64,000 nt of DNA. Origin: Enterococcus moraviensis ATCC BAA-383 (GTDB taxonomy: Bacteria; Bacillota; Bacilli; Lactobacillales; Enterococcaceae). Location: positions 1-64,000 of the forward strand of contig NZ_ASWB01000003.1 of NCBI RefSeq assembly GCF_000407445.1, in the 5' to 3' direction. A model generated the notes under the pieces. That model searched no databases and was not told the DNA's origin. It saw nothing but the letters and a program-made list of their open reading frames with translations. The translations under genes were made by a program, and so were the position numbers. Below, piece after piece: positions 1 through 64,000 of this stretch; within the stretch, counting starts at the first letter, position 1; each line of letters opens with the position of its first letter.

Positions 1-251
1 CCAGCCTCTACTTTTTTCTTATTTGCCATTGATGAAGCAATTCCTACACAAAAAATAATTGCTAAATTGTTCATCATGGCATCCATCATTGTTTTAATCA
101 ACAATCCAATGGTTTGTATAAAAGATGGCATAAATTCCAACTGTAAAATAACAGCAACTGCTAAAAATAATCCCATGACTGCCATAAATTTAATTGGCAT
201 AATCGCCGAACGCGAAAATTTTTGCATTGCTTCTTTTGCTTTTGCTCCCAT
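1..251 (-). CDS. PTS EIIC subunit, glucose/maltose type (N-terminal part, cut by window edge)
   Basis: This is the first ~83 residues of a membrane permease domain of the sugar phosphotransferase system. It starts MGAKAKEAMQKFSRSAIMPI and continues with two hydrophobic segments. The pattern SRSAIMPIKFMAVMGLFLA matches the start of EIIC domains of the glucose/maltose/N-acetylglucosamine family, which carry the sugar through the membrane while EIIB phosphorylates it. The start is chosen because GAGGGA sits seven bases upstream. The reading frame stays open to base 1, so the remaining EIIC and any EIIB lie outside the window. The substrate cannot be told from this fragment. Confidence 0.8.
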   Translation of the reverse strand, partial: MGAKAKEAMQKFSRSAIMPIKFMAVMGLFLAVAVILQLEFMPSFIQTIGLLIKTMMDAMMNNLAIIFCVGIASSMANKKKVEA

Positions 252-315
252 TTTTTCCCTCTTTCCAACTGACTAATTTGAGTTGTACAAGCTCTTATCT
301 GTAAGTTAACACAAC

Positions 316-343
316 AATATAACGCTTACAATATTTGCTTGAA
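316..343 (-). promoter_or_regulatory. Promoter with cre-like site upstream of the left-edge PTS gene
   Basis: On the minus strand TTCAAG and TATATT are separated by 16 bases. A cre-like sequence, TGTAAGCGTTATAT (317-330), covers the -10 and matches the CcpA consensus TGWAANCGNTNWCA except at the last bases. This suggests catabolite repression of the PTS gene that starts at 251. Confidence 0.45.
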
Positions 344-397
344 TCTATGGGAAAAAGTCCGTAAGTTGGACCTATAATTGGATATGCTCTTACTAAA

Positions 398-437
398 GAG
401 CGTTCAAAAATCGTAAAAATACAATTTTTGAACGCTC
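398..437 (-). terminator. Inverted repeat downstream of the ascorbate-type PTS operon
   Basis: A perfect 14-bp stem (GAGCGTTCAAAAAT and its complement) with a 12-base loop lies 31 bases after the transketolase stop codon. The T-run on the minus strand is short (TTTAGT), so this may be a weak terminator or an mRNA 3' end stabiliser. Confidence 0.5.
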
Positions 438-468
438 TCTTGAGATAGATTAGACAATCAATTCATCA

Positions 469-1395
469 TTATTTATTTAACACTTCTTTGACTGCCTCGG
501 ATATATCAACAGCCTTTAATCCATAAACCTTTTTCAAATACTCTGATTTACCCACTTGCCCAAATTGTTCCTTGACACCGATTCTCTTCATCTTCACAGG
601 CTGATTTTCCGTAACGATTTCCGCTACAGCACTTCCTAGCCCGCCGATTATGTTATGATTTTCTGCGGTTACGATTGGTCCTAGTTTGGCAGCTTCGATT
701 ACGATTTCTTCATTCATTGGCTTGATTCTAAATAAATCGATCACCTGAACTGAAATACCACGTTCTTCTAAATCAGCCGCTGCCTGAAGCGCTTCTTCTA
801 CCATGATCCCACTAGCAAAAATCGTACCGTCCGTTCCTTCTTTCAACTTACAGTATCCTTTTGAAAAATCTTCTTCTCCTGTATAAAGTGATTTCGCTTG
901 CTTACGTATCGTTCGAATATAGAACAAGCCTTTTGCTGTATGAGCATATTCCAAAATAGCTTTAAATTGATACGGATCTGACACTTCATAGATTGTATTT
1001 TTCGGGATCACTCGCATCAATGCTACATCTTCAAACGGCATATGCGTTCCACCATTCATTTCAGCTGTAACACCTGGATCTGTCCCAACGATGACGGCAT
1101 GATTTTGAGCATAGCCCAGAGAGATAAATACTTGATCAAATGAACGTCGTGTCGCAAATGGTGCAAACGTGTGGATAAATGGAACAAATCCCGTTACAGC
1201 CAACCCTGCCGCTGCACTCATTTCTTGCGCTTCCATAATTCCTACATTGATATAGCGATTGCCCAATTTTTCTTTTAATTTGCTGGTTCCCATCGAACCT
1301 GCCAAATCAGCTTCTAAAGCTAAAACATTTTGATCTTTTTCTGCTAATTCTTGAATGGTGTTAGTATACACCTGACGCATTTCTAAGTCTTTCAT
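469..1395 (-). CDS. Transketolase, C-terminal subunit
   Basis: At 308 aa this corresponds to the pyrimidine-binding and C-terminal domains of transketolase, encoded apart from the thiamine-diphosphate domain. The visible pattern includes the acidic ALEADLAGSMGT start, NVGIMEAQEMSAAAGLA (the conserved glutamate that activates thiamine diphosphate) and the closing VTAENHNIIGGLGSAVAE typical of the C-terminal domain. It forms the enzyme with the product of the gene ending at its start: the two reading frames share base 1395, so translation is probably coupled. Known split transketolases move two-carbon units between pentose- and other sugar-phosphates. Inferred role: feeding the product of the linked PTS into the pentose phosphate pathway. 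Confidence 0.9.
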   Translation of the reverse strand: MKDLEMRQVYTNTIQELAEKDQNVLALEADLAGSMGTSKLKEKLGNRYINVGIMEAQEMSAAAGLAVTGFVPFIHTFAPFATRRSFDQVFISLGYAQNHAVIVGTDPGVTAEMNGGTHMPFEDVALMRVIPKNTIYEVSDPYQFKAILEYAHTAKGLFYIRTIRKQAKSLYTGEEDFSKGYCKLKEGTDGTIFASGIMVEEALQAAADLEERGISVQVIDLFRIKPMNEEIVIEAAKLGPIVTAENHNIIGGLGSAVAEIVTENQPVKMKRIGVKEQFGQVGKSEYLKKVYGLKAVDISEAVKEVLNK

Positions 1396-2225
1396 TACTG
1401 GTTCACCTCGATCTTTTTAGCTAGGCTTTCAATAGCTTCTTTGATTGCGATTTTCCCTGCTTCATCTGGACGAACATGATGATTATCCACTAGCTCCTCA
1501 AAGTAAGGAACACCTTGCCCTTTCACTGTATCTAAAACGATCGCTGTTGGTTTTCCATATCCTTGTTTCGCTTGATTGATTGCGGCTTCAATAGCTGATA
1601 CATCGCCACCATCCACCCGCCAACTATTAAAACCAAACGCCTGCATTTTTTCAACAAAATCAAATGGATCACAAATATCCGTTGTATAACCATCTAATTG
1701 TTTCTTATTATCATCGATCAACACGATCAAATGATCCAACTTTTGATGCGCTGCAAACTGAAACGCTTCCCAACATTGTCCTTCGTTTAACTCTCCGTCA
1801 CCCACAATTGCAAAAGTATAATTCTCTTTGCCTAACAATTGATTGCCTTTTGCAATGCCTGTCGCAGCTGAGATTCCTTGTCCAAGTGAGCCTGTGGTCA
1901 TATCTACCCCAGGCGTTTTGATTCGATCAGGATGTGAAGGAAGATTGGTTCCATTTTGGTTTAGGCTAAAAAGAAACGCTTCATCAAAATATCCCTTTAA
2001 AAATAAGGTAGCATACAGCGCAGGTCCAGCATGTCCTTTTGATAGAACAAAATAATCGCGATTTGGATCGTCTTTTCTTTCTGGCGAAACATTCAAAACC
2101 TTTCCATATAAAACAGCCAATGTTTCAACGATAGACAAGCTACCACCAAAATGTCCAAAACCTAAATTATCTAACTCCCGCATCGTATAATAACGAATTT
2201 GATCTGCAAATTTCTGTGTATCCAT
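1395..2225 (-). CDS. Transketolase, N-terminal (thiamine diphosphate-binding) subunit
   Basis: The protein is 276 aa, the usual length for the N-terminal half of a split transketolase. Visible motifs are SKGHAGPALYA, TGSLGQGISAATG and the thiamine-diphosphate/metal motif GDGELNEGQCWEA...NLDNN-like LIDDNKKQLDG. It needs the C-terminal subunit encoded immediately downstream to make a full active site in the cytoplasm. It overlaps the PTS permease stop by one base, so the operon order is regulator, EIIB, EIIC, transketolase N, transketolase C. The same arrangement is common for ascorbate-type PTS systems in Firmicutes. The actual sugar is not known. Confidence 0.9.
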   Translation of the reverse strand: MDTQKFADQIRYYTMRELDNLGFGHFGGSLSIVETLAVLYGKVLNVSPERKDDPNRDYFVLSKGHAGPALYATLFLKGYFDEAFLFSLNQNGTNLPSHPDRIKTPGVDMTTGSLGQGISAATGIAKGNQLLGKENYTFAIVGDGELNEGQCWEAFQFAAHQKLDHLIVLIDDNKKQLDGYTTDICDPFDFVEKMQAFGFNSWRVDGGDVSAIEAAINQAKQGYGKPTAIVLDTVKGQGVPYFEELVDNHHVRPDEAGKIAIKEAIESLAKKIEVNQ

Positions 2226-3592
2226 TATGCTGCCTCCTTCGTTTCATTGGTCTTTTTCTTGCCGAAAACAGTTAAACCAATCAGTAATGCCAACACCGCC
2301 ACAACTCCTGCAACGACTGCGATTTGACCGCCCATATCTGCTAATTTCCCTAAGAATATCCCCGTCACACCATAATCTGTATCGGAGAATGTTGATCCTT
2401 GGAAGCCTAAATCCCCCATAACTGGCATCAATAAAATCGGCATAAAGCTAATGATCACGCCATGAATAAATGAGCCGACAACGGCTCCACGAACGCCTCC
2501 TGTAGCATTTCCGAAAACTCCGGCTGTCGCGCCACAGAAGAAATGCGGTACCACACCAGGAATAATCACTGTTGTACCTGTAGCGATCATAATAAACAAG
2601 CTCACGATTCCACCAACAAAACTAGTTAAAAAGCCAATCAATACAGCATTTGGTGCGTAAGGAAAAACGATTGGACAATCCAAAGCTGGAATAGAATTCG
2701 GCACTAACTTTTCAGAAATCCCTTTAAACGCTGGTACAATTTCAGCTAAAATCAAACGAACCCCAGCCAGGATTACGAAAACACCCGCTGCAAACATCCC
2801 TGCTTGTTGTAAGGCATAAATAATATAATTAGTACCATTGCTAAGATTTTCAGAAATAAAGTCATTTCCTGCAAACAACGCGACAATTGTATACACAATC
2901 CCCATCGTCAATGTAATACTAACGGTTGAATCTCGTAAAAAAGATAACCCTTTTGGAAAATTGATATCTTCCGTTGATTTTTCTTTATTCCCTACATATT
3001 TCCCAATAAACCCACTAAGAGCATACCCAAAATTCCCAGTATGACCTAGAGCCACTGAATCATTTTTCGTGATTTGCTTGGTAAACGGCTGAGCGATTGC
3101 TGGAAAAATCGTATTAGCCAATCCTAATGCCAACCCGCCTACTAAAACGAGTGGCACTGCACTCATTTTTGTTACACTCATGATCACGGCAATCATACAC
3201 GCCATGTAAAGTGTTGCGTGACCAGTCAAATAAATATATTTAAATTTCGTAATGCGCGCAATCAAAATATTAAACGCCATTCCTGCTAACATAATAAGTG
3301 CTGTATATGTCCCATATTTTGTTAAAGCCAAAGCAACGATTGCTTCATTATTTGGCACTACTCCTTGCATATTAAACGCATGCTGGAACATTTCACCAAA
3401 CGGTGCCAGTGACCCTTCGATCACTCCCGCACCTGCCGTTACGACTAGAAATCCTACAAATGTCTTGATTCCGCCACGGACAACATCTGAAATCGGCTTT
3501 TTCTGTAGTCCTAAGCCTAATACCGCAATCAACGCCACCAAAATCGCTGGCGTACTTGCAATGTCGATCAATATATTTAAAACACTATTCAT
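2225..3592 (-). CDS. PTS ascorbate-type permease, EIIC (UlaA/SgaT family)
   Basis: A 455-aa, very hydrophobic protein of the ascorbate/galactitol-like EIIC superfamily. Visible family features are GLQKKPISDVVRGGIKTFVGFLVVTAGAGVI at the N terminus, GHTGNFGYALSGFIGKYVGNKE, and FPYAPNAVLIGFLTSF...GVVPHFFCGATAGVFGNATGGVRGAV. The protein would carry the sugar across the membrane, and the separate EIIB upstream would phosphorylate it. GGAGA precedes the ATG. Members of this family other than true L-ascorbate carriers exist, and the pairing with transketolase rather than with the UlaDEF enzymes argues against assuming ascorbate as the substrate. Confidence 0.9.
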   Translation of the reverse strand: MNSVLNILIDIASTPAILVALIAVLGLGLQKKPISDVVRGGIKTFVGFLVVTAGAGVIEGSLAPFGEMFQHAFNMQGVVPNNEAIVALALTKYGTYTALIMLAGMAFNILIARITKFKYIYLTGHATLYMACMIAVIMSVTKMSAVPLVLVGGLALGLANTIFPAIAQPFTKQITKNDSVALGHTGNFGYALSGFIGKYVGNKEKSTEDINFPKGLSFLRDSTVSITLTMGIVYTIVALFAGNDFISENLSNGTNYIIYALQQAGMFAAGVFVILAGVRLILAEIVPAFKGISEKLVPNSIPALDCPIVFPYAPNAVLIGFLTSFVGGIVSLFIMIATGTTVIIPGVVPHFFCGATAGVFGNATGGVRGAVVGSFIHGVIISFMPILLMPVMGDLGFQGSTFSDTDYGVTGIFLGKLADMGGQIAVVAGVVAVLALLIGLTVFGKKKTNETKEAA

Positions 3593-3617
3593 GTTTTTCT
3601 CCCACCTTCCTTAGACT

Positions 3618-3899
3618 TTAAAGTAACCCTTCTTTGACACAAACGGCTTTCACTTTTTCTCTCAACTCGTCCATATCGATAATACTGTCTAAAATTACAA
3701 CATTCCCTAAATGCTGCGCACTATCTGCTAAATCCCCACCAACAAAAAAGACATCTGCCAAATCCGGTGTGGCACTTCCCATATCATAATGTGCCACCTC
3801 AACTCCTGTTACCCCTAATTCATTCAATACACTGTTGATATTCATTTCCACCATAAAACTAGATCCTAATCCAGATCCACAAACTGCTGCCATTTTCAT
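3618..3899 (-). CDS. PTS EIIB, ascorbate/lactate-type phosphocarrier
   Basis: A small 93-aa cytoplasmic EIIB. The phosphorylated cysteine is in the N-terminal loop AAVCGSGLGSS (residue 7), the classic P-loop of the ascorbate/galactitol EIIB class. It takes phosphate from an EIIA, here probably the EIIA domain fused to the adjacent regulator or a separate protein elsewhere, and passes it to the sugar carried by the EIIC. Its start codon overlaps the regulator stop as ATGA, and it has AAGGAAGGAG upstream, so it is translationally coupled to the regulator. Confidence 0.9.
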   Translation of the reverse strand: MKMAAVCGSGLGSSFMVEMNINSVLNELGVTGVEVAHYDMGSATPDLADVFFVGGDLADSAQHLGNVVILDSIIDMDELREKVKAVCVKEGLL

Positions 3900-5947
3900 A
3901 ATGATTCTCCTTCCTTTAATAACTGAATAATTGTTTCTTGATCCTTTGCTACTAATAGTTTTTCTAAATTCTCTTTGTTGGATAAAATCTTCGTCAAACT
4001 CGCCAATGCTTTTAAATGCATTTCATTATCTACCGCTGCTAAACAGATAAAAATTGTAATTTCATGCTTAGGATCACCTAAAAGCAACACAGGCTCTTCC
4101 ACTTTTAAAAGAGACATTCCTAATTGTTTTACCCCATCTTCTGGTCTCGCATGCGGCAAGGCGATTCCTTTCCCAATATGAATAAAGGCACCGTAATCTT
4201 TCACCTTTTGAATCATTGCGTCAATATAATTGTCTGTAATCTTCCCCTGTTCTTTTAGAGGTTGTGCCGCATAAGCAATCGCTTCTTCCCATGTTAATGT
4301 TTTATCCGTCAACTGGATCATTTCTTTTGTCAGCAACTCCGATAGCATTGGCTTCTCATCTTCTTTCACTTTTAGTTTTTTGATCATTTTTCGATTTAAG
4401 ATTCTGTATATTTTTTCTTTGGTGACGCCTTTTTTTAACTCGATATATGGTAATAAGGTTTCAATTATTTCGTCGATAGAAGGGACAACGATTCCTGGTA
4501 TCAATAACTCTTCTTGCACATGACGGATCAAGTTATTTTTTTCTAGCTGTGTCATGATTGGATTGACCAAGTACATTTTCTTTTGTGTATTTAACGGAAC
4601 ACTCGAAAAAATCACATCGTATTCAGATTCGGCAAGACTTTCTAATTGATCAACCGTTGTTGTTAAACTAAAGTCGATCGTTGGGAAAAGTTCCTTCAAC
4701 TCTGATTGCATGATTAAACTAGAACTAATTCCACTTGGACATAAAACCAATGCTTTATAGCGAATCACCCGATTTAATTCCCGCTGATTTCCAATTTCAC
4801 CGCCAAATAGAATCGTAAAATACCCCACTTCTTCATCTGGGATCGCTTGACCTGTCAGCATCTCTAAAGGGTGCAACGCTATTTTTGTCAAAGCGAATAA
4901 TTCGCCATATTGTTCTTTGATTTCTTCTATCAGCACATTCGTTAAAGAAAAATGATACTTGATTCTAAAAAAAGCTGGCACCAAATGATAAAAAAGATCG
5001 AGTAGTAATTTTCGATACGCTTTAAATTCGATTGCTGCTAAACGTTCCATCTCATGAATGATTTGGCTCGCACATTCTAGTAAAAATTCCAGCGCAGTAT
5101 CGCGGATTTCTCCTTGTGTAATCGTCATAAAAATGAGTGTGAAATAAAATTGTTCACTTTCAGGATCTAAGATAGTTGAGAATTTAGCTAAAAATAGCTG
5201 ACTTCCATGAAAAGCATTCAGCTCTTTTATCCTCTCTTTTGCTTGTCGATCCAACTTAATTGAATGTGATTTTGCACGCCTTAAAACATACACCATAAAA
5301 TAAATCGTTTCTTCAATTCGGCTTGGTACAATCACTAACTCACTTGCTTTGATCGTTTCAAAAAGATATGAACGAACATCTGCTTCAAACGTTCTTGAAT
5401 ACTTAACCAAGCCTTTTTTTAAGCCCCATTTCCCTGAAACTGACGTGACGACTTTTGCAATCATTTGATGTGCTTGAATTCGAATATCTTCTTCACGTCC
5501 CGATAAATAAAATCCTTTTTTTCGTGAATAGTCTAATTTGATCTGATACTTCGTTAAGCGTTCCCGCAACTTTTTGATATCCGCTAAGATCGTATTCTTA
5601 CTGACTTGAAAAAATTCTTGATAATGAAACACAGATAAATCCTCATCTGCAGTAAACGTCAACAGATAAAGTAGCGCTTGTCGTTCATATTCTGAATAGA
5701 AAATCTCTGTTTCCAACTTACCAAAATGAAGTTCCAACCATTTATCGGCTACTTGCTTTGGAAAATAGAGTTTGTCTTCTTCCCTATAAATCGGTTCATA
5801 AGAAAATTTCTGCAGCTGCTCATCAATTTTCCCTAACTGATCAATCACGGTTTCTGTAGGCAATCCTGTAATCTCGCTCAGCTCTTGAATAGAGTGCCCT
5901 ACTTTATGCGACATGTCGATAAGATAACTCATTCGATAATCAATCAT
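3896..5947 (-). CDS. PTS-regulated transcription activator (HTH, PRD1-PRD2, EIIB-like, EIIA domains)
   Basis: A 683-aa multidomain regulator of the MtlR/LicR class. Helix-turn-helix segments lie near residues 10-130 (YQEFFQVSKNTILADIKKLRERL). Two PRD modules follow, then a GAT-type EIIB-like domain with LVLCPSGISSSL near residue 400, and a C-terminal EIIA domain with the phospho-histidine motif GIALPHARPEDG near residue 600. In this family PTS phosphorylation of the PRDs, EIIB and EIIA sets DNA binding, so the protein senses sugar flow. It is the first gene of the operon and its EIIA may also serve the EIIB/EIIC pair, for which no other EIIA gene is nearby. A cre-like site lies upstream. Confidence 0.9.
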   Translation of the reverse strand: MIDYRMSYLIDMSHKVGHSIQELSEITGLPTETVIDQLGKIDEQLQKFSYEPIYREEDKLYFPKQVADKWLELHFGKLETEIFYSEYERQALLYLLTFTADEDLSVFHYQEFFQVSKNTILADIKKLRERLTKYQIKLDYSRKKGFYLSGREEDIRIQAHQMIAKVVTSVSGKWGLKKGLVKYSRTFEADVRSYLFETIKASELVIVPSRIEETIYFMVYVLRRAKSHSIKLDRQAKERIKELNAFHGSQLFLAKFSTILDPESEQFYFTLIFMTITQGEIRDTALEFLLECASQIIHEMERLAAIEFKAYRKLLLDLFYHLVPAFFRIKYHFSLTNVLIEEIKEQYGELFALTKIALHPLEMLTGQAIPDEEVGYFTILFGGEIGNQRELNRVIRYKALVLCPSGISSSLIMQSELKELFPTIDFSLTTTVDQLESLAESEYDVIFSSVPLNTQKKMYLVNPIMTQLEKNNLIRHVQEELLIPGIVVPSIDEIIETLLPYIELKKGVTKEKIYRILNRKMIKKLKVKEDEKPMLSELLTKEMIQLTDKTLTWEEAIAYAAQPLKEQGKITDNYIDAMIQKVKDYGAFIHIGKGIALPHARPEDGVKQLGMSLLKVEEPVLLLGDPKHEITIFICLAAVDNEMHLKALASLTKILSNKENLEKLLVAKDQETIIQLLKEGESL

Positions 5948-5974
5948 CTTGTTCCTCCTGTATTCACTATATAA

Positions 5975-5988
5975 TGTAAACGCTACAA
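5975..5988 (-). promoter_or_regulatory. cre-like catabolite repression site
   Basis: TGTAAACGCTACAA matches 12 of 14 positions of the CcpA-binding consensus and lies 28 bases before the regulator start codon, next to a TATAGT -10-like sequence on the minus strand. It probably represses the whole ascorbate-type PTS operon in glucose. Confidence 0.5.
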
Positions 5989-6054
5989 ATTAAAGAAACG
6001 TTGGGTCTAATCTAATTTTGATTTTTCAAAATGATTGGACTCAATTAAAAAAAT

Positions 6055-6098
6055 AACAAAAAAGCCATGGAAGTCAATTGATTACTGACTCCATAGCT
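6055..6098 (-). terminator. Rho-independent terminator of the GH1-PTS-GH65 operon
   Basis: On the minus strand a stem of about 13 bp (AGCTATGGAGTCA with its near complement) is followed by TTTTTTG, starting just after the GH65 stop codon. Confidence 0.75.
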
Positions 6099-6104
6099 AT
6101 TTTG

Positions 6105-8309
6105 TTAGTTGATTGCAATCATTGCCTTATTTTCAGACAATTGTTTTATAGATAATTGTTCGTTTGATTCTAGAAGGGTTACCTTTAATTCTTTTTTATC
6201 CATTTTCACCTTGACGAGTGTTCCATGAATGTTTAGCTTAAAGGCCAACCCTTCAATTTCTTTTGGTAAATGATTCTCAAGCTGGATTGTTTGCCCTGTA
6301 CTTGATAAGCCTGCAAAACCGTAAATGATGCTCAACCAACTACCACCCATATTTGCTGCATGAATCCCATCTTTAGCATTGCCTTGTAAATCTGTTAGAT
6401 CCATCAATGCTGTATCCATAAAGTAACTATAGGCCTTATCCTGTTGCTTCGTACGACTGGCTAAAATACTAAAAATAGAACGTGACAACGAAGAATCATG
6501 GGTCGTCACCTCTTCATAAAACTGATAATCTCTTTGAATTTGCTCAACTGAGTAATCTTGCGGAAATAGCATTTCAGCTAACAAGGCATCTGCTTGTTTA
6601 CACACCTGATGTTTGTATATAATCATCGGGTGATAGTGTAGTAACAGTGGATAATTCTCTTTTGGTGTTTCTTCAAATGGCCATTTGGCTTTTTCAAAGA
6701 ACGTGTCATCTTGTTTGATCAGTTGTTTTTCATGATCGTATGGCAGTTTCATTCCTTCGGCGGCTTGTTGCCAAGTAGACCATTCTGCTTCTTTAACTGA
6801 ATTCAGACGTTGTGCTAAAGTGACAGCATAGCTTAAATTATTTTGAGCCATTTTATTTGTATAATAGTTATTGTTGACTAAAGCTGTATACTCATCGGGC
6901 CCTGTCACACCATTGATACAAAACTCATTTCCGATCCAACTGCCGTAGTTCAACCAAAAACGTGCAGTTTCAAAAATCACTTCAGCACCAGATTCTGCGA
7001 TAAATTGATGATCTCCTGTTACTCGTTCATATAATTGAAAAGCATAGGCAATATCGGCATTGATATGGACTTGAGCTGTTCCAGCAGGATAATACGCACT
7101 AGCTTCTTCGCCATTGATTGTTCGCCAAGCAAATAAAGCGCCACTGTTTTGTGCCATTTCCTTTGCTCGTTCCTGGGCCTTTGGTAAAATCGATACCCGA
7201 TATGTTAGTAATTGTTTGGCAATTTTGGGTTGTGTATAGATAAAAAACGGCAAGATATACATTTCAGTATCCCAAAAATAATGCCCTTCATAACCTTCAC
7301 CAGTCAATCCTTTCGCAGCAAAATTCGTCAAACCATCTCGCCCTGCATTTTGATATAGATGAAATAGGTTAAAACGAATCCCTTTTTGCAGAATCGGGTC
7401 ACCAGTAATTTCGATATCACTTGCTTGCCAGAATTCAGAAAAATGCTGTATGTGTTCTTTGGCTAACTGATTAAATTCCAAGTGACGTTTAACTGTGGTC
7501 AACTTGTCTTTTTCCCTTTCAATCTTACGACTCTCTGTTGTGAGCGGGTTTGACAGTACGACATAGTTTGTTAAAGTAACTGCCTGATTTTTTTGAACAA
7601 AGACTCGTTTTGATACAGCTAAACCACCGATCTCATCCACGCCATCAGCAGTTTGCATCACTTGAGAGAGCAAAACAGATTGTTCACTAAATTCTGTTTT
7701 CACTTCGATCCACTCGTCATTTAACGGCACAATTCCAAGTTTACTTTTAGATGAAGCAACACGCGGATCAATTGTTCCATCTTCATTAGTGTTTCCCTCT
7801 TGAAATGCAATCTGCTTAGTAATCAGCAGCTCACCAGAAAAATTCAACGCTTCGATCGTATAGTGAAAAACACTGACTTCCGCCTGAGAATAGGATAAAA
7901 ATGAACAAAGAGATAATGAAAATATCTTTCCGTGCAACGTTTCGATTTCATAACGTTCTTCCAACATCCCAGTTTTCATATTCAGCTGAAAATCAGTTTG
8001 TGTTGTACGCCAGTCTGCTTCAGTTGATTTTTCTCCATCGATCTCGATGATAAGACTTCTTATATCAGGCAGTTTTACGATCGTTTGATGATTTTTCGCA
8101 TAACCATAAGCCCATTCTCCGTAAACAATCGGATGTGTATCGTAAAAACCATTGATAAACGTTCCAGGATTTCCTTTTGTCGTTTTTCCTTTTAAAATAC
8201 TGGATGCACGTACGCCTACATGGCCGTTGCATAATGCAAACAAGGTTTCAATATAATCAGGATTTTGGTTATTAAGATCATTTAGCGCCAGCAAATACTC
8301 AGAATTCAT
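6105..8309 (-). CDS. Glycoside hydrolase family 65 disaccharide (or phosphodisaccharide) phosphorylase
   Basis: A 734-aa enzyme with the layout of GH65 phosphorylases: an N-terminal beta-sandwich, an (alpha/alpha)6 barrel with GLTGEGYEGHYFWDTEMY near residue 340, and the catalytic glutamate in TGPDEY near residue 470. The family uses phosphate to split alpha-glucosides such as maltose, trehalose, kojibiose or their 6-phosphates. Because the next gene is a PTS importer that delivers phosphorylated sugar, a 6-phosphodisaccharide phosphorylase (as known for MapP and TrePP) is a reasonable inference, but the substrate is not proven. There is no signal peptide, so it is cytoplasmic. Last gene of a three-gene operon. 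Confidence 0.88.
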   Translation of the reverse strand: MNSEYLLALNDLNNQNPDYIETLFALCNGHVGVRASSILKGKTTKGNPGTFINGFYDTHPIVYGEWAYGYAKNHQTIVKLPDIRSLIIEIDGEKSTEADWRTTQTDFQLNMKTGMLEERYEIETLHGKIFSLSLCSFLSYSQAEVSVFHYTIEALNFSGELLITKQIAFQEGNTNEDGTIDPRVASSKSKLGIVPLNDEWIEVKTEFSEQSVLLSQVMQTADGVDEIGGLAVSKRVFVQKNQAVTLTNYVVLSNPLTTESRKIEREKDKLTTVKRHLEFNQLAKEHIQHFSEFWQASDIEITGDPILQKGIRFNLFHLYQNAGRDGLTNFAAKGLTGEGYEGHYFWDTEMYILPFFIYTQPKIAKQLLTYRVSILPKAQERAKEMAQNSGALFAWRTINGEEASAYYPAGTAQVHINADIAYAFQLYERVTGDHQFIAESGAEVIFETARFWLNYGSWIGNEFCINGVTGPDEYTALVNNNYYTNKMAQNNLSYAVTLAQRLNSVKEAEWSTWQQAAEGMKLPYDHEKQLIKQDDTFFEKAKWPFEETPKENYPLLLHYHPMIIYKHQVCKQADALLAEMLFPQDYSVEQIQRDYQFYEEVTTHDSSLSRSIFSILASRTKQQDKAYSYFMDTALMDLTDLQGNAKDGIHAANMGGSWLSIIYGFAGLSSTGQTIQLENHLPKEIEGLAFKLNIHGTLVKVKMDKKELKVTLLESNEQLSIKQLSENKAMIAIN

Positions 8310-8335
8310 CTTTTTTCTCCTTTGATCAGCTTTTT

Positions 8336-9757
8336 TTAAACAGCAGAAGCTGTTCCTTTCGTTTCAACTTCTTTGCTAGAAACAGTGTTCTTTGGCTCTT
8401 TTTGTAAAAACAATGTCAGAATAAATGGAATAACCAGTGACATCACCATCATCAATACACCTGCAATCACATTGGCTACCCCTTTATCGCCAGAGAAACC
8501 AAGAATTGCCATCACACTATTTTGTGGTACATAAAGAGTAACATGCATGATCCCTGCAAAACAACCAGAAATCCCCGCACCAATCACCGCTGCAATCAAT
8601 GGTTTTTTATACTTCATCGTTACGCCATATAAGGCTGGTTCTGTAATTCCCATGATTGCAGAAATTCCAGCAGCCGTTGCAATTGATTTAACACTCTTAT
8701 CTTTTGATTTCAATGCTACCGCTAATGAAGCCCCACCTTGAGCTAAATTAGCACAAACTTGAGCAACTAAAATCAATGATTCTGTTCCTGTTGCAGCAAA
8801 TGAAGCCACAAAAATCGGTGTCAAGGCATGGTGCATACCGGTCATTACGATAAATGGCATAGCTGCAGCAAGTAGCGCTACCATGATAAAGCCTAATTTT
8901 CCTTCTAATAAATTGATTATCCAAGCAAGTCCCATTCCTGCATAATTTCCTAAAGGACCGATCACGATCAACACTAAAGGTGCTGTGATAAGTAAGACCA
9001 ACGTTGGATTTAAAATGATTTTCAGAGAACTAGGCGTGATTTTATCTACACCGCGTTCAATGTATGACATGATCCAAATTGTTAATAAGGCCGGAATAAC
9101 AGAAGCCGCATAGCCTACTCCTTGAATCGGCATACCCAAAAATGAAATCGGATCGCCACTTGCAACCCACGTAGTAAAATTAGGATGCAATAAAATCCCT
9201 ACCACAATTACTGCAAGTGACGTATTTACTTTAAATTTACGTGAAGCAAATACAGCTAATAAGATCGGCATAAAGTAAAACGCACTATCACCAATAAAAT
9301 CTAACACACGATAGGTGCTTGATTCATTTGATAACCAATGGAACGTCGTACTTAATGATAAAATAACCTTGATCATCCCAGCAGCAGTAAGCGCAGGGAT
9401 CATCGGTGTCATACAAGCTGTGATCGTATCAACAATTTTATTGAAGATTCCTGTCTCTTGTTTTTCACTTTGTGTCTCACTATTTTCAGCATCCCCATTA
9501 ACGATTCCTTGCGCGATGACTTCTTTAAACACTTTATCCACATGACTGCCTATGATCACTTGGAATTGGGTTGGTGTAGGATTGATATCCACTACACCAC
9601 TGAGCTCTTTTAACCCTTGCTCATTTACTTTAGTGTCATCTTTCAATTGAAAACGTAATCGTGTTGCACAATGAACGGCTGATACGACGTTTTCTTTTCC
9701 ACCGATGTTTTCAATGATTTGTTGCGCTAATTCGTTATAATTGTCTTTTGATGTCAT
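8336..9757 (-). CDS. PTS EIIBC, beta-glucoside/sucrose/trehalose family
   Basis: About 473 aa. The EIIB domain comes first, with the phosphorylated cysteine in VHCATRLRF (residue 30), followed by an EIIC of about ten membrane segments containing ITEPALYGV, the conserved substrate-site motif. There is no C-terminal EIIA, so it must borrow a glucose-type EIIA made elsewhere. The ATG at 9757 is preferred over an upstream start because GAGGGG stands directly before it. The gene lies between a GH1 and a GH65 gene in one operon: import and phosphorylation by this protein would feed one or both enzymes. Confidence 0.9.
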   Translation of the reverse strand: MTSKDNYNELAQQIIENIGGKENVVSAVHCATRLRFQLKDDTKVNEQGLKELSGVVDINPTPTQFQVIIGSHVDKVFKEVIAQGIVNGDAENSETQSEKQETGIFNKIVDTITACMTPMIPALTAAGMIKVILSLSTTFHWLSNESSTYRVLDFIGDSAFYFMPILLAVFASRKFKVNTSLAVIVVGILLHPNFTTWVASGDPISFLGMPIQGVGYAASVIPALLTIWIMSYIERGVDKITPSSLKIILNPTLVLLITAPLVLIVIGPLGNYAGMGLAWIINLLEGKLGFIMVALLAAAMPFIVMTGMHHALTPIFVASFAATGTESLILVAQVCANLAQGGASLAVALKSKDKSVKSIATAAGISAIMGITEPALYGVTMKYKKPLIAAVIGAGISGCFAGIMHVTLYVPQNSVMAILGFSGDKGVANVIAGVLMMVMSLVIPFILTLFLQKEPKNTVSSKEVETKGTASAV

Positions 9758-9810
9758 GTTTTTATCCCCTCTCAGTTTCCCCATGTAGCTGATTGCTTCA
9801 ACAAACTCTA

Positions 9811-11247
9811 TTAATCATTAAATGCCGCAGCACCATTGGTTTTCACAACTTCTTGATACCAATCGTAACTAGCTTTTTTCAAACGATTCCCGGTTCCATT
9901 GCCTTCATCATCCAAATCAACATAGATTACACCATATCGTTTACTGATACGCCCTTCACTCACACTGGTTAAATCAATAATTCCCCACATCATATACCCA
10001 ATTAAATCCACACCATCTTCATTCAATGCCAGCAATAAATTTTGAATATGCCCTTTTAGATACTCGATTCGATACTCATCATCAATTTTTTGACCTTGTA
10101 ATACATCTTGTGTTCCTAAACCATTTTCAACAATAAATAGCGGTTTTCGATAACGATCATACAATTGATTTAACGTGATTCTAAGTCCTAATGGATCATT
10201 TTGCCACACACTAGTACTTTCTGGTAAATACGGATTTTTAACAGTCATAAAGCCATTCGTTGCGACTTTTTCTAATCCATCTTGATTCGCTGACGTACAA
10301 GCGCTAGAATAATAACTAAATGAAACAAAATCAACCGTATTTTCTTTTAAAATGTGCTTATCTTGTTCTGTCACGTTTAGCTGAATATGGTTTTCTTCAA
10401 AAAAGTTCGCGGTAAACTTAGGATATTCCCCAAAAACTTGAACATCTGAAAAGAGTAAATTCTCCCGCTCACTTTTCAATGCGGCAAACACATCTTCTGG
10501 ATCACATGTATATGCATACGTCTTACCAGCTGCCAGCATTGCACCAAATTGAGTATCTGGATTAATTTCTTTTCCCACTTTGATTGTCAATGCATTGGCC
10601 AATAGTTGATGGTGCCCTGCTTGATATTGGATTTGTAATGGATTTTCCTTTGAATTGAATGTAATACCACCACCAATAAAGGGAATATGCAACACCATAT
10701 TCATTTCGTTAAACGGAATCCAATACTTGATTCGCCCTTTAAAATACGTCATGATCGTTTTTGCATAATGAACATACAAATCAACCACTTTGCGATTTTG
10801 CCATCCATTGTATTTTTCCACCAAATGAAACGGTAAATCAAAATGACTAATGGTTACGATTGGTTCAATCTGATATTTTTCAAGCTCCCCTAGAATTTGA
10901 TCATAAAAATTCAATCCTTTTTGATTTGGTCCATTTTCTTCTCCTGTCGGAAAAATCCGAGACCATGAAATGGAAAAACGAAAACTATTGATCCCAAGCT
11001 CACTCAACAATTTGATATCCTCTTTAAACGTGTGATAAAAATCAATCGCTGTACGACTTGGATAAATTTCTTTATTCTCTGGATTTAAAATCGTATGTTG
11101 TTGATCTAAATAGACGGGTTTTAACCGCTGATCGTTCAATGGAAGATAATCAAAATTTGACATTTTTCTGCCATCTGCCAAATAATTCCCTTCAGTTTGA
11201 GCGGCCGAAATGGCTCCTCCCCATAAAAATCCTGTTTGTGCTTGCAT
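9811..11247 (-). CDS. Glycoside hydrolase family 1, probable 6-phospho-beta-glucosidase
   Basis: A 478-aa GH1 enzyme. The acid/base glutamate is in IPFNEMN (E181) and the nucleophile in FIVENGLG (E374). The N-terminal FLWGGAISAAQTEG is the usual GH1 start. These bacterial enzymes typically hydrolyse PTS-delivered 6-phospho-beta-glucosides in the cytoplasm. The ATG at 11247 follows GAGGGAGA and gives the normal GH1 N terminus; a longer frame upstream adds 16 unlikely residues. First gene of the operon with EIIBC and GH65. The insert between residues 25 and 65 is longer than in many relatives, and the exact substrate is open. Confidence 0.88.
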   Translation of the reverse strand: MQAQTGFLWGGAISAAQTEGNYLADGRKMSNFDYLPLNDQRLKPVYLDQQHTILNPENKEIYPSRTAIDFYHTFKEDIKLLSELGINSFRFSISWSRIFPTGEENGPNQKGLNFYDQILGELEKYQIEPIVTISHFDLPFHLVEKYNGWQNRKVVDLYVHYAKTIMTYFKGRIKYWIPFNEMNMVLHIPFIGGGITFNSKENPLQIQYQAGHHQLLANALTIKVGKEINPDTQFGAMLAAGKTYAYTCDPEDVFAALKSERENLLFSDVQVFGEYPKFTANFFEENHIQLNVTEQDKHILKENTVDFVSFSYYSSACTSANQDGLEKVATNGFMTVKNPYLPESTSVWQNDPLGLRITLNQLYDRYRKPLFIVENGLGTQDVLQGQKIDDEYRIEYLKGHIQNLLLALNEDGVDLIGYMMWGIIDLTSVSEGRISKRYGVIYVDLDDEGNGTGNRLKKASYDWYQEVVKTNGAAAFND

Positions 11248-11301
11248 ATTGTCTCCCTCTATTCTCAAAAATAGCGTTATGATACCAATTACCATATTTT
11301 A

Positions 11302-11357
11302 ATAAGCGCTTATCTCTAAATACATTTTGATTATAAAAGATTTACAAGCGGTTTCAA
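11302..11357 (-). promoter_or_regulatory. Sigma-A promoter of the GH1-PTS-GH65 operon with cre-like sites
   Basis: Minus-strand TTGAAA (11352-11357) and TATAAT (11330-11335) are 16 bases apart. The cre-like TGAAACCGCTTGTA (11343-11356) covers the -35, and a second cre-like palindrome, ATAAGCGCTTAT (11302-11313), lies downstream of the likely start point. This arrangement predicts strong glucose repression through CcpA. The AraC gene upstream is the likely substrate-specific activator. Confidence 0.7.
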
Positions 11358-11397
11358 TCCCAAAAATTTGTCTTATCATTCTCATATATTGCTCTTT

Positions 11398-11432
11398 GAC
11401 AAAAAAATAAAAGAGACCTCTACAGAAGGTCT
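11398..11432 (-). terminator. Terminator of the AraC regulator gene
   Basis: Minus-strand hairpin AGACCT-7-AGGTCT followed by CTTTTATTTTTTT, 24 bases after the AraC stop codon. It separates the regulator from the operon promoter. Confidence 0.8.
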
Positions 11433-11455
11433 ACTTTCACTTACAATGTATTCAA

Positions 11456-12313
11456 TTAATTCTTAACACTCATTTTTTCACGATATTTCAAAGGAGACAT
11501 CCCCATTGATTGTTTGAACAAACGATAAAACGTTTTATCACTTTCGATCCCAATTTGACTAATGATTTCAGAAACGTTATCCGTTGAGTTGATCAAGAGC
11601 CACTTTGCTTTATCAATACGATAATCATTCAAAAAAGTAATAAAGGTTTTGCCAGTATTTCGCTTAAAAAATTTCGTGAAATAAAATTGACTGTAGCCGA
11701 TGGAATTAGCCACTTCTTCTAATGTGATTTTCGTTGTATAGTTTTGTTCAACATATCTAAATACCTGATCTAATTTTTCTAAAATATCTTTACTTTGCAC
11801 CTTTTCATGACTTTTATGAATTTCTTTTTTCTCTGGAATATTTCGAAAAAGATAAACGAACAACTTCAATAAATCTGCTTTTTGTTGATAGTGAAACCCT
11901 GCTTCTTTCCGTTGCTCTTCATGGTACATTTCTATCAAAATTTCTCTAACAACGGCTTCTTTTTCACGGTGCCACTTTGGACTAAATGGTTCGACAGCTT
12001 CAAAAAATCGAGTCAAATTAAGCCCCTCTGTATTTAAACCAGTAAAAAAAGTTAGATCAAATTGAAAAACGATTCGCTCACTTCCAGGTGAGGCTAAAAC
12101 GTAATGAATATCGCCTCCATTGATCAACACGATCTCTCCTTCTGATAAACTATACGGTTGATCATTGATTCCTAGATGAATGCTGCCTTTCGTCACATAA
12201 ATCAACTCAATTTCTCGATGCCAATGAGGCGTGGTTAAAATATTCCCATCATTTAAAATAATTCGGAAAGGAAACTCAGGGTTCAGCTCGGGCATCTCTA
12301 AAAAAATAGCCAT
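11456..12313 (-). CDS. AraC-family transcription regulator with N-terminal cupin
   Basis: A 285-aa protein. Residues ~15-100 form a cupin sensor (HWHREIELIYVTKGS...INGGDIHYV). Residues ~185-285 hold two helix-turn-helix motifs, ending in the AraC signature IGIESDKTFYRLFKQSMGMSPLKYR. In this family the cupin binds a sugar or sugar phosphate and the C terminus activates nearby operons. It stands just upstream of, and in the same orientation as, the GH1-PTS-GH65 operon with its own terminator between, so it most likely controls that operon. GGGGAAAATCA precedes the ATG. Confidence 0.9.
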   Translation of the reverse strand: MAIFLEMPELNPEFPFRIILNDGNILTTPHWHREIELIYVTKGSIHLGINDQPYSLSEGEIVLINGGDIHYVLASPGSERIVFQFDLTFFTGLNTEGLNLTRFFEAVEPFSPKWHREKEAVVREILIEMYHEEQRKEAGFHYQQKADLLKLFVYLFRNIPEKKEIHKSHEKVQSKDILEKLDQVFRYVEQNYTTKITLEEVANSIGYSQFYFTKFFKRNTGKTFITFLNDYRIDKAKWLLINSTDNVSEIISQIGIESDKTFYRLFKQSMGMSPLKYREKMSVKN

Positions 12314-12391
12314 TGATTTTCCCCATTTCTTTTGGCGTAGTTTTGCAGATTATTCTATCATAGATTTCCTTTTAAGCGAAATAGAAAAAGA

Positions 12392-12432
12392 ATCACCTAA
12401 AACGAGTACATACACTACACATTTTAGGTGAT
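12392..12432 (-). terminator. 11-bp inverted repeat, probable terminator
   Basis: ATCACCTAAAA and its exact complement are separated by 19 bases. On the minus strand it is followed by a T-rich stretch (TTCTTTTTCTATTT). It would end transcripts arriving from the SDR side. Confidence 0.5.
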
Positions 12433-12697
12433 CCGTTATTAGTTATCAGGTAGTTCATCTTTTTTATAAGCAATGACGTTTGAGTCTTTGTTTTTTCGGT
12501 ATCTGTTGCTTCATCTAGTTACATCTTAAATTGAGTAATGGCAATTGGAATCACCTGTCATTTGGATGCCCTTCACTGACTAACGCGTTGACAATCTCAG
12601 TAGCTTTCTTTTTAACAGAGGTTCAACGATTTAAACCAACTCGGATATTCCTTTCCCCTATGGCATTGTGACTCGTCTCCTTAGTTAATAAAATCAA
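12433..12697 (-). other. Intergenic stretch with a possible gene remnant
   Basis: No intact gene. Minus-strand bases 12439-12504 read RYRKNKDSNVIAYKKDELPDN followed by a stop, directly before the inverted repeat at 12392-12432. This looks like the tail of a lost gene, but no upstream frame connects to it and the family is not recognised. Confidence 0.25.
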
Positions 12698-13585
12698 TCA
12701 AGCAAAGAAACTACCACCTGTGATAGAGTAGACTTGTCCTGTGACATAACTTGCATCATTAGAAGCTAAGAAAACATAAACAGCAGCCAATTCTACCGGT
12801 TGTCCAGCTCGCCCAATCGATTCTTTTTGTCCAAATTCAGGAATTTTTTCTGATGGTTGTCCGCCACAAATTTGTAACGCTGTCCAAATAGGACCAGGCG
12901 CAACGGTATTGACACGAATACCAGAAGAAGCTAATTGCGCTGATAATCCTTTACTGAAAGAGGTGATTGCACCTTTTGTTGCAGCATAATCTAATAAATT
13001 TGCACTTGGCTCAGCACTTTGAATGGACGTCGTGGTAATGATACTACCGCCTTTTGGCAGATAATCTAACACTTCTTGCACTGCCCAATACATTGAAATA
13101 ATATTTGTCGTATACGTATCCATGATTTGTTGTGTGGATAAGTCTTTGATGTTCTCCACAGCTTGCTGCATACCAGCATTTAGGACTAGAATATCCAAGC
13201 CATCTAATTCTTTAGCCGCTTCATGAACAAGTTTTCGCGTAAATGTTTCATCTTTTAAATCACCTGGCAACAAAATGGCTTTGCGTCCTTCTGCTTCAAT
13301 CAAGTCTTTCACTTCCTTTGCATCGGCTTCTTCAAAAGGTAAGTAATTGATTGCGATGTCGGCACCTTCTCTTGCATATGCAATAGCTGCAGCACGTCCG
13401 ATTCCAGAATCTCCACCTGTGATCAAGGCTTTGCACCCTGCCAATTTTCCTGATCCTTTATAAGATGTTTCTCCGCAATCAGGTACAGGTGTCATTTTTT
13501 GTTGTAATGCGGGTGCTTCTTGTGATTGTTTTTCAAATTTCCCATCGTAGAATCTTGTTAACGGATTTTCGATTTTTTCTGTCAT
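12698..13585 (-). CDS. Short-chain dehydrogenase/reductase, general-stress type (YhdF/YdaD-like)
   Basis: A 295-aa SDR with the long N-terminal extension ([33 protein letters not shown]) typical of stress-induced members such as YhdF/YdaD. The cofactor motif [10 protein letters not shown] lies near residue 58, NAGMQQ near 137, and the catalytic tyrosine/lysine YAATKGA near 205. The products act on unidentified alcohols or carbonyls with NAD(P). AGGAGGAATCAAG precedes the ATG. It is a single-gene unit. The physiological substrate is unknown for most of this subgroup. Confidence 0.88.
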
Positions 13586-13716
13586 CTTGATTCCTCCTAT
13601 GAATTTGTTGCCAATAAAAAGTAACTACCAGCTTACTTCCTTACCCTAATACAAATTGTGGACCCTGACAAATCATCTGTTTTTATGTGAAACAAATTTC
13701 AGAAAAGTCGGTTTCT

Positions 13717-13745
13717 TTGGCTTATCGCTTAAAACTCCTTATAAT
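13717..13745 (+). promoter_or_regulatory. Promoter of the lemA-TPM operon
   Basis: TTGGCT and TATAAT are 17 bases apart. The predicted leader is about 140 bases and contains the hairpin at 13841-13859. The rest of the 305-bp gap (13586-13890) shows no gene. Confidence 0.65.
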
Positions 13746-13840
13746 TAACAGTATAAACCCATCTATTTATAAAAAATAGGTCTTAAGTTGGATGTCAAAA
13801 CATTGCAGAAACATTACAATATCATTACATCAAGTTTAAA

Positions 13841-13859
13841 AAGCTCGCTTCACGAGCTT
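13841..13859 (+). promoter_or_regulatory. Leader hairpin upstream of lemA
   Basis: AAGCTCG-5-CGAGCTT followed six bases later by GTTTTTAAATTTT, located just before the lemA ribosome site. It resembles an intrinsic terminator inside the leader, so it could attenuate the operon or may simply be an mRNA structure. Confidence 0.4.
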
Positions 13860-13890
13860 ACTCAGTTTTTAAATTTTAGGAGGAAAAGAC

Positions 13891-14490
13891 ATGAAAAACA
13901 ACAAAACAAGATTTGGCTTGATCGCTGTAATCGTCATTGTTTTATTAGGCGTTTTCGGGGTCAGTCAATACAACGGATTAGCAAAAAAAGAACAATCAGT
14001 GGAGTCACAATGGAGTCAAGTAGAAAACGTGATGCAGCGTAGAGCAGATCTCGTGCCAAACTTAGTCAACAGCGTAAAAGGCAGCATGCAACAAGAACAA
14101 AAAGTCTTTGGTGATATTGCTAAAGCGCGTGAAGCTTATGGTTCTGCTAACAATGATTCAGATAAAATCAAAGCTAGTCAAGAGTTGGATCAATCTGTAG
14201 GGACGTTGATCAATGTCATCAATGAAAATTATCCTGAACTAAAATCAAATGATAATGTACAAACATTAATGACACAATTAGAAGGCACTGAAAACCGTAT
14301 TTCGGTTGAACGTAAACGTTACAATGAAGTCGTGAAAGAATACAACGAACAAGTCGTTTCTTTCCCTAAAAATATCTTTGCAAATATGATGGGTCTAGGT
14401 AAGAAGGATTACTTTAAAGCTGATCCAACAGCTAGCACTGTACCTTCCGTGAATTTTGATAATTCTACTAGTACTTCTAGTGGGAAGTGA
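13891..14490 (+). CDS. LemA family membrane protein
   Basis: A 199-aa protein with one N-terminal membrane helix (residues ~8-26) and an all-helical LemA domain carrying VESQWSQVENVMQRRADLVPNLVNSVKG, the family signature. The rest is predicted extracellular or cell-wall side, ending in a low-complexity Ser/Thr tail. The function of LemA proteins is not settled; they are often paired with TPM-domain proteins, as here. AGGAGGAAAAGAC precedes the ATG. Confidence 0.92.
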   Translation: MKNNKTRFGLIAVIVIVLLGVFGVSQYNGLAKKEQSVESQWSQVENVMQRRADLVPNLVNSVKGSMQQEQKVFGDIAKAREAYGSANNDSDKIKASQELDQSVGTLINVINENYPELKSNDNVQTLMTQLEGTENRISVERKRYNEVVKEYNEQVVSFPKNIFANMMGLGKKDYFKADPTASTVPSVNFDNSTSTSSGK

Positions 14491-14496
14491 TGATCG

Positions 14497-15309
14497 ATGA
14501 AACGTTTTAGACGAGGTTTATTACTTAGCGTATTAGTTTTCCTTGTCACCTTTTTCCTTGGCTTTCAACTACCTGCTTTTGCTGAAATCTTACCCGCTTC
14601 ACCAGATCATTTTTACCTGGACCAACCAGGAATTCTGAATGAAACAACTAAAAATTTAGTTGAGAGAAAAGGCGAGCTTTATAAAGAAAAGACAGAAGCT
14701 CCTCAAGTGGTTTTAGCTGTGATCGATTCGACTGAAGGTGATAGTATCGATAGTTACGCACCAGATCTTTTTAAAAAATGGAAAATTGGTAATCAAAAAG
14801 AAGATAATGGCGTTTTAATTCTTTATGCAGTTAATGATGGCGATCGGAATGTCCGAATCGAAGTCGGTTATGGCTTGGAAGATGTCATCACGGATAGCAT
14901 TGCAGGAAATATTCTTCAACATGCGAAGGATGATTTGAAGTCAGACGATGCTGCCTCAATCAATCAAGGATTGCAGTATACCTTTAATGCAGTCACTACC
15001 TTGATCGATAAACATTATGACTATCCTGCCGATCAAAATGCGTTATCCGATGACGAAATAGATCAAGTTTACTCAGATGATAGTTCTGATGGAGAAGGTA
15101 TTTTTAGTATTTTCTTTGTTCTTCTCATCGTTCTTCCTTTTATGCTCTTTGGAGGTCGTGGCGGTCGCGGTGGTCGCGGTGGCGGTCCTTGGTATTGGGG
15201 CGGCGGCGGTTTTGGCGGCGGCTCTTCAAGTGGCGGCGGCTTTAGCGGTGGTGGAGGTGGCTTCTCTGGCGGTGGCGGCTCTTCTGGTGGCGGTGGCGCT
15301 AGTATCTAG
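14497..15309 (+). CDS. TPM-domain membrane protein (YgcG family) with Gly-rich C terminus
   Basis: A 270-aa protein with a signal peptide (to about residue 28, QLPAFAE), a TPM domain at ~35-165 (YLDQPGILNETTKNLVERKGELY...VRIEVGYGLEDVITDSIAGNIL), a membrane helix at ~200-220, and a C-terminal tail of about 50 residues made almost only of Gly, Ser and Arg (GGRGGRGGRGGG, then GGGGFGGGSSSGGG). TPM domains are implicated in envelope assembly or photosystem repair in other organisms; the role here is unknown. It lies six bases after lemA and is surely co-transcribed. Confidence 0.9.
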   Translation: MKRFRRGLLLSVLVFLVTFFLGFQLPAFAEILPASPDHFYLDQPGILNETTKNLVERKGELYKEKTEAPQVVLAVIDSTEGDSIDSYAPDLFKKWKIGNQKEDNGVLILYAVNDGDRNVRIEVGYGLEDVITDSIAGNILQHAKDDLKSDDAASINQGLQYTFNAVTTLIDKHYDYPADQNALSDDEIDQVYSDDSSDGEGIFSIFFVLLIVLPFMLFGGRGGRGGRGGGPWYWGGGGFGGGSSSGGGFSGGGGGFSGGGGSSGGGGASI

Positions 15310-15349
15310 AAAAGCTGTTTTTACCATTACCTAAATCCAAAATGACATT

Positions 15350-15470
15350 AGGGCAGAAGTGTTTAACTCCGAGAAATAATACGAAGAAGTTGCTCCTACA
15401 TCCACCATTTATTCGGATACTAAGAGTCTGGAACATAACCCAAAAGGTTATGTTCCAGGCTCTTTTTTTA
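15350..15470 (+). repeat. Hairpin repeat element, copy A (shortened), ending in a terminator
   Basis: It starts GGGCAGAAGTGTTTAACTCC and ends with a strong hairpin (AGAGTCTGGAACATAACC, loop, complement) plus TTTTTTT, so it serves as the terminator of lemA-TPM. The same block occurs at 21214-21382 and 33878-34042 and partly at 38736-38768. This copy lacks the middle ~45 bases (the inner hairpin). Confidence 0.8.
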
Positions 15471-15510
15471 TTCTCTCACAAATTAATCTTATCTTTATCG
15501 AATAAAAGTA

Positions 15511-15569
15511 TAGACATTTAAAAAATAAGGTGGTATATTCTATTTGTAATCGATTACAAATAGAATATA
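15511..15569 (+). promoter_or_regulatory. Promoter and perfect 36-bp palindromic operator of the cellobiose-type EIIC gene
   Basis: TAGACA (15511) and TATATT (15534) are 17 bases apart. From 15534 to 15569 the DNA is a perfect palindrome: TATATTCTATTTGTAATC followed by its exact complement. The operator therefore covers the -10 and transcription start. A related sequence, TAATCAGTTACAAT, sits on the promoter of the GntR regulator gene at 16931-16944, so that regulator is the likely ligand. Confidence 0.75.
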
Positions 15570-15583
15570 AAGGACTGATTATT

Positions 15584-16852
15584 ATGAATGGTTTTATGGA
15601 TTCTCTTGGAGAAAAAATCATGCCGCTTGCTAATAAACTGGGGCAAAACAGATATCTTTCTGTATTACGTGATGCTTTTATGCTGTCATTTCCATTAACA
15701 ATGTTCGGATCGATCATCGTCGTCATCAATAACTTACCTTTTTTCAATGATGCAACAAAAGGCACTCTTTCTTCTTTATTTGGTAACGGTCAAAATGCAA
15801 CTATGAGCATCATGGCTGTATTTGTTACGTTTGGTATTGGCTATTATTTATCTAAATCGTATGATGTCGAAGGGATTTTTGGCGGTGCTGTTTCGTTTGC
15901 TAGTTTCTTACTTTTGACACCTTTTGTCATGACTCTTGAAGATGGTACGGAAGTTTCTGGTGTCTTATCCTTAGATCGCTTAGGTGCTAAAGGGATGTTT
16001 ATTGGGATGATTGCTGCGTTTTTAGCCGCTGAGATTTATTGTAGAGTAACTAAAAAAGGCTGGCAAATCAAGATGCCTGATGGAGTTCCGCCTGCTGTGG
16101 CGAAATCATTTGCTGCATTGATTCCTGCTATTTTAACTTTATCTGTTTTCCTATTTATCAATGCAATTGTTACTGGTTTATTCAATACAAACCTTCATGA
16201 CGTTATTTATGATGTGATTCAAAAACCATTAGTTGGTTTAGGTAGCAGTCTACCCGCAACTCTGATTGCTTTATTCTTTGTGCAATTCTTATGGTTCTTT
16301 GGTTTACATGGGCAAATCATTGTAAATTCTGTAATGGACCCGATTTGGAATACCTTGATGTTAGAAAATTTAGATGCCTACAAAGCAGGCGAAAAATTAC
16401 CTCACATCATTACAAAACCATTTATGGAAACGTTCACTGTAGGACTTGGCGGCTCTGGTATGACATTAGCTGTTATTTTGATCATGGCTTTTATCATGAA
16501 GAAAAAACAATACCGAGATATCGGTCGATTAAGTTTAGCTCCTGGAATTTTCAATGTAAATGAACCTGTAATTTTCGGGCTACCGATTGTTTTAAATGCT
16601 ACGATTTTGATTCCTTGGGTCATAGCACCTTTGATTGTTACAGTCCTTAATTATCTTGTGATGGCCGCTGGGATCGTTCCACCTCCAACAGGCGTATCCG
16701 TTCCGTGGACTGTTCCGATTTTCTTTAGCGGCATGTTAGCAACGAATTCGATTTTAGGTGGTCTATTGCAACTTGTCGATTTACTTATTGTCGGTCTACT
16801 TTGGTTCCCATTCCTACGTTTATTAGATAAAGAAAAAGAAAGTGCGATTTAA
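15584..16852 (+). CDS. PTS EIIC, lactose/cellobiose family
   Basis: A 422-aa permease of the cellobiose/chitobiose (CelB/ChbC) family with about ten membrane segments. It has the N-terminal FMDSLGEKIMPLANKLGQNRYLSVLRDAFMLSFPLTMFGS, LWFFGLHGQIIVNSVMDPIW, and NEPVIFGLPIVLN, the conserved glutamate region that contacts the sugar. The start at 15584 is chosen over a longer frame because AAAGGA precedes it and the longer form would run through the operator. No EIIA, EIIB or hydrolase gene is attached, so it must work with partners from elsewhere. The next gene is its likely regulator. Confidence 0.9.
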   Translation: MNGFMDSLGEKIMPLANKLGQNRYLSVLRDAFMLSFPLTMFGSIIVVINNLPFFNDATKGTLSSLFGNGQNATMSIMAVFVTFGIGYYLSKSYDVEGIFGGAVSFASFLLLTPFVMTLEDGTEVSGVLSLDRLGAKGMFIGMIAAFLAAEIYCRVTKKGWQIKMPDGVPPAVAKSFAALIPAILTLSVFLFINAIVTGLFNTNLHDVIYDVIQKPLVGLGSSLPATLIALFFVQFLWFFGLHGQIIVNSVMDPIWNTLMLENLDAYKAGEKLPHIITKPFMETFTVGLGGSGMTLAVILIMAFIMKKKQYRDIGRLSLAPGIFNVNEPVIFGLPIVLNATILIPWVIAPLIVTVLNYLVMAAGIVPPPTGVSVPWTVPIFFSGMLATNSILGGLLQLVDLLIVGLLWFPFLRLLDKEKESAI

Positions 16853-16872
16853 TCGCGCTTTCTTTTTCTTTT
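16829..16872 (+). terminator. Terminator of the cellobiose-type EIIC gene
   Basis: Stem AAAGAAAAAGAAAG with its complement, flanking a short GC-rich inner part. The stop codon TAA lies in the loop. A T-rich arm follows on the plus strand. Confidence 0.75.
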
Positions 16873-16915
16873 GAATCTTGATAGCCGAAATAATCCCCTT
16901 GTCTCAAACTCTCAA

Positions 16916-16944
16916 TTGTCTATACATTCATAATCAGTTACAAT
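16916..16944 (+). promoter_or_regulatory. Promoter of the GntR regulator with operator-like sequence
   Basis: TTGTCT and TACAAT are 17 bases apart. TAATCAGTTACAAT overlaps the -10 and resembles the core (TAATCGATTACAAA) of the 36-bp operator upstream of the PTS gene, which fits autoregulation. Confidence 0.6.
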
Positions 16945-16967
16945 ACATATGAGGAGGTTGTAACGAT

Positions 16968-17690
16968 ATGAAGCCAAAATATGAAGAAATCGCAGATACC
17001 TTGCGCGAACGAATAAAAAATAATGTGTATAAAACAGATACTCTGATTCCAAACCAAACAGATTTAGTAAAAGAATTTAATGTGAGCCGAATGACTGTCA
17101 AAAAAGCAATCGGCATTTTAGTCATGGAAGGTCTCTTATACTCGCAAAGAGGTTCTGGTACCAAAGTATTAAATCGTTCATTTTGGGACAAAGATACCTC
17201 ACCAGCCAATGAATATGATGGACTTAGCAAACAAATGCACGACCGCCATAAAAAATTAAAGAGCCAAGTCATTTTATTTGAAGTTGAATTTCCTTCAAAA
17301 GAAGTCCAAGAACGTTTAGCTATTTCTGAAGAACAGCCTGTTTATAAAATCATTCGTCTTAGAATTCTTGAAGATGAGCCGTTTATTTTGGAGCATACGT
17401 ATATGCCTTGCGACTTGGTGCCAGGTCTAACAACTGATATCTTGAAAGACTCTATTTATACGTATATTAAAGAACAGCTATCTCTCGATTTTGCAGGTGC
17501 TTACCGAAATATTCAAGCAGATAAATCCGATGAGTACGACCAACACTATCTTAATTGTAAAAAAGATGACCCTGTTCTTGAAGTACAACAAGTTGTTTAT
17601 TCAAAAAATGGACGTCCTATTGAGTTTTCATGTAGTAGAAACCGATATGATCAAAGAAGTTATTCTATTTTAAATGTTGATTATGCCTAG
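16968..17690 (+). CDS. GntR/HutC-family transcription regulator
   Basis: A 240-aa protein. The N-terminal winged helix (residues ~1-70, YEEIADTLRERI...LVKEFNVSRMTVKKAIGILVMEGLLYSQRGSGTKV) is the GntR DNA-binding domain. Residues ~90-235 form the UTRA ligand-binding domain. Family members release DNA on binding a sugar phosphate. It follows a cellobiose-type EIIC gene with related operator sequences on both promoters, so it most likely represses that gene and itself. GAGGAGG precedes the ATG. Confidence 0.92.
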   Translation: MKPKYEEIADTLRERIKNNVYKTDTLIPNQTDLVKEFNVSRMTVKKAIGILVMEGLLYSQRGSGTKVLNRSFWDKDTSPANEYDGLSKQMHDRHKKLKSQVILFEVEFPSKEVQERLAISEEQPVYKIIRLRILEDEPFILEHTYMPCDLVPGLTTDILKDSIYTYIKEQLSLDFAGAYRNIQADKSDEYDQHYLNCKKDDPVLEVQQVVYSKNGRPIEFSCSRNRYDQRSYSILNVDYA

Positions 17691-17699
17691 TTAAAAAAA

Positions 17700-17745
17700 T
17701 GTGAAGCAAAACAGATGTCTCGTTTTGCGTCACATTTTTCTTTTT
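17700..17745 (+). terminator. Terminator of the GntR gene
   Basis: Stem TGTGAAGCAAAAC / GTTTTGCGTCACA with one mismatch, followed by TTTTTCTTTTTATTT. Confidence 0.85.
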
Positions 17746-17747
17746 AT

Positions 17748-18075
17748 TTATCGGTTACTGTATTGGTTTGAGCAACTGTTTTAAACCAATGGCCTGATTT
17801 TTGATTGTCTTTATTTGCGTATGAATATTGGTAGAGATAAAACCACGGAATATTTTTGTAATTATTACGAATACTGATGGCAATATCATATAACGCTTTT
17901 GAATATATTTCTCAACCGCGGTCAATGTTCATTCGACGACTTGGTATATTGTACTCATCAAAGATAGGCTCATTTTTTGTAGACCGATCTATTACAACTT
18001 CTTTTTGAATTATTATTATGACGATAACGTTCATAACTATTTATACTTTTAGTTTTAAAAGCAAACAAAAAAAGA
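17748..18075 (-). pseudogene. Decayed copy of the GH1 6-phospho-beta-glucosidase gene
   Basis: Bases 17748-17962 match the 3' part of the intact GH1 gene at 34938-36338 almost base for base. They lack the 212 bases that lie between two AAACCA repeats in the intact copy (35035-35040 and 35247-35252). The loss shifts the frame. After 17962 the match to the coding part ends, but 18044-18067 again matches the upstream region of the intact gene (TATACTTTTA..TTTTAAAAGCA, near 36416-36437). This is therefore the wreck of a whole gene with two internal deletions, and no protein can be made. Confidence 0.85.
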
Positions 18076-18158
18076 GCTTACGACATAATATACTGCTCCC
18101 CAAAAGTTAGACCTTAAAATCTAACTTTTTGGAGCGGTATAATAAATTCCTAGCTCTT
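18070..18158 (-). terminator. Long nested hairpin: FMN reductase terminator carrying an IS-end-like core
   Basis: The outer arms AAAGAGCT (18070-18077) and AGCTCTTT (18151-18158) are followed on the minus strand by TTTTTTTG, a terminator for the gene ending at 18177. Inside lies TATAC-GCTCC...GGAGC-GTATA, with an inner stem AAAAGTTAGA/TCTAACTTTT (18089-18141). The inner part closely matches the left end of the IS at 33258-33298, so an IS-derived fragment seems to sit in the loop. Confidence 0.6.
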
Positions 18159-18176
18159 TATAAATAATTATATTGT

Positions 18177-18722
18177 TTATTGAAATTTTGATACGAAAGA
18201 ACTAAATTGTTCTCCAACACTTTTCAAAAAATCTTCTGTTCCTTTATTAGTAGGCTGTAAATTTTCATCAAAAAGATTATTTGAATTGGCGATATAAACC
18301 TCTGGTTGTTGCATTGTTGGCATATTTAGGAAAGTTAAAGATTGTCGTAACACATGATTAGCTAAAACACCTGATATTCCAGAAATAGACTGTGAGGCTA
18401 CCAATGCTGGCTTACCATCCCATACATTTTCTCCCCATGGACGAGAAGCAATATCTAAAGCATTTTTTAACGCTGCTGGAATGCTACGGTTATGTTCAGG
18501 TGTTACAAAAATAATTGCATCTTGTTGACTTACTTCTGCTCTAAAACGAGTGTACTCTTTTGGAGAGTTTTCATCTAAATCTTGATTATACAGTGGTAAA
18601 TCTCCGATCGTTATAAATTTAACTTCTGAATTTTCTGGAAGTCCCTTAACGATTGATTTTGCAATTGCTTCTGAATAAGAATTTTTTCTAGTTGAACCTA
18701 CGATTACACCATATTTTGTCAT
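18177..18722 (-). CDS. NADPH-dependent FMN reductase family protein
   Basis: A 181-aa flavodoxin-fold protein. VGSTRKNSYSEAIA (residues ~8-21) binds the FMN phosphate, and FVTPEHNRSIPAALKNALDIASRPWGENVWDGKPALVASQSISGISG is the family signature. These enzymes reduce quinones, azo dyes, chromate or FMN with NAD(P)H. The promoter region has the operator CTTACTTAAAGTAAG, also found before the nitroreductase gene at 50461-51057, which suggests a common redox- or quinone-sensing regulator of the HxlR or MarR type. Single-gene unit. Confidence 0.9.
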   Translation of the reverse strand: MTKYGVIVGSTRKNSYSEAIAKSIVKGLPENSEVKFITIGDLPLYNQDLDENSPKEYTRFRAEVSQQDAIIFVTPEHNRSIPAALKNALDIASRPWGENVWDGKPALVASQSISGISGVLANHVLRQSLTFLNMPTMQQPEVYIANSNNLFDENLQPTNKGTEDFLKSVGEQFSSFVSKFQ

Positions 18723-18738
18723 TATACATCCTTCTTTC

Positions 18739-18757
18739 TACTTACTTAAAGTAAGTA
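18739..18757. promoter_or_regulatory. Operator-type palindrome upstream of the FMN reductase
   Basis: TACTTAC-TTAAA-GTAAGTA, a perfect palindrome 17 bases before the start codon. Its core CTTACT-TAA-AGTAAG recurs as CTTACT-AAA-AGTAAG at 51115-51129. It resembles HxlR-type (YodB/CatR-like) boxes, but the regulator is not in the window. Confidence 0.6.
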
Positions 18758-18893
18758 TACTCCTATTGAAATTAGATTACAATAGCAATTTACCATTATT
18801 CGTATATATTTTTAACTAACTATGAATTCGTTACATTCAAAAGAAGATTTACGCTACTAAAAGTTTAAATACAAACATGCCCATCTACTATAA

Positions 18894-19580
18894 TTATAAA
18901 ATTAAATATCTTATAACTTCAAGTACTATTATATGAACTGGATAAAACGCATAAAATCCCCATTTTACCCAATTTGGAGAATATCCTCTTTTTCCATTAT
19001 AATGCAATAAGATATATCCTACTGCTAAAAAACCAAACGGCGAAATTAATTCTACTATATATGCTAATGTATTTGTGGAATACAGCAATCCTATAATTGA
19101 TAGAACTTCGAATAAAACAAAATATACAAGCATCGTAATTTTTATTCCTTTATCATTATGGAATTTATACAAAGCCCAAATTAAAAGAACTCCTACTACA
19201 TTCCAGTCAGATAAAATTGAAAATGCAGCAAAAAGAATAACTATGAAAAAATGTAATACTGAATTTTTCGTTTTACCATAGTATATCATCATTAACAGCC
19301 CCATAAGTAACGTGAAAAAAATATTGTTTGGAACATCCGTTATAGAAAAACTATAATCTTGATTATGCAGTAGATAAAATGGATAAATTGATATAATCCA
19401 AAATGTAGTTAATCTTAACACATATTTTTTTAGATTTTTTGAATAATGGCACCCTTCTACTAATAAATACGCCATAATAGGAAAAGTAAATCTTCCTACA
19501 AACTCCGAAATTGCAAAAAATGGGAGCATCTGAGTCCCTTGACCCCATTCAAATAATATCCCTATGTGATTGATCAACAT
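18894..19580 (-). CDS. TraX family membrane protein (N terminus out of frame by one base)
   Basis: A 228-aa, hydrophobic protein with about eight membrane segments and the TraX features MLINHIG, ISEFVGRFTFPIMAYLLVEG and the C-terminal GFYAFYPVHIIVLEVIRYL. TraX in F plasmids acetylates pilin; chromosomal relatives act as membrane acyltransferases of unknown target. The frame extends upstream as GKKIDGFHLKVIAVSA, the normal start of the family, but has no ATG, GTG or TTG. The ATG with a ribosome site (19630) is separated from it by a run of eight A, one short of being in frame. Either the gene is broken, it slips at the A-run, or it starts at 19580 without a good ribosome site. Confidence 0.65.
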   Translation of the reverse strand: MLINHIGILFEWGQGTQMLPFFAISEFVGRFTFPIMAYLLVEGCHYSKNLKKYVLRLTTFWIISIYPFYLLHNQDYSFSITDVPNNIFFTLLMGLLMMIYYGKTKNSVLHFFIVILFAAFSILSDWNVVGVLLIWALYKFHNDKGIKITMLVYFVLFEVLSIIGLLYSTNTLAYIVELISPFGFLAVGYILLHYNGKRGYSPNWVKWGFYAFYPVHIIVLEVIRYLIL

Positions 19581-19974
19581 AGCTGAAACTGCAATTACTT
19601 TTAAATGAAAACCATCGATTTTTTTTCCATGTACAATATATTCTCCTTTTTTAACTACTAGATATTACGCTTAAACTTGAATACATATATCAGTATACCT
19701 AAGTATTTTTTAAATAGTTTAATTTTTCGTTTCTAAAGCCCGATTGTCTCTTATTAATCGTCAGACAAGTATATGAATAGTTAAACGACCGTTAACATAA
19801 ATAATGAAAAAGAACAGTTAGCCAATAATTCACATATTGTTCCAATACATATGATTATTTATTTTTATTGATAATATTTTAGAACAAAATAAGATACATT
19901 CTAATATTAACTTACAAATAAAAAATCATCTTATTAAAAACTTCTTACTAAATTTTGTATTTTCTTTTATGTCA
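19581..19974. other. AT-rich intergenic gap, 394 bp
   Basis: The first 50 bases are the out-of-frame start of the TraX gene (ATG at 19630, AAGGAG upstream). The rest is AT-rich with only short inverted repeats (for example GTTAA-7-TTAAC near 19787). No gene and no convincing terminator for the WxL locus that ends at 19975 was seen. Confidence 0.4.
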
Positions 19975-21120
19975 TTACTTTTCTTTTCTATCCTTATTAG
20001 AATTTGATACTTTTTGTTTGTTCCTTTTTTTAGCTTTCTTTCTAGCTGCTAGTTTTTTAGCTTCACGCTCTTTTTTCCGTTTTCTTTTAACCACATACAC
20101 TATAATTAGAACTAAAATCAATACTAATAACAAAATACCACCAGCTATTAAATACATCATCCACTGGTTATCTTCTTCTAAATCAACTGCTTTTTCATTT
20201 AATTTCTTTGCTTCATCTGCTTTAATAGTGAACGTTTCATCCCAATTCCATTTTTGTCCAGTTTTTTTTGACTCTGCAGTTAATTTGATTTGGTATTTCC
20301 CTGCTTTAAAAGGCTTATTATTCCAAGAAATCGGATAGTTAAATACCGATTGTGGTGCCATTCTATAGCCTTCTACTGTACGTTCATGGATTACTTCTGT
20401 TGACCCCTCTTTATATATTTTTGCTTGATAAGAGATATCATCTAAATTGATTGGTTGTGGATTTCTTATAGTAGCTTTTACTATATTTCGTCCTGCCTCT
20501 TGAGTCGCAGTTGTTTTCTCATATTGCAAATCGGCTTTGACTTCTTCATTACTTTCTACCAAAGTCATTCCAATCGTATACGCAATTTTGTTTTTAATTT
20601 GCATTCCTGTCTCTTTTTTATCAGAATCCTCTGTATCATCCGTTAAAGATGTAATGTAAATTCCACCTAATATCATTCCTTTGAATTTTTCATTTGGAAG
20701 TTTCAAATGAATTTTTACGATTTTTTTACTATTCGCTGGAACTTTCACCTTTTTATCTGTTGAAGCTATCGTAGTGATTGGTGTACGTAATGAAGCATCA
20801 TATTGATAACTCTTGGGTAACGTTGAATAATCGATTACACCATTATCATTCGTAATTGCAGGATTGATTGCTAACGATAATTCTTGTTCATTTGATGAAG
20901 AATTAAATAGTTCTAAAGATAGATCCTGTTCTTGTCCCGGTTTTACTTCTAAATCATAATAGGTGACCTCTTTATTCCGTTGATTCTCTGGCAAAATTGC
21001 TTTTACTGAAAAGCCATTGTTTTCCTCTTCAGCTGCAACTTGTTGAAAATTACTAAAAAAGCACAGTCCTATAACAAAAATGAGCATAAAATAGAATCTC
21101 AATTTATTTATTTCTTTCAT
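19975..21120 (-). CDS. WxL-interacting membrane protein (DUF916 + DUF3324)
   Basis: A 381-aa protein with a signal peptide (FYFMLIFVIGLCFFSNFQQVAA) and a DUF916 domain at ~30-155 (FSVKAILPENQRNKEVTYYDLEVKPGQEQDLSLELFNSS). A DUF3324 domain spans ~170-310 (IAYTIGMTLVE...YRMAPQSVFNYPISWNNKPFKAGKY), with a membrane helix at ~330-352 and a very basic tail. Such proteins bind peptidoglycan and WxL proteins and present them at the surface. It is separated from the last WxL gene by a hairpin repeat element that could lower its expression. The start at 21120 is chosen because AAAGGA precedes it. Confidence 0.92.
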   Translation of the reverse strand: MKEINKLRFYFMLIFVIGLCFFSNFQQVAAEEENNGFSVKAILPENQRNKEVTYYDLEVKPGQEQDLSLELFNSSSNEQELSLAINPAITNDNGVIDYSTLPKSYQYDASLRTPITTIASTDKKVKVPANSKKIVKIHLKLPNEKFKGMILGGIYITSLTDDTEDSDKKETGMQIKNKIAYTIGMTLVESNEEVKADLQYEKTTATQEAGRNIVKATIRNPQPINLDDISYQAKIYKEGSTEVIHERTVEGYRMAPQSVFNYPISWNNKPFKAGKYQIKLTAESKKTGQKWNWDETFTIKADEAKKLNEKAVDLEEDNQWMMYLIAGGILLLVLILVLIIVYVVKRKRKKEREAKKLAARKKAKKRNKQKVSNSNKDRKEK

Positions 21121-21213
21121 TTTTCTTATTCCTTTCATTTGGCGAGTACCATTTTCTAATTTATTTTTACACTGATAATCATTTGCTATGTATCAATTTC
21201 TTCTAAAAAAGAG

Positions 21214-21382
21214 AAGTGTTTGGGACATAACTCTGCGAGTCATATCCCAAACAACTGGTATACGAATAAACGGTGGGAGCAGAAGCAACCCTTTCGGAAA
21301 TAAGCTGGAATTCACAAAAATCGGAAGTGCAATTTCCATGAATTCCTTCTTATTTCTCGGGGTTAAACACTCCTGTCCCAAC
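21214..21382 (-). repeat. Hairpin repeat element, copy B
   Basis: A full-length copy in reverse orientation. Read on the minus strand it starts TTGGGACAGGAGTGTTTAAC, has a long imperfect inner hairpin (AAATAAGAAGGAATTCATGG ... CTTATTTCCGAAAG), then a GC-poor linker (TTTATTCG) and the end hairpin GTTTGGGATATGACT / AGTTATGTCCCAAAC. It lies between the last WxL gene and the DUF916 gene of locus 1. Confidence 0.85.
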
Positions 21383-21407
21383 CTCTTTTACTTATCTCTT
21401 TATGCTA

Positions 21408-22241
21408 TTAAATTGTATCTGATAGTTCCCATGTTAATGTAGCTGTATACGTTTCTTTTTCTGGTTGTTCTCCTTGCGGTACATTTAGCTGTACGTATGG
21501 ATTAGTACTTACATCACTATAGTCAGCATCTGAAGTATAACCTTGGCTAAAAACTACAGATGAAATTGAAGCATTTGCTGATTGACCTGCTTTTACTTTT
21601 AAAATAGAAATACTATTTGCTGCTTCTGTTGGAATTGTTACAGGTGTATTTTTAGCAATTAAAGCAGGGGTTTCTAGTAAGGCAGTTGCATCATTATCTT
21701 TACTAACCATATCAAGACTGCTATTACGGACCTCTCCATTATATAATTGAATACGTGAGTTTTTTAATTCCTTTGTTCCAGAAGTAAATGTAGTGGCAGA
21801 AACTTTCACTTCAAATTGTCCTGTTCCACCGCGTTCATCTGCTACCTGAACAAAATGAGGAATTTTTAACTTAGCATCAGCAGCAGGTGGGACTTTACCA
21901 TCTAGTGATTTTTGGTAAAGAGACATCTGTGATTCGTAGTTGGCACCTGTTGATTTAATTTTCACTGTGCCAAATTTTAATGCTGGAATATTCGTGAAAC
22001 GTAGCGGCCCAGTCGTACTTTTACCTTCACCGTCTGGAACATAGATATTTTCATCTGGAGAACCTGGTATAATTAAACCATTATCACCAGGATTCACGCC
22101 TCCATCATTCTCATCAAATGTTACTGTTGCATCAGTTGTTTCACTTAATGGAGCAGCTTGTGCAGTAGTTGATGTTCCTGCAAAAAGTGTTAAGGCGATA
22201 GCACATGCTCCTAAGCCGGAAAGTACTTGTATTTTTTTCAT
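21408..22241 (-). CDS. WxL-domain surface protein
   Basis: A 277-aa exported protein. The signal peptide ends near AQAAPLS (residue ~30). A short Gly/Pro/Asp linker (NDGGVNPGDNGLIIPGSPDEN) follows, then the WxL domain: TTGPLRFTNIPALKFGTVKI, first motif region GGTGQFEVKVSA and the closing YTATLTWELSDTI (W-E-L). WxL domains hold proteins non-covalently on peptidoglycan. It is the last of six WxL genes in locus 1, with the DUF916 gene following. The N-terminal region is too short to carry another enzyme domain, so it may be a structural or binding subunit. Confidence 0.92.
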   Translation of the reverse strand: MKKIQVLSGLGACAIALTLFAGTSTTAQAAPLSETTDATVTFDENDGGVNPGDNGLIIPGSPDENIYVPDGEGKSTTGPLRFTNIPALKFGTVKIKSTGANYESQMSLYQKSLDGKVPPAADAKLKIPHFVQVADERGGTGQFEVKVSATTFTSGTKELKNSRIQLYNGEVRNSSLDMVSKDNDATALLETPALIAKNTPVTIPTEAANSISILKVKAGQSANASISSVVFSQGYTSDADYSDVSTNPYVQLNVPQGEQPEKETYTATLTWELSDTI

Positions 22242-22289
22242 TTTTGGTAACCCCTTTTTATTTTTTTAATTGATCGTTTTTATTTTGAA

Positions 22290-23117
22290 TTATAAACTAT
22301 CTGTTAATGTCCAAATTAAGTTTGTTTTGTATAATGCTTTATCGTATTTTTTATCTGTTCCGTTAGTACGCAATTTCAAACCTGAGTGTGCATCTTTTAA
22401 AGTTGCTTGATTTGCTGTTTCATAAAAAGTTTCATCATCTGCATAATCTTGAGCAGATACAAATGTTACACTTGATTTTGAACTATCTGTATGTTGACCA
22501 GCCTTTGTTGAAAGCACGCGGATTGCATTACCTCCAACAGGAATATCTACAGAACTTCCAACAGATAAGCCAACTACGCCATCTAATAAAGGTGAAGCGT
22601 CTGCTACATCTGTATTAAATAATTGTTGTTCATGAATCTCAATTCGTGAGTTTGTTAATTGATTTGTCGCATCTGTAGTATTAGTAAATGGTGTTTCTTG
22701 TTGAACAGTTAAGTTCCAACTCCCTTTGATTCCACGTTCATCCGTTACTTGAGCAAATTGAGGAATTTTAACTTCTTCAGTGCTTCCACCGACTTTTCCT
22801 AGCCCCCACTTTACATCGTACCATTCTGTTTTTGAGCTAATTTTTTGACTACCAAATGAAATTCCTGGAACATGTTCAATACGTAATGGACCATTTGTGT
22901 GGCTACCTTCTGGTCCTGTTGGCTCAATAATTGGTTTTTCTTCTGGTCCTGGTCCTGGTACAACTGGAATTCCGCCTTCAGCATCTGTATTCGCTTCAAA
23001 GGTAACATCTCCTGTAGTAATTGCAGGAAATTCAGCTGCTTGTGCTAAATCTGCAAATGTTGTTACACCGATACCACTAATTAAACAACTTAATGTAATA
23101 ATATTTTTAATTTTCAT
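22290..23117 (-). CDS. WxL-domain surface protein
   Basis: A 275-aa protein with a signal peptide (cleavage near LAQAAEF), a linker rich in Pro/Gly/Glu (GGIPVVPGPGPEEKPIIEPTGPEGS), and a complete WxL domain with GSWNLTVQQ (first W-x-L) and YKTNLIWTLTDSL at the C terminus. It shares its layout with its neighbours, which suggests tandem duplication. Part of the WxL locus 1 operon, 24 bases before the start-proximal end of the next gene in the direction of transcription. Confidence 0.92.
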   Translation of the reverse strand: MKIKNIITLSCLISGIGVTTFADLAQAAEFPAITTGDVTFEANTDAEGGIPVVPGPGPEEKPIIEPTGPEGSHTNGPLRIEHVPGISFGSQKISSKTEWYDVKWGLGKVGGSTEEVKIPQFAQVTDERGIKGSWNLTVQQETPFTNTTDATNQLTNSRIEIHEQQLFNTDVADASPLLDGVVGLSVGSSVDIPVGGNAIRVLSTKAGQHTDSSKSSVTFVSAQDYADDETFYETANQATLKDAHSGLKLRTNGTDKKYDKALYKTNLIWTLTDSL

Positions 23118-23141
23118 TTCTATTTCTCTCCAATTCTCTTT

Positions 23142-23972
23142 TTATAATGCTGATTCTAATGTCCACACTAAATCTGTGCTATAATTTTTGCCGATTTCTA
23201 ATACTTGTCCGCCATCTACTGATAATTTAACTCCTAAGTTGCGGTCTTTTTTTGTAACATCTACATCGCCAGTTTCAGCTGTACCATCTTTACCTTGACC
23301 TGTAGTTCGTTTCAAAGTATCACCCATACGAACAGACCAGCTACCATATCCTTGTTCTTTTGCGCTATCTGCTTGTGTAAGTACTACTGAAGAACCAGCA
23401 TCATTACCAATCACCGTTTCAACTGATTGTTCTGGTACCGTTGGAAATTTCACATCGTCTACAATGTTGCTATTGCTTTGAATTGTCATATCTGTAAATG
23501 ATAATGTCGCTTTAATTGATTTTCCTTCTGAAGTAAAAATGCGATCATTTTTCACAGAAACTTTCCAACCTTTAGTTCCGCCACGCAAGTCGACTACTTC
23601 AAAAAATGTTGGTTTTTCTTCTGTGCTACCATCAGTTTTTTTAGTTATTGTATCGAAAAGCGCATAATAGTTCTGTGTTTTTGTAGCTAATCGATTTTGA
23701 CCAAAGTGAATCGCAGGAACATAATTAAATCTCAAAGGTCCTGTTGTTGCATCTCCACCTTCTGGAGGAATAATATCTGTGCCATCGCCTTGATCTTCTC
23801 CACCATCACCTGGATCTGTAACATCTTTGTCATAGTCGATATCACCATCATTTTCAACAAATTCAATATCGCCTGTTGTATTTCCTACTAATTCTTCAGC
23901 CATAGCTGATGTTGTGCCAATTGTTCCTAAGATTGCAGTGCTTACTAAGCTTAACATTACTAATTTTTTCAT
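23142..23972 (-). CDS. WxL-domain surface protein
   Basis: A 276-aa protein. Signal peptide MKKLVMLSLVSTAILGTIGTTSAMAEE, acidic linker (ENDGDIDYDKDVTDPGDGGEDQGDGTD), then a WxL domain with TTGPLRFNYVPAIHFG, RGGTKGWKVSVKN and LVWTLESAL. The start at 23972 is preferred because TAGGAGAG precedes it; the longer frame would overlap the upstream gene. It is closest in layout to the next gene (24002-24838): both share EQGYGxWSVxxG near the C-terminal third. Confidence 0.92.
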   Translation of the reverse strand: MKKLVMLSLVSTAILGTIGTTSAMAEELVGNTTGDIEFVENDGDIDYDKDVTDPGDGGEDQGDGTDIIPPEGGDATTGPLRFNYVPAIHFGQNRLATKTQNYYALFDTITKKTDGSTEEKPTFFEVVDLRGGTKGWKVSVKNDRIFTSEGKSIKATLSFTDMTIQSNSNIVDDVKFPTVPEQSVETVIGNDAGSSVVLTQADSAKEQGYGSWSVRMGDTLKRTTGQGKDGTAETGDVDVTKKDRNLGVKLSVDGGQVLEIGKNYSTDLVWTLESAL

Positions 23973-24001
23973 TTTATTCTCTCCTAAATATATATATTTT
24001 A

Positions 24002-24838
24002 TCAAATTGAATCTGATAATTCCCATGTTAATGTTGTCGTGTATAACGATTTAGTATTGATGATTTGACCGTTCGGTACAGTTAGTTTTACAGAAGCATT
24101 TCTACCTTTTTTACTTTCATCTATGTTACCTTCTGTCCCAGTGCCATCTATCCCTTTTCCAGTTGTAACAGTGGATGTACTACCATATCCTACTGACCAT
24201 TTCCCATATCCTTGTTCTTTTTCTCCGATTGCTGTAGCTAAGCGAACACTGCTCGAAGAATCATTGGTCACTGCGATTTCATTTTCACTGTTACTCATTT
24301 CCGGACCATACAAAATAGGGTCTAGATCTGTAAGTGACTTCGTCGAAGGATTGGAGAAATACAAAGTGGTTTTAAGCTCATTTGTCTTTCCAGTTGGATT
24401 TTCTTCAGTAAAAATGCCATTGCCAGAAACAGTTACAGACCATCCCATAGTCCCGCCACGTATATCTTCAACTGTAAAATAAGTTGGATATAAGTGAGTC
24501 GAAGCTGCATTTTCTGCCCCTCTTTGTTCAAATTTTGCATAGTAATTTTGTGTTCTAGACGTTATAGCGTTGTTGTTACCAAAGCTAATATTTGGTATAT
24601 GGGTGAATCGTAATGCTCCGCCAATCGGATTTGGATCTGGATCTGGATCTGGCTTATCTGGATCATCTGGGGTAGGATCCGGATCTGGATCTGGTGTTGC
24701 CGGCGGATTATCTGATGCTTCAAACCCAATATCACCTTGAGTAACGCCCGATACAGGATACTCTACCGCTTCAGACGTTAGTCCCCCACTCAAGGCAAGT
24801 AGGAAAATACCGCACGAAATTAAACTGATTTTTTTCAT
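24002..24838 (-). CDS. WxL-domain surface protein with Asp-Pro repeat linker
   Basis: A 278-aa protein with a signal peptide and a striking linker of Pro-Asp repeats (ATPDPDPDPTPDDPDKPDPD onward), then a WxL domain containing GGTMGWSVTVSG and TLTWELSDSI. The PD repeat is encoded by repeated GGATCT-type hexamers (24633-24700), which could expand or shrink by slippage. Extended PD linkers are typical spacers that push a domain out from the wall. Member of the locus 1 operon. Confidence 0.92.
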   Translation of the reverse strand: MKKISLISCGIFLLALSGGLTSEAVEYPVSGVTQGDIGFEASDNPPATPDPDPDPTPDDPDKPDPDPDPNPIGGALRFTHIPNISFGNNNAITSRTQNYYAKFEQRGAENAASTHLYPTYFTVEDIRGGTMGWSVTVSGNGIFTEENPTGKTNELKTTLYFSNPSTKSLTDLDPILYGPEMSNSENEIAVTNDSSSSVRLATAIGEKEQGYGKWSVGYGSTSTVTTGKGIDGTGTEGNIDESKKGRNASVKLTVPNGQIINTKSLYTTTLTWELSDSI

Positions 24839-24852
24839 TTCATTCCCCTCTC

Positions 24853-25563
24853 CTATAAACTATTAGTAAACGTCCATTCAATAGTTGTCGCGTATGTTCC
24901 TTCTTCTTTCGGCGTATCTCCAGGAATTAAAAAGGATACGCTATTTTTCGCTTTTTCAAGTGTCTCACCAAATTGAATCGTCCAAGTTCCTTGTCCCGTT
25001 TCTGGGCCAGCTTTTACAACGGGTACAGCTTCATTCGGTTTTTCACTAGATAGCTTTACTTCATCCATGATTTCAGTCGGTGTTCCTGCTTGCACCATTG
25101 GGGTACTAGCATAGAGGTTCCGAAAAATGAAATAGGTGTTTTTTAGCTCGAACCCGTTCTCATTAGTAAATGGTTGTGTTTGTCTAGCGGTTAAAGACCA
25201 ACCTTTACTTGTCCCACTCTTATCTGTAAATTGAACAAAATTTGGTGTTTCTTTTTCTGTTCCTTCTGAAGTTATTTTATCTAGCTGTGCATAATATTCT
25301 TGTGATTTTTCTGAAATCGACTGCGTACCAAATTGAAAATCACTTACATAACTTAAACTATACGGTCCTTCAGTTGGGGGACGATTTGGATCAATAGGTT
25401 CCTCTGGATCTTCTGGGTCTACCGGCTCCTCTGGTGAGGTGTCTTCGGTAAAAGAAATATTTCCTTGTGTCTTTCCTTCTGCTTGAACCAGCTGAGGTTT
25501 TATTCCTGAGAATAGCGCTATAAAGCTACCCAAAAACAGAGAATAAATAAGAATTTTTTTCAT
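24853..25563 (-). CDS. WxL-domain surface protein, short
   Basis: A 236-aa protein, the shortest WxL protein of this locus. Signal peptide MKKILIYSLFLGSFIALFSGIKPQLVQAEG, linker EEPVDPEDPEEPIDPNRPPTEGPY, and a WxL domain with SKGWSLTARQ and the final TTIEWTFTNSL (W-T-F, a relaxed form of the second motif). It overlaps the stop of the LPXTG gene by four bases, so the two are translationally coupled and probably needed in fixed ratio. Confidence 0.9.
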   Translation of the reverse strand: MKKILIYSLFLGSFIALFSGIKPQLVQAEGKTQGNISFTEDTSPEEPVDPEDPEEPIDPNRPPTEGPYSLSYVSDFQFGTQSISEKSQEYYAQLDKITSEGTEKETPNFVQFTDKSGTSKGWSLTARQTQPFTNENGFELKNTYFIFRNLYASTPMVQAGTPTEIMDEVKLSSEKPNEAVPVVKAGPETGQGTWTIQFGETLEKAKNSVSFLIPGDTPKEEGTYATTIEWTFTNSL

Positions 25564-25952
25564 TTTTTCTCCCTCCTACGGTTTCTGCTTAGATAAAAGA
25601 TGGCGACAAATGCAAGCATGATTAGACCTATCCATGGCAATACTTGTATTATTTTCTCACCTGTACTTGGTAAGTTTTTACCTCCAAGTGGCTTTTCATA
25701 CCCCACCAAAGTGGATGAAGAGCTACTAGATTCTGATGGAGTAGTTCCAGAATCTCGACTTGGTTCTGTTGTTGGTTCTGTTGTTGGCTCTGTCGTCGGT
25801 TCCGTCGTTGGTTCTGTTGACCCTTTTACGAATGTTATACCAGCATCAGACTTCATTACTCCAGCTTCCCCATGAATGGATTTTCCAGCAACGCCAAAAC
25901 TTAAAAGTAGTAGACAACCTGAAAGGACAAATATATTTTTTTTCTTTTTCAT
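25560..25952 (-). CDS. Small LPXTG-anchored protein with Thr-Glu-Pro repeats
   Basis: A 130-aa protein with a signal peptide (to about AGKSIHGEAG), a short core, four TTEP repeats (residues ~46-63), a Ser-rich stretch, then the sortase signal LPSTGEK, a hydrophobic helix and the basic tail RNRRREKK. Sortase would link it covalently to peptidoglycan. Small LPXTG proteins of this type accompany WxL loci, here and in locus 2, and probably help anchor the WxL complex. The 12-base repeats (GGTTCTGTTGTT-type, 25760-25815) may vary in number. Confidence 0.9.
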   Translation of the reverse strand: MKKKKNIFVLSGCLLLLSFGVAGKSIHGEAGVMKSDAGITFVKGSTEPTTEPTTEPTTEPTTEPSRDSGTTPSESSSSSSTLVGYEKPLGGKNLPSTGEKIIQVLPWIGLIMLAFVAIFYLSRNRRREKK

Positions 25953-25968
25953 TTTGTATTCCTCTCTT

Positions 25969-28900
25969 TTAAAGTGCAGCGGTTAATTCCCAAATGATAG
26001 CAGCGCCATACGTTTTCTTTTTGGCTGTACCTCCTGGAATTCTTAAATTCAATCCGCTGTCTTTGGTTAACTTCACTTCTGTTTTAGTAACACTATTGTT
26101 CATTTTAATTTCAACATTTGATTTAGCGATTGGTTGATCATTGTAATATAAAATATTTGGCAAACGATCATTATCTAATGAAACAAAATCTTGATTGATT
26201 TTTGCGTACAAACGCCAACCTCGATCTTTTTCTTGTGCTGTACGATTATCGCCAATAAACAAACTTTCATTTGTACTTGACGCTTCTAGTTTTTGATCTT
26301 TCACTGATACTTTTCCATTTTCAAAACGCATTGTTTCAGGAACTTTAATAAATCGTAGTGTTCCTTTGAACTGAAGGTACGCAGTCCAACCTTTTCCTTC
26401 CAAATATGGGACTTCTAATCCATCTATTGGATAAACAGTTTTCATATCAGCTTGATAGTAGTTAAGAAATTCATATCCTTTACTTTTCTCTATCGTTGCT
26501 TTTTGTGTTATTATGTCTGTTTCTTCTGCAATATTCAGTTGTTTTCCAACAATTCGCTCACCTAAAGTAGTCGATGCTGGGAAATTCGTATCATTTTCGT
26601 CATACAATAATTGATATGCTTCATCCACAAATTGAACGACGACTTCTTCATAACGATAATAGACTGTTCCATTTGGACCAAGAGTGCTTTCTGCCAGTAC
26701 CTTATTGGTTTCCGGTTCTAAAATCTGTATTGGTAGTAATTGTTTGACCTCTCCTGAAACAGGATCAATCGCCTTAAAGGTGGCAACCGCATTATCACTT
26801 ACCTTCAAGTTGCTCATTTCAGTACCTTTAGAGATTTGATAAGCAGAAACTTTTCCATATTCTTCACTTAAAAGTTCTTCACTTGTCGTATTTCTTGATA
26901 TATCCCAAGGTATAGTGAAATCTGTTGAATAAAAAACATAATCTCCTACTTTTTCTCCACCAACATAAACTTTAACCGTTTGTTGTTTTGGCTCATCGCC
27001 GTAATTAAGAGTAAAAGTTAAATCAAAGATTCCTTCTTTTTTAGTCTCTTGAATCGCTTTAAGTTGTTCTTGATTGATTTCAATACCTTCTTTTGATGGT
27101 AAAGACAGCAGGCTATCTCCTGTTTCTATATCCCATGCGACTAGTTTTGCATAATTAGATTTGCTTCTTAATGCCGCATCTGTAACTTTTGTCACATCTG
27201 TTAACGGAATGTGGAAATTGTGTGCATCAAGCATGCCTTTTTTATTATAGATTGTTCCATCAGTCACCACGTTTACTCTACTAGATGTTGACGTGATTTG
27301 TTTCTGTGAATCAGAAACAAAATAAGTGACATTTTGCGAACCGACTGTTTTAAAGTCAAACCCTAGTGCATCCCAATCGATCGGGTTATCTATTTTTTCA
27401 GGATTGCGGTTGATTCTATTATTGAGCCATTCTTGATCTTTTGGTGACATGCTTCGGTTAAAGTCAAATTGATCATAAACCTTCGTTGCATTTAGGCCTT
27501 CATAGTTATTTATTCCGACCTCACCAGTTAGCAGGAATTCTTCTCTTGCCTGTTCTGTTTGCAGTGCAGGATCATCTTGATTCATGATAAGTTGCTTAGG
27601 TGCTTTAATAATTGGAGCAAAGTCGTCTTCAGCGTTTAAAATACCATAAAAGTTATTCGCTACCGCTGTTCCTCTTTTAGTATAGGGTCCGCCAGTGGGA
27701 AAATCATCTACAAATTGAGTGCCGCTGACTTCACCACTTGTATATACATTGGTATCCGTTAACTGAATGAGGTTTCTTACATTCAACTTCTCTGTTGAAT
27801 CTATAGTTGCTAATGAAAGGATATTAAAGTCTTTATCCATATTTCCCATGATCAATCCAGGTTCAGTTCCATAACCGTTTAGTTCACCGGAAAATGAATT
27901 CGTATACCCAAAATAGGTATAATCATCATTCAGACCTGGATTTATTAATAGTGATGTTCCCTTTGGGTATTCTTTAATAGTTACAACCTTTTTTTCATTA
28001 ACTTCTAATCTTTTTAAATATGTTTTTTCTCCAGTCTCTATAAAATAATAGTAATCTGGCGATGAAATGTCTTGTAAATATTCTATCGTCGCACTCACTG
28101 GTTCATATGTGTAACGTAAATTTCCTGTCTCATCCCAAATATTTAAAAAGTAAAAGGGTTTTTCCTGAGTTGAAGTTAAAACTGATATGGCAACATATTC
28201 TTGACTTTCGCTTCTAACAAGAGATTCAGGTAATAGCCCATCAGTTGCTCCTTCTGGCAGTTCACCTTTCCCATAGCCTAGCTTAACGCCATAGTCGAAT
28301 GCCTCTTGCATTGAGGTTAACAATACTGGTGTTGTGTAATTCCCGTTTGCATCTAGTTTAATTGTATTATAAGCATCCGTTCTTGTTGCTTTCGTCACAC
28401 CATTTAAATCAATGTATGAATACTTATAAATATCTTTATTGTAGTTCATAGATGCTCTTGACATTGACTGATTATCTGGATTTTCAGGATAGCCATTCGT
28501 TTCTATTTTAGATCTAGATAGTATATTTAAATCTTTGTCAACGACTAGTCTAGAAGGGCCGATATCTTTATCGTTATAATATCCTGTATACAGTAGCTCA
28601 TACTGGCCGTTTCCAACAGGAACTAACAACTCTGCTATAGCATATGATCTATCATCAAATTGTTTCCCTATATCGAAACTAGGGGTTCCACCAGAGATCC
28701 ATAGCTGATTTTTTATATTCCCCTCACCATCGACCAATACCAACTCTGTAATTATTGAATGATTCGGTATTTCAAAAGGTAAACTATGATGAATAAAAAC
28801 TTGAATAATATTTCCATCTTCGGTTTTTACCGCCATTGTGGGTGTTTGATCTGTAATAACTGAACTTCTTCCATGAATAGGTCCTCTTGTTAAATTGGTG

Positions 28901-29157
28901 ATGACTTTTTGATTTTGTGAATAGTCAGGAAATTTTCCTTTTAATGTTGCTTCAAATACTGGTTGCCCATCAAAAGGAAGCTCTTGAGCAGCATCGGTTC
29001 CTTTATCAACTACGATTGGATTGCCATCGTTTGCTTTTGCTTTTAACATTACTTCATTTTTAGGTAGGTAAGCCCATAAAGCTAGCCCTAAGCTTATGCA
29101 CGTCATTAAAATGATACTGACTAGGATCTTGTCTGATTTTTTTATTGATCTCTTCAC
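25969..29157 (-). CDS. Giant WxL-domain surface protein
   Basis: About 1062 aa. One N-terminal membrane helix (ILVSIILMTCISLGLALWAYL) may be a signal anchor or uncleaved signal. Residues ~60-530 are a long beta-rich region with many Tyr/Asn/Gly repeats that is not recognised. Residues ~530-900 hold further domains (MxKT-type motifs not seen), and the C terminus ends in a WxL-like domain with DRGWRLYAKIN and AAIIWELTAAL. The GTG start at 29157 is chosen for the AAAGGGG site upstream; a farther GTG at 29202 is less likely. It is the first structural gene of locus 1 and the likely functional (binding) subunit. Confidence 0.85.
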   Translation of the reverse strand: MKRSIKKSDKILVSIILMTCISLGLALWAYLPKNEVMLKAKANDGNPIVVDKGTDAAQELPFDGQPVFEATLKGKFPDYSQNQKVITNLTRGPIHGRSSVITDQTPTMAVKTEDGNIIQVFIHHSLPFEIPNHSIITELVLVDGEGNIKNQLWISGGTPSFDIGKQFDDRSYAIAELLVPVGNGQYELLYTGYYNDKDIGPSRLVVDKDLNILSRSKIETNGYPENPDNQSMSRASMNYNKDIYKYSYIDLNGVTKATRTDAYNTIKLDANGNYTTPVLLTSMQEAFDYGVKLGYGKGELPEGATDGLLPESLVRSESQEYVAISVLTSTQEKPFYFLNIWDETGNLRYTYEPVSATIEYLQDISSPDYYYFIETGEKTYLKRLEVNEKKVVTIKEYPKGTSLLINPGLNDDYTYFGYTNSFSGELNGYGTEPGLIMGNMDKDFNILSLATIDSTEKLNVRNLIQLTDTNVYTSGEVSGTQFVDDFPTGGPYTKRGTAVANNFYGILNAEDDFAPIIKAPKQLIMNQDDPALQTEQAREEFLLTGEVGINNYEGLNATKVYDQFDFNRSMSPKDQEWLNNRINRNPEKIDNPIDWDALGFDFKTVGSQNVTYFVSDSQKQITSTSSRVNVVTDGTIYNKKGMLDAHNFHIPLTDVTKVTDAALRSKSNYAKLVAWDIETGDSLLSLPSKEGIEINQEQLKAIQETKKEGIFDLTFTLNYGDEPKQQTVKVYVGGEKVGDYVFYSTDFTIPWDISRNTTSEELLSEEYGKVSAYQISKGTEMSNLKVSDNAVATFKAIDPVSGEVKQLLPIQILEPETNKVLAESTLGPNGTVYYRYEEVVVQFVDEAYQLLYDENDTNFPASTTLGERIVGKQLNIAEETDIITQKATIEKSKGYEFLNYYQADMKTVYPIDGLEVPYLEGKGWTAYLQFKGTLRFIKVPETMRFENGKVSVKDQKLEASSTNESLFIGDNRTAQEKDRGWRLYAKINQDFVSLDNDRLPNILYYNDQPIAKSNVEIKMNNSVTKTEVKLTKDSGLNLRIPGGTAKKKTYGAAIIWELTAAL

Positions 29158-29230
29158 TTCTATTTCCCCTTTCTTTTTGATTTTCTCGCGCCCACCCTCC
29201 ACCCATTATTCTTTTAATTTGTCTTACTCA

Positions 29231-29896
29231 TTAATCAGCAGCAATTAAGCGATAGCCTTTTGTTCTTACCGTTTGTATGTAGTCTTTTCCATAGATACCC
29301 AATTTATTGCGCAAGTGGAAAATGGTATTTGTCACACGATATTTTTCGTATTTCTCTTCCCATAACGATACTCCGATTTCTTCGTAACTTACTGTTTGAT
29401 TTTCTTTTTTTTTTAATAGCATTAAAATTTGAAATTCTTGGTTAGTTAAACTAATTTCTTTCCCATTATTTAGCTTGACACTCAGATTATTCCTATTTAA
29501 TGCCAATTCCCCGTTACCATTTTCTTGACTCACTAATCGATCTTTAAAATCATTACTTCTTATTGTATTACGCATTAACTGAAATAGTTGGCTGTCTTCA
29601 TCTCCGCTATTTATCCATCCATTTATTCCAAGTTGTAAATAAACTTCCAACTCTTGTTTGTTTATCTCAGAAAGAATCAACCATACGAATTTTAATCCAG
29701 CTTTTTGAATTGCTAACAGCCACTCACATGTCTCTAAAAAATAATTTTCACTACCAACATTTATAACTAATACATCTTTTGTCATACATTCATTTTTGTC
29801 TTCTACTAATGTGTACTCATAACCATTTGCTATAGAAAGTCCTTTTATATTTATACTTTCTTCTGATCCGAGACAAACAAACCCTAATTTTATCAC
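29231..29896 (-). CDS. Winged-helix transcription regulator of WxL locus 1 (OmpR/PhoB type)
   Basis: A 221-aa protein. Residues ~1-115 resemble a degenerate receiver domain without the phospho-aspartate pocket. Residues ~130-221 are an OmpR/PhoB-type winged helix (ISLTNQEFQILMLLKKKENQTVSYEEIGVSLWEE...TNTIFHLRNKLGIYGKDYIQTVRTKGYRL). The start is GTG after AAGGAGGTG. It heads the WxL operon and is 30% or so similar by eye to the regulator that ends WxL locus 2. No partner sensor kinase is present. The upstream DNA ends in the inverted repeat of the recombinase segment, so its transcription could depend on segment orientation. Confidence 0.85.
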   Translation of the reverse strand: MIKLGFVCLGSEESINIKGLSIANGYEYTLVEDKNECMTKDVLVINVGSENYFLETCEWLLAIQKAGLKFVWLILSEINKQELEVYLQLGINGWINSGDEDSQLFQLMRNTIRSNDFKDRLVSQENGNGELALNRNNLSVKLNNGKEISLTNQEFQILMLLKKKENQTVSYEEIGVSLWEEKYEKYRVTNTIFHLRNKLGIYGKDYIQTVRTKGYRLIAAD

Positions 29897-30018
29897 CTAT
29901 ATCACCTCCTTGAATTTCGGCAAACTATTGAAAACTTTATGTATTAACCATATCTGTTGCAAACTCTCTTGTAAGCCACTAAAATAGGAAAAAAGAGAGA
30001 TTCTTTATTTGTATCCTC
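29897..30018 (-). promoter_or_regulatory. Leader of the WxL locus 1 regulator, with terminator-like hairpin
   Basis: No good sigma-A promoter was found between the start codon and the inverted repeat. Minus-strand GAGAGG...TCTCTC followed by TTTTTTT (about 29990-30020) looks like a weak intrinsic terminator; its first arm touches the inverted repeat. Transcription of the regulator may therefore rely on a promoter in the neighbouring segment plus read-through. Confidence 0.35.
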
Positions 30019-30043
30019 TCTGCATTGTTCAGAAATTCAGAAA
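30019..30043 (+). repeat. Left 25-bp inverted repeat flanking the recombinase
   Basis: The sequence begins TCTGCATTGTTCAGAAATTC and ends AGAAA. Its exact complement lies at 31500-31524. There is no further match outside or inside the 25 bases, which is what recombination sites look like. Confidence 0.9.
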
Positions 30044-30098
30044 TTTCTTCTTCATTGCGTGATATAAGCTGAATAGTTAAATAAATTGACCACAGTAG

Positions 30099-30110
30099 TG
30101 ACGGCTAATA
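30099..30110 (+). repeat. 12-bp direct repeat, left copy
   Basis: TGACGGCTAATA occurs here and at 31321-31332, immediately flanking the recombinase transcription unit in the same orientation. Possibly arm-type binding sites or the scar of an earlier insertion. Confidence 0.6.
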
Positions 30111-30120
30111 AAATTAAAGA

Positions 30121-30160
30121 AAAAAGTAAAATCAAAAATCGATTTTTGATTTTACTTTTT
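30121..30160 (-). terminator. Perfect 40-bp palindrome, terminator of the recombinase gene
   Basis: AAAAAGTAAAATCAAAAATC followed by its exact complement, starting two bases after the recombinase stop codon. It ends in CTTTTT and further T-rich DNA on the minus strand. Being symmetrical, it would also act as a terminator in the other direction. Confidence 0.8.
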
Positions 30161-30162
30161 CT

Positions 30163-31281
30163 TTAGTTTGAAGATTCCAACAAATTATCGACAATTTGCA
30201 TTGCTGCCTGTCTTTTTTCAAGCATTGAATCCGTGTAAATATCTAATGTCATTCGAGTTGATTGGTGACCCATCAATCTGCTCAAACTTGCTATATCCAC
30301 TCCATTTTCTAAACATCTTGTCGCAAACGTATGTCTTAGTATGTGGAAATGAATCTCTCTTAATCCAATTCTTTTAACCAACTTAGAGAACCGATAATTG
30401 ATGACTCTTGGTTCCGCTACTCGTCCTTTACATGAAATAACATGTTCCGATGAAGAACTGTCATACTTTTTTTTCAAGTATGCTTTTAAATTCTTAGGCA
30501 ATGGAATGATTCGCTCAGATTGTGCTGTTTTTGGTGTATCAGAATAGACTTTTGTGATCGAGTTTGTTATACGTTCATCTAGTACTCTTGAAACCGTTCT
30601 TCTAACAGCAATAGTATTTTCAGTAAAATCAATATCAGACCATTTTAGACCACTAATTTCACCAATCCTCATACCAGAATATAAGGCTAATATAACAGGA
30701 GAACATCCTTCCTCTTGAAGTGCAAGAGTTTCAATTTTCTTTTGTTGGGCTATTGTTAAAGAATGAACTTTTTTTCTTTTGTATTTAGGTAAAATAACCT
30801 TATCACAGGGATTAGAATAAATATGATTTTGCTGAACTGCTGTATTTAAACTTTTTTTAAGAACATTAAATATGTTTCTTATCGTACCAGGAGATAGATC
30901 TCTATCATGTAGATGATCTACGAATGATTGAACTTTTTGTGAATCAATGAGATGTATTGGGTATTGTCCTAAATTCGGGATAATCTGTTTATTGATTAAT
31001 CTTTTATAAGTATAATACGTGGAACTTTTAATATTCTTTTTCATAATATTAACTAGCCAAAAACTCATCCATTCTTCTAGTATACTTGTATTTTTATCGA
31101 TTATTCTTGGATTAGCTGGCATTTTGGCTTTCATAACAGTTAGCTTTTCTTTTACTTCAAAATATTTTTTCCCATAAATATAACCGTAAACTATTCGTTG
31201 ATTGATATCACGTTCTTTTATATACCGTCCTTCCCAGCGTCCATCTTTTCTTTTGTATATATTTTCACCTTTTTTCACCAT
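30163..31281 (-). CDS. Tyrosine recombinase/integrase, candidate DNA invertase
   Basis: A 372-aa protein. The N-terminal arm-binding domain (GENIYKRKDGRWEGRYIKER, ~5-60) is followed by a SAM-like core-binding domain (~65-165) and a catalytic domain with R205 (SGMRIGEISG), H313-x-x-R316 (HILRHTFATR), H339 and the nucleophile Y349 (LDIYTDS). All catalytic residues are present, so it should be active. No excisionase, phage or conjugation gene is nearby, which argues against a prophage or ICE and for a dedicated switch. It is bracketed by exact 25-bp inverted repeats. The related family is used for phase-variable inversions as well as for phage integration, so function rests on context. Confidence 0.9.
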   Translation of the reverse strand: MVKKGENIYKRKDGRWEGRYIKERDINQRIVYGYIYGKKYFEVKEKLTVMKAKMPANPRIIDKNTSILEEWMSFWLVNIMKKNIKSSTYYTYKRLINKQIIPNLGQYPIHLIDSQKVQSFVDHLHDRDLSPGTIRNIFNVLKKSLNTAVQQNHIYSNPCDKVILPKYKRKKVHSLTIAQQKKIETLALQEEGCSPVILALYSGMRIGEISGLKWSDIDFTENTIAVRRTVSRVLDERITNSITKVYSDTPKTAQSERIIPLPKNLKAYLKKKYDSSSSEHVISCKGRVAEPRVINYRFSKLVKRIGLREIHFHILRHTFATRCLENGVDIASLSRLMGHQSTRMTLDIYTDSMLEKRQAAMQIVDNLLESSN

Positions 31282-31320
31282 ACTATTTCACTTCTTTCCG
31301 TTAAAATTTGACGTTTTTTT

Positions 31321-31332
31321 TGACGGCTAATA
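31321..31332 (+). repeat. 12-bp direct repeat, right copy
   Basis: TGACGGCTAATA, identical to 30099-30110. A second TTTGACG lies 12 bases to the left (31307-31313), so several TGACG sites cluster in front of the recombinase gene, as integrase arm sites often do. Confidence 0.55.
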
Positions 31333-31355
31333 GAAAAGTTCATTTAAATGAACAA
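31327..31355 (-). promoter_or_regulatory. Probable recombinase promoter with palindrome in the spacer
   Basis: Minus-strand TTGTTC (31350-31355) and TATTAG (31327-31332) are 17 bases apart. The 16-bp perfect palindrome GTTCATTTAAATGAAC (31338-31353) fills the spacer and could bind a repressor. The -10 overlaps the right direct repeat. Confidence 0.5.
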
Positions 31356-31432
31356 TTAGGTATTTTTTTTTTTCATTTAGACAAAATACAAAAAAAACAT
31401 ATGAAAAATCAAATAATTTTATTAAAAATCCA

Positions 31433-31461
31433 TTGACTTAGAAGTCTTTTTAATTTATATT
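31433..31461 (+). promoter_or_regulatory. Outward-facing sigma-A promoter inside the recombinase segment
   Basis: TTGACT (31433-31438) and TATATT (31456-31461), separated by exactly 17 bases. It points away from the recombinase, crosses the right inverted repeat and leads towards the Mga-like gene at 31671. Its place 39 bases inside the repeat is typical of invertible promoters. Confidence 0.65.
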
Positions 31462-31499
31462 TTGAAAAGTCGCTACTTTTTCTGCTTGTTTTAAGAGAT

Positions 31500-31524
31500 T
31501 TTCTGAATTTCTGAACAATGCAGA
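31500..31524 (-). repeat. Right 25-bp inverted repeat flanking the recombinase
   Basis: Exact reverse complement of 30019-30043 (plus strand ends CTGAACAATGCAGA). Its outer end is 147 bases before the Mga-like start codon. Confidence 0.9.
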
Positions 31525-31619
31525 AATTTTTTCTTTTTTTTTGTATAAATTTAGTATATAGTTTAATAATTTTTTAGGGATTCATAATTCGTGTTATTTT
31601 TTTACATTAATTTACTTTT

Positions 31620-31648
31620 TTGCATCAAAATATTTATTAATATATAAT
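31620..31648 (+). promoter_or_regulatory. Own promoter of the Mga-like regulator gene
   Basis: TTGCAT and TATAAT, 17 bases apart, end 22 bases before the ATG at 31671. It lies outside the invertible segment, so the regulator may have a basal level independent of segment orientation. Confidence 0.6.
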
Positions 31649-31670
31649 ATTAATAAAAAAGGTGGACAAT

Positions 31671-33179
31671 ATGGAATTTTTACACGAATTATTAGATAAG
31701 ACTTCTATTTATAAGATAAGAATTCTCTATATATTGAAAAATAAAAGTGATTTTATAGGGCTTGATGAATTATCAAAAATATCTGGGTTAGAGCGTCGTA
31801 CACTTGAAGGTTATATTGATGAATTGTATAAAGATTACTTAGAATTTGTAATTGAACCTTCAAAATTAAGCCTGACTATCTTAGGGAAAAAAATCAAAAT
31901 GGATTATCACTTATATGAAGACTTTTATTATTTTCAAATGTATATTATTAGTAATTCTTTTAGTATCAAACTTCTTAGCAACCTTTTGCTTGGTGATACT
32001 ATAAATACAACAAGATATTTGGCTGAGTACTTTATTTCTAAATCAACTTTGCAACGAAGAGTGAATAACATCCGAATGCTTTTAAACATTTATGACATAA
32101 AACTAAGTAATACTAAAGGTGAACTTCATCTAATAGGAGATGAAGCACAAATTCGAATACTTGCTTATACTTTCTTTTGGATATTGTACAAAGGAAAAAG
32201 CTGGCCTTTTCCTGTAAAGAAAAACCAAATAGAAAATATGCAAATCGAACTTTTCCATCCCTATGATAACCAACTAAGTAAAACTAACATTGAAGACAGT
32301 TTATTCATACTAGCAATAAATACGATTCGTTATCGAAAAGGATATACAATTAATTTTTCTCAGCTAGAGGTTCAAGAATTATTATTTGAAGACTTTGTTC
32401 TCTACAAGAATAACTGGGAAAAAAAATACTATCTTTCATCTAATGAGTACTTTTTTTTCTTATTAGTTCTTCAGACACAATCTAAATTTTATCTAGACAA
32501 GCAATTAAAAACTCCTATATTAGAATTACATAAAAAGTTTCGGACCTCCATCTATAAATCTGTGGAAACCTTCTTTTCTTACTTTTCTAAGTCAATTTAT
32601 TTTATATCTGCAAGTCAAAAGGAGAAATTTTACACTCATATCTTAGCAAATCATTTATTTTGTTTTTTATTTAAAACAGCTCCTGTGGGAATTTTTGGCC
32701 ATCCTACAGTCTCCAATGTTAATACTCGGTTTCCAAAACTTACGTTAAAACTAGAGCAATTAATTAGTCAGTTATATAAAGAAACTGGTCTAACGATTTT
32801 CGAAAACCAAAAATTTCTTATCCCAAATTATGCTCTCTTTTTTGCTTCTATCCAAAATATTGCTTATTTCGAAACCGAAATTTCAATTTTTATAGACACT
32901 GATTTACCCATACTTGCTGAAGAAAGATTACGTAACCTGTTATTTCATTTTTTAGAAGGTAGTTACAATATTAAAATTGTGAATAGTATTGATAAACTCA
33001 AAAAATCATCATTTGATCTTGTTTTAACCTCTAGTTTTGTTCCAGAAATTAAATCTGCTTCAAAAGATGAACAATTGATCTATATAACTGAAGAGCTTCG
33101 AATTGAGGATCTCGTGCGCATTAATGAAGCTCTTTTTAAAATACGACAAAAAAAAAATTCATATCCATCTGAAAGTTAG
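31671..33179 (+). CDS. Mga-like transcription regulator
   Basis: About 502 aa. N-terminal helix-turn-helix (FIGLDELSKISGLERRTLEGYIDELYKD, ~25-55) and a second HTH (~105-130, AEYFISKSTLQRRVNNIRMLL) as in Mga of streptococci, followed by PRD-like regions and an EIIB-like C terminus. Mga-type proteins switch on surface and adhesion genes. It is a paralogue of the regulator at 38910-40427: both have the FFWxxYKxxxWPF pattern near residue 180. GGTGG before ATG 31671 decides the start. Its position next to the inverted repeat makes it one of the two likely targets of the switch. Confidence 0.85.
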   Translation: MEFLHELLDKTSIYKIRILYILKNKSDFIGLDELSKISGLERRTLEGYIDELYKDYLEFVIEPSKLSLTILGKKIKMDYHLYEDFYYFQMYIISNSFSIKLLSNLLLGDTINTTRYLAEYFISKSTLQRRVNNIRMLLNIYDIKLSNTKGELHLIGDEAQIRILAYTFFWILYKGKSWPFPVKKNQIENMQIELFHPYDNQLSKTNIEDSLFILAINTIRYRKGYTINFSQLEVQELLFEDFVLYKNNWEKKYYLSSNEYFFFLLVLQTQSKFYLDKQLKTPILELHKKFRTSIYKSVETFFSYFSKSIYFISASQKEKFYTHILANHLFCFLFKTAPVGIFGHPTVSNVNTRFPKLTLKLEQLISQLYKETGLTIFENQKFLIPNYALFFASIQNIAYFETEISIFIDTDLPILAEERLRNLLFHFLEGSYNIKIVNSIDKLKKSSFDLVLTSSFVPEIKSASKDEQLIYITEELRIEDLVRINEALFKIRQKKNSYPSES

Positions 33180-33306
33180 GACTAACTAGAAGTTTAGATA
33201 ACTTATTCTTTCAACATTTTCAAATAAAAAAAAGGGATATAAAACTAGAAATCTGTACCGACCCCAAAGGTTAGACCTGAAAATCTAACTTTTGGAGTTT
33301 TTTTGT

Positions 33307-33726
33307 ATGGCAAAATACAGTTTTAAATTTAAACTTAAAATTGTCCATGACTACTCATCTAGTCAAGGAGGCACACCGTTTCTCGCAAAAAAGTATGGGT
33401 TTAAAAATAATTCTCAAATAAGAAAATGGATTAATAGCTATAAAGAACTTGGTTAAAAAGAACTACTTCGCAGTCGGAAAAATAAGAATTACGCTGTTCA
33501 ATTTAAGCTGGATGCGATAGAGTTGTATTTGACGACAGAGTTGTCCTATCAAGAAGTAGCCAACCTTCTAAAAATGAACAATCCACCATTGATTGCGAAT
33601 TGGCTTAAAACGTATCAGAAGTTTGGTATAGATGTACTCTCTAAACAGAAAGGACGTCCACCAACAATGCCTAAGAAGAAACGAGAAATGAAACCCAGCC
33701 ATTACCAAGTGAATAATCTCAAGTAG
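33307..33726 (+). pseudogene. IS3-family transposase orfA, with internal stop
   Basis: Reads MAKYSFKFKLKIVHDYSSSQ and continues with a second helix-turn-helix (LSYQEVANLLKMNNPPLIANWLKTY). Codon 50 is TAA (33454-33456), so only a truncated product is possible. A related remnant lies at 49436-49545. Confidence 0.8.
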
Positions 33727-33732
33727 AGAAAC

Positions 33733-34856
33733 CAGAAAAAGAAAATAGAATGTCAAAAATTGAGAATGCCTATTTAAAAGAATTGAGGAGGCTGTGTTTA
33801 GAGGACAAACAAAAAATGAACGAATCACCCGAGTCATTCACCCCTTCCGAGGACACTTTCGATTAAAAGATATGCGGTTGGGACAGAAGTGTTTAACTCC
33901 GAGAAATAAGAAGGAATTCATGAAAATTGTTCTTCAAATTTTTGTGAATTTCAGCTTATTTCCGAAGGAGTTGCTTCTGCTCCCACCGTTTATTCGGATA
34001 CTAGGTGTCTGGGATATAACTCGCAGCGTTATGTCCCAGACACAGCCACTTACATGTACTGGCAAAAATGTTTAGACAGAACAAATTCAACACAAATGAT
34101 TGAAGAAGAAATTCAAGCGATTCGTAAGGAACGTCAACATTACGGCTATAGAAGAATGACATAAGAATTGAAGAGACGTGGATTTCAAGTAAATAAAAAG
34201 AAAGTACAGCGATTAATTCAAAAGTTACAGTTACAAGTCAATGCTTTCACTAAGAAATCAAGGAAATACAATTCATATAAAGGAACCGTTGGTAAGATCG
34301 CTAGAAATTTGATTCATCGCCGATTCAACACCACTGTTCCTCACCAAAAAATCACAACAGATACAACTGAATTTAAGTACTTTGAAGCAGATAAAGCAGG
34401 CATCCTTTGTCAGAAAAAACGATATTTAGATCCATTTATGGATATGTATAACCGTGAAATTTTAAGTTACAGTCGTCTAATCAACTAAACGGTAAAACGA
34501 TGATGAGTGGTCTAGAAGAAGCTATCGCTCAAACAAATGATTGTCCCTATCGTCGCACCTTCCACTCTGATCAAGGATGGGCTTATCAAATGAACGCCTA
34601 TATACAAACATTAAAGGACAACAGTATCTTTCAAAGTATGTCTCGAAAAGGAACCTGTTTAGATAATTCTCCGATGGAGAATTTCTTCAGCATTATAAAA
34701 CAAGAATTGCATTACGGTAAAGTCTATCAAAGTCAAAATGAGTTACGACAAGCAATTGAGAACTACATTTATTATTATAATCATCATCGGATTAAAGAAA
34801 AACTTAACTGGAAAAATCCAGTAGAGTTTCGACAATTGAATCAAAAAACTGCATAA
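33733..34856 (+). pseudogene. IS3-family transposase orfB, broken
   Basis: The DDE catalytic core is recognisable: TTDTTEFKYFEADKAG, FHSDQGWAYQ and NSPMENFFSIIKQELHYG. Lesions: the 165-bp repeat replaces a short stretch between RLKDMR and ATYMYWQK, TAA follows GYRRMT (near 34162), and the frame shifts near 34470 (SRLIN to QLNGKTMMSG). It cannot make an active transposase. Confidence 0.85.
33878..34042 (+). repeat. Hairpin repeat element, copy C, inside the transposase gene
   Basis: Full-length copy: starts TTGGGACAGAAGTGTTTAAC, inner imperfect hairpin (AAATAAGAAGGAATTCATGA ... GTGAATTTCAGCTTATTTCC), linker CCGTTTATTCGGATACTAGG, end hairpin TGTCTGGGATATAAC / GTTATGTCCCAGACA. It is nearly identical to copy B in reverse. 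The ends GGGACA and TGTCCC form short terminal inverted repeats. Confidence 0.85.
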
Positions 34857-34937
34857 AAAATAGAGTGAAAAAATCCACTCTATAAAAAGTCTAACTTTTT
34901 GGGGTCACTACACAATCAGTTTTGTATCCTTTTCTTT

Positions 34938-36338
34938 TTATTTATCGGTTATTGTATTGGTTTGAGCAACTGTTTTAAACCAATGACCTGATTTTTTGAT
35001 TGTTTTTATTTGCGTATGAATATTGGTAGAGATAAAACCATAACGATTTTTATAAGCATTCGCCCAAGACCAACAATCGATTGGTGTCCATAAATGGTAG
35101 CCAAAACAATTCGAGCCTTCTTCGATTCCTTGATGAACCCACTCTAAATGTTCCCGAATAAAATCAATTCGGTAGTCATCTTCCACAACGCCCGCTTCAT
35201 TCATAAACCTTTCTTCGCCTGAAATCCCCATCCCATTTTCAGAGACAAACCACGGAATATTTTTGTAATTATCACGAATATTGATGGCAATATCATATAA
35301 TGCTTTTGGATAAATTTCCCAACCTCGGTCAATATTCATCCGACGACCAGGCATATTGTACTCATCAAAATAACGATTTGGCACCCATGCCCCCACACTA
35401 TTTGGTGCAATATCTGGTGCTTTCACGCGGTTTGGATGATAGAAATTAACACCTAGAACGTCAATCGTATTTTCTTTGATCAAAGCCAATTCTTCTGGTG
35501 TACTTTCCCAAAGAACGCCATCTTTGATAAATAAATCAACTAACTCTTGCGGAAATTCCCCATGAACAGCCGTATCTAAAAACATCCGATTATTAAATAA
35601 CTCTGCACTATTCGCTGCAGCTAAATCTTTTGGATTATCAGAAGCTGGATAAGTCGGTGTTAGGTTTAAAATAATCCCAATTCTTCCCCCATCGTTTTGC
35701 AAGCCCATTTTTCTGAACGCTTGGATTGCTTTTGCAGAAGCTAAATTCAAATTATACGCTACTTGAACTGCCTTTTTTCCATCAACGATTTTGGGATAGT
35801 GAAATTGGTGTAAGTATTCTCCTTCAACGACAACGATTGGCTCATTATGTGTAAACCAGTCTTTGACACGATCGCCAAATAGCTCAAAGCATCTTTCAGC
35901 AAATTTCACATATAAATCAACCACATGTTTTGATTCCCAACCACCATATTTGTGATACAATTCCACAGGCAAATCAAAATGATGTAAGTTCATGACAGGT
36001 CTGATTCCCGCTGCAATAAACTCATCGATCACATCATTATAAAAACGAACAGCTTCTTCATTGACCGTTCCTGTTTCAAAATCGTCGATCAAACGTGTCC
36101 ATTGGATCGATGTCCGAACGCTATTTAACCCAATTTCTTTCATCAACGCAATATCTTCTTTATAGCTGTTGTAAAAGTTAGAGGTAACATCCGGTCCTAC
36201 TTGATCATAAAAATCTGTTGGCTCAATTTCATACCAATAATCGAACATATTCGCATGTTTTTTATTAAATCGCCCTTCACTTTGTGGTCCTGATGTCGCA
36301 GCACCCCACCAAAAATCCTCTTTAAATGTTCGTTGCAT
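34938..36338 (-). CDS. Glycoside hydrolase family 1, 6-phospho-beta-glucosidase
   Basis: A 466-aa enzyme with FWWGAATSGPQSEGRF at the start, acid/base glutamate in WFTHNEPIV (E166), and nucleophile in WFVSENGMG (near residue 370). The cytoplasmic role is hydrolysis of phosphorylated beta-glucosides brought in by a PTS, but no PTS gene is beside it. Start at 36338 chosen for the GTAGGGACC site; ATG 36356 or TTG 36371 are possible. A decayed partial copy is at 17748-18075, so the gene was once present twice. The adjacent IS may have taken part in the duplication. Confidence 0.88.
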   Translation of the reverse strand: MQRTFKEDFWWGAATSGPQSEGRFNKKHANMFDYWYEIEPTDFYDQVGPDVTSNFYNSYKEDIALMKEIGLNSVRTSIQWTRLIDDFETGTVNEEAVRFYNDVIDEFIAAGIRPVMNLHHFDLPVELYHKYGGWESKHVVDLYVKFAERCFELFGDRVKDWFTHNEPIVVVEGEYLHQFHYPKIVDGKKAVQVAYNLNLASAKAIQAFRKMGLQNDGGRIGIILNLTPTYPASDNPKDLAAANSAELFNNRMFLDTAVHGEFPQELVDLFIKDGVLWESTPEELALIKENTIDVLGVNFYHPNRVKAPDIAPNSVGAWVPNRYFDEYNMPGRRMNIDRGWEIYPKALYDIAINIRDNYKNIPWFVSENGMGISGEERFMNEAGVVEDDYRIDFIREHLEWVHQGIEEGSNCFGYHLWTPIDCWSWANAYKNRYGFISTNIHTQIKTIKKSGHWFKTVAQTNTITDK

Positions 36339-36486
36339 AACGGTCCCTACTTTCATCGAATTATTTTTCAATCCTCGTATTCCCCATCATTATAAAGCCA
36401 AAAACAACAAATGTCTATACTTTTAATTTTAAAAGCATATAAAAAAAAGACAAGACTGATTTCATCTTATCTTTTTAATAATTTTA

Positions 36487-37245
36487 TTAAAGAATCAATT
36501 GTTTGCGCTCATTATAATATTCTTTATAAGCTAAATAAGTTGCAATAACTGAGCCAATACTAGTTGCCGAAAGTAGCATAAACGTTACCATAATCTGATA
36601 CTTGATTGCATGTACTGGATCGACTCCAGCAAAAATCAGTCCAGACATCATCCCAGGTAAACTAACGATACCAACTGTTTTGGCGGAATCAATCGTCGGT
36701 GCCATCCCCGTTCGGATACTTGCTCTAACAATTGAACGAGAAGCTAACTTAATATCTGCACCTAACGCCAATTTTTCAAGGACTGCTTGCCTTTGATCAT
36801 GAAACAAACTGTCCATATTTCGATAGCACAAGCCAATTGCAATCATTGAATTACTTGCAATCATCCCACTGATGGGAATGATTTGCGAAGGAATAAAACG
36901 AATTGCACCTGATAAAACTAAGACACCGATCGTCACTCCCGTACTACAAAAAATCGCTAATAATGAAATCCAAAAACCATTTTTCAAATGATTGCTACGT
37001 TTCCCCGCATTTAACGCGGCATTAACAATAATGATCCCAGCCATGACGATGGTCAAAATCACATTATCTAGTTGAAAAACATATTTAAGGAGATACCCAA
37101 CTAAAACAAGTTGAATGATCGCTCGACACACACTAATAATGATATCCTTGGTAAAACCTAATTTTTCTTTATAACTGATCAGTAATGCTACTATCACTAG
37201 CATCCCAGCAAATAAAAGCGACAAATCATTCACGGCTAAGTTCAT
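36487..37245 (-). CDS. ABC transporter permease, FetB/YbbM (UPF0014) family
   Basis: A 252-aa membrane protein with seven predicted helices and the family motif PISGMIASNSMIAIGLCYRN, LPGMMSGLIFAGVDPVHAIKYQIMVTFMLLSATSIGSVIATYL. Known FetAB pairs take part in iron export and peroxide resistance in Escherichia coli; the role here is not tested. Its start overlaps the stop of the ATPase gene by four bases, so the two form one operon with the HEAT-repeat gene upstream. Confidence 0.9.
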   Translation of the reverse strand: MNLAVNDLSLLFAGMLVIVALLISYKEKLGFTKDIIISVCRAIIQLVLVGYLLKYVFQLDNVILTIVMAGIIIVNAALNAGKRSNHLKNGFWISLLAIFCSTGVTIGVLVLSGAIRFIPSQIIPISGMIASNSMIAIGLCYRNMDSLFHDQRQAVLEKLALGADIKLASRSIVRASIRTGMAPTIDSAKTVGIVSLPGMMSGLIFAGVDPVHAIKYQIMVTFMLLSATSIGSVIATYLAYKEYYNERKQLIL

Positions 37246-37883
37246 TCAGTTTCCTCCAATCTACCTGCTACGATTTTTTTAACGATCGTGGCTTGGGCAA
37301 TCTCCTCTGGATCATGCGTTACGCGAATCAGTGTAATGTTTTTCTCCTGATTTAGTTGCAGTAACCAGTTATTAACAATTGCTTTACTCTCTTCATCTAA
37401 CCCCGCTGTCACTTCGTCCAACAGTAACACTTCAGGTAGAAAAATCACATTGCGGATCAAAGCTACACGTTGTTTTTCACCCCCTGATAATTCAGTGATT
37501 TTTTTATCAAGATAACTTTCAGGTAGTTTGACTTCTTTTAACAAGTTCAATACATGACTTTCTTGAAATTCTTTTTTACGTACTTCATAAGGAAACATAA
37601 AATTATCCCGTACGGTTTCGCCAAATAGTGAAGGTTGTTGAAAACAGTAGGAAACCTGCATGCGGTAATTTTCTGGAGTTAGCGTTTCAATGTCTTGATC
37701 ATTGAAGCTTATCTTTCCTTTAGTTGGTGTTAGCAAGGACGCTAAGATCTTAAGTAAAGTGCTTTTCCCACTGCCGGATGGGCCTGTGATGGTTGTGTGG
37801 CTGCCTTTTTCAAACGATGTGGTGATATCGTTTAGGATTAATTGTTCTTGGTGTTGAAAAGAGATATGTTCAGTTTTTAACAA
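37242..37883 (-). CDS. ABC transporter ATP-binding protein, FetA/YbbL type
   Basis: A 213-aa ATPase with Walker A GPSGSGKSTLLK (~35-46), Q-loop YCFQQPSLFG, signature LSGGEKQRVALIR, Walker B VLLLDEVTAGLD and switch histidine THDPEEIA. The partner permease follows with overlap. The order and sizes match FetAB. It lies six bases after the HEAT-repeat gene, in the same direction. Confidence 0.92.
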   Translation of the reverse strand: MLKTEHISFQHQEQLILNDITTSFEKGSHTTITGPSGSGKSTLLKILASLLTPTKGKISFNDQDIETLTPENYRMQVSYCFQQPSLFGETVRDNFMFPYEVRKKEFQESHVLNLLKEVKLPESYLDKKITELSGGEKQRVALIRNVIFLPEVLLLDEVTAGLDEESKAIVNNWLLQLNQEKNITLIRVTHDPEEIAQATIVKKIVAGRLEETE

Positions 37884-37889
37884 GATTGA

Positions 37890-38534
37890 TCATTCCTTTT
37901 GATTGTTATTAAGAAAATGTCCTAAATTTTTATTTTTGAAAATAATTTTTTCTATTTGAAGCTCTTCCTTACTACCTTGCCATAACGATAATTCATCCAT
38001 AATTTTTTCAGGATATTTTTTACTGATATCCCTTAGCGCATTTCCGCATGATTTTCTAACGTATTCACTGTCGTCATTTTTAAGTGTTGCCAGCAAACGG
38101 ATAGCACTATCAGGATTATCTTTAAAATAAGGACGGCTTGTCCAAATTCTTAACCCTTCTGAAACAGCTCTTCTAGTACTACTATTTTCAAAGTTTAACC
38201 ATTCGTTTATCGTCACTAGCGCTTCTTCATAGCCTATTTCTTTACAAAAATGATCAAATGCCATCCCTAAAATTTCTTGCACTCGCCAATTATCATCTTT
38301 TGAGACATTCTTTTTCAAGAAATTTAGTACCTCACGATTTTTTGATGCACGCTTTCCAAACAGAAAAACAGCGACCATTCGTATTTGATAAATTTCAGAT
38401 GCATATAACGTAAATGCTAGCTCCTCTAATTCCTTTTCTGTCCGCTCTTTTTCAAGTGAATCGGCTAAGTGTTCCATTGGTTTAAATCCATTAGGAACGT
38501 TGGCTATTTCTTTCAACTCTTCTTCTAACGTCAT
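37890..38534 (-). CDS. HEAT-repeat protein, DNA alkylation repair (AlkD)-like
   Basis: A 214-aa all-helical protein with HEAT-like repeats. The pattern DNWRVQEILGMAFDHFCKEIGYEEA, NSSTRRAVSEGLRIWTSRPYFKDNP and VRKSCGNALRDISKKYPE is that of short AlkD/AlkC-like proteins. Some members remove alkylated bases; small ones like this may lack activity. It precedes the ABC pair in the same operon, which does not explain its role. Confidence 0.7.
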   Translation of the reverse strand: MTLEEELKEIANVPNGFKPMEHLADSLEKERTEKELEELAFTLYASEIYQIRMVAVFLFGKRASKNREVLNFLKKNVSKDDNWRVQEILGMAFDHFCKEIGYEEALVTINEWLNFENSSTRRAVSEGLRIWTSRPYFKDNPDSAIRLLATLKNDDSEYVRKSCGNALRDISKKYPEKIMDELSLWQGSKEELQIEKIIFKNKNLGHFLNNNQKE

Positions 38535-38668
38535 TTTATACTCCTTTCACTTTTCTGGTTACTTTGAGAAAAAATCAGTTCAACTATATTTTCTGACAGT
38601 TTGCTTATCTTCATGCTATTCACTACCAAAGAATCGCTCCCAAAATAGTTTATATAATTAGTATAAAA

Positions 38669-38714
38669 CAAAAAAACTGTAAACAAAACTCCCGATTTAG
38701 AAGTTTGTCTACAG
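38669..38714 (-). terminator. Terminator downstream of the second Mga-like gene
   Basis: Minus-strand CTGTAGACAAACT with its near complement AGTTTTGTTTACAG, followed by TTTTTTTG. It is separated from the Mga-like stop codon by about 200 bases that include a partial repeat element. Confidence 0.7.
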
Positions 38715-38735
38715 TATGATGCTACGCAGTGTCTA

Positions 38736-38768
38736 CTTAGCTCTCGGAGTTAAACTCTTTTCTCCCAA
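38736..38768 (-). repeat. Fragment of the hairpin repeat element, copy D
   Basis: Minus strand TTGGGAGAAAAGAGTTTAAC then TCCGAGAG matches the first 30 bases of copies B and C with a few changes. The rest of the element is missing. The remaining 375-bp gap (38535-38909) holds the terminator but no gene. Confidence 0.55.
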
Positions 38769-38909
38769 AAGCATCGCTGTTGCCCTTAAACTATCAAGTT
38801 CCTTTTACAAATACTTATCTTCTTTCCAAAATTCTCTTTCTCTAAATGAAAAAACTTCTCTATCTTTGGAATCAACTTGATGAATCTGTATATTAATGCT
38901 TTTTCATAT

Positions 38910-40427
38910 TTAAGTATGAGAATATCTAATCTTCATTTTATATCTTTGGGTGTAAATTGTATCTAGATATGTAGTGAGTCGATTAATTTTTTCTTGATCA
39001 ATCGTTGAATCCCAAACAAAAGTGGGGATATCTTTTTTTAACCATCTAGTCAAGCTAACATCCGTAATCAAAAAATCAACCTTGTTAGAAGTGTAAGGTA
39101 GGAAAGTCACTGGAAATGAAAGGTTCTTAATCAACATCTCTTCAAAAAATTCTTTTTGAAACACACTAGAGTGAGAATAGAGCGCAATATTTAGAGCCGG
39201 ACGTTTACTTTTCATTAATTCCGAAATAAATAGCAAATAGAACGTACATAGCGCATCTTTTTGAGCATATAAAGGCTCTATAATAGGAACAGAAAAGAGC
39301 GTATCCAAAAAAGATAAAATAAGTTTATACTCAATAAATAAATCTATTTTCCCATAAGACATATTCGTAAAACAAGGGACCGTTTCCACAGGACCAGGTA
39401 AATACAAATATCTACTATGGAGTGAAAGTAAATTGTAATAAAGATAAAAATATTCATTAACATCTAAAGCAATCTCGAGTTCAGCCATAAATCTCTCTAT
39501 CCATTTTTCAGTAATCAAAGTAGCGGTATTTATTTTTAATCCAGAAAAAGCAGTTAACTTCAAAGTTGAAATTTGTTTTAAAGGATAGATTTGGCTTGTA
39601 ATGAGCGAAAAATATAAAAAGTTGGCTTCATAATGCCAAGCTTCATCATCTAGCGTCAATAAAATCTGAAAATCTTTAGAAAAACCAAAAAAAAGAGAAT
39701 AAAATTGTTCTTTGGAGAGCATAGGAAAAGCTGGCTCATTAAATTCATATTCTTCAGTAATGAAATAGCCCTTGTCGATACGGGACAATGTGACCGCAAG
39801 CCAAATAATTACCATGTTTGGCTTTGCTAAAAAAGTTTTTAGTTCCTCGTCACTTTTTTCAATTACCTCTTTTAGTTTATTAAATTCAATTTCCTCGAAT
39901 GGCCATTTTAATACCTTGTAAGATTCCCAAAATAATGTGAAGTAAAAAAACCGAATGTTCTGTTCTTTACCCACGATACTATTCGACGTTTTTAAATCTA
40001 AACTTAAATTGTATTGCTGTAAAATTTGGTTTAGTTTTTTTGTTTGTCGATAAACAGTCGAGTAACTGTAAAAATACTTTGTCGCAAAACTATGTAAATC
40101 AAAGAAAGTACTATTGTAAATTTCAAGACAAAGATTAAATAAAATCGACTTTTCCAAATAATAAAGTAGAAAGTAATTGATATCGAAATCCTGTGCAACC
40201 GTCACAGTCAACGTATTATCATCATTTAAAACAATAGATATGTATTTTTCACACTCTAATTGTTTACTATCATTTACTAAAGACTTTAGGTTTTTGATAA
40301 TAGTTCGTCTGTCTTTCGATAATTTGTTTGTGAAATCCGAAATAGACATAACCATATTATTCCCTCGTGGAAAGCTATTTAATATCTCTAAGCGAAAGAC
40401 AAATTCCTTATTTAGTAGTACTTTCAT
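38910..40427 (-). CDS. Mga-like transcription regulator
   Basis: About 505 aa and paralogous to the protein at 31671-33179: HTH regions near residues 30-55 (ISDFTNKLSKDRRTIIKNLKSLV) and 105-135 (ATKYFYSYSTVYRQTKKLNQIL), the FFxFTLFWESYKVLKWPF motif near 180, then a long helical PRD-like part. These regulators control surface genes in streptococci and enterococci. It is oriented away from WxL locus 2, with a 650-bp gap in between. The ATG at 40427 is preferred for the AAGGGG upstream. Confidence 0.85.
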   Translation of the reverse strand: MKVLLNKEFVFRLEILNSFPRGNNMVMSISDFTNKLSKDRRTIIKNLKSLVNDSKQLECEKYISIVLNDDNTLTVTVAQDFDINYFLLYYLEKSILFNLCLEIYNSTFFDLHSFATKYFYSYSTVYRQTKKLNQILQQYNLSLDLKTSNSIVGKEQNIRFFYFTLFWESYKVLKWPFEEIEFNKLKEVIEKSDEELKTFLAKPNMVIIWLAVTLSRIDKGYFITEEYEFNEPAFPMLSKEQFYSLFFGFSKDFQILLTLDDEAWHYEANFLYFSLITSQIYPLKQISTLKLTAFSGLKINTATLITEKWIERFMAELEIALDVNEYFYLYYNLLSLHSRYLYLPGPVETVPCFTNMSYGKIDLFIEYKLILSFLDTLFSVPIIEPLYAQKDALCTFYLLFISELMKSKRPALNIALYSHSSVFQKEFFEEMLIKNLSFPVTFLPYTSNKVDFLITDVSLTRWLKKDIPTFVWDSTIDQEKINRLTTYLDTIYTQRYKMKIRYSHT

Positions 40428-40433
40428 GAACAA

Positions 40434-41082
40434 TTATCCCCTTAATATGTGCTGGAAACTTATTATTATTAATTATTACTTTTAGAACAAATTTAGCTCT
40501 TTGAAAAATAACTCCATCAAATAGAGTAAGAAATGACTATGATTGTGTAAAGACAAGAAAATTTTCTTACAACAATTACTAGAATTTGGTCTGTTGCTGA
40601 TGCAGTTAACATGTTATACATTGAAACTATTCCTCAGTTTGGAACGATCCAATCAACTCCGTTTTCTCAGAACTAGATACCTCTATCCATCAATCTAGTT
40701 ATTTTTTAGGTACTAAAAATCATCTTTCCAAAAGAGACTCACCTTATTTATATCTAGTTATTTGTTAGACTGCTTTCGTTGCTTTTCAAAGAAATCCTAC
40801 GTTATCTGCTTATTACCCATCGCAGAACATCCCATATTGATGTTGTTAATCTCAAATTGGTGAGTATCATTTTCGCAATTTGGGTAACAGATAAACTTTA
40901 TGAAGTAAAATTATCTGCTAAAACTGGCGCCTAATTTTTTTCTATGCAGCTAGCTAGGCTTATTTGTGTTACTCTAAAATTGAAGAATAAATACCATTAG
41001 AAATAATCAACTATTCACTTTAGTTTTTTTATAGCGGACTATTTTCCAAAGAGTCAAGTAAGTATCTATGCTAGTTTTTTAC
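40434..41082. other. Intergenic gap, 650 bp
   Basis: No intact gene. Several short repeats and an imperfect inverted repeat are visible between 40811 and 40912 (TTATCTG, TTACCCA and GCG-AAAATG elements mirrored). The stretch may be remains of an inserted element. The promoter of the Mga-like gene should lie at the left end. Confidence 0.35.
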
Positions 41083-41769
41083 TCAAACATTCAATATATA
41101 CCCTTTTGACCGCACCGTACGAATTGTTTCTGCGGTACCGATCTCTTGTTCAAATTTTTGCCGGATATGAAAAATTAAATTGCTGATACGATAAAAATTT
41201 CGTTCTTTGTTCTCCTCTTCCCAAATTACTTTGTACATCTCTTCATAAGTAACGGTTTTACCAATATTTTTATACAGTAATTCCATGGCTTTGTACTCAA
41301 GATTAGTTAATTGAACCTCTTCATTCTCATTCATAATGACACTTCTATTTCTATGATTTAAAATAATTCCCTCACAACTATGTTCTTGTACTGTTCTTTC
41401 AGGCTCTAATTTTACCGTTACCCTTTTTCGTTTTAACGAATTAGAGACGATCAACTGCCATTCTTCTAGTTTCAAACTCTCTGTTTTTACACCATCTGCT
41501 CCTAGTTTCAAATACACTATTCGATTCATCTCATTTTGAAATGCAGACCACACCCAAATCAATGAATCTGCTTCGTTTTTTACTTGTATCAACTGTCCGC
41601 AAACTTCACCAACTTGTTCTAAGCTATTTTCTATTAAAATGATCAAATCACAAAAGGTCTTGTTATCATTATCAATCTGAATTAATTCCCATTCATTTGG
41701 TATGACCGCTTGTAACTGTTCCCATTCCGTTGTTGCTCCTTCAAAATTTACTACGCCAATACGATACAT
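41083..41769 (-). CDS. Winged-helix transcription regulator of WxL locus 2
   Basis: A 228-aa protein. N-terminal part resembles a receiver fold without phosphorylation residues. C-terminal winged helix at ~135-228 (VQLTNLEYKAMELLYKNIGKTVTYEEMYKVIWEE...YRISNLIFHIRQKFEQEIGTAETIRTVRSKGYIL). It is clearly paralogous to the regulator at 29231-29896. Here it is the last gene of the WxL operon, whereas in locus 1 it is the first, so its level follows that of the structural genes and may give feedback control. Confidence 0.85.
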   Translation of the reverse strand: MYRIGVVNFEGATTEWEQLQAVIPNEWELIQIDNDNKTFCDLIILIENSLEQVGEVCGQLIQVKNEADSLIWVWSAFQNEMNRIVYLKLGADGVKTESLKLEEWQLIVSNSLKRKRVTVKLEPERTVQEHSCEGIILNHRNRSVIMNENEEVQLTNLEYKAMELLYKNIGKTVTYEEMYKVIWEEENKERNFYRISNLIFHIRQKFEQEIGTAETIRTVRSKGYILNV

Positions 41770-41814
41770 GTCTACCCCTCCAATAGAAATTTTTTCTTTT
41801 GATTTATCGCTACT

Positions 41815-42423
41815 TTAGTAAGCTCTAATCTGGTAAAATGGCCACCAGCGTAATTCCACAATCCCTATCACAGCTCGCTCATCAACCAAACCATAGTAAC
41901 GACTATCAGTGGCATAATGACGATTGTCTCCAAGTACGAGATACTTCCCTTTCGGAATTATCCCATCTTTTGTTTCTAATATATCAGTTGAATCAAAATC
42001 CTCAGTAATTACTTCATCTTCTATTTTTGCTTGTGCCAACTTTCTCTGAAAAAAACGCTCTACAACCAACCGATCATCAATATAAAGTTCGTCATTACGG
42101 TAACTGACTTGTTCTTGCGGTAAGCCTATGACCCTACGAATTGAAGTCCCCTTTCCATTTGGCTGCTTAAAATAAATCAGCGAGAAACGCTTTGGCTTAC
42201 CTAGGCGATCAACATAAACACGGTCTCCGTCATTGAGTGCTTCCCGCATGCCATAGCCTTCATTTTTAGGCAACACAAAGATCACTTTAGATAAAACGAA
42301 TAATAACAACAACACAATCAACAATGTTATCCCAAGTTCTTTACTGATTTCTTGAAGAAAGTGTTTTTTCTTATTTTTCTTCCTACGTTTTCTCCTATTA
42401 TTAGATATTTTTTTATTACTCAT
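41815..42423 (-). CDS. Signal peptidase I homologue lacking the catalytic dyad
   Basis: A 202-aa protein with a basic N terminus, one membrane helix (~31-51) and the fold of type I signal peptidase: boxes NDGDRVYVDRL, SIRRVIGLPQE and GDNRHYATDSRYYGLV. In active enzymes the first box has the Ser nucleophile (SM.PT) and the second the general-base Lys (KRVIG). Here these are Gly (EGYGMREAL, residue 58) and Arg (SIRRVIG, residue 96). Both changes are plain in the DNA (GGC and CGT). The protein is therefore probably not a protease. Catalytically dead relatives such as staphylococcal SpsA are known. In WxL locus 2 it may be a chaperone or adaptor for exported WxL proteins. Confidence 0.85.
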   Translation of the reverse strand: MSNKKISNNRRKRRKKNKKKHFLQEISKELGITLLIVLLLLFVLSKVIFVLPKNEGYGMREALNDGDRVYVDRLGKPKRFSLIYFKQPNGKGTSIRRVIGLPQEQVSYRNDELYIDDRLVVERFFQRKLAQAKIEDEVITEDFDSTDILETKDGIIPKGKYLVLGDNRHYATDSRYYGLVDERAVIGIVELRWWPFYQIRAY

Positions 42424-42451
42424 TTAGCCTCACAATCATTCCTTAAATCCT

Positions 42452-43117
42452 TTATTTCTTTTGTTTTAGTGCCGTTTCATTCACATTGAAATAGGTAAAC
42501 ACTTTTTTCTGGATTGTTTGAACTTTTTTGATATCTGCTAAGTAATTTTCATAGGTTGTTTTTTCTTGCAGGCTGTCGACTGATTGATTGTTCAGATTCA
42601 ATCCCAGTTCCTTCATCTGCGAATAGTATCGGTTTAGTAGCTGTTGTCCTTCTACCGTTAATCTGGGGTCAGCGTAGCGAATGCCAAAACCTGATAGTTT
42701 AGCAGCTAGTTCCCGCATGTTTTTTCTCGTTTTCTCAACATTTTGTGTCCCTTCGATCGATTCTAATTGTTCGAATGTCTTATTTAATAAATAGTAACCT
42801 TCTACAATGCCATCTGAATCACGATCTCCTAAATTTGTTGCTTGGTGGTAGCGGGAAAAGGCAGCTCCACCTGCTAAGGCTATGCCTAAAAGTAAGAATG
42901 TTAGCCCTAATTGAATTTGTTTTTTACCTTTTTTCATTAACATATGCACTTTTTTTTTAAGAATTCTGCGCTTTTTCCTATTTTTCGGTCGACGTTGTTT
43001 TATCTTTAGCCGCTCTTTTTTTGTTAAAAAATAAGAAATCAAACAAACGATCGAGAAAATAATACAGAGGATAGCCGTTGAAAGTATCCCAATGAATAGC
43101 CAATCTAGTATCGACAT
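42452..43117 (-). CDS. Small membrane protein of the WxL locus, unknown function
   Basis: A 221-aa protein with two N-terminal membrane helices (~4-32 and ~72-94) separated by a very basic stretch (KIKQRRPKNRKKRRILKKK), and a C-terminal helical domain (~95-221) with predicted coiled-coil character, facing out. No known family recognised. It lies between the DUF916 gene and the inactive signal peptidase and is co-transcribed with them. Start at 43117 chosen for GGGGGAT. A role in assembling the WxL complex is only a guess from position. Confidence 0.75.
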   Translation of the reverse strand: MSILDWLFIGILSTAILCIIFSIVCLISYFLTKKERLKIKQRRPKNRKKRRILKKKVHMLMKKGKKQIQLGLTFLLLGIALAGGAAFSRYHQATNLGDRDSDGIVEGYYLLNKTFEQLESIEGTQNVEKTRKNMRELAAKLSGFGIRYADPRLTVEGQQLLNRYYSQMKELGLNLNNQSVDSLQEKTTYENYLADIKKVQTIQKKVFTYFNVNETALKQKK

Positions 43118-43221
43118 TTTTCTATCCCCCAAAGATTGGCAGTTTTAGCAATTGCCTGCTTTTAAGCTGCCATTTTTTTAATCACTAAACAACGTTGTTC
43201 GTTTAACGTTATTTAATTACA

Positions 43222-44286
43222 CTATCTTTTTTTACCTGATTTCTTTTTCTTCCTAGCTTTCTTCTTGTTCTTTTTTCTAAAGAAGCGAACTACAAAAAAT
43301 AAGATCACAACGATACCTAAAACACCCAACACGATCAAAATGATCGTCATCCAATTCACTCGACTTTCTTGCAGTAAACTGACATCTTCTTGGTTAAATT
43401 TATCAGCTTCTTCATCCGTGATTTTAAATTCTTGCTCCCATTCCCACTTACCATTATTTTCCGCTGTAACTAAAATATGAGCGCGATAGTCCCCAGCTTG
43501 CATTTTCTCGCCATTCATCAACACAGGAAAATTAATTTGCGAGTTTGGTGCCATTCTCATTTTATTTTGCTTGGTATCATATAATACTTCATCCGACTCT
43601 TTTTTCATGACTTGAACATCTACAGTCATATCATCAAGGTAGACAGGTGTTACATTTGAATAATTGATAAATACTGCGTTACGGTAATTCTGCTGCTCTG
43701 CGAATACTGTATTAAGTTTTAACTCTGGCGTTATCACTGCGTTTGTTTCCGTTAAAATCATCCCAACTAAATAGCCGTATTCATTTTTGATCATCGCTTC
43801 TTGGCTTTCTGTTTGGCCTTTTTGGATCATGTAGATACCACCAGAAATCACTCCGTCGTATTGGGAATCCGGCATTTTTATATTTAATTTATAATCGATA
43901 CTTTGGTTAGCTGGAATTTTAACCGTTTTTTCGCCTTTTACGAGATCTGCAAAATCATATTTTAGCGACTTATCTTTCTCTAGTTTTGAAGGGCCATATT
44001 CGATGACACCGTTTGTATTGGTTTTAGCACTATTCAATGCGACTTCTACGGTGATTTCTTCTGAGGAACTATTATTCATTTTGATTGTGACTGTTTGCTC
44101 TTGACCTGGTGTCATTTTTAGGTCGTAATAACCAACTTCCTTATTATGTTGATTTTCTGGCTGAATTACTTTATATGTGAAACCACTACCGTCATCTTCT
44201 TCTGCTAATCCCGTTGTGAATAAAAAAGTACTGTTCATCCCTATGTATAGAATAATTGCCAACCACGTTAAGATTCTTTTTTTCAT
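43222..44286 (-). CDS. WxL-interacting membrane protein (DUF916 + DUF3324)
   Basis: A 354-aa protein with signal peptide (WLAIILYIGMNSTFLFTTGLAEE), a DUF916 domain (~30-150: FTYKVIQPENQHNKEVGYYDLKMTPGQEQTVTIKMNNSS), DUF3324 (~165-295: GYLVGMILTE...KMRMAPNSQINFPVLMNGEKMQAGDY), a membrane helix (~310-335) and a Lys-rich tail. It has the same build as the protein at 19975-21120 in locus 1. It should bind peptidoglycan and present the locus 2 WxL proteins. A hairpin at 44311-44348 separates it from the WxL gene upstream. Confidence 0.92.
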   Translation of the reverse strand: MKKRILTWLAIILYIGMNSTFLFTTGLAEEDDGSGFTYKVIQPENQHNKEVGYYDLKMTPGQEQTVTIKMNNSSSEEITVEVALNSAKTNTNGVIEYGPSKLEKDKSLKYDFADLVKGEKTVKIPANQSIDYKLNIKMPDSQYDGVISGGIYMIQKGQTESQEAMIKNEYGYLVGMILTETNAVITPELKLNTVFAEQQNYRNAVFINYSNVTPVYLDDMTVDVQVMKKESDEVLYDTKQNKMRMAPNSQINFPVLMNGEKMQAGDYRAHILVTAENNGKWEWEQEFKITDEEADKFNQEDVSLLQESRVNWMTIILIVLGVLGIVVILFFVVRFFRKKNKKKARKKKKSGKKR

Positions 44287-44310
44287 GCCATACTGCCTTT
44301 CTTTTTATAT

Positions 44311-44348
44311 TAAGAACAAGTACGCCACTAATGGCGGACTTGTTCTTA
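44311..44348 (-). terminator. Strong hairpin between the last WxL gene and the DUF916 gene
   Basis: TAAGAACAAGT-CGCCA-loop-TGGCG-ACTTGTTCTTA: a stem of about 16 bp with one bulged pair. The T-run is poor (TTAATAT), so it may be a partial terminator or a processing/stability site that sets the ratio of WxL to DUF916 protein. Confidence 0.6.
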
Positions 44349-44379
44349 CACTTCATTTTACTTTTACGTGTAACTTAGA

Positions 44380-45153
44380 TTATCTTGCGTCAGCGATTGT
44401 CCATGTGATTGTTGAAGAATAGCCACTGCTTGTTGATAATTTATTGCCTGCTGAAGGAACCCATAATTTTACAGAATCTGCTTCAGTACTATCGGCCTTA
44501 TCTCCAAATTGTAGGATAAATTGACCGAATCCTTTATCTGCTGCATCTTGTGTAACAAAGGTTGTTGGTGTTGTCCCATCGGTTTCAACAACTTGTGTTG
44601 CAGGAACTCCTGCAGCGTTCACTTGATTTTGATCTGCTGCATTGATTAGTTTCACATTACCAAATTTTAATTGAGCTGATTTTAATTCTTGTTTTTCTGT
44701 GTTTGTAAATTTTGTCGCTTTTGCTGTCACTGTGTGTTTATTGGGTTGGTTATCTGCACGCGTATCTTTAAATTGGACAAAGTTTGGACTTACTACTTTT
44801 GTTCCATTTTTGTATACAATTTCAGCTGCTTGGGCTGTATATTCCCATCCATTACCAGAAGCTGGCGCTACTTTATTATCACCAAAATTCAAATCAGTTA
44901 CGGCAATCACTTTTAATGGCCCTTTAGCTGGGTTAACAGTTGGCTCTGTAATTGGATTTTCAGGATCGACCGGTTTTGTTGGGTCTGTTGGATCGATAGT
45001 GTTATCCCCACCGTCATCTTCAGTAAATTTAATTGTTCCTTTTCCGCTCCAGTTCAATGGATCCTCTGCCGCTTGAACAGCGTTTGGTAATGCTACCGCT
45101 GCTCCTAATACTGCTAATAGCGTAGCTGCGCATAATTTGTGTGTTAATTTCAT
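44380..45153 (-). CDS. WxL-domain surface protein
   Basis: A 257-aa protein with signal peptide (cleavage near VQAAEDP), a linker of acidic and Pro-rich repeats (IDPTDPTKPVDPENPITEPT), and a WxL domain with PLKVIAVTDLNFGDNKV and the closing SSTITWTIADAR (W-T-I). It is the most abundant type of protein in such loci, with no extra domain. Probably co-assembled with the neighbouring WxL proteins and the DUF916 protein encoded next. Confidence 0.92.
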   Translation of the reverse strand: MKLTHKLCAATLLAVLGAAVALPNAVQAAEDPLNWSGKGTIKFTEDDGGDNTIDPTDPTKPVDPENPITEPTVNPAKGPLKVIAVTDLNFGDNKVAPASGNGWEYTAQAAEIVYKNGTKVVSPNFVQFKDTRADNQPNKHTVTAKATKFTNTEKQELKSAQLKFGNVKLINAADQNQVNAAGVPATQVVETDGTTPTTFVTQDAADKGFGQFILQFGDKADSTEADSVKLWVPSAGNKLSTSSGYSSTITWTIADAR

Positions 45154-45181
45154 GTGTGTTTCCTCCTAAAATTTGGTTTAT

Positions 45182-45970
45182 TTATGGTAGCTCGGATAAT
45201 ATCCAAGTTAACACCGTTTGGTAGTTTCCTGGTTCTTTTGCTGCTTTACCAGGTACAAATAAAGAGATAGCTTGGTTCTCATAGATTGGCTGATTATTAA
45301 ACCTTGGATCTACAATTGCATTGTTCTGTTCATCCAATTTTGGCTTTAGTGTATCTGGTCGTTTTTTATCATTGTTCACAGATGCACCGAAGATAATCGC
45401 CCAAGTTCCATCACCCATAGTTGGTTTTGCTTCAGCTAAGTTATAAACTTCACCGATATTCAACAACCGAATGACTTCTTTAGATACTGTAGGTGCCATT
45501 GCTGGATCATTTATTGAGTTCGCCCATGATTGGTCAAACGATAACACCGTACCCTTTAATTCTTTACCTTTTTCTATATTCTGAAATTGAGTCTCTTGTT
45601 TTAATTGTAATGTCCAACCAGGACTGTCGTTTCTAAAATCCGACACTTGAATAAAATTTCCTCGCGCGCCAGTATCATCCTTGAACAGTTGCGCATTTCC
45701 ATAATATGTTTGATCTTGATTGGACATTTTTGCTTCCCCAAAATCGATTTGAGGAACAAAATCAAAACGCAATAGATTATTTGTCTTAGGGCTCTCCCCA
45801 GGATCAGCTGGTGTCCCTGGACGTTCTGGGTCCATCACTTGCACTGGATGTTTTCCATAAAATTCGATTGTCCCTTTATCAGAATAATTAGTAACATCTG
45901 CTTTCGCTATTAGTGGGCTTGTAAACACAGCTAACAACATTAGGTAACTGATGAGTGTTTTTCTTTTCAT
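45182..45970 (-). CDS. WxL-domain surface protein
   Basis: About 262 aa. Signal peptide (LISYLMLLAVFTSPLIAKA), a short linker (PVQVMDPERPGTPADPGESP), and a WxL domain with FDFVPQIDFGEAKMS, GWTLQLKQ (first W-x-L) and YQTVLTWILSELP. The start at 45970 is chosen; an earlier GTG at 45979 would overlap the LPXTG gene. Close to the locus 1 protein at 24853-25563 in length and layout. Confidence 0.9.
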   Translation of the reverse strand: MKRKTLISYLMLLAVFTSPLIAKADVTNYSDKGTIEFYGKHPVQVMDPERPGTPADPGESPKTNNLLRFDFVPQIDFGEAKMSNQDQTYYGNAQLFKDDTGARGNFIQVSDFRNDSPGWTLQLKQETQFQNIEKGKELKGTVLSFDQSWANSINDPAMAPTVSKEVIRLLNIGEVYNLAEAKPTMGDGTWAIIFGASVNNDKKRPDTLKPKLDEQNNAIVDPRFNNQPIYENQAISLFVPGKAAKEPGNYQTVLTWILSELP

Positions 45971-45971
45971 C

Positions 45972-46310
45972 TCAATCACGCTCTCCTTTCACAATGCTCC
46001 TCTTCCTAAGAAAGAAAAAAATTGCTGCAAGTATACTTAAAAAAATACCTGCGAAAAGAAAACTGATTGTTATTAAATCTCCTGTATTCGGCAACCGACC
46101 CACTGGCTTTTTCTCTCTAATTGAAGATTCATTTGTGGTTGATTCACTTGTCTGTTCTGTTTCAGTATTAGATTTTTTTAAAACGATCCCAGCGTTTGTC
46201 TGTACCTGTCCACCTTCCTCAGCTGCCCAGCCTCTATTATTCGTACCGAAAGACACGGCAAGAAAAATCAAAGGAATTAGAATAAAACGAATAATTCGAT
46301 GCTTTTTCAT
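45972..46310 (-). CDS. Small LPXTG-anchored protein
   Basis: A 112-aa protein with a signal peptide (IRFILIPLIFLAVSFGTNNRGWAAE), a short Thr/Ser/Glu-rich spacer, the sortase signal LPNTGD, a hydrophobic stretch and the basic tail RKRSIVKGERD. Sortase would anchor it to the wall. It is the counterpart of the small LPXTG protein in locus 1 and holds the same position between the giant WxL protein and the smaller ones. Confidence 0.9.
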   Translation of the reverse strand: MKKHRIIRFILIPLIFLAVSFGTNNRGWAAEEGGQVQTNAGIVLKKSNTETEQTSESTTNESSIREKKPVGRLPNTGDLITISFLFAGIFLSILAAIFFFLRKRSIVKGERD

Positions 46311-46326
46311 AACAGTCTTCCCTCCA

Positions 46327-48774
46327 TTAATAGGCTTCTTCTATTTGCCAAGTCAGTGTTGTTTCGTATTTTCCTACTTGTTTAACAGACCCGACTGGTA
46401 CATTCAGACGTAACCCTTGTTTTTCAGGTCCCCACGTTTCTTCACTAATATCATATTTTCCAGAAGACTGGTGTTTTGAACGGAAGACTTCTTGGGCTTC
46501 TGTCGAAATTACTTTCTCTCCATTAGTTGTCTGGTAGCTTAGGGCGTTTGGTAGTCGGTTTGACGGATCCCCTGGAATACTAAAATCTTGTGATTGCTTT
46601 AACGTGATTTTCCACGTTCCTAATGATGAACGGTTGTCCCAAATAACTAAGTGTTGATCATAATTTGGATCGTCGAATTTTTTATTTCTACTACTTACTT
46701 TTTGATCCCCAAAATCAATTGCATTAGGGGCTGACTCAATAAACAAAGTTCCTCTAAAGGTATATTTCCTTGTGACTCCTTCTGGCACAACCAAGAGATC
46801 TTTTTCATCTAATGGCGGTGTGTTTAACATGTAATTCATCCCTTTGACTGCGCTAAGTTTTTCAAGGACTTGAGCATTTTGGCTTAAATCGATACGATCA
46901 TTAATCGCTGCTTCAAAGGATAGATCATCAATGATTGGTTGATCTTTTTCATCGACAAAAGAAATTTTTACTGTTGCAAAACTTTGAGTGACAGTAACGT
47001 GAATTGTCTTGTCTACTTTTGCGCTGTCTGCGCCATAAGACACGATTGCTTCATAGATGCCTAAGCCCGCAAGTTCAGGTGGTTTCGGTAATGTCCCAAT
47101 TGTTACATTCAACTTATTTTTGTCTAGTGAATTTGCAGATACTTCATTATAATCCCACAGTTGTAACTCGGCTTTCTCCTTAATCAGAGTCAACAGTGCT
47201 GCTTCTGTTTTAGGATAATCCTTTACCCCAACACTAAAGTCTTTTCCATAGATAATATATTGACTGCTTTTAACAACTTCCTGATTTTGAATAAAAATTG
47301 GAATCGTTACGTCACGTGCGTTTCCTTTTTCATCTGTAAGAGTAACTTGGAAACTACTTGAACCGACTGCTTTCACAATATTTGTTATATCTTGTCCCGT
47401 TGTTAAATCGATCTTTATCTTATCTTTTGGTGAAAAATCATCTTCATAGTTGGATAAAAAGATACTATAGTCGGCAACTTCCGTGATTGCTTTTGTGTCC
47501 CCGATATCAATAAACGTCAATTTACCCGTTCCAACTGGTGCAGTTTTATCATACGTGATATCGTAAGCAGCCTCTTTATCTGAGATAAAGTTTTCAGCAA
47601 CTGCTTGTGCTGTCAGTGTTAACTTTTTATCACCCGTTACCTCGGTATCTTTTACTTTAAACTGAATATCAACAACGGGATCTCCAACTGTTAAATCTTT
47701 AGACAACGGAATAACTAACTCATTGTTACTATACGTTGGGGTTACAGAAATACCATTCAAAAGAAAGGTTCCTTGCTGGTATACTTGATTGGGTGACAAG
47801 GCAAACTTAAAGCTTGGTTGAATCATGTTTTGTTTACCACCTGTATATTTCCCAGAATAACGAACGGTCACCTCTGAATCTTGGGTAGTACTTTCGATTT
47901 TTTTCCCTTCAGTATTCATAAACTCAACATTCTCGGTGTAATTTACTAATCCTGGAACTGATTTAAACGCCACAATAGCTTTTTCAAATTCTTCACCCGT
48001 AGAACCTGTGAATCCCCAATACACACTATCAGTACCAAAAGTACTTTTAGAAATCTCTGCTGTTACAGGATCCAAGCCTTCAAGAGCGTAGGTCACATAT
48101 CCTTTACCAGAAGAATCAAACGCTTTCCATTCCATACTAAACAATCGCCAACGAGCATCACCTAATTTAAATTTCGGATATTGCAATCCATAATGCTCAA
48201 TAACTAAGCTATAGGCTGACTCAGTAATATATGAACTTCTTTGATCTGGAAAACTATATGCAACATGGCCATTTCCATCATTGATAAGAACATGCATGTC
48301 ATTAGACCCCTTGTTATAGTAGCTATCAAACTCTATAGCAAAACTTTTCTTGAGTTGCTTTCCGTCCAGTCCAGAAGGGTTATTAATATAATATCTACCT
48401 GAATAGATTCCAAAATATTCACCTACCCGACCTGAGAAATTTGATATAGCATTTTTATCGTTATGCATGACAAAAGTCATACCATCCGCTGCACCGTCAA
48501 TATACAAATACATCTCTGACTTAAAATCTTGTGTCAAATCCATTTTATTTAGCTCTGTAGAAAAAATACTACCTATTTGATTCGTTTTTTTGTCTGTAAT
48601 CACAACATTATTTCCCTCAACATAACTATTAGCTCCTTTGGGAGTGACAAAAATCTGATCCAAAGGAATACTATGAGGTGGTTGAACATAGTCTGAAGCC
48701 TCTGCTATTAATGGAACACAGCTTATACCAACAACTAAAGTCGTAAAAATAAGTTTTTTTACTTTACCTAACAT
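46327..48774 (-). CDS. Giant WxL-domain protein with N-terminal L-type lectin-like domain
   Basis: An 815-aa protein with signal peptide (LIFTTLVVGISCVPLIAEAS), then a domain of about 240 residues with the pattern of bacterial legume-lectin-like domains (IGSIFSTELNKMDLTQDFKSEMYLYIDGAADGMTFVMHNDK...WRLFSMEWKAFDSSGKGYVTYALEG). Ig-like or Mucin-binding-type repeats follow (~270-680), and at the end a WxL domain with GTWKITLKQ and TTLTWQIEEAY. The lectin part suggests binding of a glycan on a host or neighbour cell. It heads WxL locus 2 and is the likely adhesin. Confidence 0.88.
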   Translation of the reverse strand: MLGKVKKLIFTTLVVGISCVPLIAEASDYVQPPHSIPLDQIFVTPKGANSYVEGNNVVITDKKTNQIGSIFSTELNKMDLTQDFKSEMYLYIDGAADGMTFVMHNDKNAISNFSGRVGEYFGIYSGRYYINNPSGLDGKQLKKSFAIEFDSYYNKGSNDMHVLINDGNGHVAYSFPDQRSSYITESAYSLVIEHYGLQYPKFKLGDARWRLFSMEWKAFDSSGKGYVTYALEGLDPVTAEISKSTFGTDSVYWGFTGSTGEEFEKAIVAFKSVPGLVNYTENVEFMNTEGKKIESTTQDSEVTVRYSGKYTGGKQNMIQPSFKFALSPNQVYQQGTFLLNGISVTPTYSNNELVIPLSKDLTVGDPVVDIQFKVKDTEVTGDKKLTLTAQAVAENFISDKEAAYDITYDKTAPVGTGKLTFIDIGDTKAITEVADYSIFLSNYEDDFSPKDKIKIDLTTGQDITNIVKAVGSSSFQVTLTDEKGNARDVTIPIFIQNQEVVKSSQYIIYGKDFSVGVKDYPKTEAALLTLIKEKAELQLWDYNEVSANSLDKNKLNVTIGTLPKPPELAGLGIYEAIVSYGADSAKVDKTIHVTVTQSFATVKISFVDEKDQPIIDDLSFEAAINDRIDLSQNAQVLEKLSAVKGMNYMLNTPPLDEKDLLVVPEGVTRKYTFRGTLFIESAPNAIDFGDQKVSSRNKKFDDPNYDQHLVIWDNRSSLGTWKITLKQSQDFSIPGDPSNRLPNALSYQTTNGEKVISTEAQEVFRSKHQSSGKYDISEETWGPEKQGLRLNVPVGSVKQVGKYETTLTWQIEEAY

Positions 48775-49589
48775 CTTTTATTTTCACCTCCTCATAAAAT
48801 AAATTTAGGTTTTTCTTTCGGGATAACCTATAACCCAATAACCTCTAAGTGACACTCATTGTATTAATCGAAAATCACTAATCACCCCCTTATTTAAAAT
48901 TCTTTTGAAAGAGTAGTTAGTCTGTCTAATAAGGAACTATTTAATTTGCCCGCTATTCAAATATGTTTTAATAACAACATAGCTGAGATAAAAAAACATT
49001 TCGCAATTATTTAACGAGATTACAACGATAAAAATGAGATGTTTTTGAAATCCACTTTTTTATTATACTTTTTTTTCAAGAAAAGTGATGATCAATCTGT
49101 GTAAAGAGTGGAAACATTTTTTGAAAAAAGCAGTATTCCCTGTTTAATTATGCTAGATTTCACTATTTTTTTTCTTTTTTATGGATTTTTTTGGTATAAA
49201 ATCATATTAAAAAAAAGGGCATATATCCATAAAAAAAACATTTTTTACTTTTCTTATTTCTATCGTTTTTTCACTTTACTTGAGTTTTTTTCATATGCTC
49301 TTTTGTATAACAAAATATTTCTTTGAATTTAGACTTAAAAATAGTTCATGAGTACCAGCTTCAAAAAATAGGGGGAAAGTACTAGATAAATAAGAAATAG
49401 ATAGATGTGTATAATGAATTTTTGCTGAAGAAAAGTTTCTCCATAGTCGAAAAAGCTAGGATTACTCTGTTCAATTTAAGTTAAAGGTGGTAGAGGGACA
49501 TGTAACAACAGAATCATCCCATCGAGAAGTAACAAATTGTCACAAAATCAAAAAAAGCCAACCTCAATCAAGAAGTTGACCTTTATAAT
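48775..49589. other. Intergenic gap, 815 bp, with IS remnant and locus 2 promoter region
   Basis: The left part should hold the promoter of WxL locus 2, but no clear -35/-10 pair stands out. Bases 49436-49545 are a decayed IS orfA fragment. A 72-codon open frame at 49108-49326 is AT-rich Phe/Tyr/Lys sequence without a ribosome site and is not called a gene. A probable terminator (GTCAACTTC / GAGGTTGGC, then TTTTTTTG) lies at 49553-49582 on the minus strand. Confidence 0.5.
49436..49545 (+). pseudogene. Decayed IS3-family orfA fragment
   Basis: It resembles 33462-33570 of the dead IS: CTCTGTTCAATTTAAGTT and nearby blocks match CGCTGTTCAATTTAAGCT and its surroundings with several changes and indels. 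The IS ends are missing. Confidence 0.5.
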
Positions 49590-50435
49590 TTAATACCCAA
49601 ATTTAATCTGCATTCCATTTGGATCTTTTATCATGATTTGCTCTTGTTCTTTCACGTATTCAACAGAGGCTTCATCAAGTTGCTTGTTCAAAAGCTCAAA
49701 TGCATCTCTGGATGGTAACTGGAATGTATACCACGCCAAGCCTAACTGATTCTCACCAATTAAAGCCACATATTCGCCATTCCAAGTGTTCGTCCCTATA
49801 TGATGATGATACTCGCCTGCTGCGAAGAATTTCGCACGGTTGCCGAAATTCGATTTCAAAGAAAAACCAAGTTTTTCATAAAACTTCTCAGTCTCCTCTA
49901 AATCTGCAACCTGTAGATGAACATGTCCGATTCTTGAGCCTGGCGCCATACCTAACCACTTGCCATCCGCTTCTGCGACAACCCCATCTCCATCCAACTC
50001 TTCCGTCACACCAATGATTTCTCCGTCTGCTCGAATATCCCAATCCGTCATCGGTTTATCCCGATAGATTTCGATCCCATTGTCTTCTGGATCCGTTAGA
50101 TAGATGGCTTCGCTGTAGCCATGATCAGCGGCACCAACTTCAATCTTGTTTTGCAATAGCCACAATAACGTATTGCCTAAATCTTTACGAGTAGGTAAGA
50201 GAAAAGCCGTATGATACAATCCCGTCGTCTTATCTTTTACCACAGGATCAACAAGTTCTTCCAAAATAAGGATTGCTTCAGAAGACTGTTGTGCACCTAA
50301 GAAAGCTGTATTTTCTTCTTTTTTTAGTAAAACAAGTCCAATCATCTGCGTATAAAATTCTGTCATTACATCCAGATTCGCTACTTTTAATTTTACTAGT
50401 TTTACAATCGTTTCTTTAGGTAATGTGTACACCAT
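49590..50435 (-). CDS. VOC-family dioxygenase-like protein (catechol 2,3-dioxygenase type)
   Basis: A 281-aa protein with two vicinal-oxygen-chelate domains: residues ~10-125 (VKLKVANLDVMTEFYTQMIGLVLL) and ~165-280 (IGHVHLQVADLEETEKFYEKLGFSL...AAGEYHHHIGTNTWNG). Metal ligands His and Glu are partly present in the second half (GHVHL, HHHIG). Such proteins cleave aromatic rings or detoxify quinones, as CatE does in Bacillus. It is co-transcribed with the nitroreductase upstream (25-base gap). Start at 50435 chosen for GGAGGAG. Confidence 0.85.
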   Translation of the reverse strand: MVYTLPKETIVKLVKLKVANLDVMTEFYTQMIGLVLLKKEENTAFLGAQQSSEAILILEELVDPVVKDKTTGLYHTAFLLPTRKDLGNTLLWLLQNKIEVGAADHGYSEAIYLTDPEDNGIEIYRDKPMTDWDIRADGEIIGVTEELDGDGVVAEADGKWLGMAPGSRIGHVHLQVADLEETEKFYEKLGFSLKSNFGNRAKFFAAGEYHHHIGTNTWNGEYVALIGENQLGLAWYTFQLPSRDAFELLNKQLDEASVEYVKEQEQIMIKDPNGMQIKFGY

Positions 50436-50460
50436 ACTTTTCTCCTCCACTTGCTCGTTA

Positions 50461-51057
50461 TTAGTTAAATTCTAGGAAACGTGCGCTATCTTCCATGTAT
50501 TCTTTTTCGCCAGCTTCGGCTTCGATTGAACCGAAAACAAGTTGTGCTCTTAATTTCCAGCTACTTGGAATAGACCATTCTTTCGCAACTGCTTCATCGA
50601 TTACTGGGTTGTAATGTTGTAAGTTTGCACCAATGTTTTCTTGAGCCAAAGCAGTCCAAACGTTTGCTTGTGTTAAACCACTTGCTTGTTCTGACCAAAC
50701 TGGGAAGTTATCTGCATATAAGGCAAATTGTTCTTGTAAGTTTTTAACAATATCCATATCTTCAAAGAATAACAATGTTCCTGTTCCAGCTGCAAAACTT
50801 TGTAGTTTAGCTTGTGTATTTGGAAAAGCTTCTGCAGGTGTTAAAGGTTTCAATGCTTCTTCTGTCATTGACCATAATTTTTTGTGTGCATCGCCGAATA
50901 AGAACACCACACGTTGTGTTTGTGAATTGAAAGATGTTGGGCTTTCTCTAACAACTTCCTTGACTAAGGCTTTGATTTCTTCTTGTGATTGTGGAAGATT
51001 ATCTCCTAAAGAGTAGATTGAACGGCGTTTTTTTAAAGCTTGAATAAATTCTGTCAT
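50461..51057 (-). CDS. Nitroreductase family protein (NfsA/HBN1-like, FMN enzyme)
   Basis: A 198-aa enzyme of the nitroreductase fold. KKRRSIYSLGDNLPQSQEEI at the start, SPTSFNSQTQRVVFLFGDAHKKLW, and the closing region SWKLRAQLVFGSIEAEAGEKEY identify the subfamily of oxygen-insensitive nitroreductases (YodC/YdgI/HBN1-like). It reduces nitro compounds and quinones with FMN. The operator CTTACT-AAA-AGTAAG at 51115-51129 is shared with the FMN reductase at 18177, so both genes may answer to the same quinone- or disulfide-stress regulator. Confidence 0.9.
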   Translation of the reverse strand: MTEFIQALKKRRSIYSLGDNLPQSQEEIKALVKEVVRESPTSFNSQTQRVVFLFGDAHKKLWSMTEEALKPLTPAEAFPNTQAKLQSFAAGTGTLLFFEDMDIVKNLQEQFALYADNFPVWSEQASGLTQANVWTALAQENIGANLQHYNPVIDEAVAKEWSIPSSWKLRAQLVFGSIEAEAGEKEYMEDSARFLEFN

Positions 51058-51114
51058 GTGTATTGCTCCTTTTCGATTCGAATTAGTTTTTAGATTACTT
51101 TCATAGTATATACT

Positions 51115-51129
51115 CTTACTAAAAGTAAG
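51115..51129. promoter_or_regulatory. Operator-type palindrome upstream of the nitroreductase operon
   Basis: CTTACT-AAA-AGTAAG, a perfect 6+6 inverted repeat with a three-base centre. The only difference from the site at 18741-18755 is the first base of the centre (T versus A). Confidence 0.65.
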
Positions 51130-51174
51130 TAAAGAATTTTAGCTTACTTTTTATAAGTTTTTTTAAAATAAAAG

Positions 51175-51199
51175 AAAAAAGCCTAAAATATAGGCTTTT
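51175..51199 (-). terminator. Terminator of the nitroreductase-DUF1304 operon
   Basis: AAAAGCCTA-5-TAGGCTTTT followed by TTC on the minus strand, 20 bases after the stop codon of the membrane protein. Confidence 0.75.
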
Positions 51200-51219
51200 C
51201 AAATTCAAAACAATTATTA

Positions 51220-51585
51220 TTATCTGAAAATCAATAGCGTAATTAATGTAATGATTGCTGGAACTCCTTGTTTCAATAGAATTGATTTTGATGATGTCAG
51301 TCCACCATAGACTGCAGCCACCACTATACATATAATGAAAAATGTCACAACACTCCAACTATTTACAGCAAAAAAAGCGCCCCATAAAATTCCTGTAGCT
51401 AAAAAGCCATTGTATAGTCCTTGATTCTTGAACAAAGTCTGTACTCTTGGATCATCCAAAAATTCTTTATCCAGTCCAAAGCTACGTTGCGCCGCCAGTG
51501 AAGTTGTTTGAAACATTTCTAAATATAAAATGTAATAATGTTCAACTGCAACGAGCACAGCTAAAACTAACGGAATAATATGCAT
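51220..51585 (-). CDS. DUF1304 family membrane protein
   Basis: A 121-aa protein with four predicted membrane helices and the family features VAVEHYYILYLEMFQT, NQGLYNGFLATGILWG and GVPAIITLITLLI. The function of DUF1304 is unknown; many are found beside oxidoreductase genes, as here. It lies 12 bases after the nitroreductase gene and is in the same operon. Confidence 0.85.
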   Translation of the reverse strand: MHIIPLVLAVLVAVEHYYILYLEMFQTTSLAAQRSFGLDKEFLDDPRVQTLFKNQGLYNGFLATGILWGAFFAVNSWSVVTFFIICIVVAAVYGGLTSSKSILLKQGVPAIITLITLLIFR

Positions 51586-51597
51586 TGATTTTCCCTC

Positions 51598-52236
51598 CTA
51601 TTTCCACGTTGTAATATCAGTTGCCGGTAAGCGATAAGAAGGATAGCCTTCTTCATTGGCTTTCCCAATCGAAACGATCATAACTGGATAATAACGCTCT
51701 TTATCCATGTCTAAAGCCTCTGCTATTTTTTCACGTTCAAATCCGCCAATCGGATTCGTGTCATAGCCATAAGCACGAGCAACGAGCATTAAATTCATTC
51801 CAGCCAACGCACCGTCGATAATCGCCATTTCTTTTTTATCTTCTGTCGACATTTCCGCAAACAAAGGGCTTAGTGCTTCTAACTGACGTTCTTTGACTTC
51901 TTGTGGCATTAAGTTTTGTTCAACTGCTGTACCATAAATTTTTTCAGCATGTTCAAAACTGTTTAAATCACCAAAAATCACGATCATTGCAGCAGATGTT
52001 TCATTTTGTAATTTATTAAAACGAACCAACGGAGCTAATGCTTCTTTCCCTTTAGCGCTCTCTACTACGGCAAAACGCCATGGCTGCATATTGACAGAAG
52101 ATGGTGCTTTCACCGTATCATTGATGATTTGTTCCATCTCTTCACGGCTGATTTTAACGGTTGTGTCATAATTACGAATCGATCGTCTACCTTTCATGAT
52201 TGTTTCGAAATTATTTTCTTTATATGTGTTTTCCAT
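51598..52236 (-). CDS. Nitroreductase family oxidoreductase
   Basis: A 212-aa FMN enzyme. GRRSIRNYDTTVKISREEM near the start, KAPSSVNMQPWRFAVVE, and GMNLMLVARAYGYDTNPIGGFEREKIAEALDM are the classic nitroreductase blocks. It would reduce nitro groups, quinones or enals. The ATG at 52236 is preferred because GAGGG lies upstream. The divergent ArsR-type regulator at 52340 and the palindrome between them point to local control. Confidence 0.9.
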   Translation of the reverse strand: MENTYKENNFETIMKGRRSIRNYDTTVKISREEMEQIINDTVKAPSSVNMQPWRFAVVESAKGKEALAPLVRFNKLQNETSAAMIVIFGDLNSFEHAEKIYGTAVEQNLMPQEVKERQLEALSPLFAEMSTEDKKEMAIIDGALAGMNLMLVARAYGYDTNPIGGFEREKIAEALDMDKERYYPVMIVSIGKANEEGYPSYRLPATDITTWK

Positions 52237-52259
52237 AATATCCCTCATTTCTGTATTTC

Positions 52260-52277
52260 GTTCGATTTTTTTCGAAC
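52260..52277. promoter_or_regulatory. Palindrome in the nitroreductase/ArsR divergent promoter region
   Basis: GTTCGA-6-TCGAAC, a perfect inverted repeat 23 bases from the nitroreductase start. It is the likely operator of the divergent ArsR-type regulator. Confidence 0.55.
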
Positions 52278-52324
52278 ATTAAAAATATAGCACTCACTCT
52301 TCCATATGTAAAGAAGAATGTTTA

Positions 52325-52333
52325 TGTTATAAT
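52325..52333 (+). promoter_or_regulatory. Extended -10 promoter of the ArsR-type gene, probably leaderless
   Basis: TGTTATAAT has both the TGN and the TATAAT boxes, but only a weak -35. It ends six bases before the ATG at 52340, so the transcript should start at or next to the A of the start codon. No ribosome site is visible. Confidence 0.5.
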
Positions 52334-52339
52334 CTGTTT

Positions 52340-52648
52340 ATGAAAAATAAAATGACTGATAGCAACGATCCTGTTCTTCAAGCATTACAGGCAGTTAGTG
52401 ATCCCATTCGCTTAAATATCGTTACGTGCTTATTGATCGATGGTGAAAAACGAATCACTTCTGAAAAATACAACATTGTAAAATCTACTCTATCTCATCA
52501 TATAAAACTACTCAAGGATGCAAAATTAGTTCAAGAAATTAAAACGGGAACGACAAAAACCTATGTTTTAAATCAAGAGTACATCCAACGAGAATTGCCA
52601 GGATTGATAGAGCTGATTCGCTTTAGATCAGGGAAAACTAGCAAATAG
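52340..52648 (+). CDS. ArsR-type (winged helix) transcription regulator
   Basis: A 102-aa protein with one winged-helix domain: DPVLQALQAVSDPIRLNIVTCLLIDGEKRITSEKYNIVKSTLSHHIKLLKDAKLVQEIKTGTTKTY. The typical metal-binding ELCVC motif is absent and no cysteine pair stands out, so metal sensing is unlikely; a redox or small-ligand signal is possible. It is transcribed away from the nitroreductase operon and probably represses it through the palindrome at 52260. Confidence 0.88.
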   Translation: MKNKMTDSNDPVLQALQAVSDPIRLNIVTCLLIDGEKRITSEKYNIVKSTLSHHIKLLKDAKLVQEIKTGTTKTYVLNQEYIQRELPGLIELIRFRSGKTSK

Positions 52649-52685
52649 ACCATCATCAACAACTCCTGTTGACGATGGTCTATTT
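52643..52685. terminator. Bidirectional terminator between the ArsR-type and QOR-type genes
   Basis: AAATAGACCATC-A-TCAACA loop TGTTGA-C-GATGGTCTATTT: a nearly perfect 19-bp stem with T-rich arms on both sides, serving the two convergent genes. Confidence 0.85.
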
Positions 52686-52687
52686 AT

Positions 52688-53629
52688 TTAGTCGGCCATT
52701 TTAATGACGATTTTTCCAACTGCGTGGTGGGTTTCACTTAATGCGTGAGCATCATAAACGCCTTGTCTAGAAAAAGGAAAAACTTCTCCAACTACTGAAA
52801 TCACTTTTCCAGAAGCCATTAAATCGGCAATTTCTTGTAATTGTTTGCCGTTTGTTTGAAGCCAGATGCTTTCTGCTTTAATATTTTTTTCTTTTGCTAA
52901 CTCTTCATCTGCAATGCCAACGATTGAAATCAAACGTCCTGTATTTGGTTTTAGAACAGAAAAACTTGATTTTTGGATGTCTCCACCCATTGTATCGAAA
53001 ACTACGTCGATATCTGTTAATACTTCCGCAAAGTTCGTCGTATGATAATCGATTACTTCATCTGCACCTAATTTTTTGAGCAATTCATGATTTTTTTCGC
53101 TAGCAGTTGTTATGACATAAGCCCCTGCTTGTTTTGCTAATTGGATTGCATACGTTCCTACACCACCAGCTCCAGCATGAATCAATACTTTTTCGCCTTT
53201 TTGAAGTTTTCCATGATCAAATAGTGCTTGTAATGCCGTTAACCCAGCTAAGGGAACTGCTGCTGCTTCTTCAAAAGAAACATTTTCTGGAATTTTTGCT
53301 AATAGAGTATCATCAACGATCGTTTCTTCAGCATACGTACCAAAACGCGTTGTTTCTGGACGAGCGAACACTTTATCGCCGACTTTCCAATCCGTCACGC
53401 CACTACCAACCTCAGTGATGACCCCAGCAACGTCCCAGCCTAAAATGATTGGAAATGGCCAGTCAAACATTTGTTTTAAATACCCTTCTCTTAATTTCCA
53501 GTCGATTGGATTGACAGATGTAGCATGCTCTTTAACAAGTACTTGGTTTTCTTTTAATTCAGGTAAGGTTATGTCTTGTTCAATTAATTCATCTTTACTG
53601 CCATATTGATTGATTACTACTGCTTTCAT
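52688..53629 (-). CDS. Zinc-free medium-chain oxidoreductase, quinone oxidoreductase (QOR) type
   Basis: A 313-aa protein. N-terminal GroES-like domain (VKEHATSVNPIDWKLREGYLKQMFDWPFPIILGWDVAGVI), NAD(P)-binding motif AGAGGVGTYAIQLAKQAGA near residue 150. No zinc ligand cysteines are seen in the usual place, in line with NADP-dependent quinone or enone reductases. It may detoxify reactive carbonyls, fitting the neighbouring reductases. The promoter has a palindrome at 53651-53668. Confidence 0.9.
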   Translation of the reverse strand: MKAVVINQYGSKDELIEQDITLPELKENQVLVKEHATSVNPIDWKLREGYLKQMFDWPFPIILGWDVAGVITEVGSGVTDWKVGDKVFARPETTRFGTYAEETIVDDTLLAKIPENVSFEEAAAVPLAGLTALQALFDHGKLQKGEKVLIHAGAGGVGTYAIQLAKQAGAYVITTASEKNHELLKKLGADEVIDYHTTNFAEVLTDIDVVFDTMGGDIQKSSFSVLKPNTGRLISIVGIADEELAKEKNIKAESIWLQTNGKQLQEIADLMASGKVISVVGEVFPFSRQGVYDAHALSETHHAVGKIVIKMAD

Positions 53630-53650
53630 ATTTATAAATCCTCCGTTTTT

Positions 53651-53668
53651 GACTAAATGTGAACTTAG
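53651..53668. promoter_or_regulatory. Imperfect operator upstream of the QOR-type gene
   Basis: ACTAA-8-TTAGT inside GACTAAATGTGAACTTAGTA. It is loosely like the HxlR-type boxes at 18741 and 51115 (ACTT/AAGT elements), but too different to call it the same site. Confidence 0.35.
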
Positions 53669-53705
53669 TATACTCCTTATTTTTTATTTAGGTAAAAAAT
53701 ATGCT

Positions 53706-53745
53706 TACAAAAAATAAGAACAAGGCATTTTAAGCCTTGTTCTTA
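53706..53745 (-). terminator. Terminator of the MacB-type ABC operon
   Basis: ATAAGAACAAGGC-6-GCCTTGTTCTTAT followed by TTTTTTG on the minus strand, 12 bases after the permease stop. Confidence 0.9.
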
Positions 53746-53756
53746 TCCTTTAACGC

Positions 53757-55040
53757 TTATTCATAACGCAATGATTCAATTGGGTCTAACTTAGCTGCTC
53801 TTCTAGCTGGCAATGTTCCTGCAAGGAATGCAATACCCATGATCACTAGAATAATAACAGCAGATGAAGAAGCCGAGAATTGAATCAATGTGAAACCTGA
53901 TAAGGATTCTAAGAATGAATCAGCTGCAACTTGATTGATCAATGCACCTGCTCCGACTGCTCCCAAAATACCTAAAAGGGAACCTAAAAACCCAATTAAT
54001 GCCGCTTCTACACTGAAAATCGTAAAGACTTTCCCACTGCTAAGTCCCATGGCTTTCATCAAACCGATTTCTCTCGTCCGTTCTTGCACTGACATGTACA
54101 ATGTATTGATGATTCCGAAACTTGCCGCTAATAAGGCAATGGCACCAAACATTGTTAAAACACCTGTAATTGCATTGATCACGTTTCGGATCATACCGAT
54201 TTGGTCTTCAACGGTTTGTCCCATGTATCCTGCTTTATCTAAACGTTCTTTCACATCTGCAATTTCTGTTTTCGTTACGTCTTTACTCATTTCACCCATG
54301 ATCAGGCCGTATTGCCCTTTCATCGCTTCTGGTAATCCGTCTTCGTTGATGTTTGAAATTTCATCAACAAGAGCACGGTTCATTAACGACATTCCGCCTT
54401 GGATCAAACTTGTATTGCGCACCCCAACGATAGTCGCTTCGACTACTTTTTCTTCTCCTGTCGCTGCAGAAGGCGCTGCGATTTTGACTGTTTTACCGAT
54501 TGCTTCTTCACTTGATTTATAGCCTAAAGATTTCACATATTCAGGTGCTAAATTGAGTTGAAATTCTGAACTATTTTGATCTGCTGCTTTACCTGCTTCT
54601 AGATCAACACTCAATTCTTCTAGCATCGGCATTCCTGAAAAGACATATTTTTCATCGTTCTGTCCTGAAATATAACTTGTTGAAACAGATTTCATCGCTT
54701 CTGCATTTTTGATACCATCGATCTTTTTGATTTTTTCAAGATCTTTGCTATCCAATGCTTCTTGTTGCTGCATTGAGCTTGTTTTTTGGTTCTCATCATA
54801 TTTTTGTGGTTCGCCTTCTTCACCAGTTGCTCCACTCATTTTCGGTTGAATCATGATTTGATTTTGGCCACCGACACTTCCAACTTGTTTATCGATGTAA
54901 TCATTCACCCCAATATTAACACCTGTTGTTAATGAAATCGTGAATGCGCCTATAAAAATAGCTACGATTGTTAGAATCGTCCGCCCTTTATTTCGCATTA
55001 AATTTGAACTGGCTGATTTTAAAATGTCACTAAATTTCAT
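53757..55040 (-). CDS. ABC transporter permease, MacB/FtsX type
   Basis: A 427-aa protein with an N-terminal membrane helix (~18-40, GRTILTIVAIFIGAFTISLTTGVNIGVND), a large extracellular domain (~45-290, Met-, Asp- and Glu-rich), and three C-terminal helices of the FtsX domain (ITGVLTMFGAIALLAASFGIINTLYMSVQERTREIGLMKAMG). MacB-like systems export peptides, toxins or lipids or act in antibiotic sensing. One base separates it from the ATPase gene, so they form a pair. The substrate is unknown. Confidence 0.9.
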   Translation of the reverse strand: MKFSDILKSASSNLMRNKGRTILTIVAIFIGAFTISLTTGVNIGVNDYIDKQVGSVGGQNQIMIQPKMSGATGEEGEPQKYDENQKTSSMQQQEALDSKDLEKIKKIDGIKNAEAMKSVSTSYISGQNDEKYVFSGMPMLEELSVDLEAGKAADQNSSEFQLNLAPEYVKSLGYKSSEEAIGKTVKIAAPSAATGEEKVVEATIVGVRNTSLIQGGMSLMNRALVDEISNINEDGLPEAMKGQYGLIMGEMSKDVTKTEIADVKERLDKAGYMGQTVEDQIGMIRNVINAITGVLTMFGAIALLAASFGIINTLYMSVQERTREIGLMKAMGLSSGKVFTIFSVEAALIGFLGSLLGILGAVGAGALINQVAADSFLESLSGFTLIQFSASSSAVIILVIMGIAFLAGTLPARRAAKLDPIESLRYE

Positions 55041-55721
55041 CTACTCGTTCCCCCCAACAATTAACCCGTCACGCACATGAATTTGACGATCACAGCGTGC
55101 TGCAAGCTCTGGATCATGCGTGACAATAATCAGCGTGATTCCTTTTTCCTTATTTAAATCAAATAACAACTGCTCGATTTTATCCCCTGTCGTTGAATCC
55201 AAATTACCTGTTGGCTCATCTGCAAAAATAATTTTAGGATTGTTTACTAAGGCACGCGCAATACACACACGTTGTTTTTGACCACCAGATAAGTTGTTCG
55301 CTTTATTATTGATTTTATCGTCTAATTCAACCGCTTTTAGTGCTTCAAGTGCCATTTCTTTTCGTTTGCTATTAGAAATACCACCAATTTTTAGTGGTAA
55401 CATTACGTTATTTAAAACCGTATCTTTAGAATTCATGAAAAATTGCTGAAAAACAAATCCAAATTGTTTATTTCTTGTTTTATCTAATTCTTTTTTTCCA
55501 ATGCTGGTTACATCTTGGTCATTTAATAAAATTTCTCCTGATGTTGGTTTATCTAATAAAGCTAAAATATGCATAAATGTTGATTTACCTGATCCACTTT
55601 TCCCGATGATCGCAACGGATTCACCTTCTTCGATTTTCAAATCCACACCTTTTAATGCATCAAATTTTGATTCGTTACGACCGTAACTTTTCTTTATATT
55701 TCTTGCTTCGATTACAGACAT
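55041..55721 (-). CDS. ABC transporter ATP-binding protein, MacB/LolD type
   Basis: A 226-aa ATPase: Walker A GKSGSGKSTFMH, Q-loop FVFQQFFMN, signature LSGGQKQRVCIARALV, Walker B IIFADEPTGNLD and switch THDPELAARCD. It drives the permease encoded directly downstream. The ATG at 55721 is chosen because GGAGGGG lies before it; the longer frame adds ten residues without a site. Confidence 0.92.
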   Translation of the reverse strand: MSVIEARNIKKSYGRNESKFDALKGVDLKIEEGESVAIIGKSGSGKSTFMHILALLDKPTSGEILLNDQDVTSIGKKELDKTRNKQFGFVFQQFFMNSKDTVLNNVMLPLKIGGISNSKRKEMALEALKAVELDDKINNKANNLSGGQKQRVCIARALVNNPKIIFADEPTGNLDSTTGDKIEQLLFDLNKEKGITLIIVTHDPELAARCDRQIHVRDGLIVGGNE

Positions 55722-55885
55722 TTTTTCCCCTCCACTGATTCTCATTTTCATTGACTACACAATCATTTTATTTTTTTGTTTATCTTTTTGCGTCTTATTT
55801 CCTCCCATTTCTCTTATTATTTTGGCGGAATTTATCATTCTTGTCATGGTACCTAAGACCTATATTTTACGGACTTTAGGAGGAG

Positions 55886-55931
55886 ATAAAAAACAGTTTT
55901 TATTAGCTACTCACACTAACAAAAACTGTTT
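55886..55931 (-). terminator. Terminator of the glycerate kinase gene
   Basis: AAACAGTTTTT-GTTAG-loop-CTAAT-AAAAACTGTTT, with TTT on the minus strand after the stem, 23 bases after the stop codon. Confidence 0.75.
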
Positions 55932-55953
55932 CACATTCTTTTGATAACACTCA

Positions 55954-57084
55954 TTAGATAGATTTTTTCCCCATTAGAGTTAATAAATCTAACGTTCGTT
56001 TGGCGGTAATCTGCAAGTTTTTTTCCACTTCATTCATCGCCTGCTCCAACGTCGTTATTCGATCAATAATAGGTACGATCACAGACACTCCTTCTTCACG
56101 AAAACGCTGTTGCACGCCGTCAAAGCTTCCTACAAATGCGATAACTGGGACATCGTATTTTTTTGCGATACGTCCGATACCAACTGGGACTTTTCCTTGC
56201 AGACTTTGATCATCCATTTTCCCTTCCCCTGTAATGACTAGATCAGCTTCTTTAATTGCTTTTTCTAACCCCGTTTGTTCTGAAATAAGCGCAAAGCCTG
56301 ATTGAATGACACCTTTTAAAAAGACTCTGACCGCAAAACCAATTCCTCCCGCTGCCCCGTCGCCAGCTACTGACTCAATTCCCCCGCATATTTTTTCCTG
56401 ATAGTTTTTCATTCCTGCTTCATAATTAGTTAGCTCATTTTCAGCTAAGCCTTTTTGTTGACCAAACATATAAACAGCCCCTGTTTCCCCTAATAATGGA
56501 CTAGTGACATCTGAAGCAATCTGAAATGAAACATCTGCCAAACGTACATCTACCTGTTCAATTGAAAAATGATCCACTACAGCTAAGTGACTTCCTTTAG
56601 CAGATAATAACTGATTTTCTTGATCAAAAAATTCAACCCCTAAAGCACTTAACAAGCCCATTCCACCGTCCACTGTTCCAGTTCCCCCTAGGCCTATGAT
56701 GATTGTTTGTGCTCCGTGGTTTATTGCTGCTAAAATCAATTCTCCTGTGCCATAAGAAGAGGTATTTAGTGGATGTGTTGCTTTTGTCCCATCTAAATAC
56801 TGAATACCAGATGCCGCAGCCGATTCGATCACAGCCACTTTTTTAGCACTAAACCAACCAAATTCAGCAGTCACTAGTTGTCCATTTAAGGCGTGAACGT
56901 GTGCTGTTATCTTCTGACCGTCTCCATTTTTTACGATTGCTGACACAGTCCCTTCACCACCATCAGCGATTGCTATGTCTTTGACAATATGCCCTTTTTC
57001 TGTAAATACTTTTGTGATGATTTGATTTGCTTCAATGCTGGATATCGATCCTTTCATAGAATCAACAGCGGTTACTACATTCAT
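55954..57084 (-). CDS. Glycerate kinase (GlxK/GarK family)
   Basis: A 376-aa enzyme, full length for the family. DSMKGSISSIEANQIITKVF at the start, the DGGEGT motif near residue 40, GLGGTGTVDGGMGLL near residue 130, and ITGEGKMDDQSLQGKVP near residue 285 are conserved blocks. It phosphorylates D-glycerate with ATP (to 2- or 3-phosphoglycerate) in the cytoplasm. It stands alone with its own terminator. No glycerate or allantoin pathway genes are nearby. Confidence 0.92.
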   Translation of the reverse strand: MNVVTAVDSMKGSISSIEANQIITKVFTEKGHIVKDIAIADGGEGTVSAIVKNGDGQKITAHVHALNGQLVTAEFGWFSAKKVAVIESAAASGIQYLDGTKATHPLNTSSYGTGELILAAINHGAQTIIIGLGGTGTVDGGMGLLSALGVEFFDQENQLLSAKGSHLAVVDHFSIEQVDVRLADVSFQIASDVTSPLLGETGAVYMFGQQKGLAENELTNYEAGMKNYQEKICGGIESVAGDGAAGGIGFAVRVFLKGVIQSGFALISEQTGLEKAIKEADLVITGEGKMDDQSLQGKVPVGIGRIAKKYDVPVIAFVGSFDGVQQRFREEGVSVIVPIIDRITTLEQAMNEVEKNLQITAKRTLDLLTLMGKKSI

Positions 57085-57167
57085 TTTCGCTCCTCCTTCA
57101 TTTCACTTAACTTATAGTCCTAATTTTACCATCCTTTGGTTTTCGATACTCCTATTCTTGCTGAAAA

Positions 57168-57194
57168 AAACTAAGACAAAATTTGCCTTAGTTT
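57168..57194 (-). terminator. Terminator of the kdp operon
   Basis: AAACTAAG-11-CTTAGTTT followed by TTTTC on the minus strand, after kdpE. Confidence 0.8.
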
Positions 57195-57202
57195 CGTTTA
57201 CG

Positions 57203-57889
57203 TTATTTTTCTAACATTCGATAGCCTATTCCAATTTCTGTCACTATATATTCAGGCTCAACAGGATTGTCTTCAATTTTCTTGCGAATGTTTGACATGT
57301 TTACTCTTAGAGTCTGACTTTCATTGCTGTATGGTCCCCAGACGTTTCGAGAAATATACGTGTGAGTCAGAACTTTGCCAACATTTTCACCCAGAACTTG
57401 AATGATCTTATATTCATTGGGGGTCAAATGAATCACGTTCCCTCTTTTACGAACTGTGTGATGTTCAATATCGATACATAAATCACCATTGTTGATTTGT
57501 TTCACTTCGTTTTGAATATCTCCGTTCCTCGCAGCATGTCTTAATGCTGTTCTGATTCTAGCAAGTAATTCTGGTGTTCCAAATGGTTTGGTAATATAGT
57601 CGTCTGCTCCTAGATCTAGTGCTTCAACCTTATTATTTTCATGATCTCGAGCTGAAATGATAATAATTGGTACAGCAGCGATTTCTCGGATTTTTTTTAA
57701 CACTTCGATTCCATCTTGATCGGGTAACCCGAGATCAAGTAATATCAAATCTACCGGCCACATCCGAAAGGTCGATAGCCCTTCCAATGCCGAATGCGCT
57801 AGATGAACCGTATGCTTTTCTTTTTCTAAGACAGCACCCATGAATTCAGCAATTACATCATCATCTTCAATAATCAACATCGTTGCCAT
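57203..57889 (-). CDS. kdpE: Response regulator KdpE
   Basis: A 228-aa OmpR-type regulator. Receiver with acidic pocket EDDD near the start, phospho-Asp D52 (LLDLGLPDQDG) and Lys in YITKPFGTPE. C-terminal winged helix (DIEHHTVRKRGNVIHLTPNEYKIIQVLGENVGKVLTHTYISRNVWG...ETQTLRV-like SNESQTLRVNMSNIRKKIE). It activates kdp transcription when the KdpD sensor detects low potassium. It lies five bases after kdpD. Confidence 0.95.
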   Translation of the reverse strand: MATMLIIEDDDVIAEFMGAVLEKEKHTVHLAHSALEGLSTFRMWPVDLILLDLGLPDQDGIEVLKKIREIAAVPIIIISARDHENNKVEALDLGADDYITKPFGTPELLARIRTALRHAARNGDIQNEVKQINNGDLCIDIEHHTVRKRGNVIHLTPNEYKIIQVLGENVGKVLTHTYISRNVWGPYSNESQTLRVNMSNIRKKIEDNPVEPEYIVTEIGIGYRMLEK

Positions 57890-57894
57890 TACAG

Positions 57895-60549
57895 TTACTC
57901 CTTTCTCTCCAGTGGTAAAGCAAAAGTAAACATTGCGCCACCTTGTGGTCTGTTTCCCGCAGTGATCGTTCCATCATGTGCCATAATAATCGTTTTAACA
58001 ATTGATAATCCGATCCCCATGCCACTTTTAGAATCGACGGGTGTATGTTGTTGGGTCATGCCACTAAACAATAATTTTAATTGTTCTGGGGTTAATCCTT
58101 TGCCTTGGTCGGCTATTTCAAAAGTCACGTCGTTTTCAGTTTGCGTAACGGTAACGAAAATCGGAGAAGCACTCTCAGAATGTCTGATCGCATTTTCTAT
58201 CAAGTTGAATAGGACCTGTTCAATCAAAATCGAATCCATCGGTACAAGTATAAACTCTTCAGGTAATGTGACCTTGATTTCACTAGTAGGATAGCTTTTT
58301 CTAATCCGCTGGATCGCGGTTGAAACAACTTCTTCAGCGGCTTCTTTGCTTTTAGCCACTTTCATCGTTTCTTCATTGATTCGAGTGATCGATAATAAAT
58401 TTTCTACCATACGGATCAACCAATCTGCATCTTCTTTGATCCCAACAAGCAATCTGCGTTTGGTTTCTTGCGGCAGTTTGGCTGTCTCATCATCATTTAA
58501 AATCGTTTCAACTGATCCAGATATTCCAGTAAGCGGCGTTCGTAAATCATGTGAGATTGCACGTAACAAGTTCCCCCGCATCCGTTCTTTTTCATTTTCA
58601 AATAAGATTTGCTGGCGCTCTGCTGTTAGTTTATTTTGTTCAATCGCTAACGAAAGCTGTGTGGAAATCAACTCTAAAAAGCTAATGATTTCATCTGTGA
58701 TTGGATTTTCTTTCCTTTTTTCGATACCGATTACCGCTAATGTAACGCCATTTGATAAAACTGGTAAATAGAGAGCTTTAGCGCCCATTAACGTATCTGT
58801 TCCATAGCCAGCTTGTTTTTGGTTGACAAAGACCCAATTTGCCACCGCTAATTCTTCCAAACTTCTTAACGGTCCTTTGATTGGTGCACCTTCTGGATTT
58901 TTCAGTTCTTGTTCACCATATAAAACGACTTCTCTCTCTAGCATATTAGACAAGTATTCAGCTGTTGTTGAAAAAATTTCTTTTTGGTCCTGAGCAATTA
59001 AATATTTTTTATTCAGTTCATACAAAATCTCTAATTGATGCTCTCGTTTCATGGCGTAGAATGCTTGTTTTTTGATTTGCATCATTAAATTACTGACTAA
59101 TAAAGCAACCAGTAGCATGAAAATCAACGTTACGGGATACCCTTGTTTGTAAACAGTCAAAGAGTACAACGGTTCGACGAAAAACCAGTTAAACATCAAA
59201 ACACTAGCAATCGAAGAAAGTGCCGCCCATAGATAACCCGTCGTTATTCGGGCTACTAACAAAACAAAAAGAATATAGATCAAAATTAAATTTTGATCCC
59301 CAATATGAAAATAAGAACCTAACTCTGAAAGCAATGTTGCCACAGCGAGTAACCCAATCGTCATATAAAAATCTTTCCAAGTAAAAATACTTTGTAAGTT
59401 CTTTTTCTTGGTGGCATACTTGTTTAATAAATATTTATTGGATTGATAAGGAACTAAATGAATGTCTACATCGGGAATAAAAGCAACTAATTCATCTTCT
59501 AAATCTGGTCGATATAAACGGATAAAACGAGAGCGCTTAATGACTTTGCCCATAACCAGATCGGTAACACCTCTCATTTTCACATATTGAATGATTGTGT
59601 CTCGTTGATTGTCACTTTCTAAGGTGACCACTTCACCACCAAGTTTCGCTGCAAGTTTTGAATTGTCAGACTCTGAATGTTCAGACATGTCTTCTAAAAT
59701 CTCCAGTGCAATCCATTCCGTTCCTAATGCTTGGGCTAAGCGAGCAGTCCAACGAAGACATTTTTTTGTCATATCTGGATTCTTTTCATCGATGATCGTG
59801 AGTAATTTAGAATGGATGCCCGTACTTTTTTGTGTTTCTTGCTGATTCGTTGTATTGATATGGTCCGATGCTTTGCGAATGGCTAAGCCTCTTAAAACTG
59901 TTAAGTTGTCTGTTTTAAAAAAATTGGCCATGGCTTTTTTGGCATTTTCGGAATGGTAGATTTTTCCTTGTTTCAATCGTTCTAGTAATTCTTCTGTTTC
60001 AATATCTACTACTTTTAATGAACTGGTCTCAAAAAATGTGTCAGGTACGGTTTCGGAAATATGAATCCCCGTCACTTGCTCCACTACGTCGTTTAAACTT
60101 TCGATATGTTGGACATTAACGGTTGTATAAACATCGATCCCCGCTTTTAATAGTTCTTCGATATCTTGGTATCTTTTTCTATTTCTAGCGCCTATAGCAT
60201 TGGTGTGGGCAAGTTCATCCACCAAAATAATCTCTGGCTTTGCTTGTAATGCAGCATCCACGTCAAATTCGTTGATCCCAATCCCTTTGTATTCATACTT
60301 TTTGGTGGGCAATGCGGGTAGTCCTGCCACTAAGCTTTCTGTTTCAGGACGAGCATGGGGTTCAACATAGCCTACTAAAACTGTTTTTCCTTCTTCAAGT
60401 TGTTCATGGGCTTCTTTTAACATCGCGTAGGTTTTCCCAACGCCTGCCGCATAGCCGAAGAAAACCTTCAGTCGACCAGACCTCAGGCTTTGTTCGTTCT
60501 TTTTCCATTTTTCTAGTAAGTGTTCTGGATCTAAACGTTCATCTTCCAC
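57895..60549 (-). CDS. kdpD: Sensor histidine kinase KdpD
   Basis: An 884-aa kinase of the long type. N-terminal KdpD domain with Walker A GYAAGVGKTYAML (33-44), USP-like domain (~255-370), four membrane helices (~400-505, FTWKDFYMTIGLLAVATLLSELGS onward), a GAF-like region, phospho-His in ISHDLRTPLTG (~660) and the ATPase blocks NAIRHS and GMGIGLSIVKTII. It senses potassium or turgor and sets KdpE. It follows kdpC by 44 bases, so the sensor is in the same operon as the pump. Confidence 0.95.
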   Translation of the reverse strand: MEDERLDPEHLLEKWKKNEQSLRSGRLKVFFGYAAGVGKTYAMLKEAHEQLEEGKTVLVGYVEPHARPETESLVAGLPALPTKKYEYKGIGINEFDVDAALQAKPEIILVDELAHTNAIGARNRKRYQDIEELLKAGIDVYTTVNVQHIESLNDVVEQVTGIHISETVPDTFFETSSLKVVDIETEELLERLKQGKIYHSENAKKAMANFFKTDNLTVLRGLAIRKASDHINTTNQQETQKSTGIHSKLLTIIDEKNPDMTKKCLRWTARLAQALGTEWIALEILEDMSEHSESDNSKLAAKLGGEVVTLESDNQRDTIIQYVKMRGVTDLVMGKVIKRSRFIRLYRPDLEDELVAFIPDVDIHLVPYQSNKYLLNKYATKKKNLQSIFTWKDFYMTIGLLAVATLLSELGSYFHIGDQNLILIYILFVLLVARITTGYLWAALSSIASVLMFNWFFVEPLYSLTVYKQGYPVTLIFMLLVALLVSNLMMQIKKQAFYAMKREHQLEILYELNKKYLIAQDQKEIFSTTAEYLSNMLEREVVLYGEQELKNPEGAPIKGPLRSLEELAVANWVFVNQKQAGYGTDTLMGAKALYLPVLSNGVTLAVIGIEKRKENPITDEIISFLELISTQLSLAIEQNKLTAERQQILFENEKERMRGNLLRAISHDLRTPLTGISGSVETILNDDETAKLPQETKRRLLVGIKEDADWLIRMVENLLSITRINEETMKVAKSKEAAEEVVSTAIQRIRKSYPTSEIKVTLPEEFILVPMDSILIEQVLFNLIENAIRHSESASPIFVTVTQTENDVTFEIADQGKGLTPEQLKLLFSGMTQQHTPVDSKSGMGIGLSIVKTIIMAHDGTITAGNRPQGGAMFTFALPLERKE

Positions 60550-60593
60550 TTTTTATGCCATCCTTTATTTCGAGGTTGAGATAGTCTGATTAT

Positions 60594-61112
60594 TTATTTA
60601 GACTTATCCAATGATTGGTTTACACCTAAAACATTCACACGTTGTGAATCAACTGGTCCGATTTTAAGTCCTGTGATATTTTGTTTGATTATAGCACGGA
60701 CTTGGGTATTTTTCATATTTCTACTCGTCGCGATTCGCTCGACTTGTGTCATTGCCGCTTCAATTGAAATTTCAGGATCGATACCGCTCGCTGATGCTGT
60801 AACCAAATCAATAGGAACTTCTTTTACGTCAAGTTCTTGTACACGTTTCTCAATACGATTTTTTTGTTCTTTCGATACAGGTGATAGTTGGCTCACTTTT
60901 TCAGGACGTCCATGGAGATATTTTTCTTCTGAGAAGGATTGTCCAATCAATTTTGACCCTGTGATACCTGTTTCATCCTTGATTAAACTGCCATTTGCTT
61001 GGGCTGGAAATAATACTTGACCAACGGCTGTTACTGCTACAGTATAAATGGCACCGCAGATTATCGTAAATAATAAAATACTTTTTAGTGAAGCGATCAT
61101 TATTTTTTTCAT
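60594..61112 (-). CDS. kdpC: Potassium-transporting ATPase subunit C
   Basis: A 172-aa protein with one N-terminal membrane helix (SILLFTIICGAIYTVAVTAVGQVLFPAQANGSL) and an outside-facing domain containing GSKLIGQSF, RPEKVSQLSPVS, ASASGIDPEISIEAAMTQVERIATSRN. It is an assembly and ATP-affinity subunit of the Kdp P-type pump. It is separated from kdpB by a structured 145-bp spacer, unlike the usual tight spacing. Confidence 0.93.
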   Translation of the reverse strand: MKKIMIASLKSILLFTIICGAIYTVAVTAVGQVLFPAQANGSLIKDETGITGSKLIGQSFSEEKYLHGRPEKVSQLSPVSKEQKNRIEKRVQELDVKEVPIDLVTASASGIDPEISIEAAMTQVERIATSRNMKNTQVRAIIKQNITGLKIGPVDSQRVNVLGVNQSLDKSK

Positions 61113-61139
61113 GAGATTTTCTCCTTAATTTTAAAGATG

Positions 61140-61238
61140 AATAGGCTCGTTTAGTCTTGACAGAAAAATAGCAAAAATAGAGAATGGTGCTCTCTGCCAT
61201 ACTCTATTTTTATCTTTTTTCCGAAAGACTAGCCTATG
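61140..61238 (-). other. Structured spacer between kdpB and kdpC
   Basis: Nested inverted repeats. Outer: ATAGGCTAGTCTT with AAGACT-AAACG-AGCCTAT. Inner: AATAGAGTATGG-8-CCATTCTCTATT followed by TTTTG on the minus strand. The inner hairpin looks like an intrinsic terminator inside the operon, the outer pairing could compete with it. It may set kdpAB against kdpCDE levels. Confidence 0.6.
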
Positions 61239-61257
61239 AACCTAGGGTAAGTAACGT

Positions 61258-63318
61258 TTAGTACAAAACGAGTGTCAATAGAACATCGATTACTTTAATC
61301 GCAATAAACGGTGCTACCACGCCACCCAACCCGTAAACAAGTAAATTATGGCTTAGAATTTTACTGGCTGGTTTTTCTTTATAGGAAACACCTTTTAACG
61401 CCAATGGGATCAACGCTACGATGATTATGGCATTGTAGATGATCGCAGATAAAATTGCGCTTGTCGGGCTTGTTAGTTTCATGATATTCAATGCATTCAA
61501 AGCTGGATAGATGCTGAAAAACAAAACTGGGATGATCGCAAAATATTTTGCAATATCATTGGCAATACTGAATGTTGTCAATGCACCACGCGTCATCAAT
61601 AATTGTTTCCCAATCTTGACGATACTGATCAATTTGGTTGGGCTGGAATCTAAATCGATCATATTTCCTGCTTCTTTGGCGGCTTGTGTTCCAGTATTCA
61701 TGGCCACCGCAACATCTGCTTGGGCTAATGCTGGTGCATCGTTTGTTCCGTCACCTGTCATGGCAACAAGATGTCCTTTTTCTTGGTAGTCACGAATCAA
61801 ACTCATTTTATTTTCTGGTGTTGCTTCTGCTAAGAAATCATCCACGCCTGCTTCAGCGGCAATTGCTGCTGCAGTCATTGGATTGTCGCCTGTAATCATG
61901 ATCGTTTTGATCCCCATTTTTCGTAGGTCTTCAAATTTTTCTTTCACACCATTTTTGACGATATCTTTTAAATAAATCACGCCGAATACTTGATTATTTT
62001 TGACTACAACTAAAGGTGTCCCACCTTCGTTTGCAACACGTTGAACGATCGTATCACATTCTTCTGGATAGCGATTGCCTTTTTCCTCTACATATTGTTT
62101 CATCGTGTCTGCAGCACCTTTGCGAATTTCATCCCCTTGATAATTGATGCCGCTCATCCGCGTTTTTGCTGTAAACTCGATAAATTCAACCTCTACCTGA
62201 TTTAATTCTCGACCACGGATGTCAAATTGTTCTTTGGCTAAAATAACGATACTGCGTCCTTCTGCCGTTTCATCTGCTAAAGAGGACAGTTGAGCAGCAT
62301 CTGCTAAGTCATATTCGCTGATACCTGTCACTGGAATAAATTCACTTGCTCGACGATTGCCTAGCGTGATAGTACCTGTTTTGTCCAATAATAAAATATC
62401 TACGTCTCCTGCGGCTTCGATTGCCCGTCCACTCATTGCAATCACGTTTTCCTTGTTTAAGCGGCTCATTCCGGCAATTCCTATAGAAGAAACCAATGCA
62501 CCGATAGTCGTTGGCGCTAAGCAAACAAGTAAAGCGATGATCGTTGTTAACGCTAGAGCAGAACCATTTCCGACCAGTTCACTTGAAAATTTTGTAAAAG
62601 GAATTAATGTGGCTGAAACAACTAGAAAAATAATCGTCAACATAATCAAAATAATTTGGAGCCCAATTTCATTCGGTGTTTTTTTCCGTTCAGTTCCTTC
62701 TACCATAGAAATCATTTTATCTAAAAAGGATTCGCCATTTTCAGCTGTCACTTTAATCACTAAATAATCTGAAACAACGGTTGTTCCACCAGTAACAGCA
62801 CTACGGTCACCACCAGACTCACGAATAACAGGAGCTGATTCCCCTGTTATTGCACTTTCATCCACCGAAGCCGCACCATCGATCACATCGCCATCCATTG
62901 GAATTTGTTCGTTTGCCGCTACATAAACAAGATCTCCTTTTTTTAGTTCAGAGGACTTGATTTGAGTGAATTTTTTTGCCGTAGCGTCTTCGATTGAAGC
63001 AACTTTATGTGCGGTAACTTCTTTCTTCGCTTGTTTTAAACTTTCTGCCTGAGCTTTTCCCCGACCTTCTGCGATTGCTTCAGCAAAGTTAGCAAATAAA
63101 ATCGTCAGCCATAAAATAATGGCAATCGCTAAAATAAAGAATGGCTCTGCATCTGTATAGCCAGCAAAGGTTAAAACGTACAAAATCGTCGTTAAAATAG
63201 CGCCCAGATAAACAACTAACATCACTGGGTTTTTTAATTGAATCGTTGGTGCTAGTTTTTTGAAAGACAATTTGAAAGCCTCTATATAAACATTGCGTTT
63301 ACTTTGTGTATTTTTCAC
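61258..63318 (-). CDS. kdpB: Potassium-transporting P-type ATPase subunit B
   Basis: A 686-aa P-type ATPase. [32 protein letters not shown] (membrane core with the CLAPTTIG motif), phosphorylation site [12 protein letters not shown] (~315), nucleotide-binding KGAAD, hinge [25 protein letters not shown]. It hydrolyses ATP to drive potassium uptake through KdpA. It follows kdpA by 19 bases. Confidence 0.95.
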
Positions 63319-63337
63319 TTGTTTCCCCTTCTTTGCT

Positions 63338-64000
63338 TTATTTTGTCATAAAGTGTTCTGCGATTGGTCCTAATGCCATTGAAGGCAAGAAACTTAGCGC
63401 GCCAATCACTAAAATCACAATGATCAACATCGTTACAAACGTTGCATTGGTCGTTGAAAGTGTACCTGACCCGGTTGCAACTATTTTCTTTTTCCCTAAA
63501 TTAGAGGCTAAATAAATCACGGCTAACATTGGGATAAAACGGGAAAGAATCATAATGATTCCACCCAGAATATTCATGAATGTCGTATCAGTGGTTAAGC
63601 CTGCAAAAGCACTTCCGTTGTTATTCGCTAATGAAGAAAAACCATAGAGAATCTCTGAAAAACCATGTGGGCCTTGATTGGTTAACCAGGACATTGCTTG
63701 TGGATTCAAGACAAACAACATCGTTCCGATCAAGGTCAATAACAACGGCGTTAAGATCACTAGGCAAGCCATTTTCATATCGAAAGGTTCGATTTTTTTT
63801 CCTAGATATTCGGGTGTTCTTCCGACTAATAAGCCCGCAATAAAAACAGCAAGCAAGATAAAAACGATCATTCCATAGAGCCCACTACCCGCACCACCAA
63901 AGATAATCTCACCTAGTTGCATCAAGAACATTGGAATCAATCCGCCAAGTGGTGTGAAGCTATCCAGCATAGCATTGATAGAACCGTTGGAAGCAGCTGT
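63338..64000 (-). CDS. kdpA: Potassium-transporting ATPase subunit A (C-terminal part, cut by window edge)
   Basis: The reading frame is open to the right edge. The visible ~220 residues match the C-terminal half of Kdp[44 protein letters not shown], the selectivity-filter repeat [14 protein letters not shown] and [17 protein letters not shown]. It forms the potassium channel of the pump. The first part, any kdpF, and the operon promoter (possibly with a c-di-AMP switch as known in some Bacillus) lie outside the window. Confidence 0.92.

Follow-up and report, generated by a model that had tools for sequence, protein, structure and literature searches.

A probable self-encoded promoter-inversion cassette heading a WxL surface-protein operon in Enterococcus moraviensis

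In the Hin/fljBA system of Salmonella, an outward promoter near one end of an invertible segment drives a surface operon in one orientation, and Hin, which inverts the segment, is a serine recombinase. The fimS element of Escherichia coli is inverted by tyrosine recombinases, FimB and FimE, which are short proteins encoded outside their own segment and which turn a promoter segment serving a surface structure. PMC5903667 places the hin gene inside its own invertible segment, so that the cassette layout described here is not new in principle; the same paper describes RecV of C. difficile, a tyrosine recombinase that inverts the switches of the flagellar and cwpV genes. PMC11892184 connects 'inverton group 139', in which 32/33 invertible segments come from Clostridia, with 'invertase group 35', a tyrosine-type recombinase group, and the word Enterococcus is absent from the main text of that paper. 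Among the matches listed in a search of the open-access literature, as judged from titles and the starts of abstracts, no account was found of the control of enterococcal WxL genes by DNA inversion.

The locus analysed here resembles Salmonella Hin/fljBA, as described in PMC5903667, in having its recombinase gene within the candidate invertible segment. It differs from Hin in that the enzyme belongs to the tyrosine recombinases and is predicted to have an arm-type domain at its N terminus, and in that many cassettes with differing core sites are found in each genome. RecV serves several switches, according to the same paper, whereas here every cassette has its own recombinase gene. The integrases of Tn1549 and lambda differ again, since here inverted core sites surround the recombinase gene alone. 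Like inverton group 139 of PMC11892184, the family has clostridial representatives, and these share both the cassette plan and the paired motif described below.

The window is a stretch of 64,000 nucleotides from contig NZ_ASWB01000003.1 of Enterococcus moraviensis ATCC BAA-383. An initial annotation, made from the sequence alone, had proposed a phase-variation switch bounded by exact 25-bp inverted repeats, and the repeats proved to be just as it described: 30019-30043 and 31500-31524 are exact reverse complements separated by 1456 nt, and with up to three mismatches allowed the 25-mer occurs at just these two positions in the 3.59-Mb genome (backwards-read control, 0). Between them the sole long gene-like ORF (30163-31281, minus strand) encodes a tyrosine recombinase of 372 aa. 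It is accompanied by an outward promoter-like site, TTGACT-17-TATATT (31433-31461, plus strand; 10/12 consensus match, score 10.5), and by no other likely gene, again as had been proposed. Inverted repeats thus enclose a segment with an outward promoter, recognised by its sequence, which is the arrangement of an inverton. The recombinase terminator claimed in the same account is less secure: a perfect 20-bp palindrome does lie 3' of the recombinase stop codon (30121-30160), but it is GC-poor and fails a rule requiring a GC-rich stem, and it may act as a weak terminator. We conclude that the segment very probably forms an invertible promoter cassette, complete in itself, which would switch the adjoining WxL surface operon ON and OFF.

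The recombinase is a Phage_integrase (PF00589) protein, and it is complete, with all five catalytic residues originally named in it; an alignment of 16 rows shows no variation at R205, H313, R316, H339 or Y349, and the RHRHY set is present in 106/106 cassette recombinases of the Enterococcus set. The closest solved structures are those of the integrase of transposon Tn1549, in a comparison that hardly tested residues of the model outside 61-369. Both the catalytic fold and RHRHY are those of a bivalent integrase of the lambda/Tn916/Tn1549 type. The four Pfam families listed for the protein include no serine resolvase, which sets it apart from the Hin family, and its scores with two tyrosine-type invertase models, 28.9 and 26.8 bits, fall short of the respective cut-offs (222 and 221), which sets it apart from FimB and FimE. 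The predicted model has a Tn1549/lambda Int-like fold with an N-terminal three-strand-plus-helix domain (strands 8-10, 16-24 and 30-37, helix 40-53; mean pLDDT 86.7). Residues 5-20, within this domain, are almost invariant in the family, with a mean major-residue frequency of 0.98 against 0.47 for the core-binding region. When the first 60 residues were searched against PDB sequences, the one match was at chance level (E 0.68) and no convincing relative emerged. Co-evolution of the core-binding domain with the repeat was also considered: Spearman coefficients were 0.25 (core-binding region), 0.23 (catalytic region) and 0.19 (N-terminal region), the partial correlation given the catalytic region was 0.15, and correlations this low are too weak for such a relationship to be claimed.

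The repeats of the family are quasi-palindromes. Of the 104 sites scored in the Enterococcus set, 65 have arms that agree at no fewer than 8 positions out of 10, against 6/104 for shuffled sites; all 65 well-matched sites have a spacer of odd length, with a base at its centre, and their match profile agrees with a 10-7-10 bp plan. The functional site is probably of 27 bp, two 10-bp arms about a 7-bp spacer, and would extend from about 30017 to 30043 on the left (plus strand; outer arm 30017-30026, spacer 30027-30033, inner arm 30034-30043) and from about 31500 to 31526 on the right (minus strand; inner arm 31500-31509, spacer 31510-31516, outer arm 31517-31526). Read from outside inwards, the right copy is TTTCTGCATT-GTTCAGA-AATTCAGAAA, and the left copy differs from it in the outer bases. 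In the nearest relatives, L142 and L143, whose recombinases are 65–66% identical to that of the window, the arms are near-identical to those of the window and the spacer is different.

Two features add to the initial annotation: a pair of inner repeats and the extent of the family that shares it. Just 5' of the recombinase start, and again on the 3' side, family members carry a direct-repeat pair resembling GCCGTCA, mostly 12 bp apart and nearly always on the recombinase's strand. In the window the pairs are GCCGTCA/ACGTCA on the 5' side (31308-31330, minus strand) and GCCGTCA/TGGTCA on the 3' side (30086-30108, minus strand), the latter being the TTGACC of the promoter scan. Within the 107 cassettes of the 'Enterococcus' set, which includes L063, a Streptococcaceae MAG, CGTCA was found on the recombinase strand in 106/107 inner regions on the 5' side and 106/107 on the 3' side, against 6/107 and 12/107 outer flanks; on the opposite strand it was found in 3/107 and 6/107 inner regions. 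The larger set gave 152/153 (5' side) and 150/153 (3' side). Where family genes lack clean repeats, the 5' copy is present in 8 out of 29, and in clostridial cassettes CCGTCAA is present on the 5' side in 15/19 and in the outer flanks in 0/38. By analogy with the lambda-type integrases, the pairs are probable arm-type sites for the N-terminal domain of the recombinase.

Near-perfect repeats around a lone recombinase gene are the rule in this family. In the first set 126 of 151 genes passed a score of at least 14 together with position limits, while mismatched-flank controls reached 14, without position limits, in 31 of 755 cases. In the Lactobacillales set, from which exact duplicate genes and genes less than 450 bp from a locus end had also been removed, a cassette of about 1.5 kb with near-perfect inverted repeats near both gene ends was found for 153 of 182 distinct recombinase genes. 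The cassettes dropped from each set (151 to 126; 182 to 153) fell below the score or outside the position limits; neighbouring genes are mechanical ORFs, and related species are non-independent samples in all family counts. Clostridial relatives, built on the same plan, make up 19 of the 126. Every one of the 60 genomes searched, E. moraviensis included, gave some match at E 0.001, mostly weak outside the enterococci. In E. moraviensis itself 7 of 12 matches are close (E < 1e-80), the remaining five being at E 8.7e-16 or weaker, and a congener (G020) has at least 11 entries below E 1e-91; further members may exist in the genomes searched. Five of the seven close members in E. moraviensis, among them that of the window, are accompanied on the 3' side by WxL genes no more than about 10 kb away. 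Matches were also found in 235 phage records, all below 60% identity and the best 20 of the 235 at 26–36%, and in 37 IMG/VR loci at 22–41% identity.

The 3' side of the cassette faces an operon on the minus strand that begins with an OmpR-type winged-helix regulator (Trans_reg_C; 29231-29896), the putative target after inversion. This is followed by a 1077-aa protein without a Pfam or NCBIfam match at E 0.001 (25969-29202), a small LPxTG protein of the EF2685/EF0750 family (25560-25952) and five WxL-domain stretches (21414-25563). Such an arrangement is typical: 147 of 153 cassettes, that of the window included, have an outward-pointing ORF no more than 400 bp away on their 3' side, usually a regulator or surface gene. 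Among the 115 first outward genes found on this side within set limits, from the 126 cassettes, 76 match Trans_reg_C and 9 match WxL.

The outward promoter had been described as strong. TTGACT-17-TATATT is indeed present, but as a lone site it is unremarkable, the region having 20 promoter-like sites where 25.8 are expected from shuffles; its weight comes from a position that is conserved in the family. Outward promoter-like sites scoring 10.5 or more lie on the 5' inner side of 49/107 cassettes (8.6 expected) and on the 3' inner side of 2/107. A larger set of 147, which excluded L153, L063 and any cassette whose 3' side had no outward ORF in the first 400 bp, gave 57/147 (7.3 expected) and 3/147 (2.3 expected), respectively. 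Between the 3' repeat and the target gene these 147 cassettes are not enriched in promoters (5/147 at 10.5 or more; 5.8 expected), and the best candidate ahead of the winged-helix regulator in the window scores 8.5. The proposal that inversion would aim the promoter at a promoter-poor winged-helix/WxL locus is thereby upheld, since inversion would supply the WxL locus with a promoter that it otherwise seems to lack.

The position of the outward gene on the 3' side, common to 147 of 153 cassettes, is taken as the mark of an OFF state, and on this comparison the present orientation in the window would be OFF for the WxL operon. On the promoter side, terminator-like structures were found within 250 bp past the repeat in 72/151 cassettes (2.7 expected), against 2/151 on the other side (1.3 expected), in equal 250-bp windows and with L153 and L063 left out; many OFF-state promoters would therefore aim at a dead end. 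In the window no terminator was found by the GC-stem rule past the promoter-side repeat. The right core site there can form a hairpin followed by a T-run (31500-31542, plus strand; -7.0 kcal/mol, z -1.88), a structure that the GC-stem rule misses, and in the present orientation this might stop the outward transcript.

The mechanism proposed is that the recombinase would bind the 27-bp core site at each end and invert the segment of about 1.5 kb that carries its own gene; its N-terminal domain would probably contact the GCCGTCA-like pairs that lie just within the two ends. In the sequenced orientation the promoter would aim away from the WxL operon, which has no evident promoter, and the operon would be OFF. 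After inversion, transcription from the promoter would cross the left repeat, enter the winged-helix regulator gene and go on into those for WxL surface proteins, and the operon would be ON. At the level of sequence, this model is supported by the repeats, the paired motif, the family architecture, the asymmetry of the promoters and natural inversion at a related locus; we infer activity in the E. moraviensis strain, which of the two orientations is ON, binding of the motif by the recombinase and an effect at the cell surface.

The related locus is L153 (in genome G018), which, to judge from alignment, is inverted in nature. Compared with L152 (G009) and L154 (G001), its flanks are in equal order while its 1.49-kb cassette lies in the opposite sense, at 84–85% identity; L152 and L154 align with each other along their length at 91%. 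The change of orientation falls inside the 30-bp repeats, with both flanks swapped relative to the cassette, so that the Trans_reg_C regulator lies opposite the promoter side of the cassette in L153 but opposite its 3' side in L152 and L154. The match runs unbroken through the operon-side repeat; past the other repeat about 0.84 kb is unaligned before the shared flank resumes. When flank proteins at least 45% identical were compared, 429 pairs lay on the same side and 3 were swapped, all three with L153. At 35% identity there were 1160 same-side and 40 swapped pairs, most of the swaps again being with L153, while three were with L149 (distant genes about 3 kb away) and three were clostridial pairs.

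Within the Lactobacillales set of 153, then, L153 is clearly flipped and L063 possibly so: in L063 the promoter side faces a pilus-tip-like gene, and this may be another ON copy. Comparison with related genomes for flipped copies, which the initial annotation had suggested as a check, thus revealed inversion at L153, but not in L142 and L143, which keep the 3' side toward the outward gene. The clostridial pair L104 and L106 have opposite relative orientations between similar flanks, with a related inner motif, and 6 of 19 clostridial cassettes are the reverse of the enterococcal norm, so that the lean towards OFF may not extend to clostridial cassettes. Within-species strain pairs came from E. 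raffinosus plasmids only. There the cassette ahead of a secA2 operon has one orientation in 4/4, with no flipped copy, and a second cassette (L246) was matched in one record.

The alternative that survives best is the one put forward initially, that the switch chooses between two regulators, one orientation driving an Mga/EbpR-like regulator and the other the winged-helix regulator with its WxL locus. An Mga-type gene does lie outward of the promoter in the present orientation (31671-33179, plus strand), 137 bp past the right repeat and with no terminator by the GC-stem rule in between; its nearest NCBIfam model is AcpB/EbpR/MafR (126.5 bits against a cut-off of 130), and Mga matches account for 15 of the 49 first outward genes found, within the same set limits, on the promoter side of the 126 cassettes. 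Its putative link to the switch is weakened by the rest of the family, in which Mga genes are not a general partner. The nearest promoter-side ORF points toward the cassette in 94 of 153; a terminator-like structure lies within 250 bp past the repeat in 7 of the 14 cassettes with an Mga-size neighbour; and 6 of 16 Mga-size genes have promoter-like sites of their own at 10.5 or more (1.0 expected). The Mga gene of the window likewise has a promoter-like site (31619-31648), and the hairpin and T-run lie 3' of the outward promoter. A choice between two regulators is accordingly possible but on balance unlikely, and an ON/OFF switch acting on the surface operon describes the cassette better. Genes of the TraX family make up a further 12 of the 49 outward genes on the promoter side. 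At 33300-34860, beside the Mga-like gene, several reading frames contain pieces of transposase-like ORFs that by eye resemble IS3.

That the cassette is a former switch, degenerate and now locked OFF in this strain, would agree with the single arrangement of 147 out of 153 copies and with the single orientation seen at the window locus, which comes from one genome of the species. It is hard to reconcile with repeats that are exact over 25 bp and with the presence of the catalytic residues and both paired motifs, and we consider it highly improbable. Tyrosine-recombinase mobile elements normally leave direct att repeats. The notion of an IS-like unit with terminal inverted repeats, whose recombinase integrates rather than inverts, could draw on the Tn1549 integrase as nearest solved structure, on copies of the cassette on plasmids and on the E. 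raffinosus plasmids (L242 against L243-L245), in which the cassette that precedes the accessory SecA2 operon matches at 78–79% identity, one flanking sequence at 98–99% and the other at about 91%, but as the main reading it was rejected as exceedingly improbable, since the segment holds the recombinase gene alone and its end repeats are inverted, 147/153 cassettes are placed in the same way relative to the neighbouring gene, the 25-mer is confined to two genome positions and inversion at the repeats is seen in L153.

The ON/OFF switch for the surface operon may have a further layer of control in some congeners. In five of them (L233-L237) a WxL operon is headed by a cassette and closed by a second family recombinase on the same strand, for example L233:4443-5588 and 14664-15797. 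The operon-closing recombinases are without repeats or the paired motif, and in a quick maximum-likelihood tree the five form a sister clade of the five heading cassette recombinases (SH-aLRT 96), from which it follows that they probably arose by duplication within the operon. The pair of heading and closing recombinases resembles FimB and FimE. If co-transcribed, the closing recombinase would be made when the operon is ON, and it might then return the switch to OFF as FimE does. A search of the E. moraviensis genome for the family found no second member in the operon of the window. One might go further and picture, across enterococcal genomes, a set of surface switches leaning towards OFF, each with a private core site and recombinase, all sharing one arm-site code and a common N-terminal domain and so open to cross-influence, with FimE-like feedback from duplicated recombinases; we offer this as a speculative and rather doubtful extension.

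If the ON/OFF reading is correct, silent surface operons may be phase-OFF rather than merely uninduced, and assemblies with a single orientation would hide this. The family also provides many natural pairs of recombinase and core site with one putative arm code, which should be useful for studying how the specificity of tyrosine recombinases evolves.

A conserved family recombinase without clean repeats or the paired motif is encoded at G000:C3:720291-721370 (L238), with relatives in L240 and L241; genes of this type are, by eye, convergent with an Mga-size gene and near a gene for a GTP-binding protein, and the catalytic residues are retained in L204, L221, L051 and the other members that were checked. 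The window contains a second WxL locus (38910-48774), with its own Mga-size gene and winged-helix-like regulator, without a family recombinase, and with signal-peptidase-like and DUF916-like proteins recognised by eye. On an E. faecalis plasmid (L248; LR962555.1) a cassette lies about 1.6 kb ahead of a gene for a 1554-aa repeat protein with, by eye, an LPxTG-like end.
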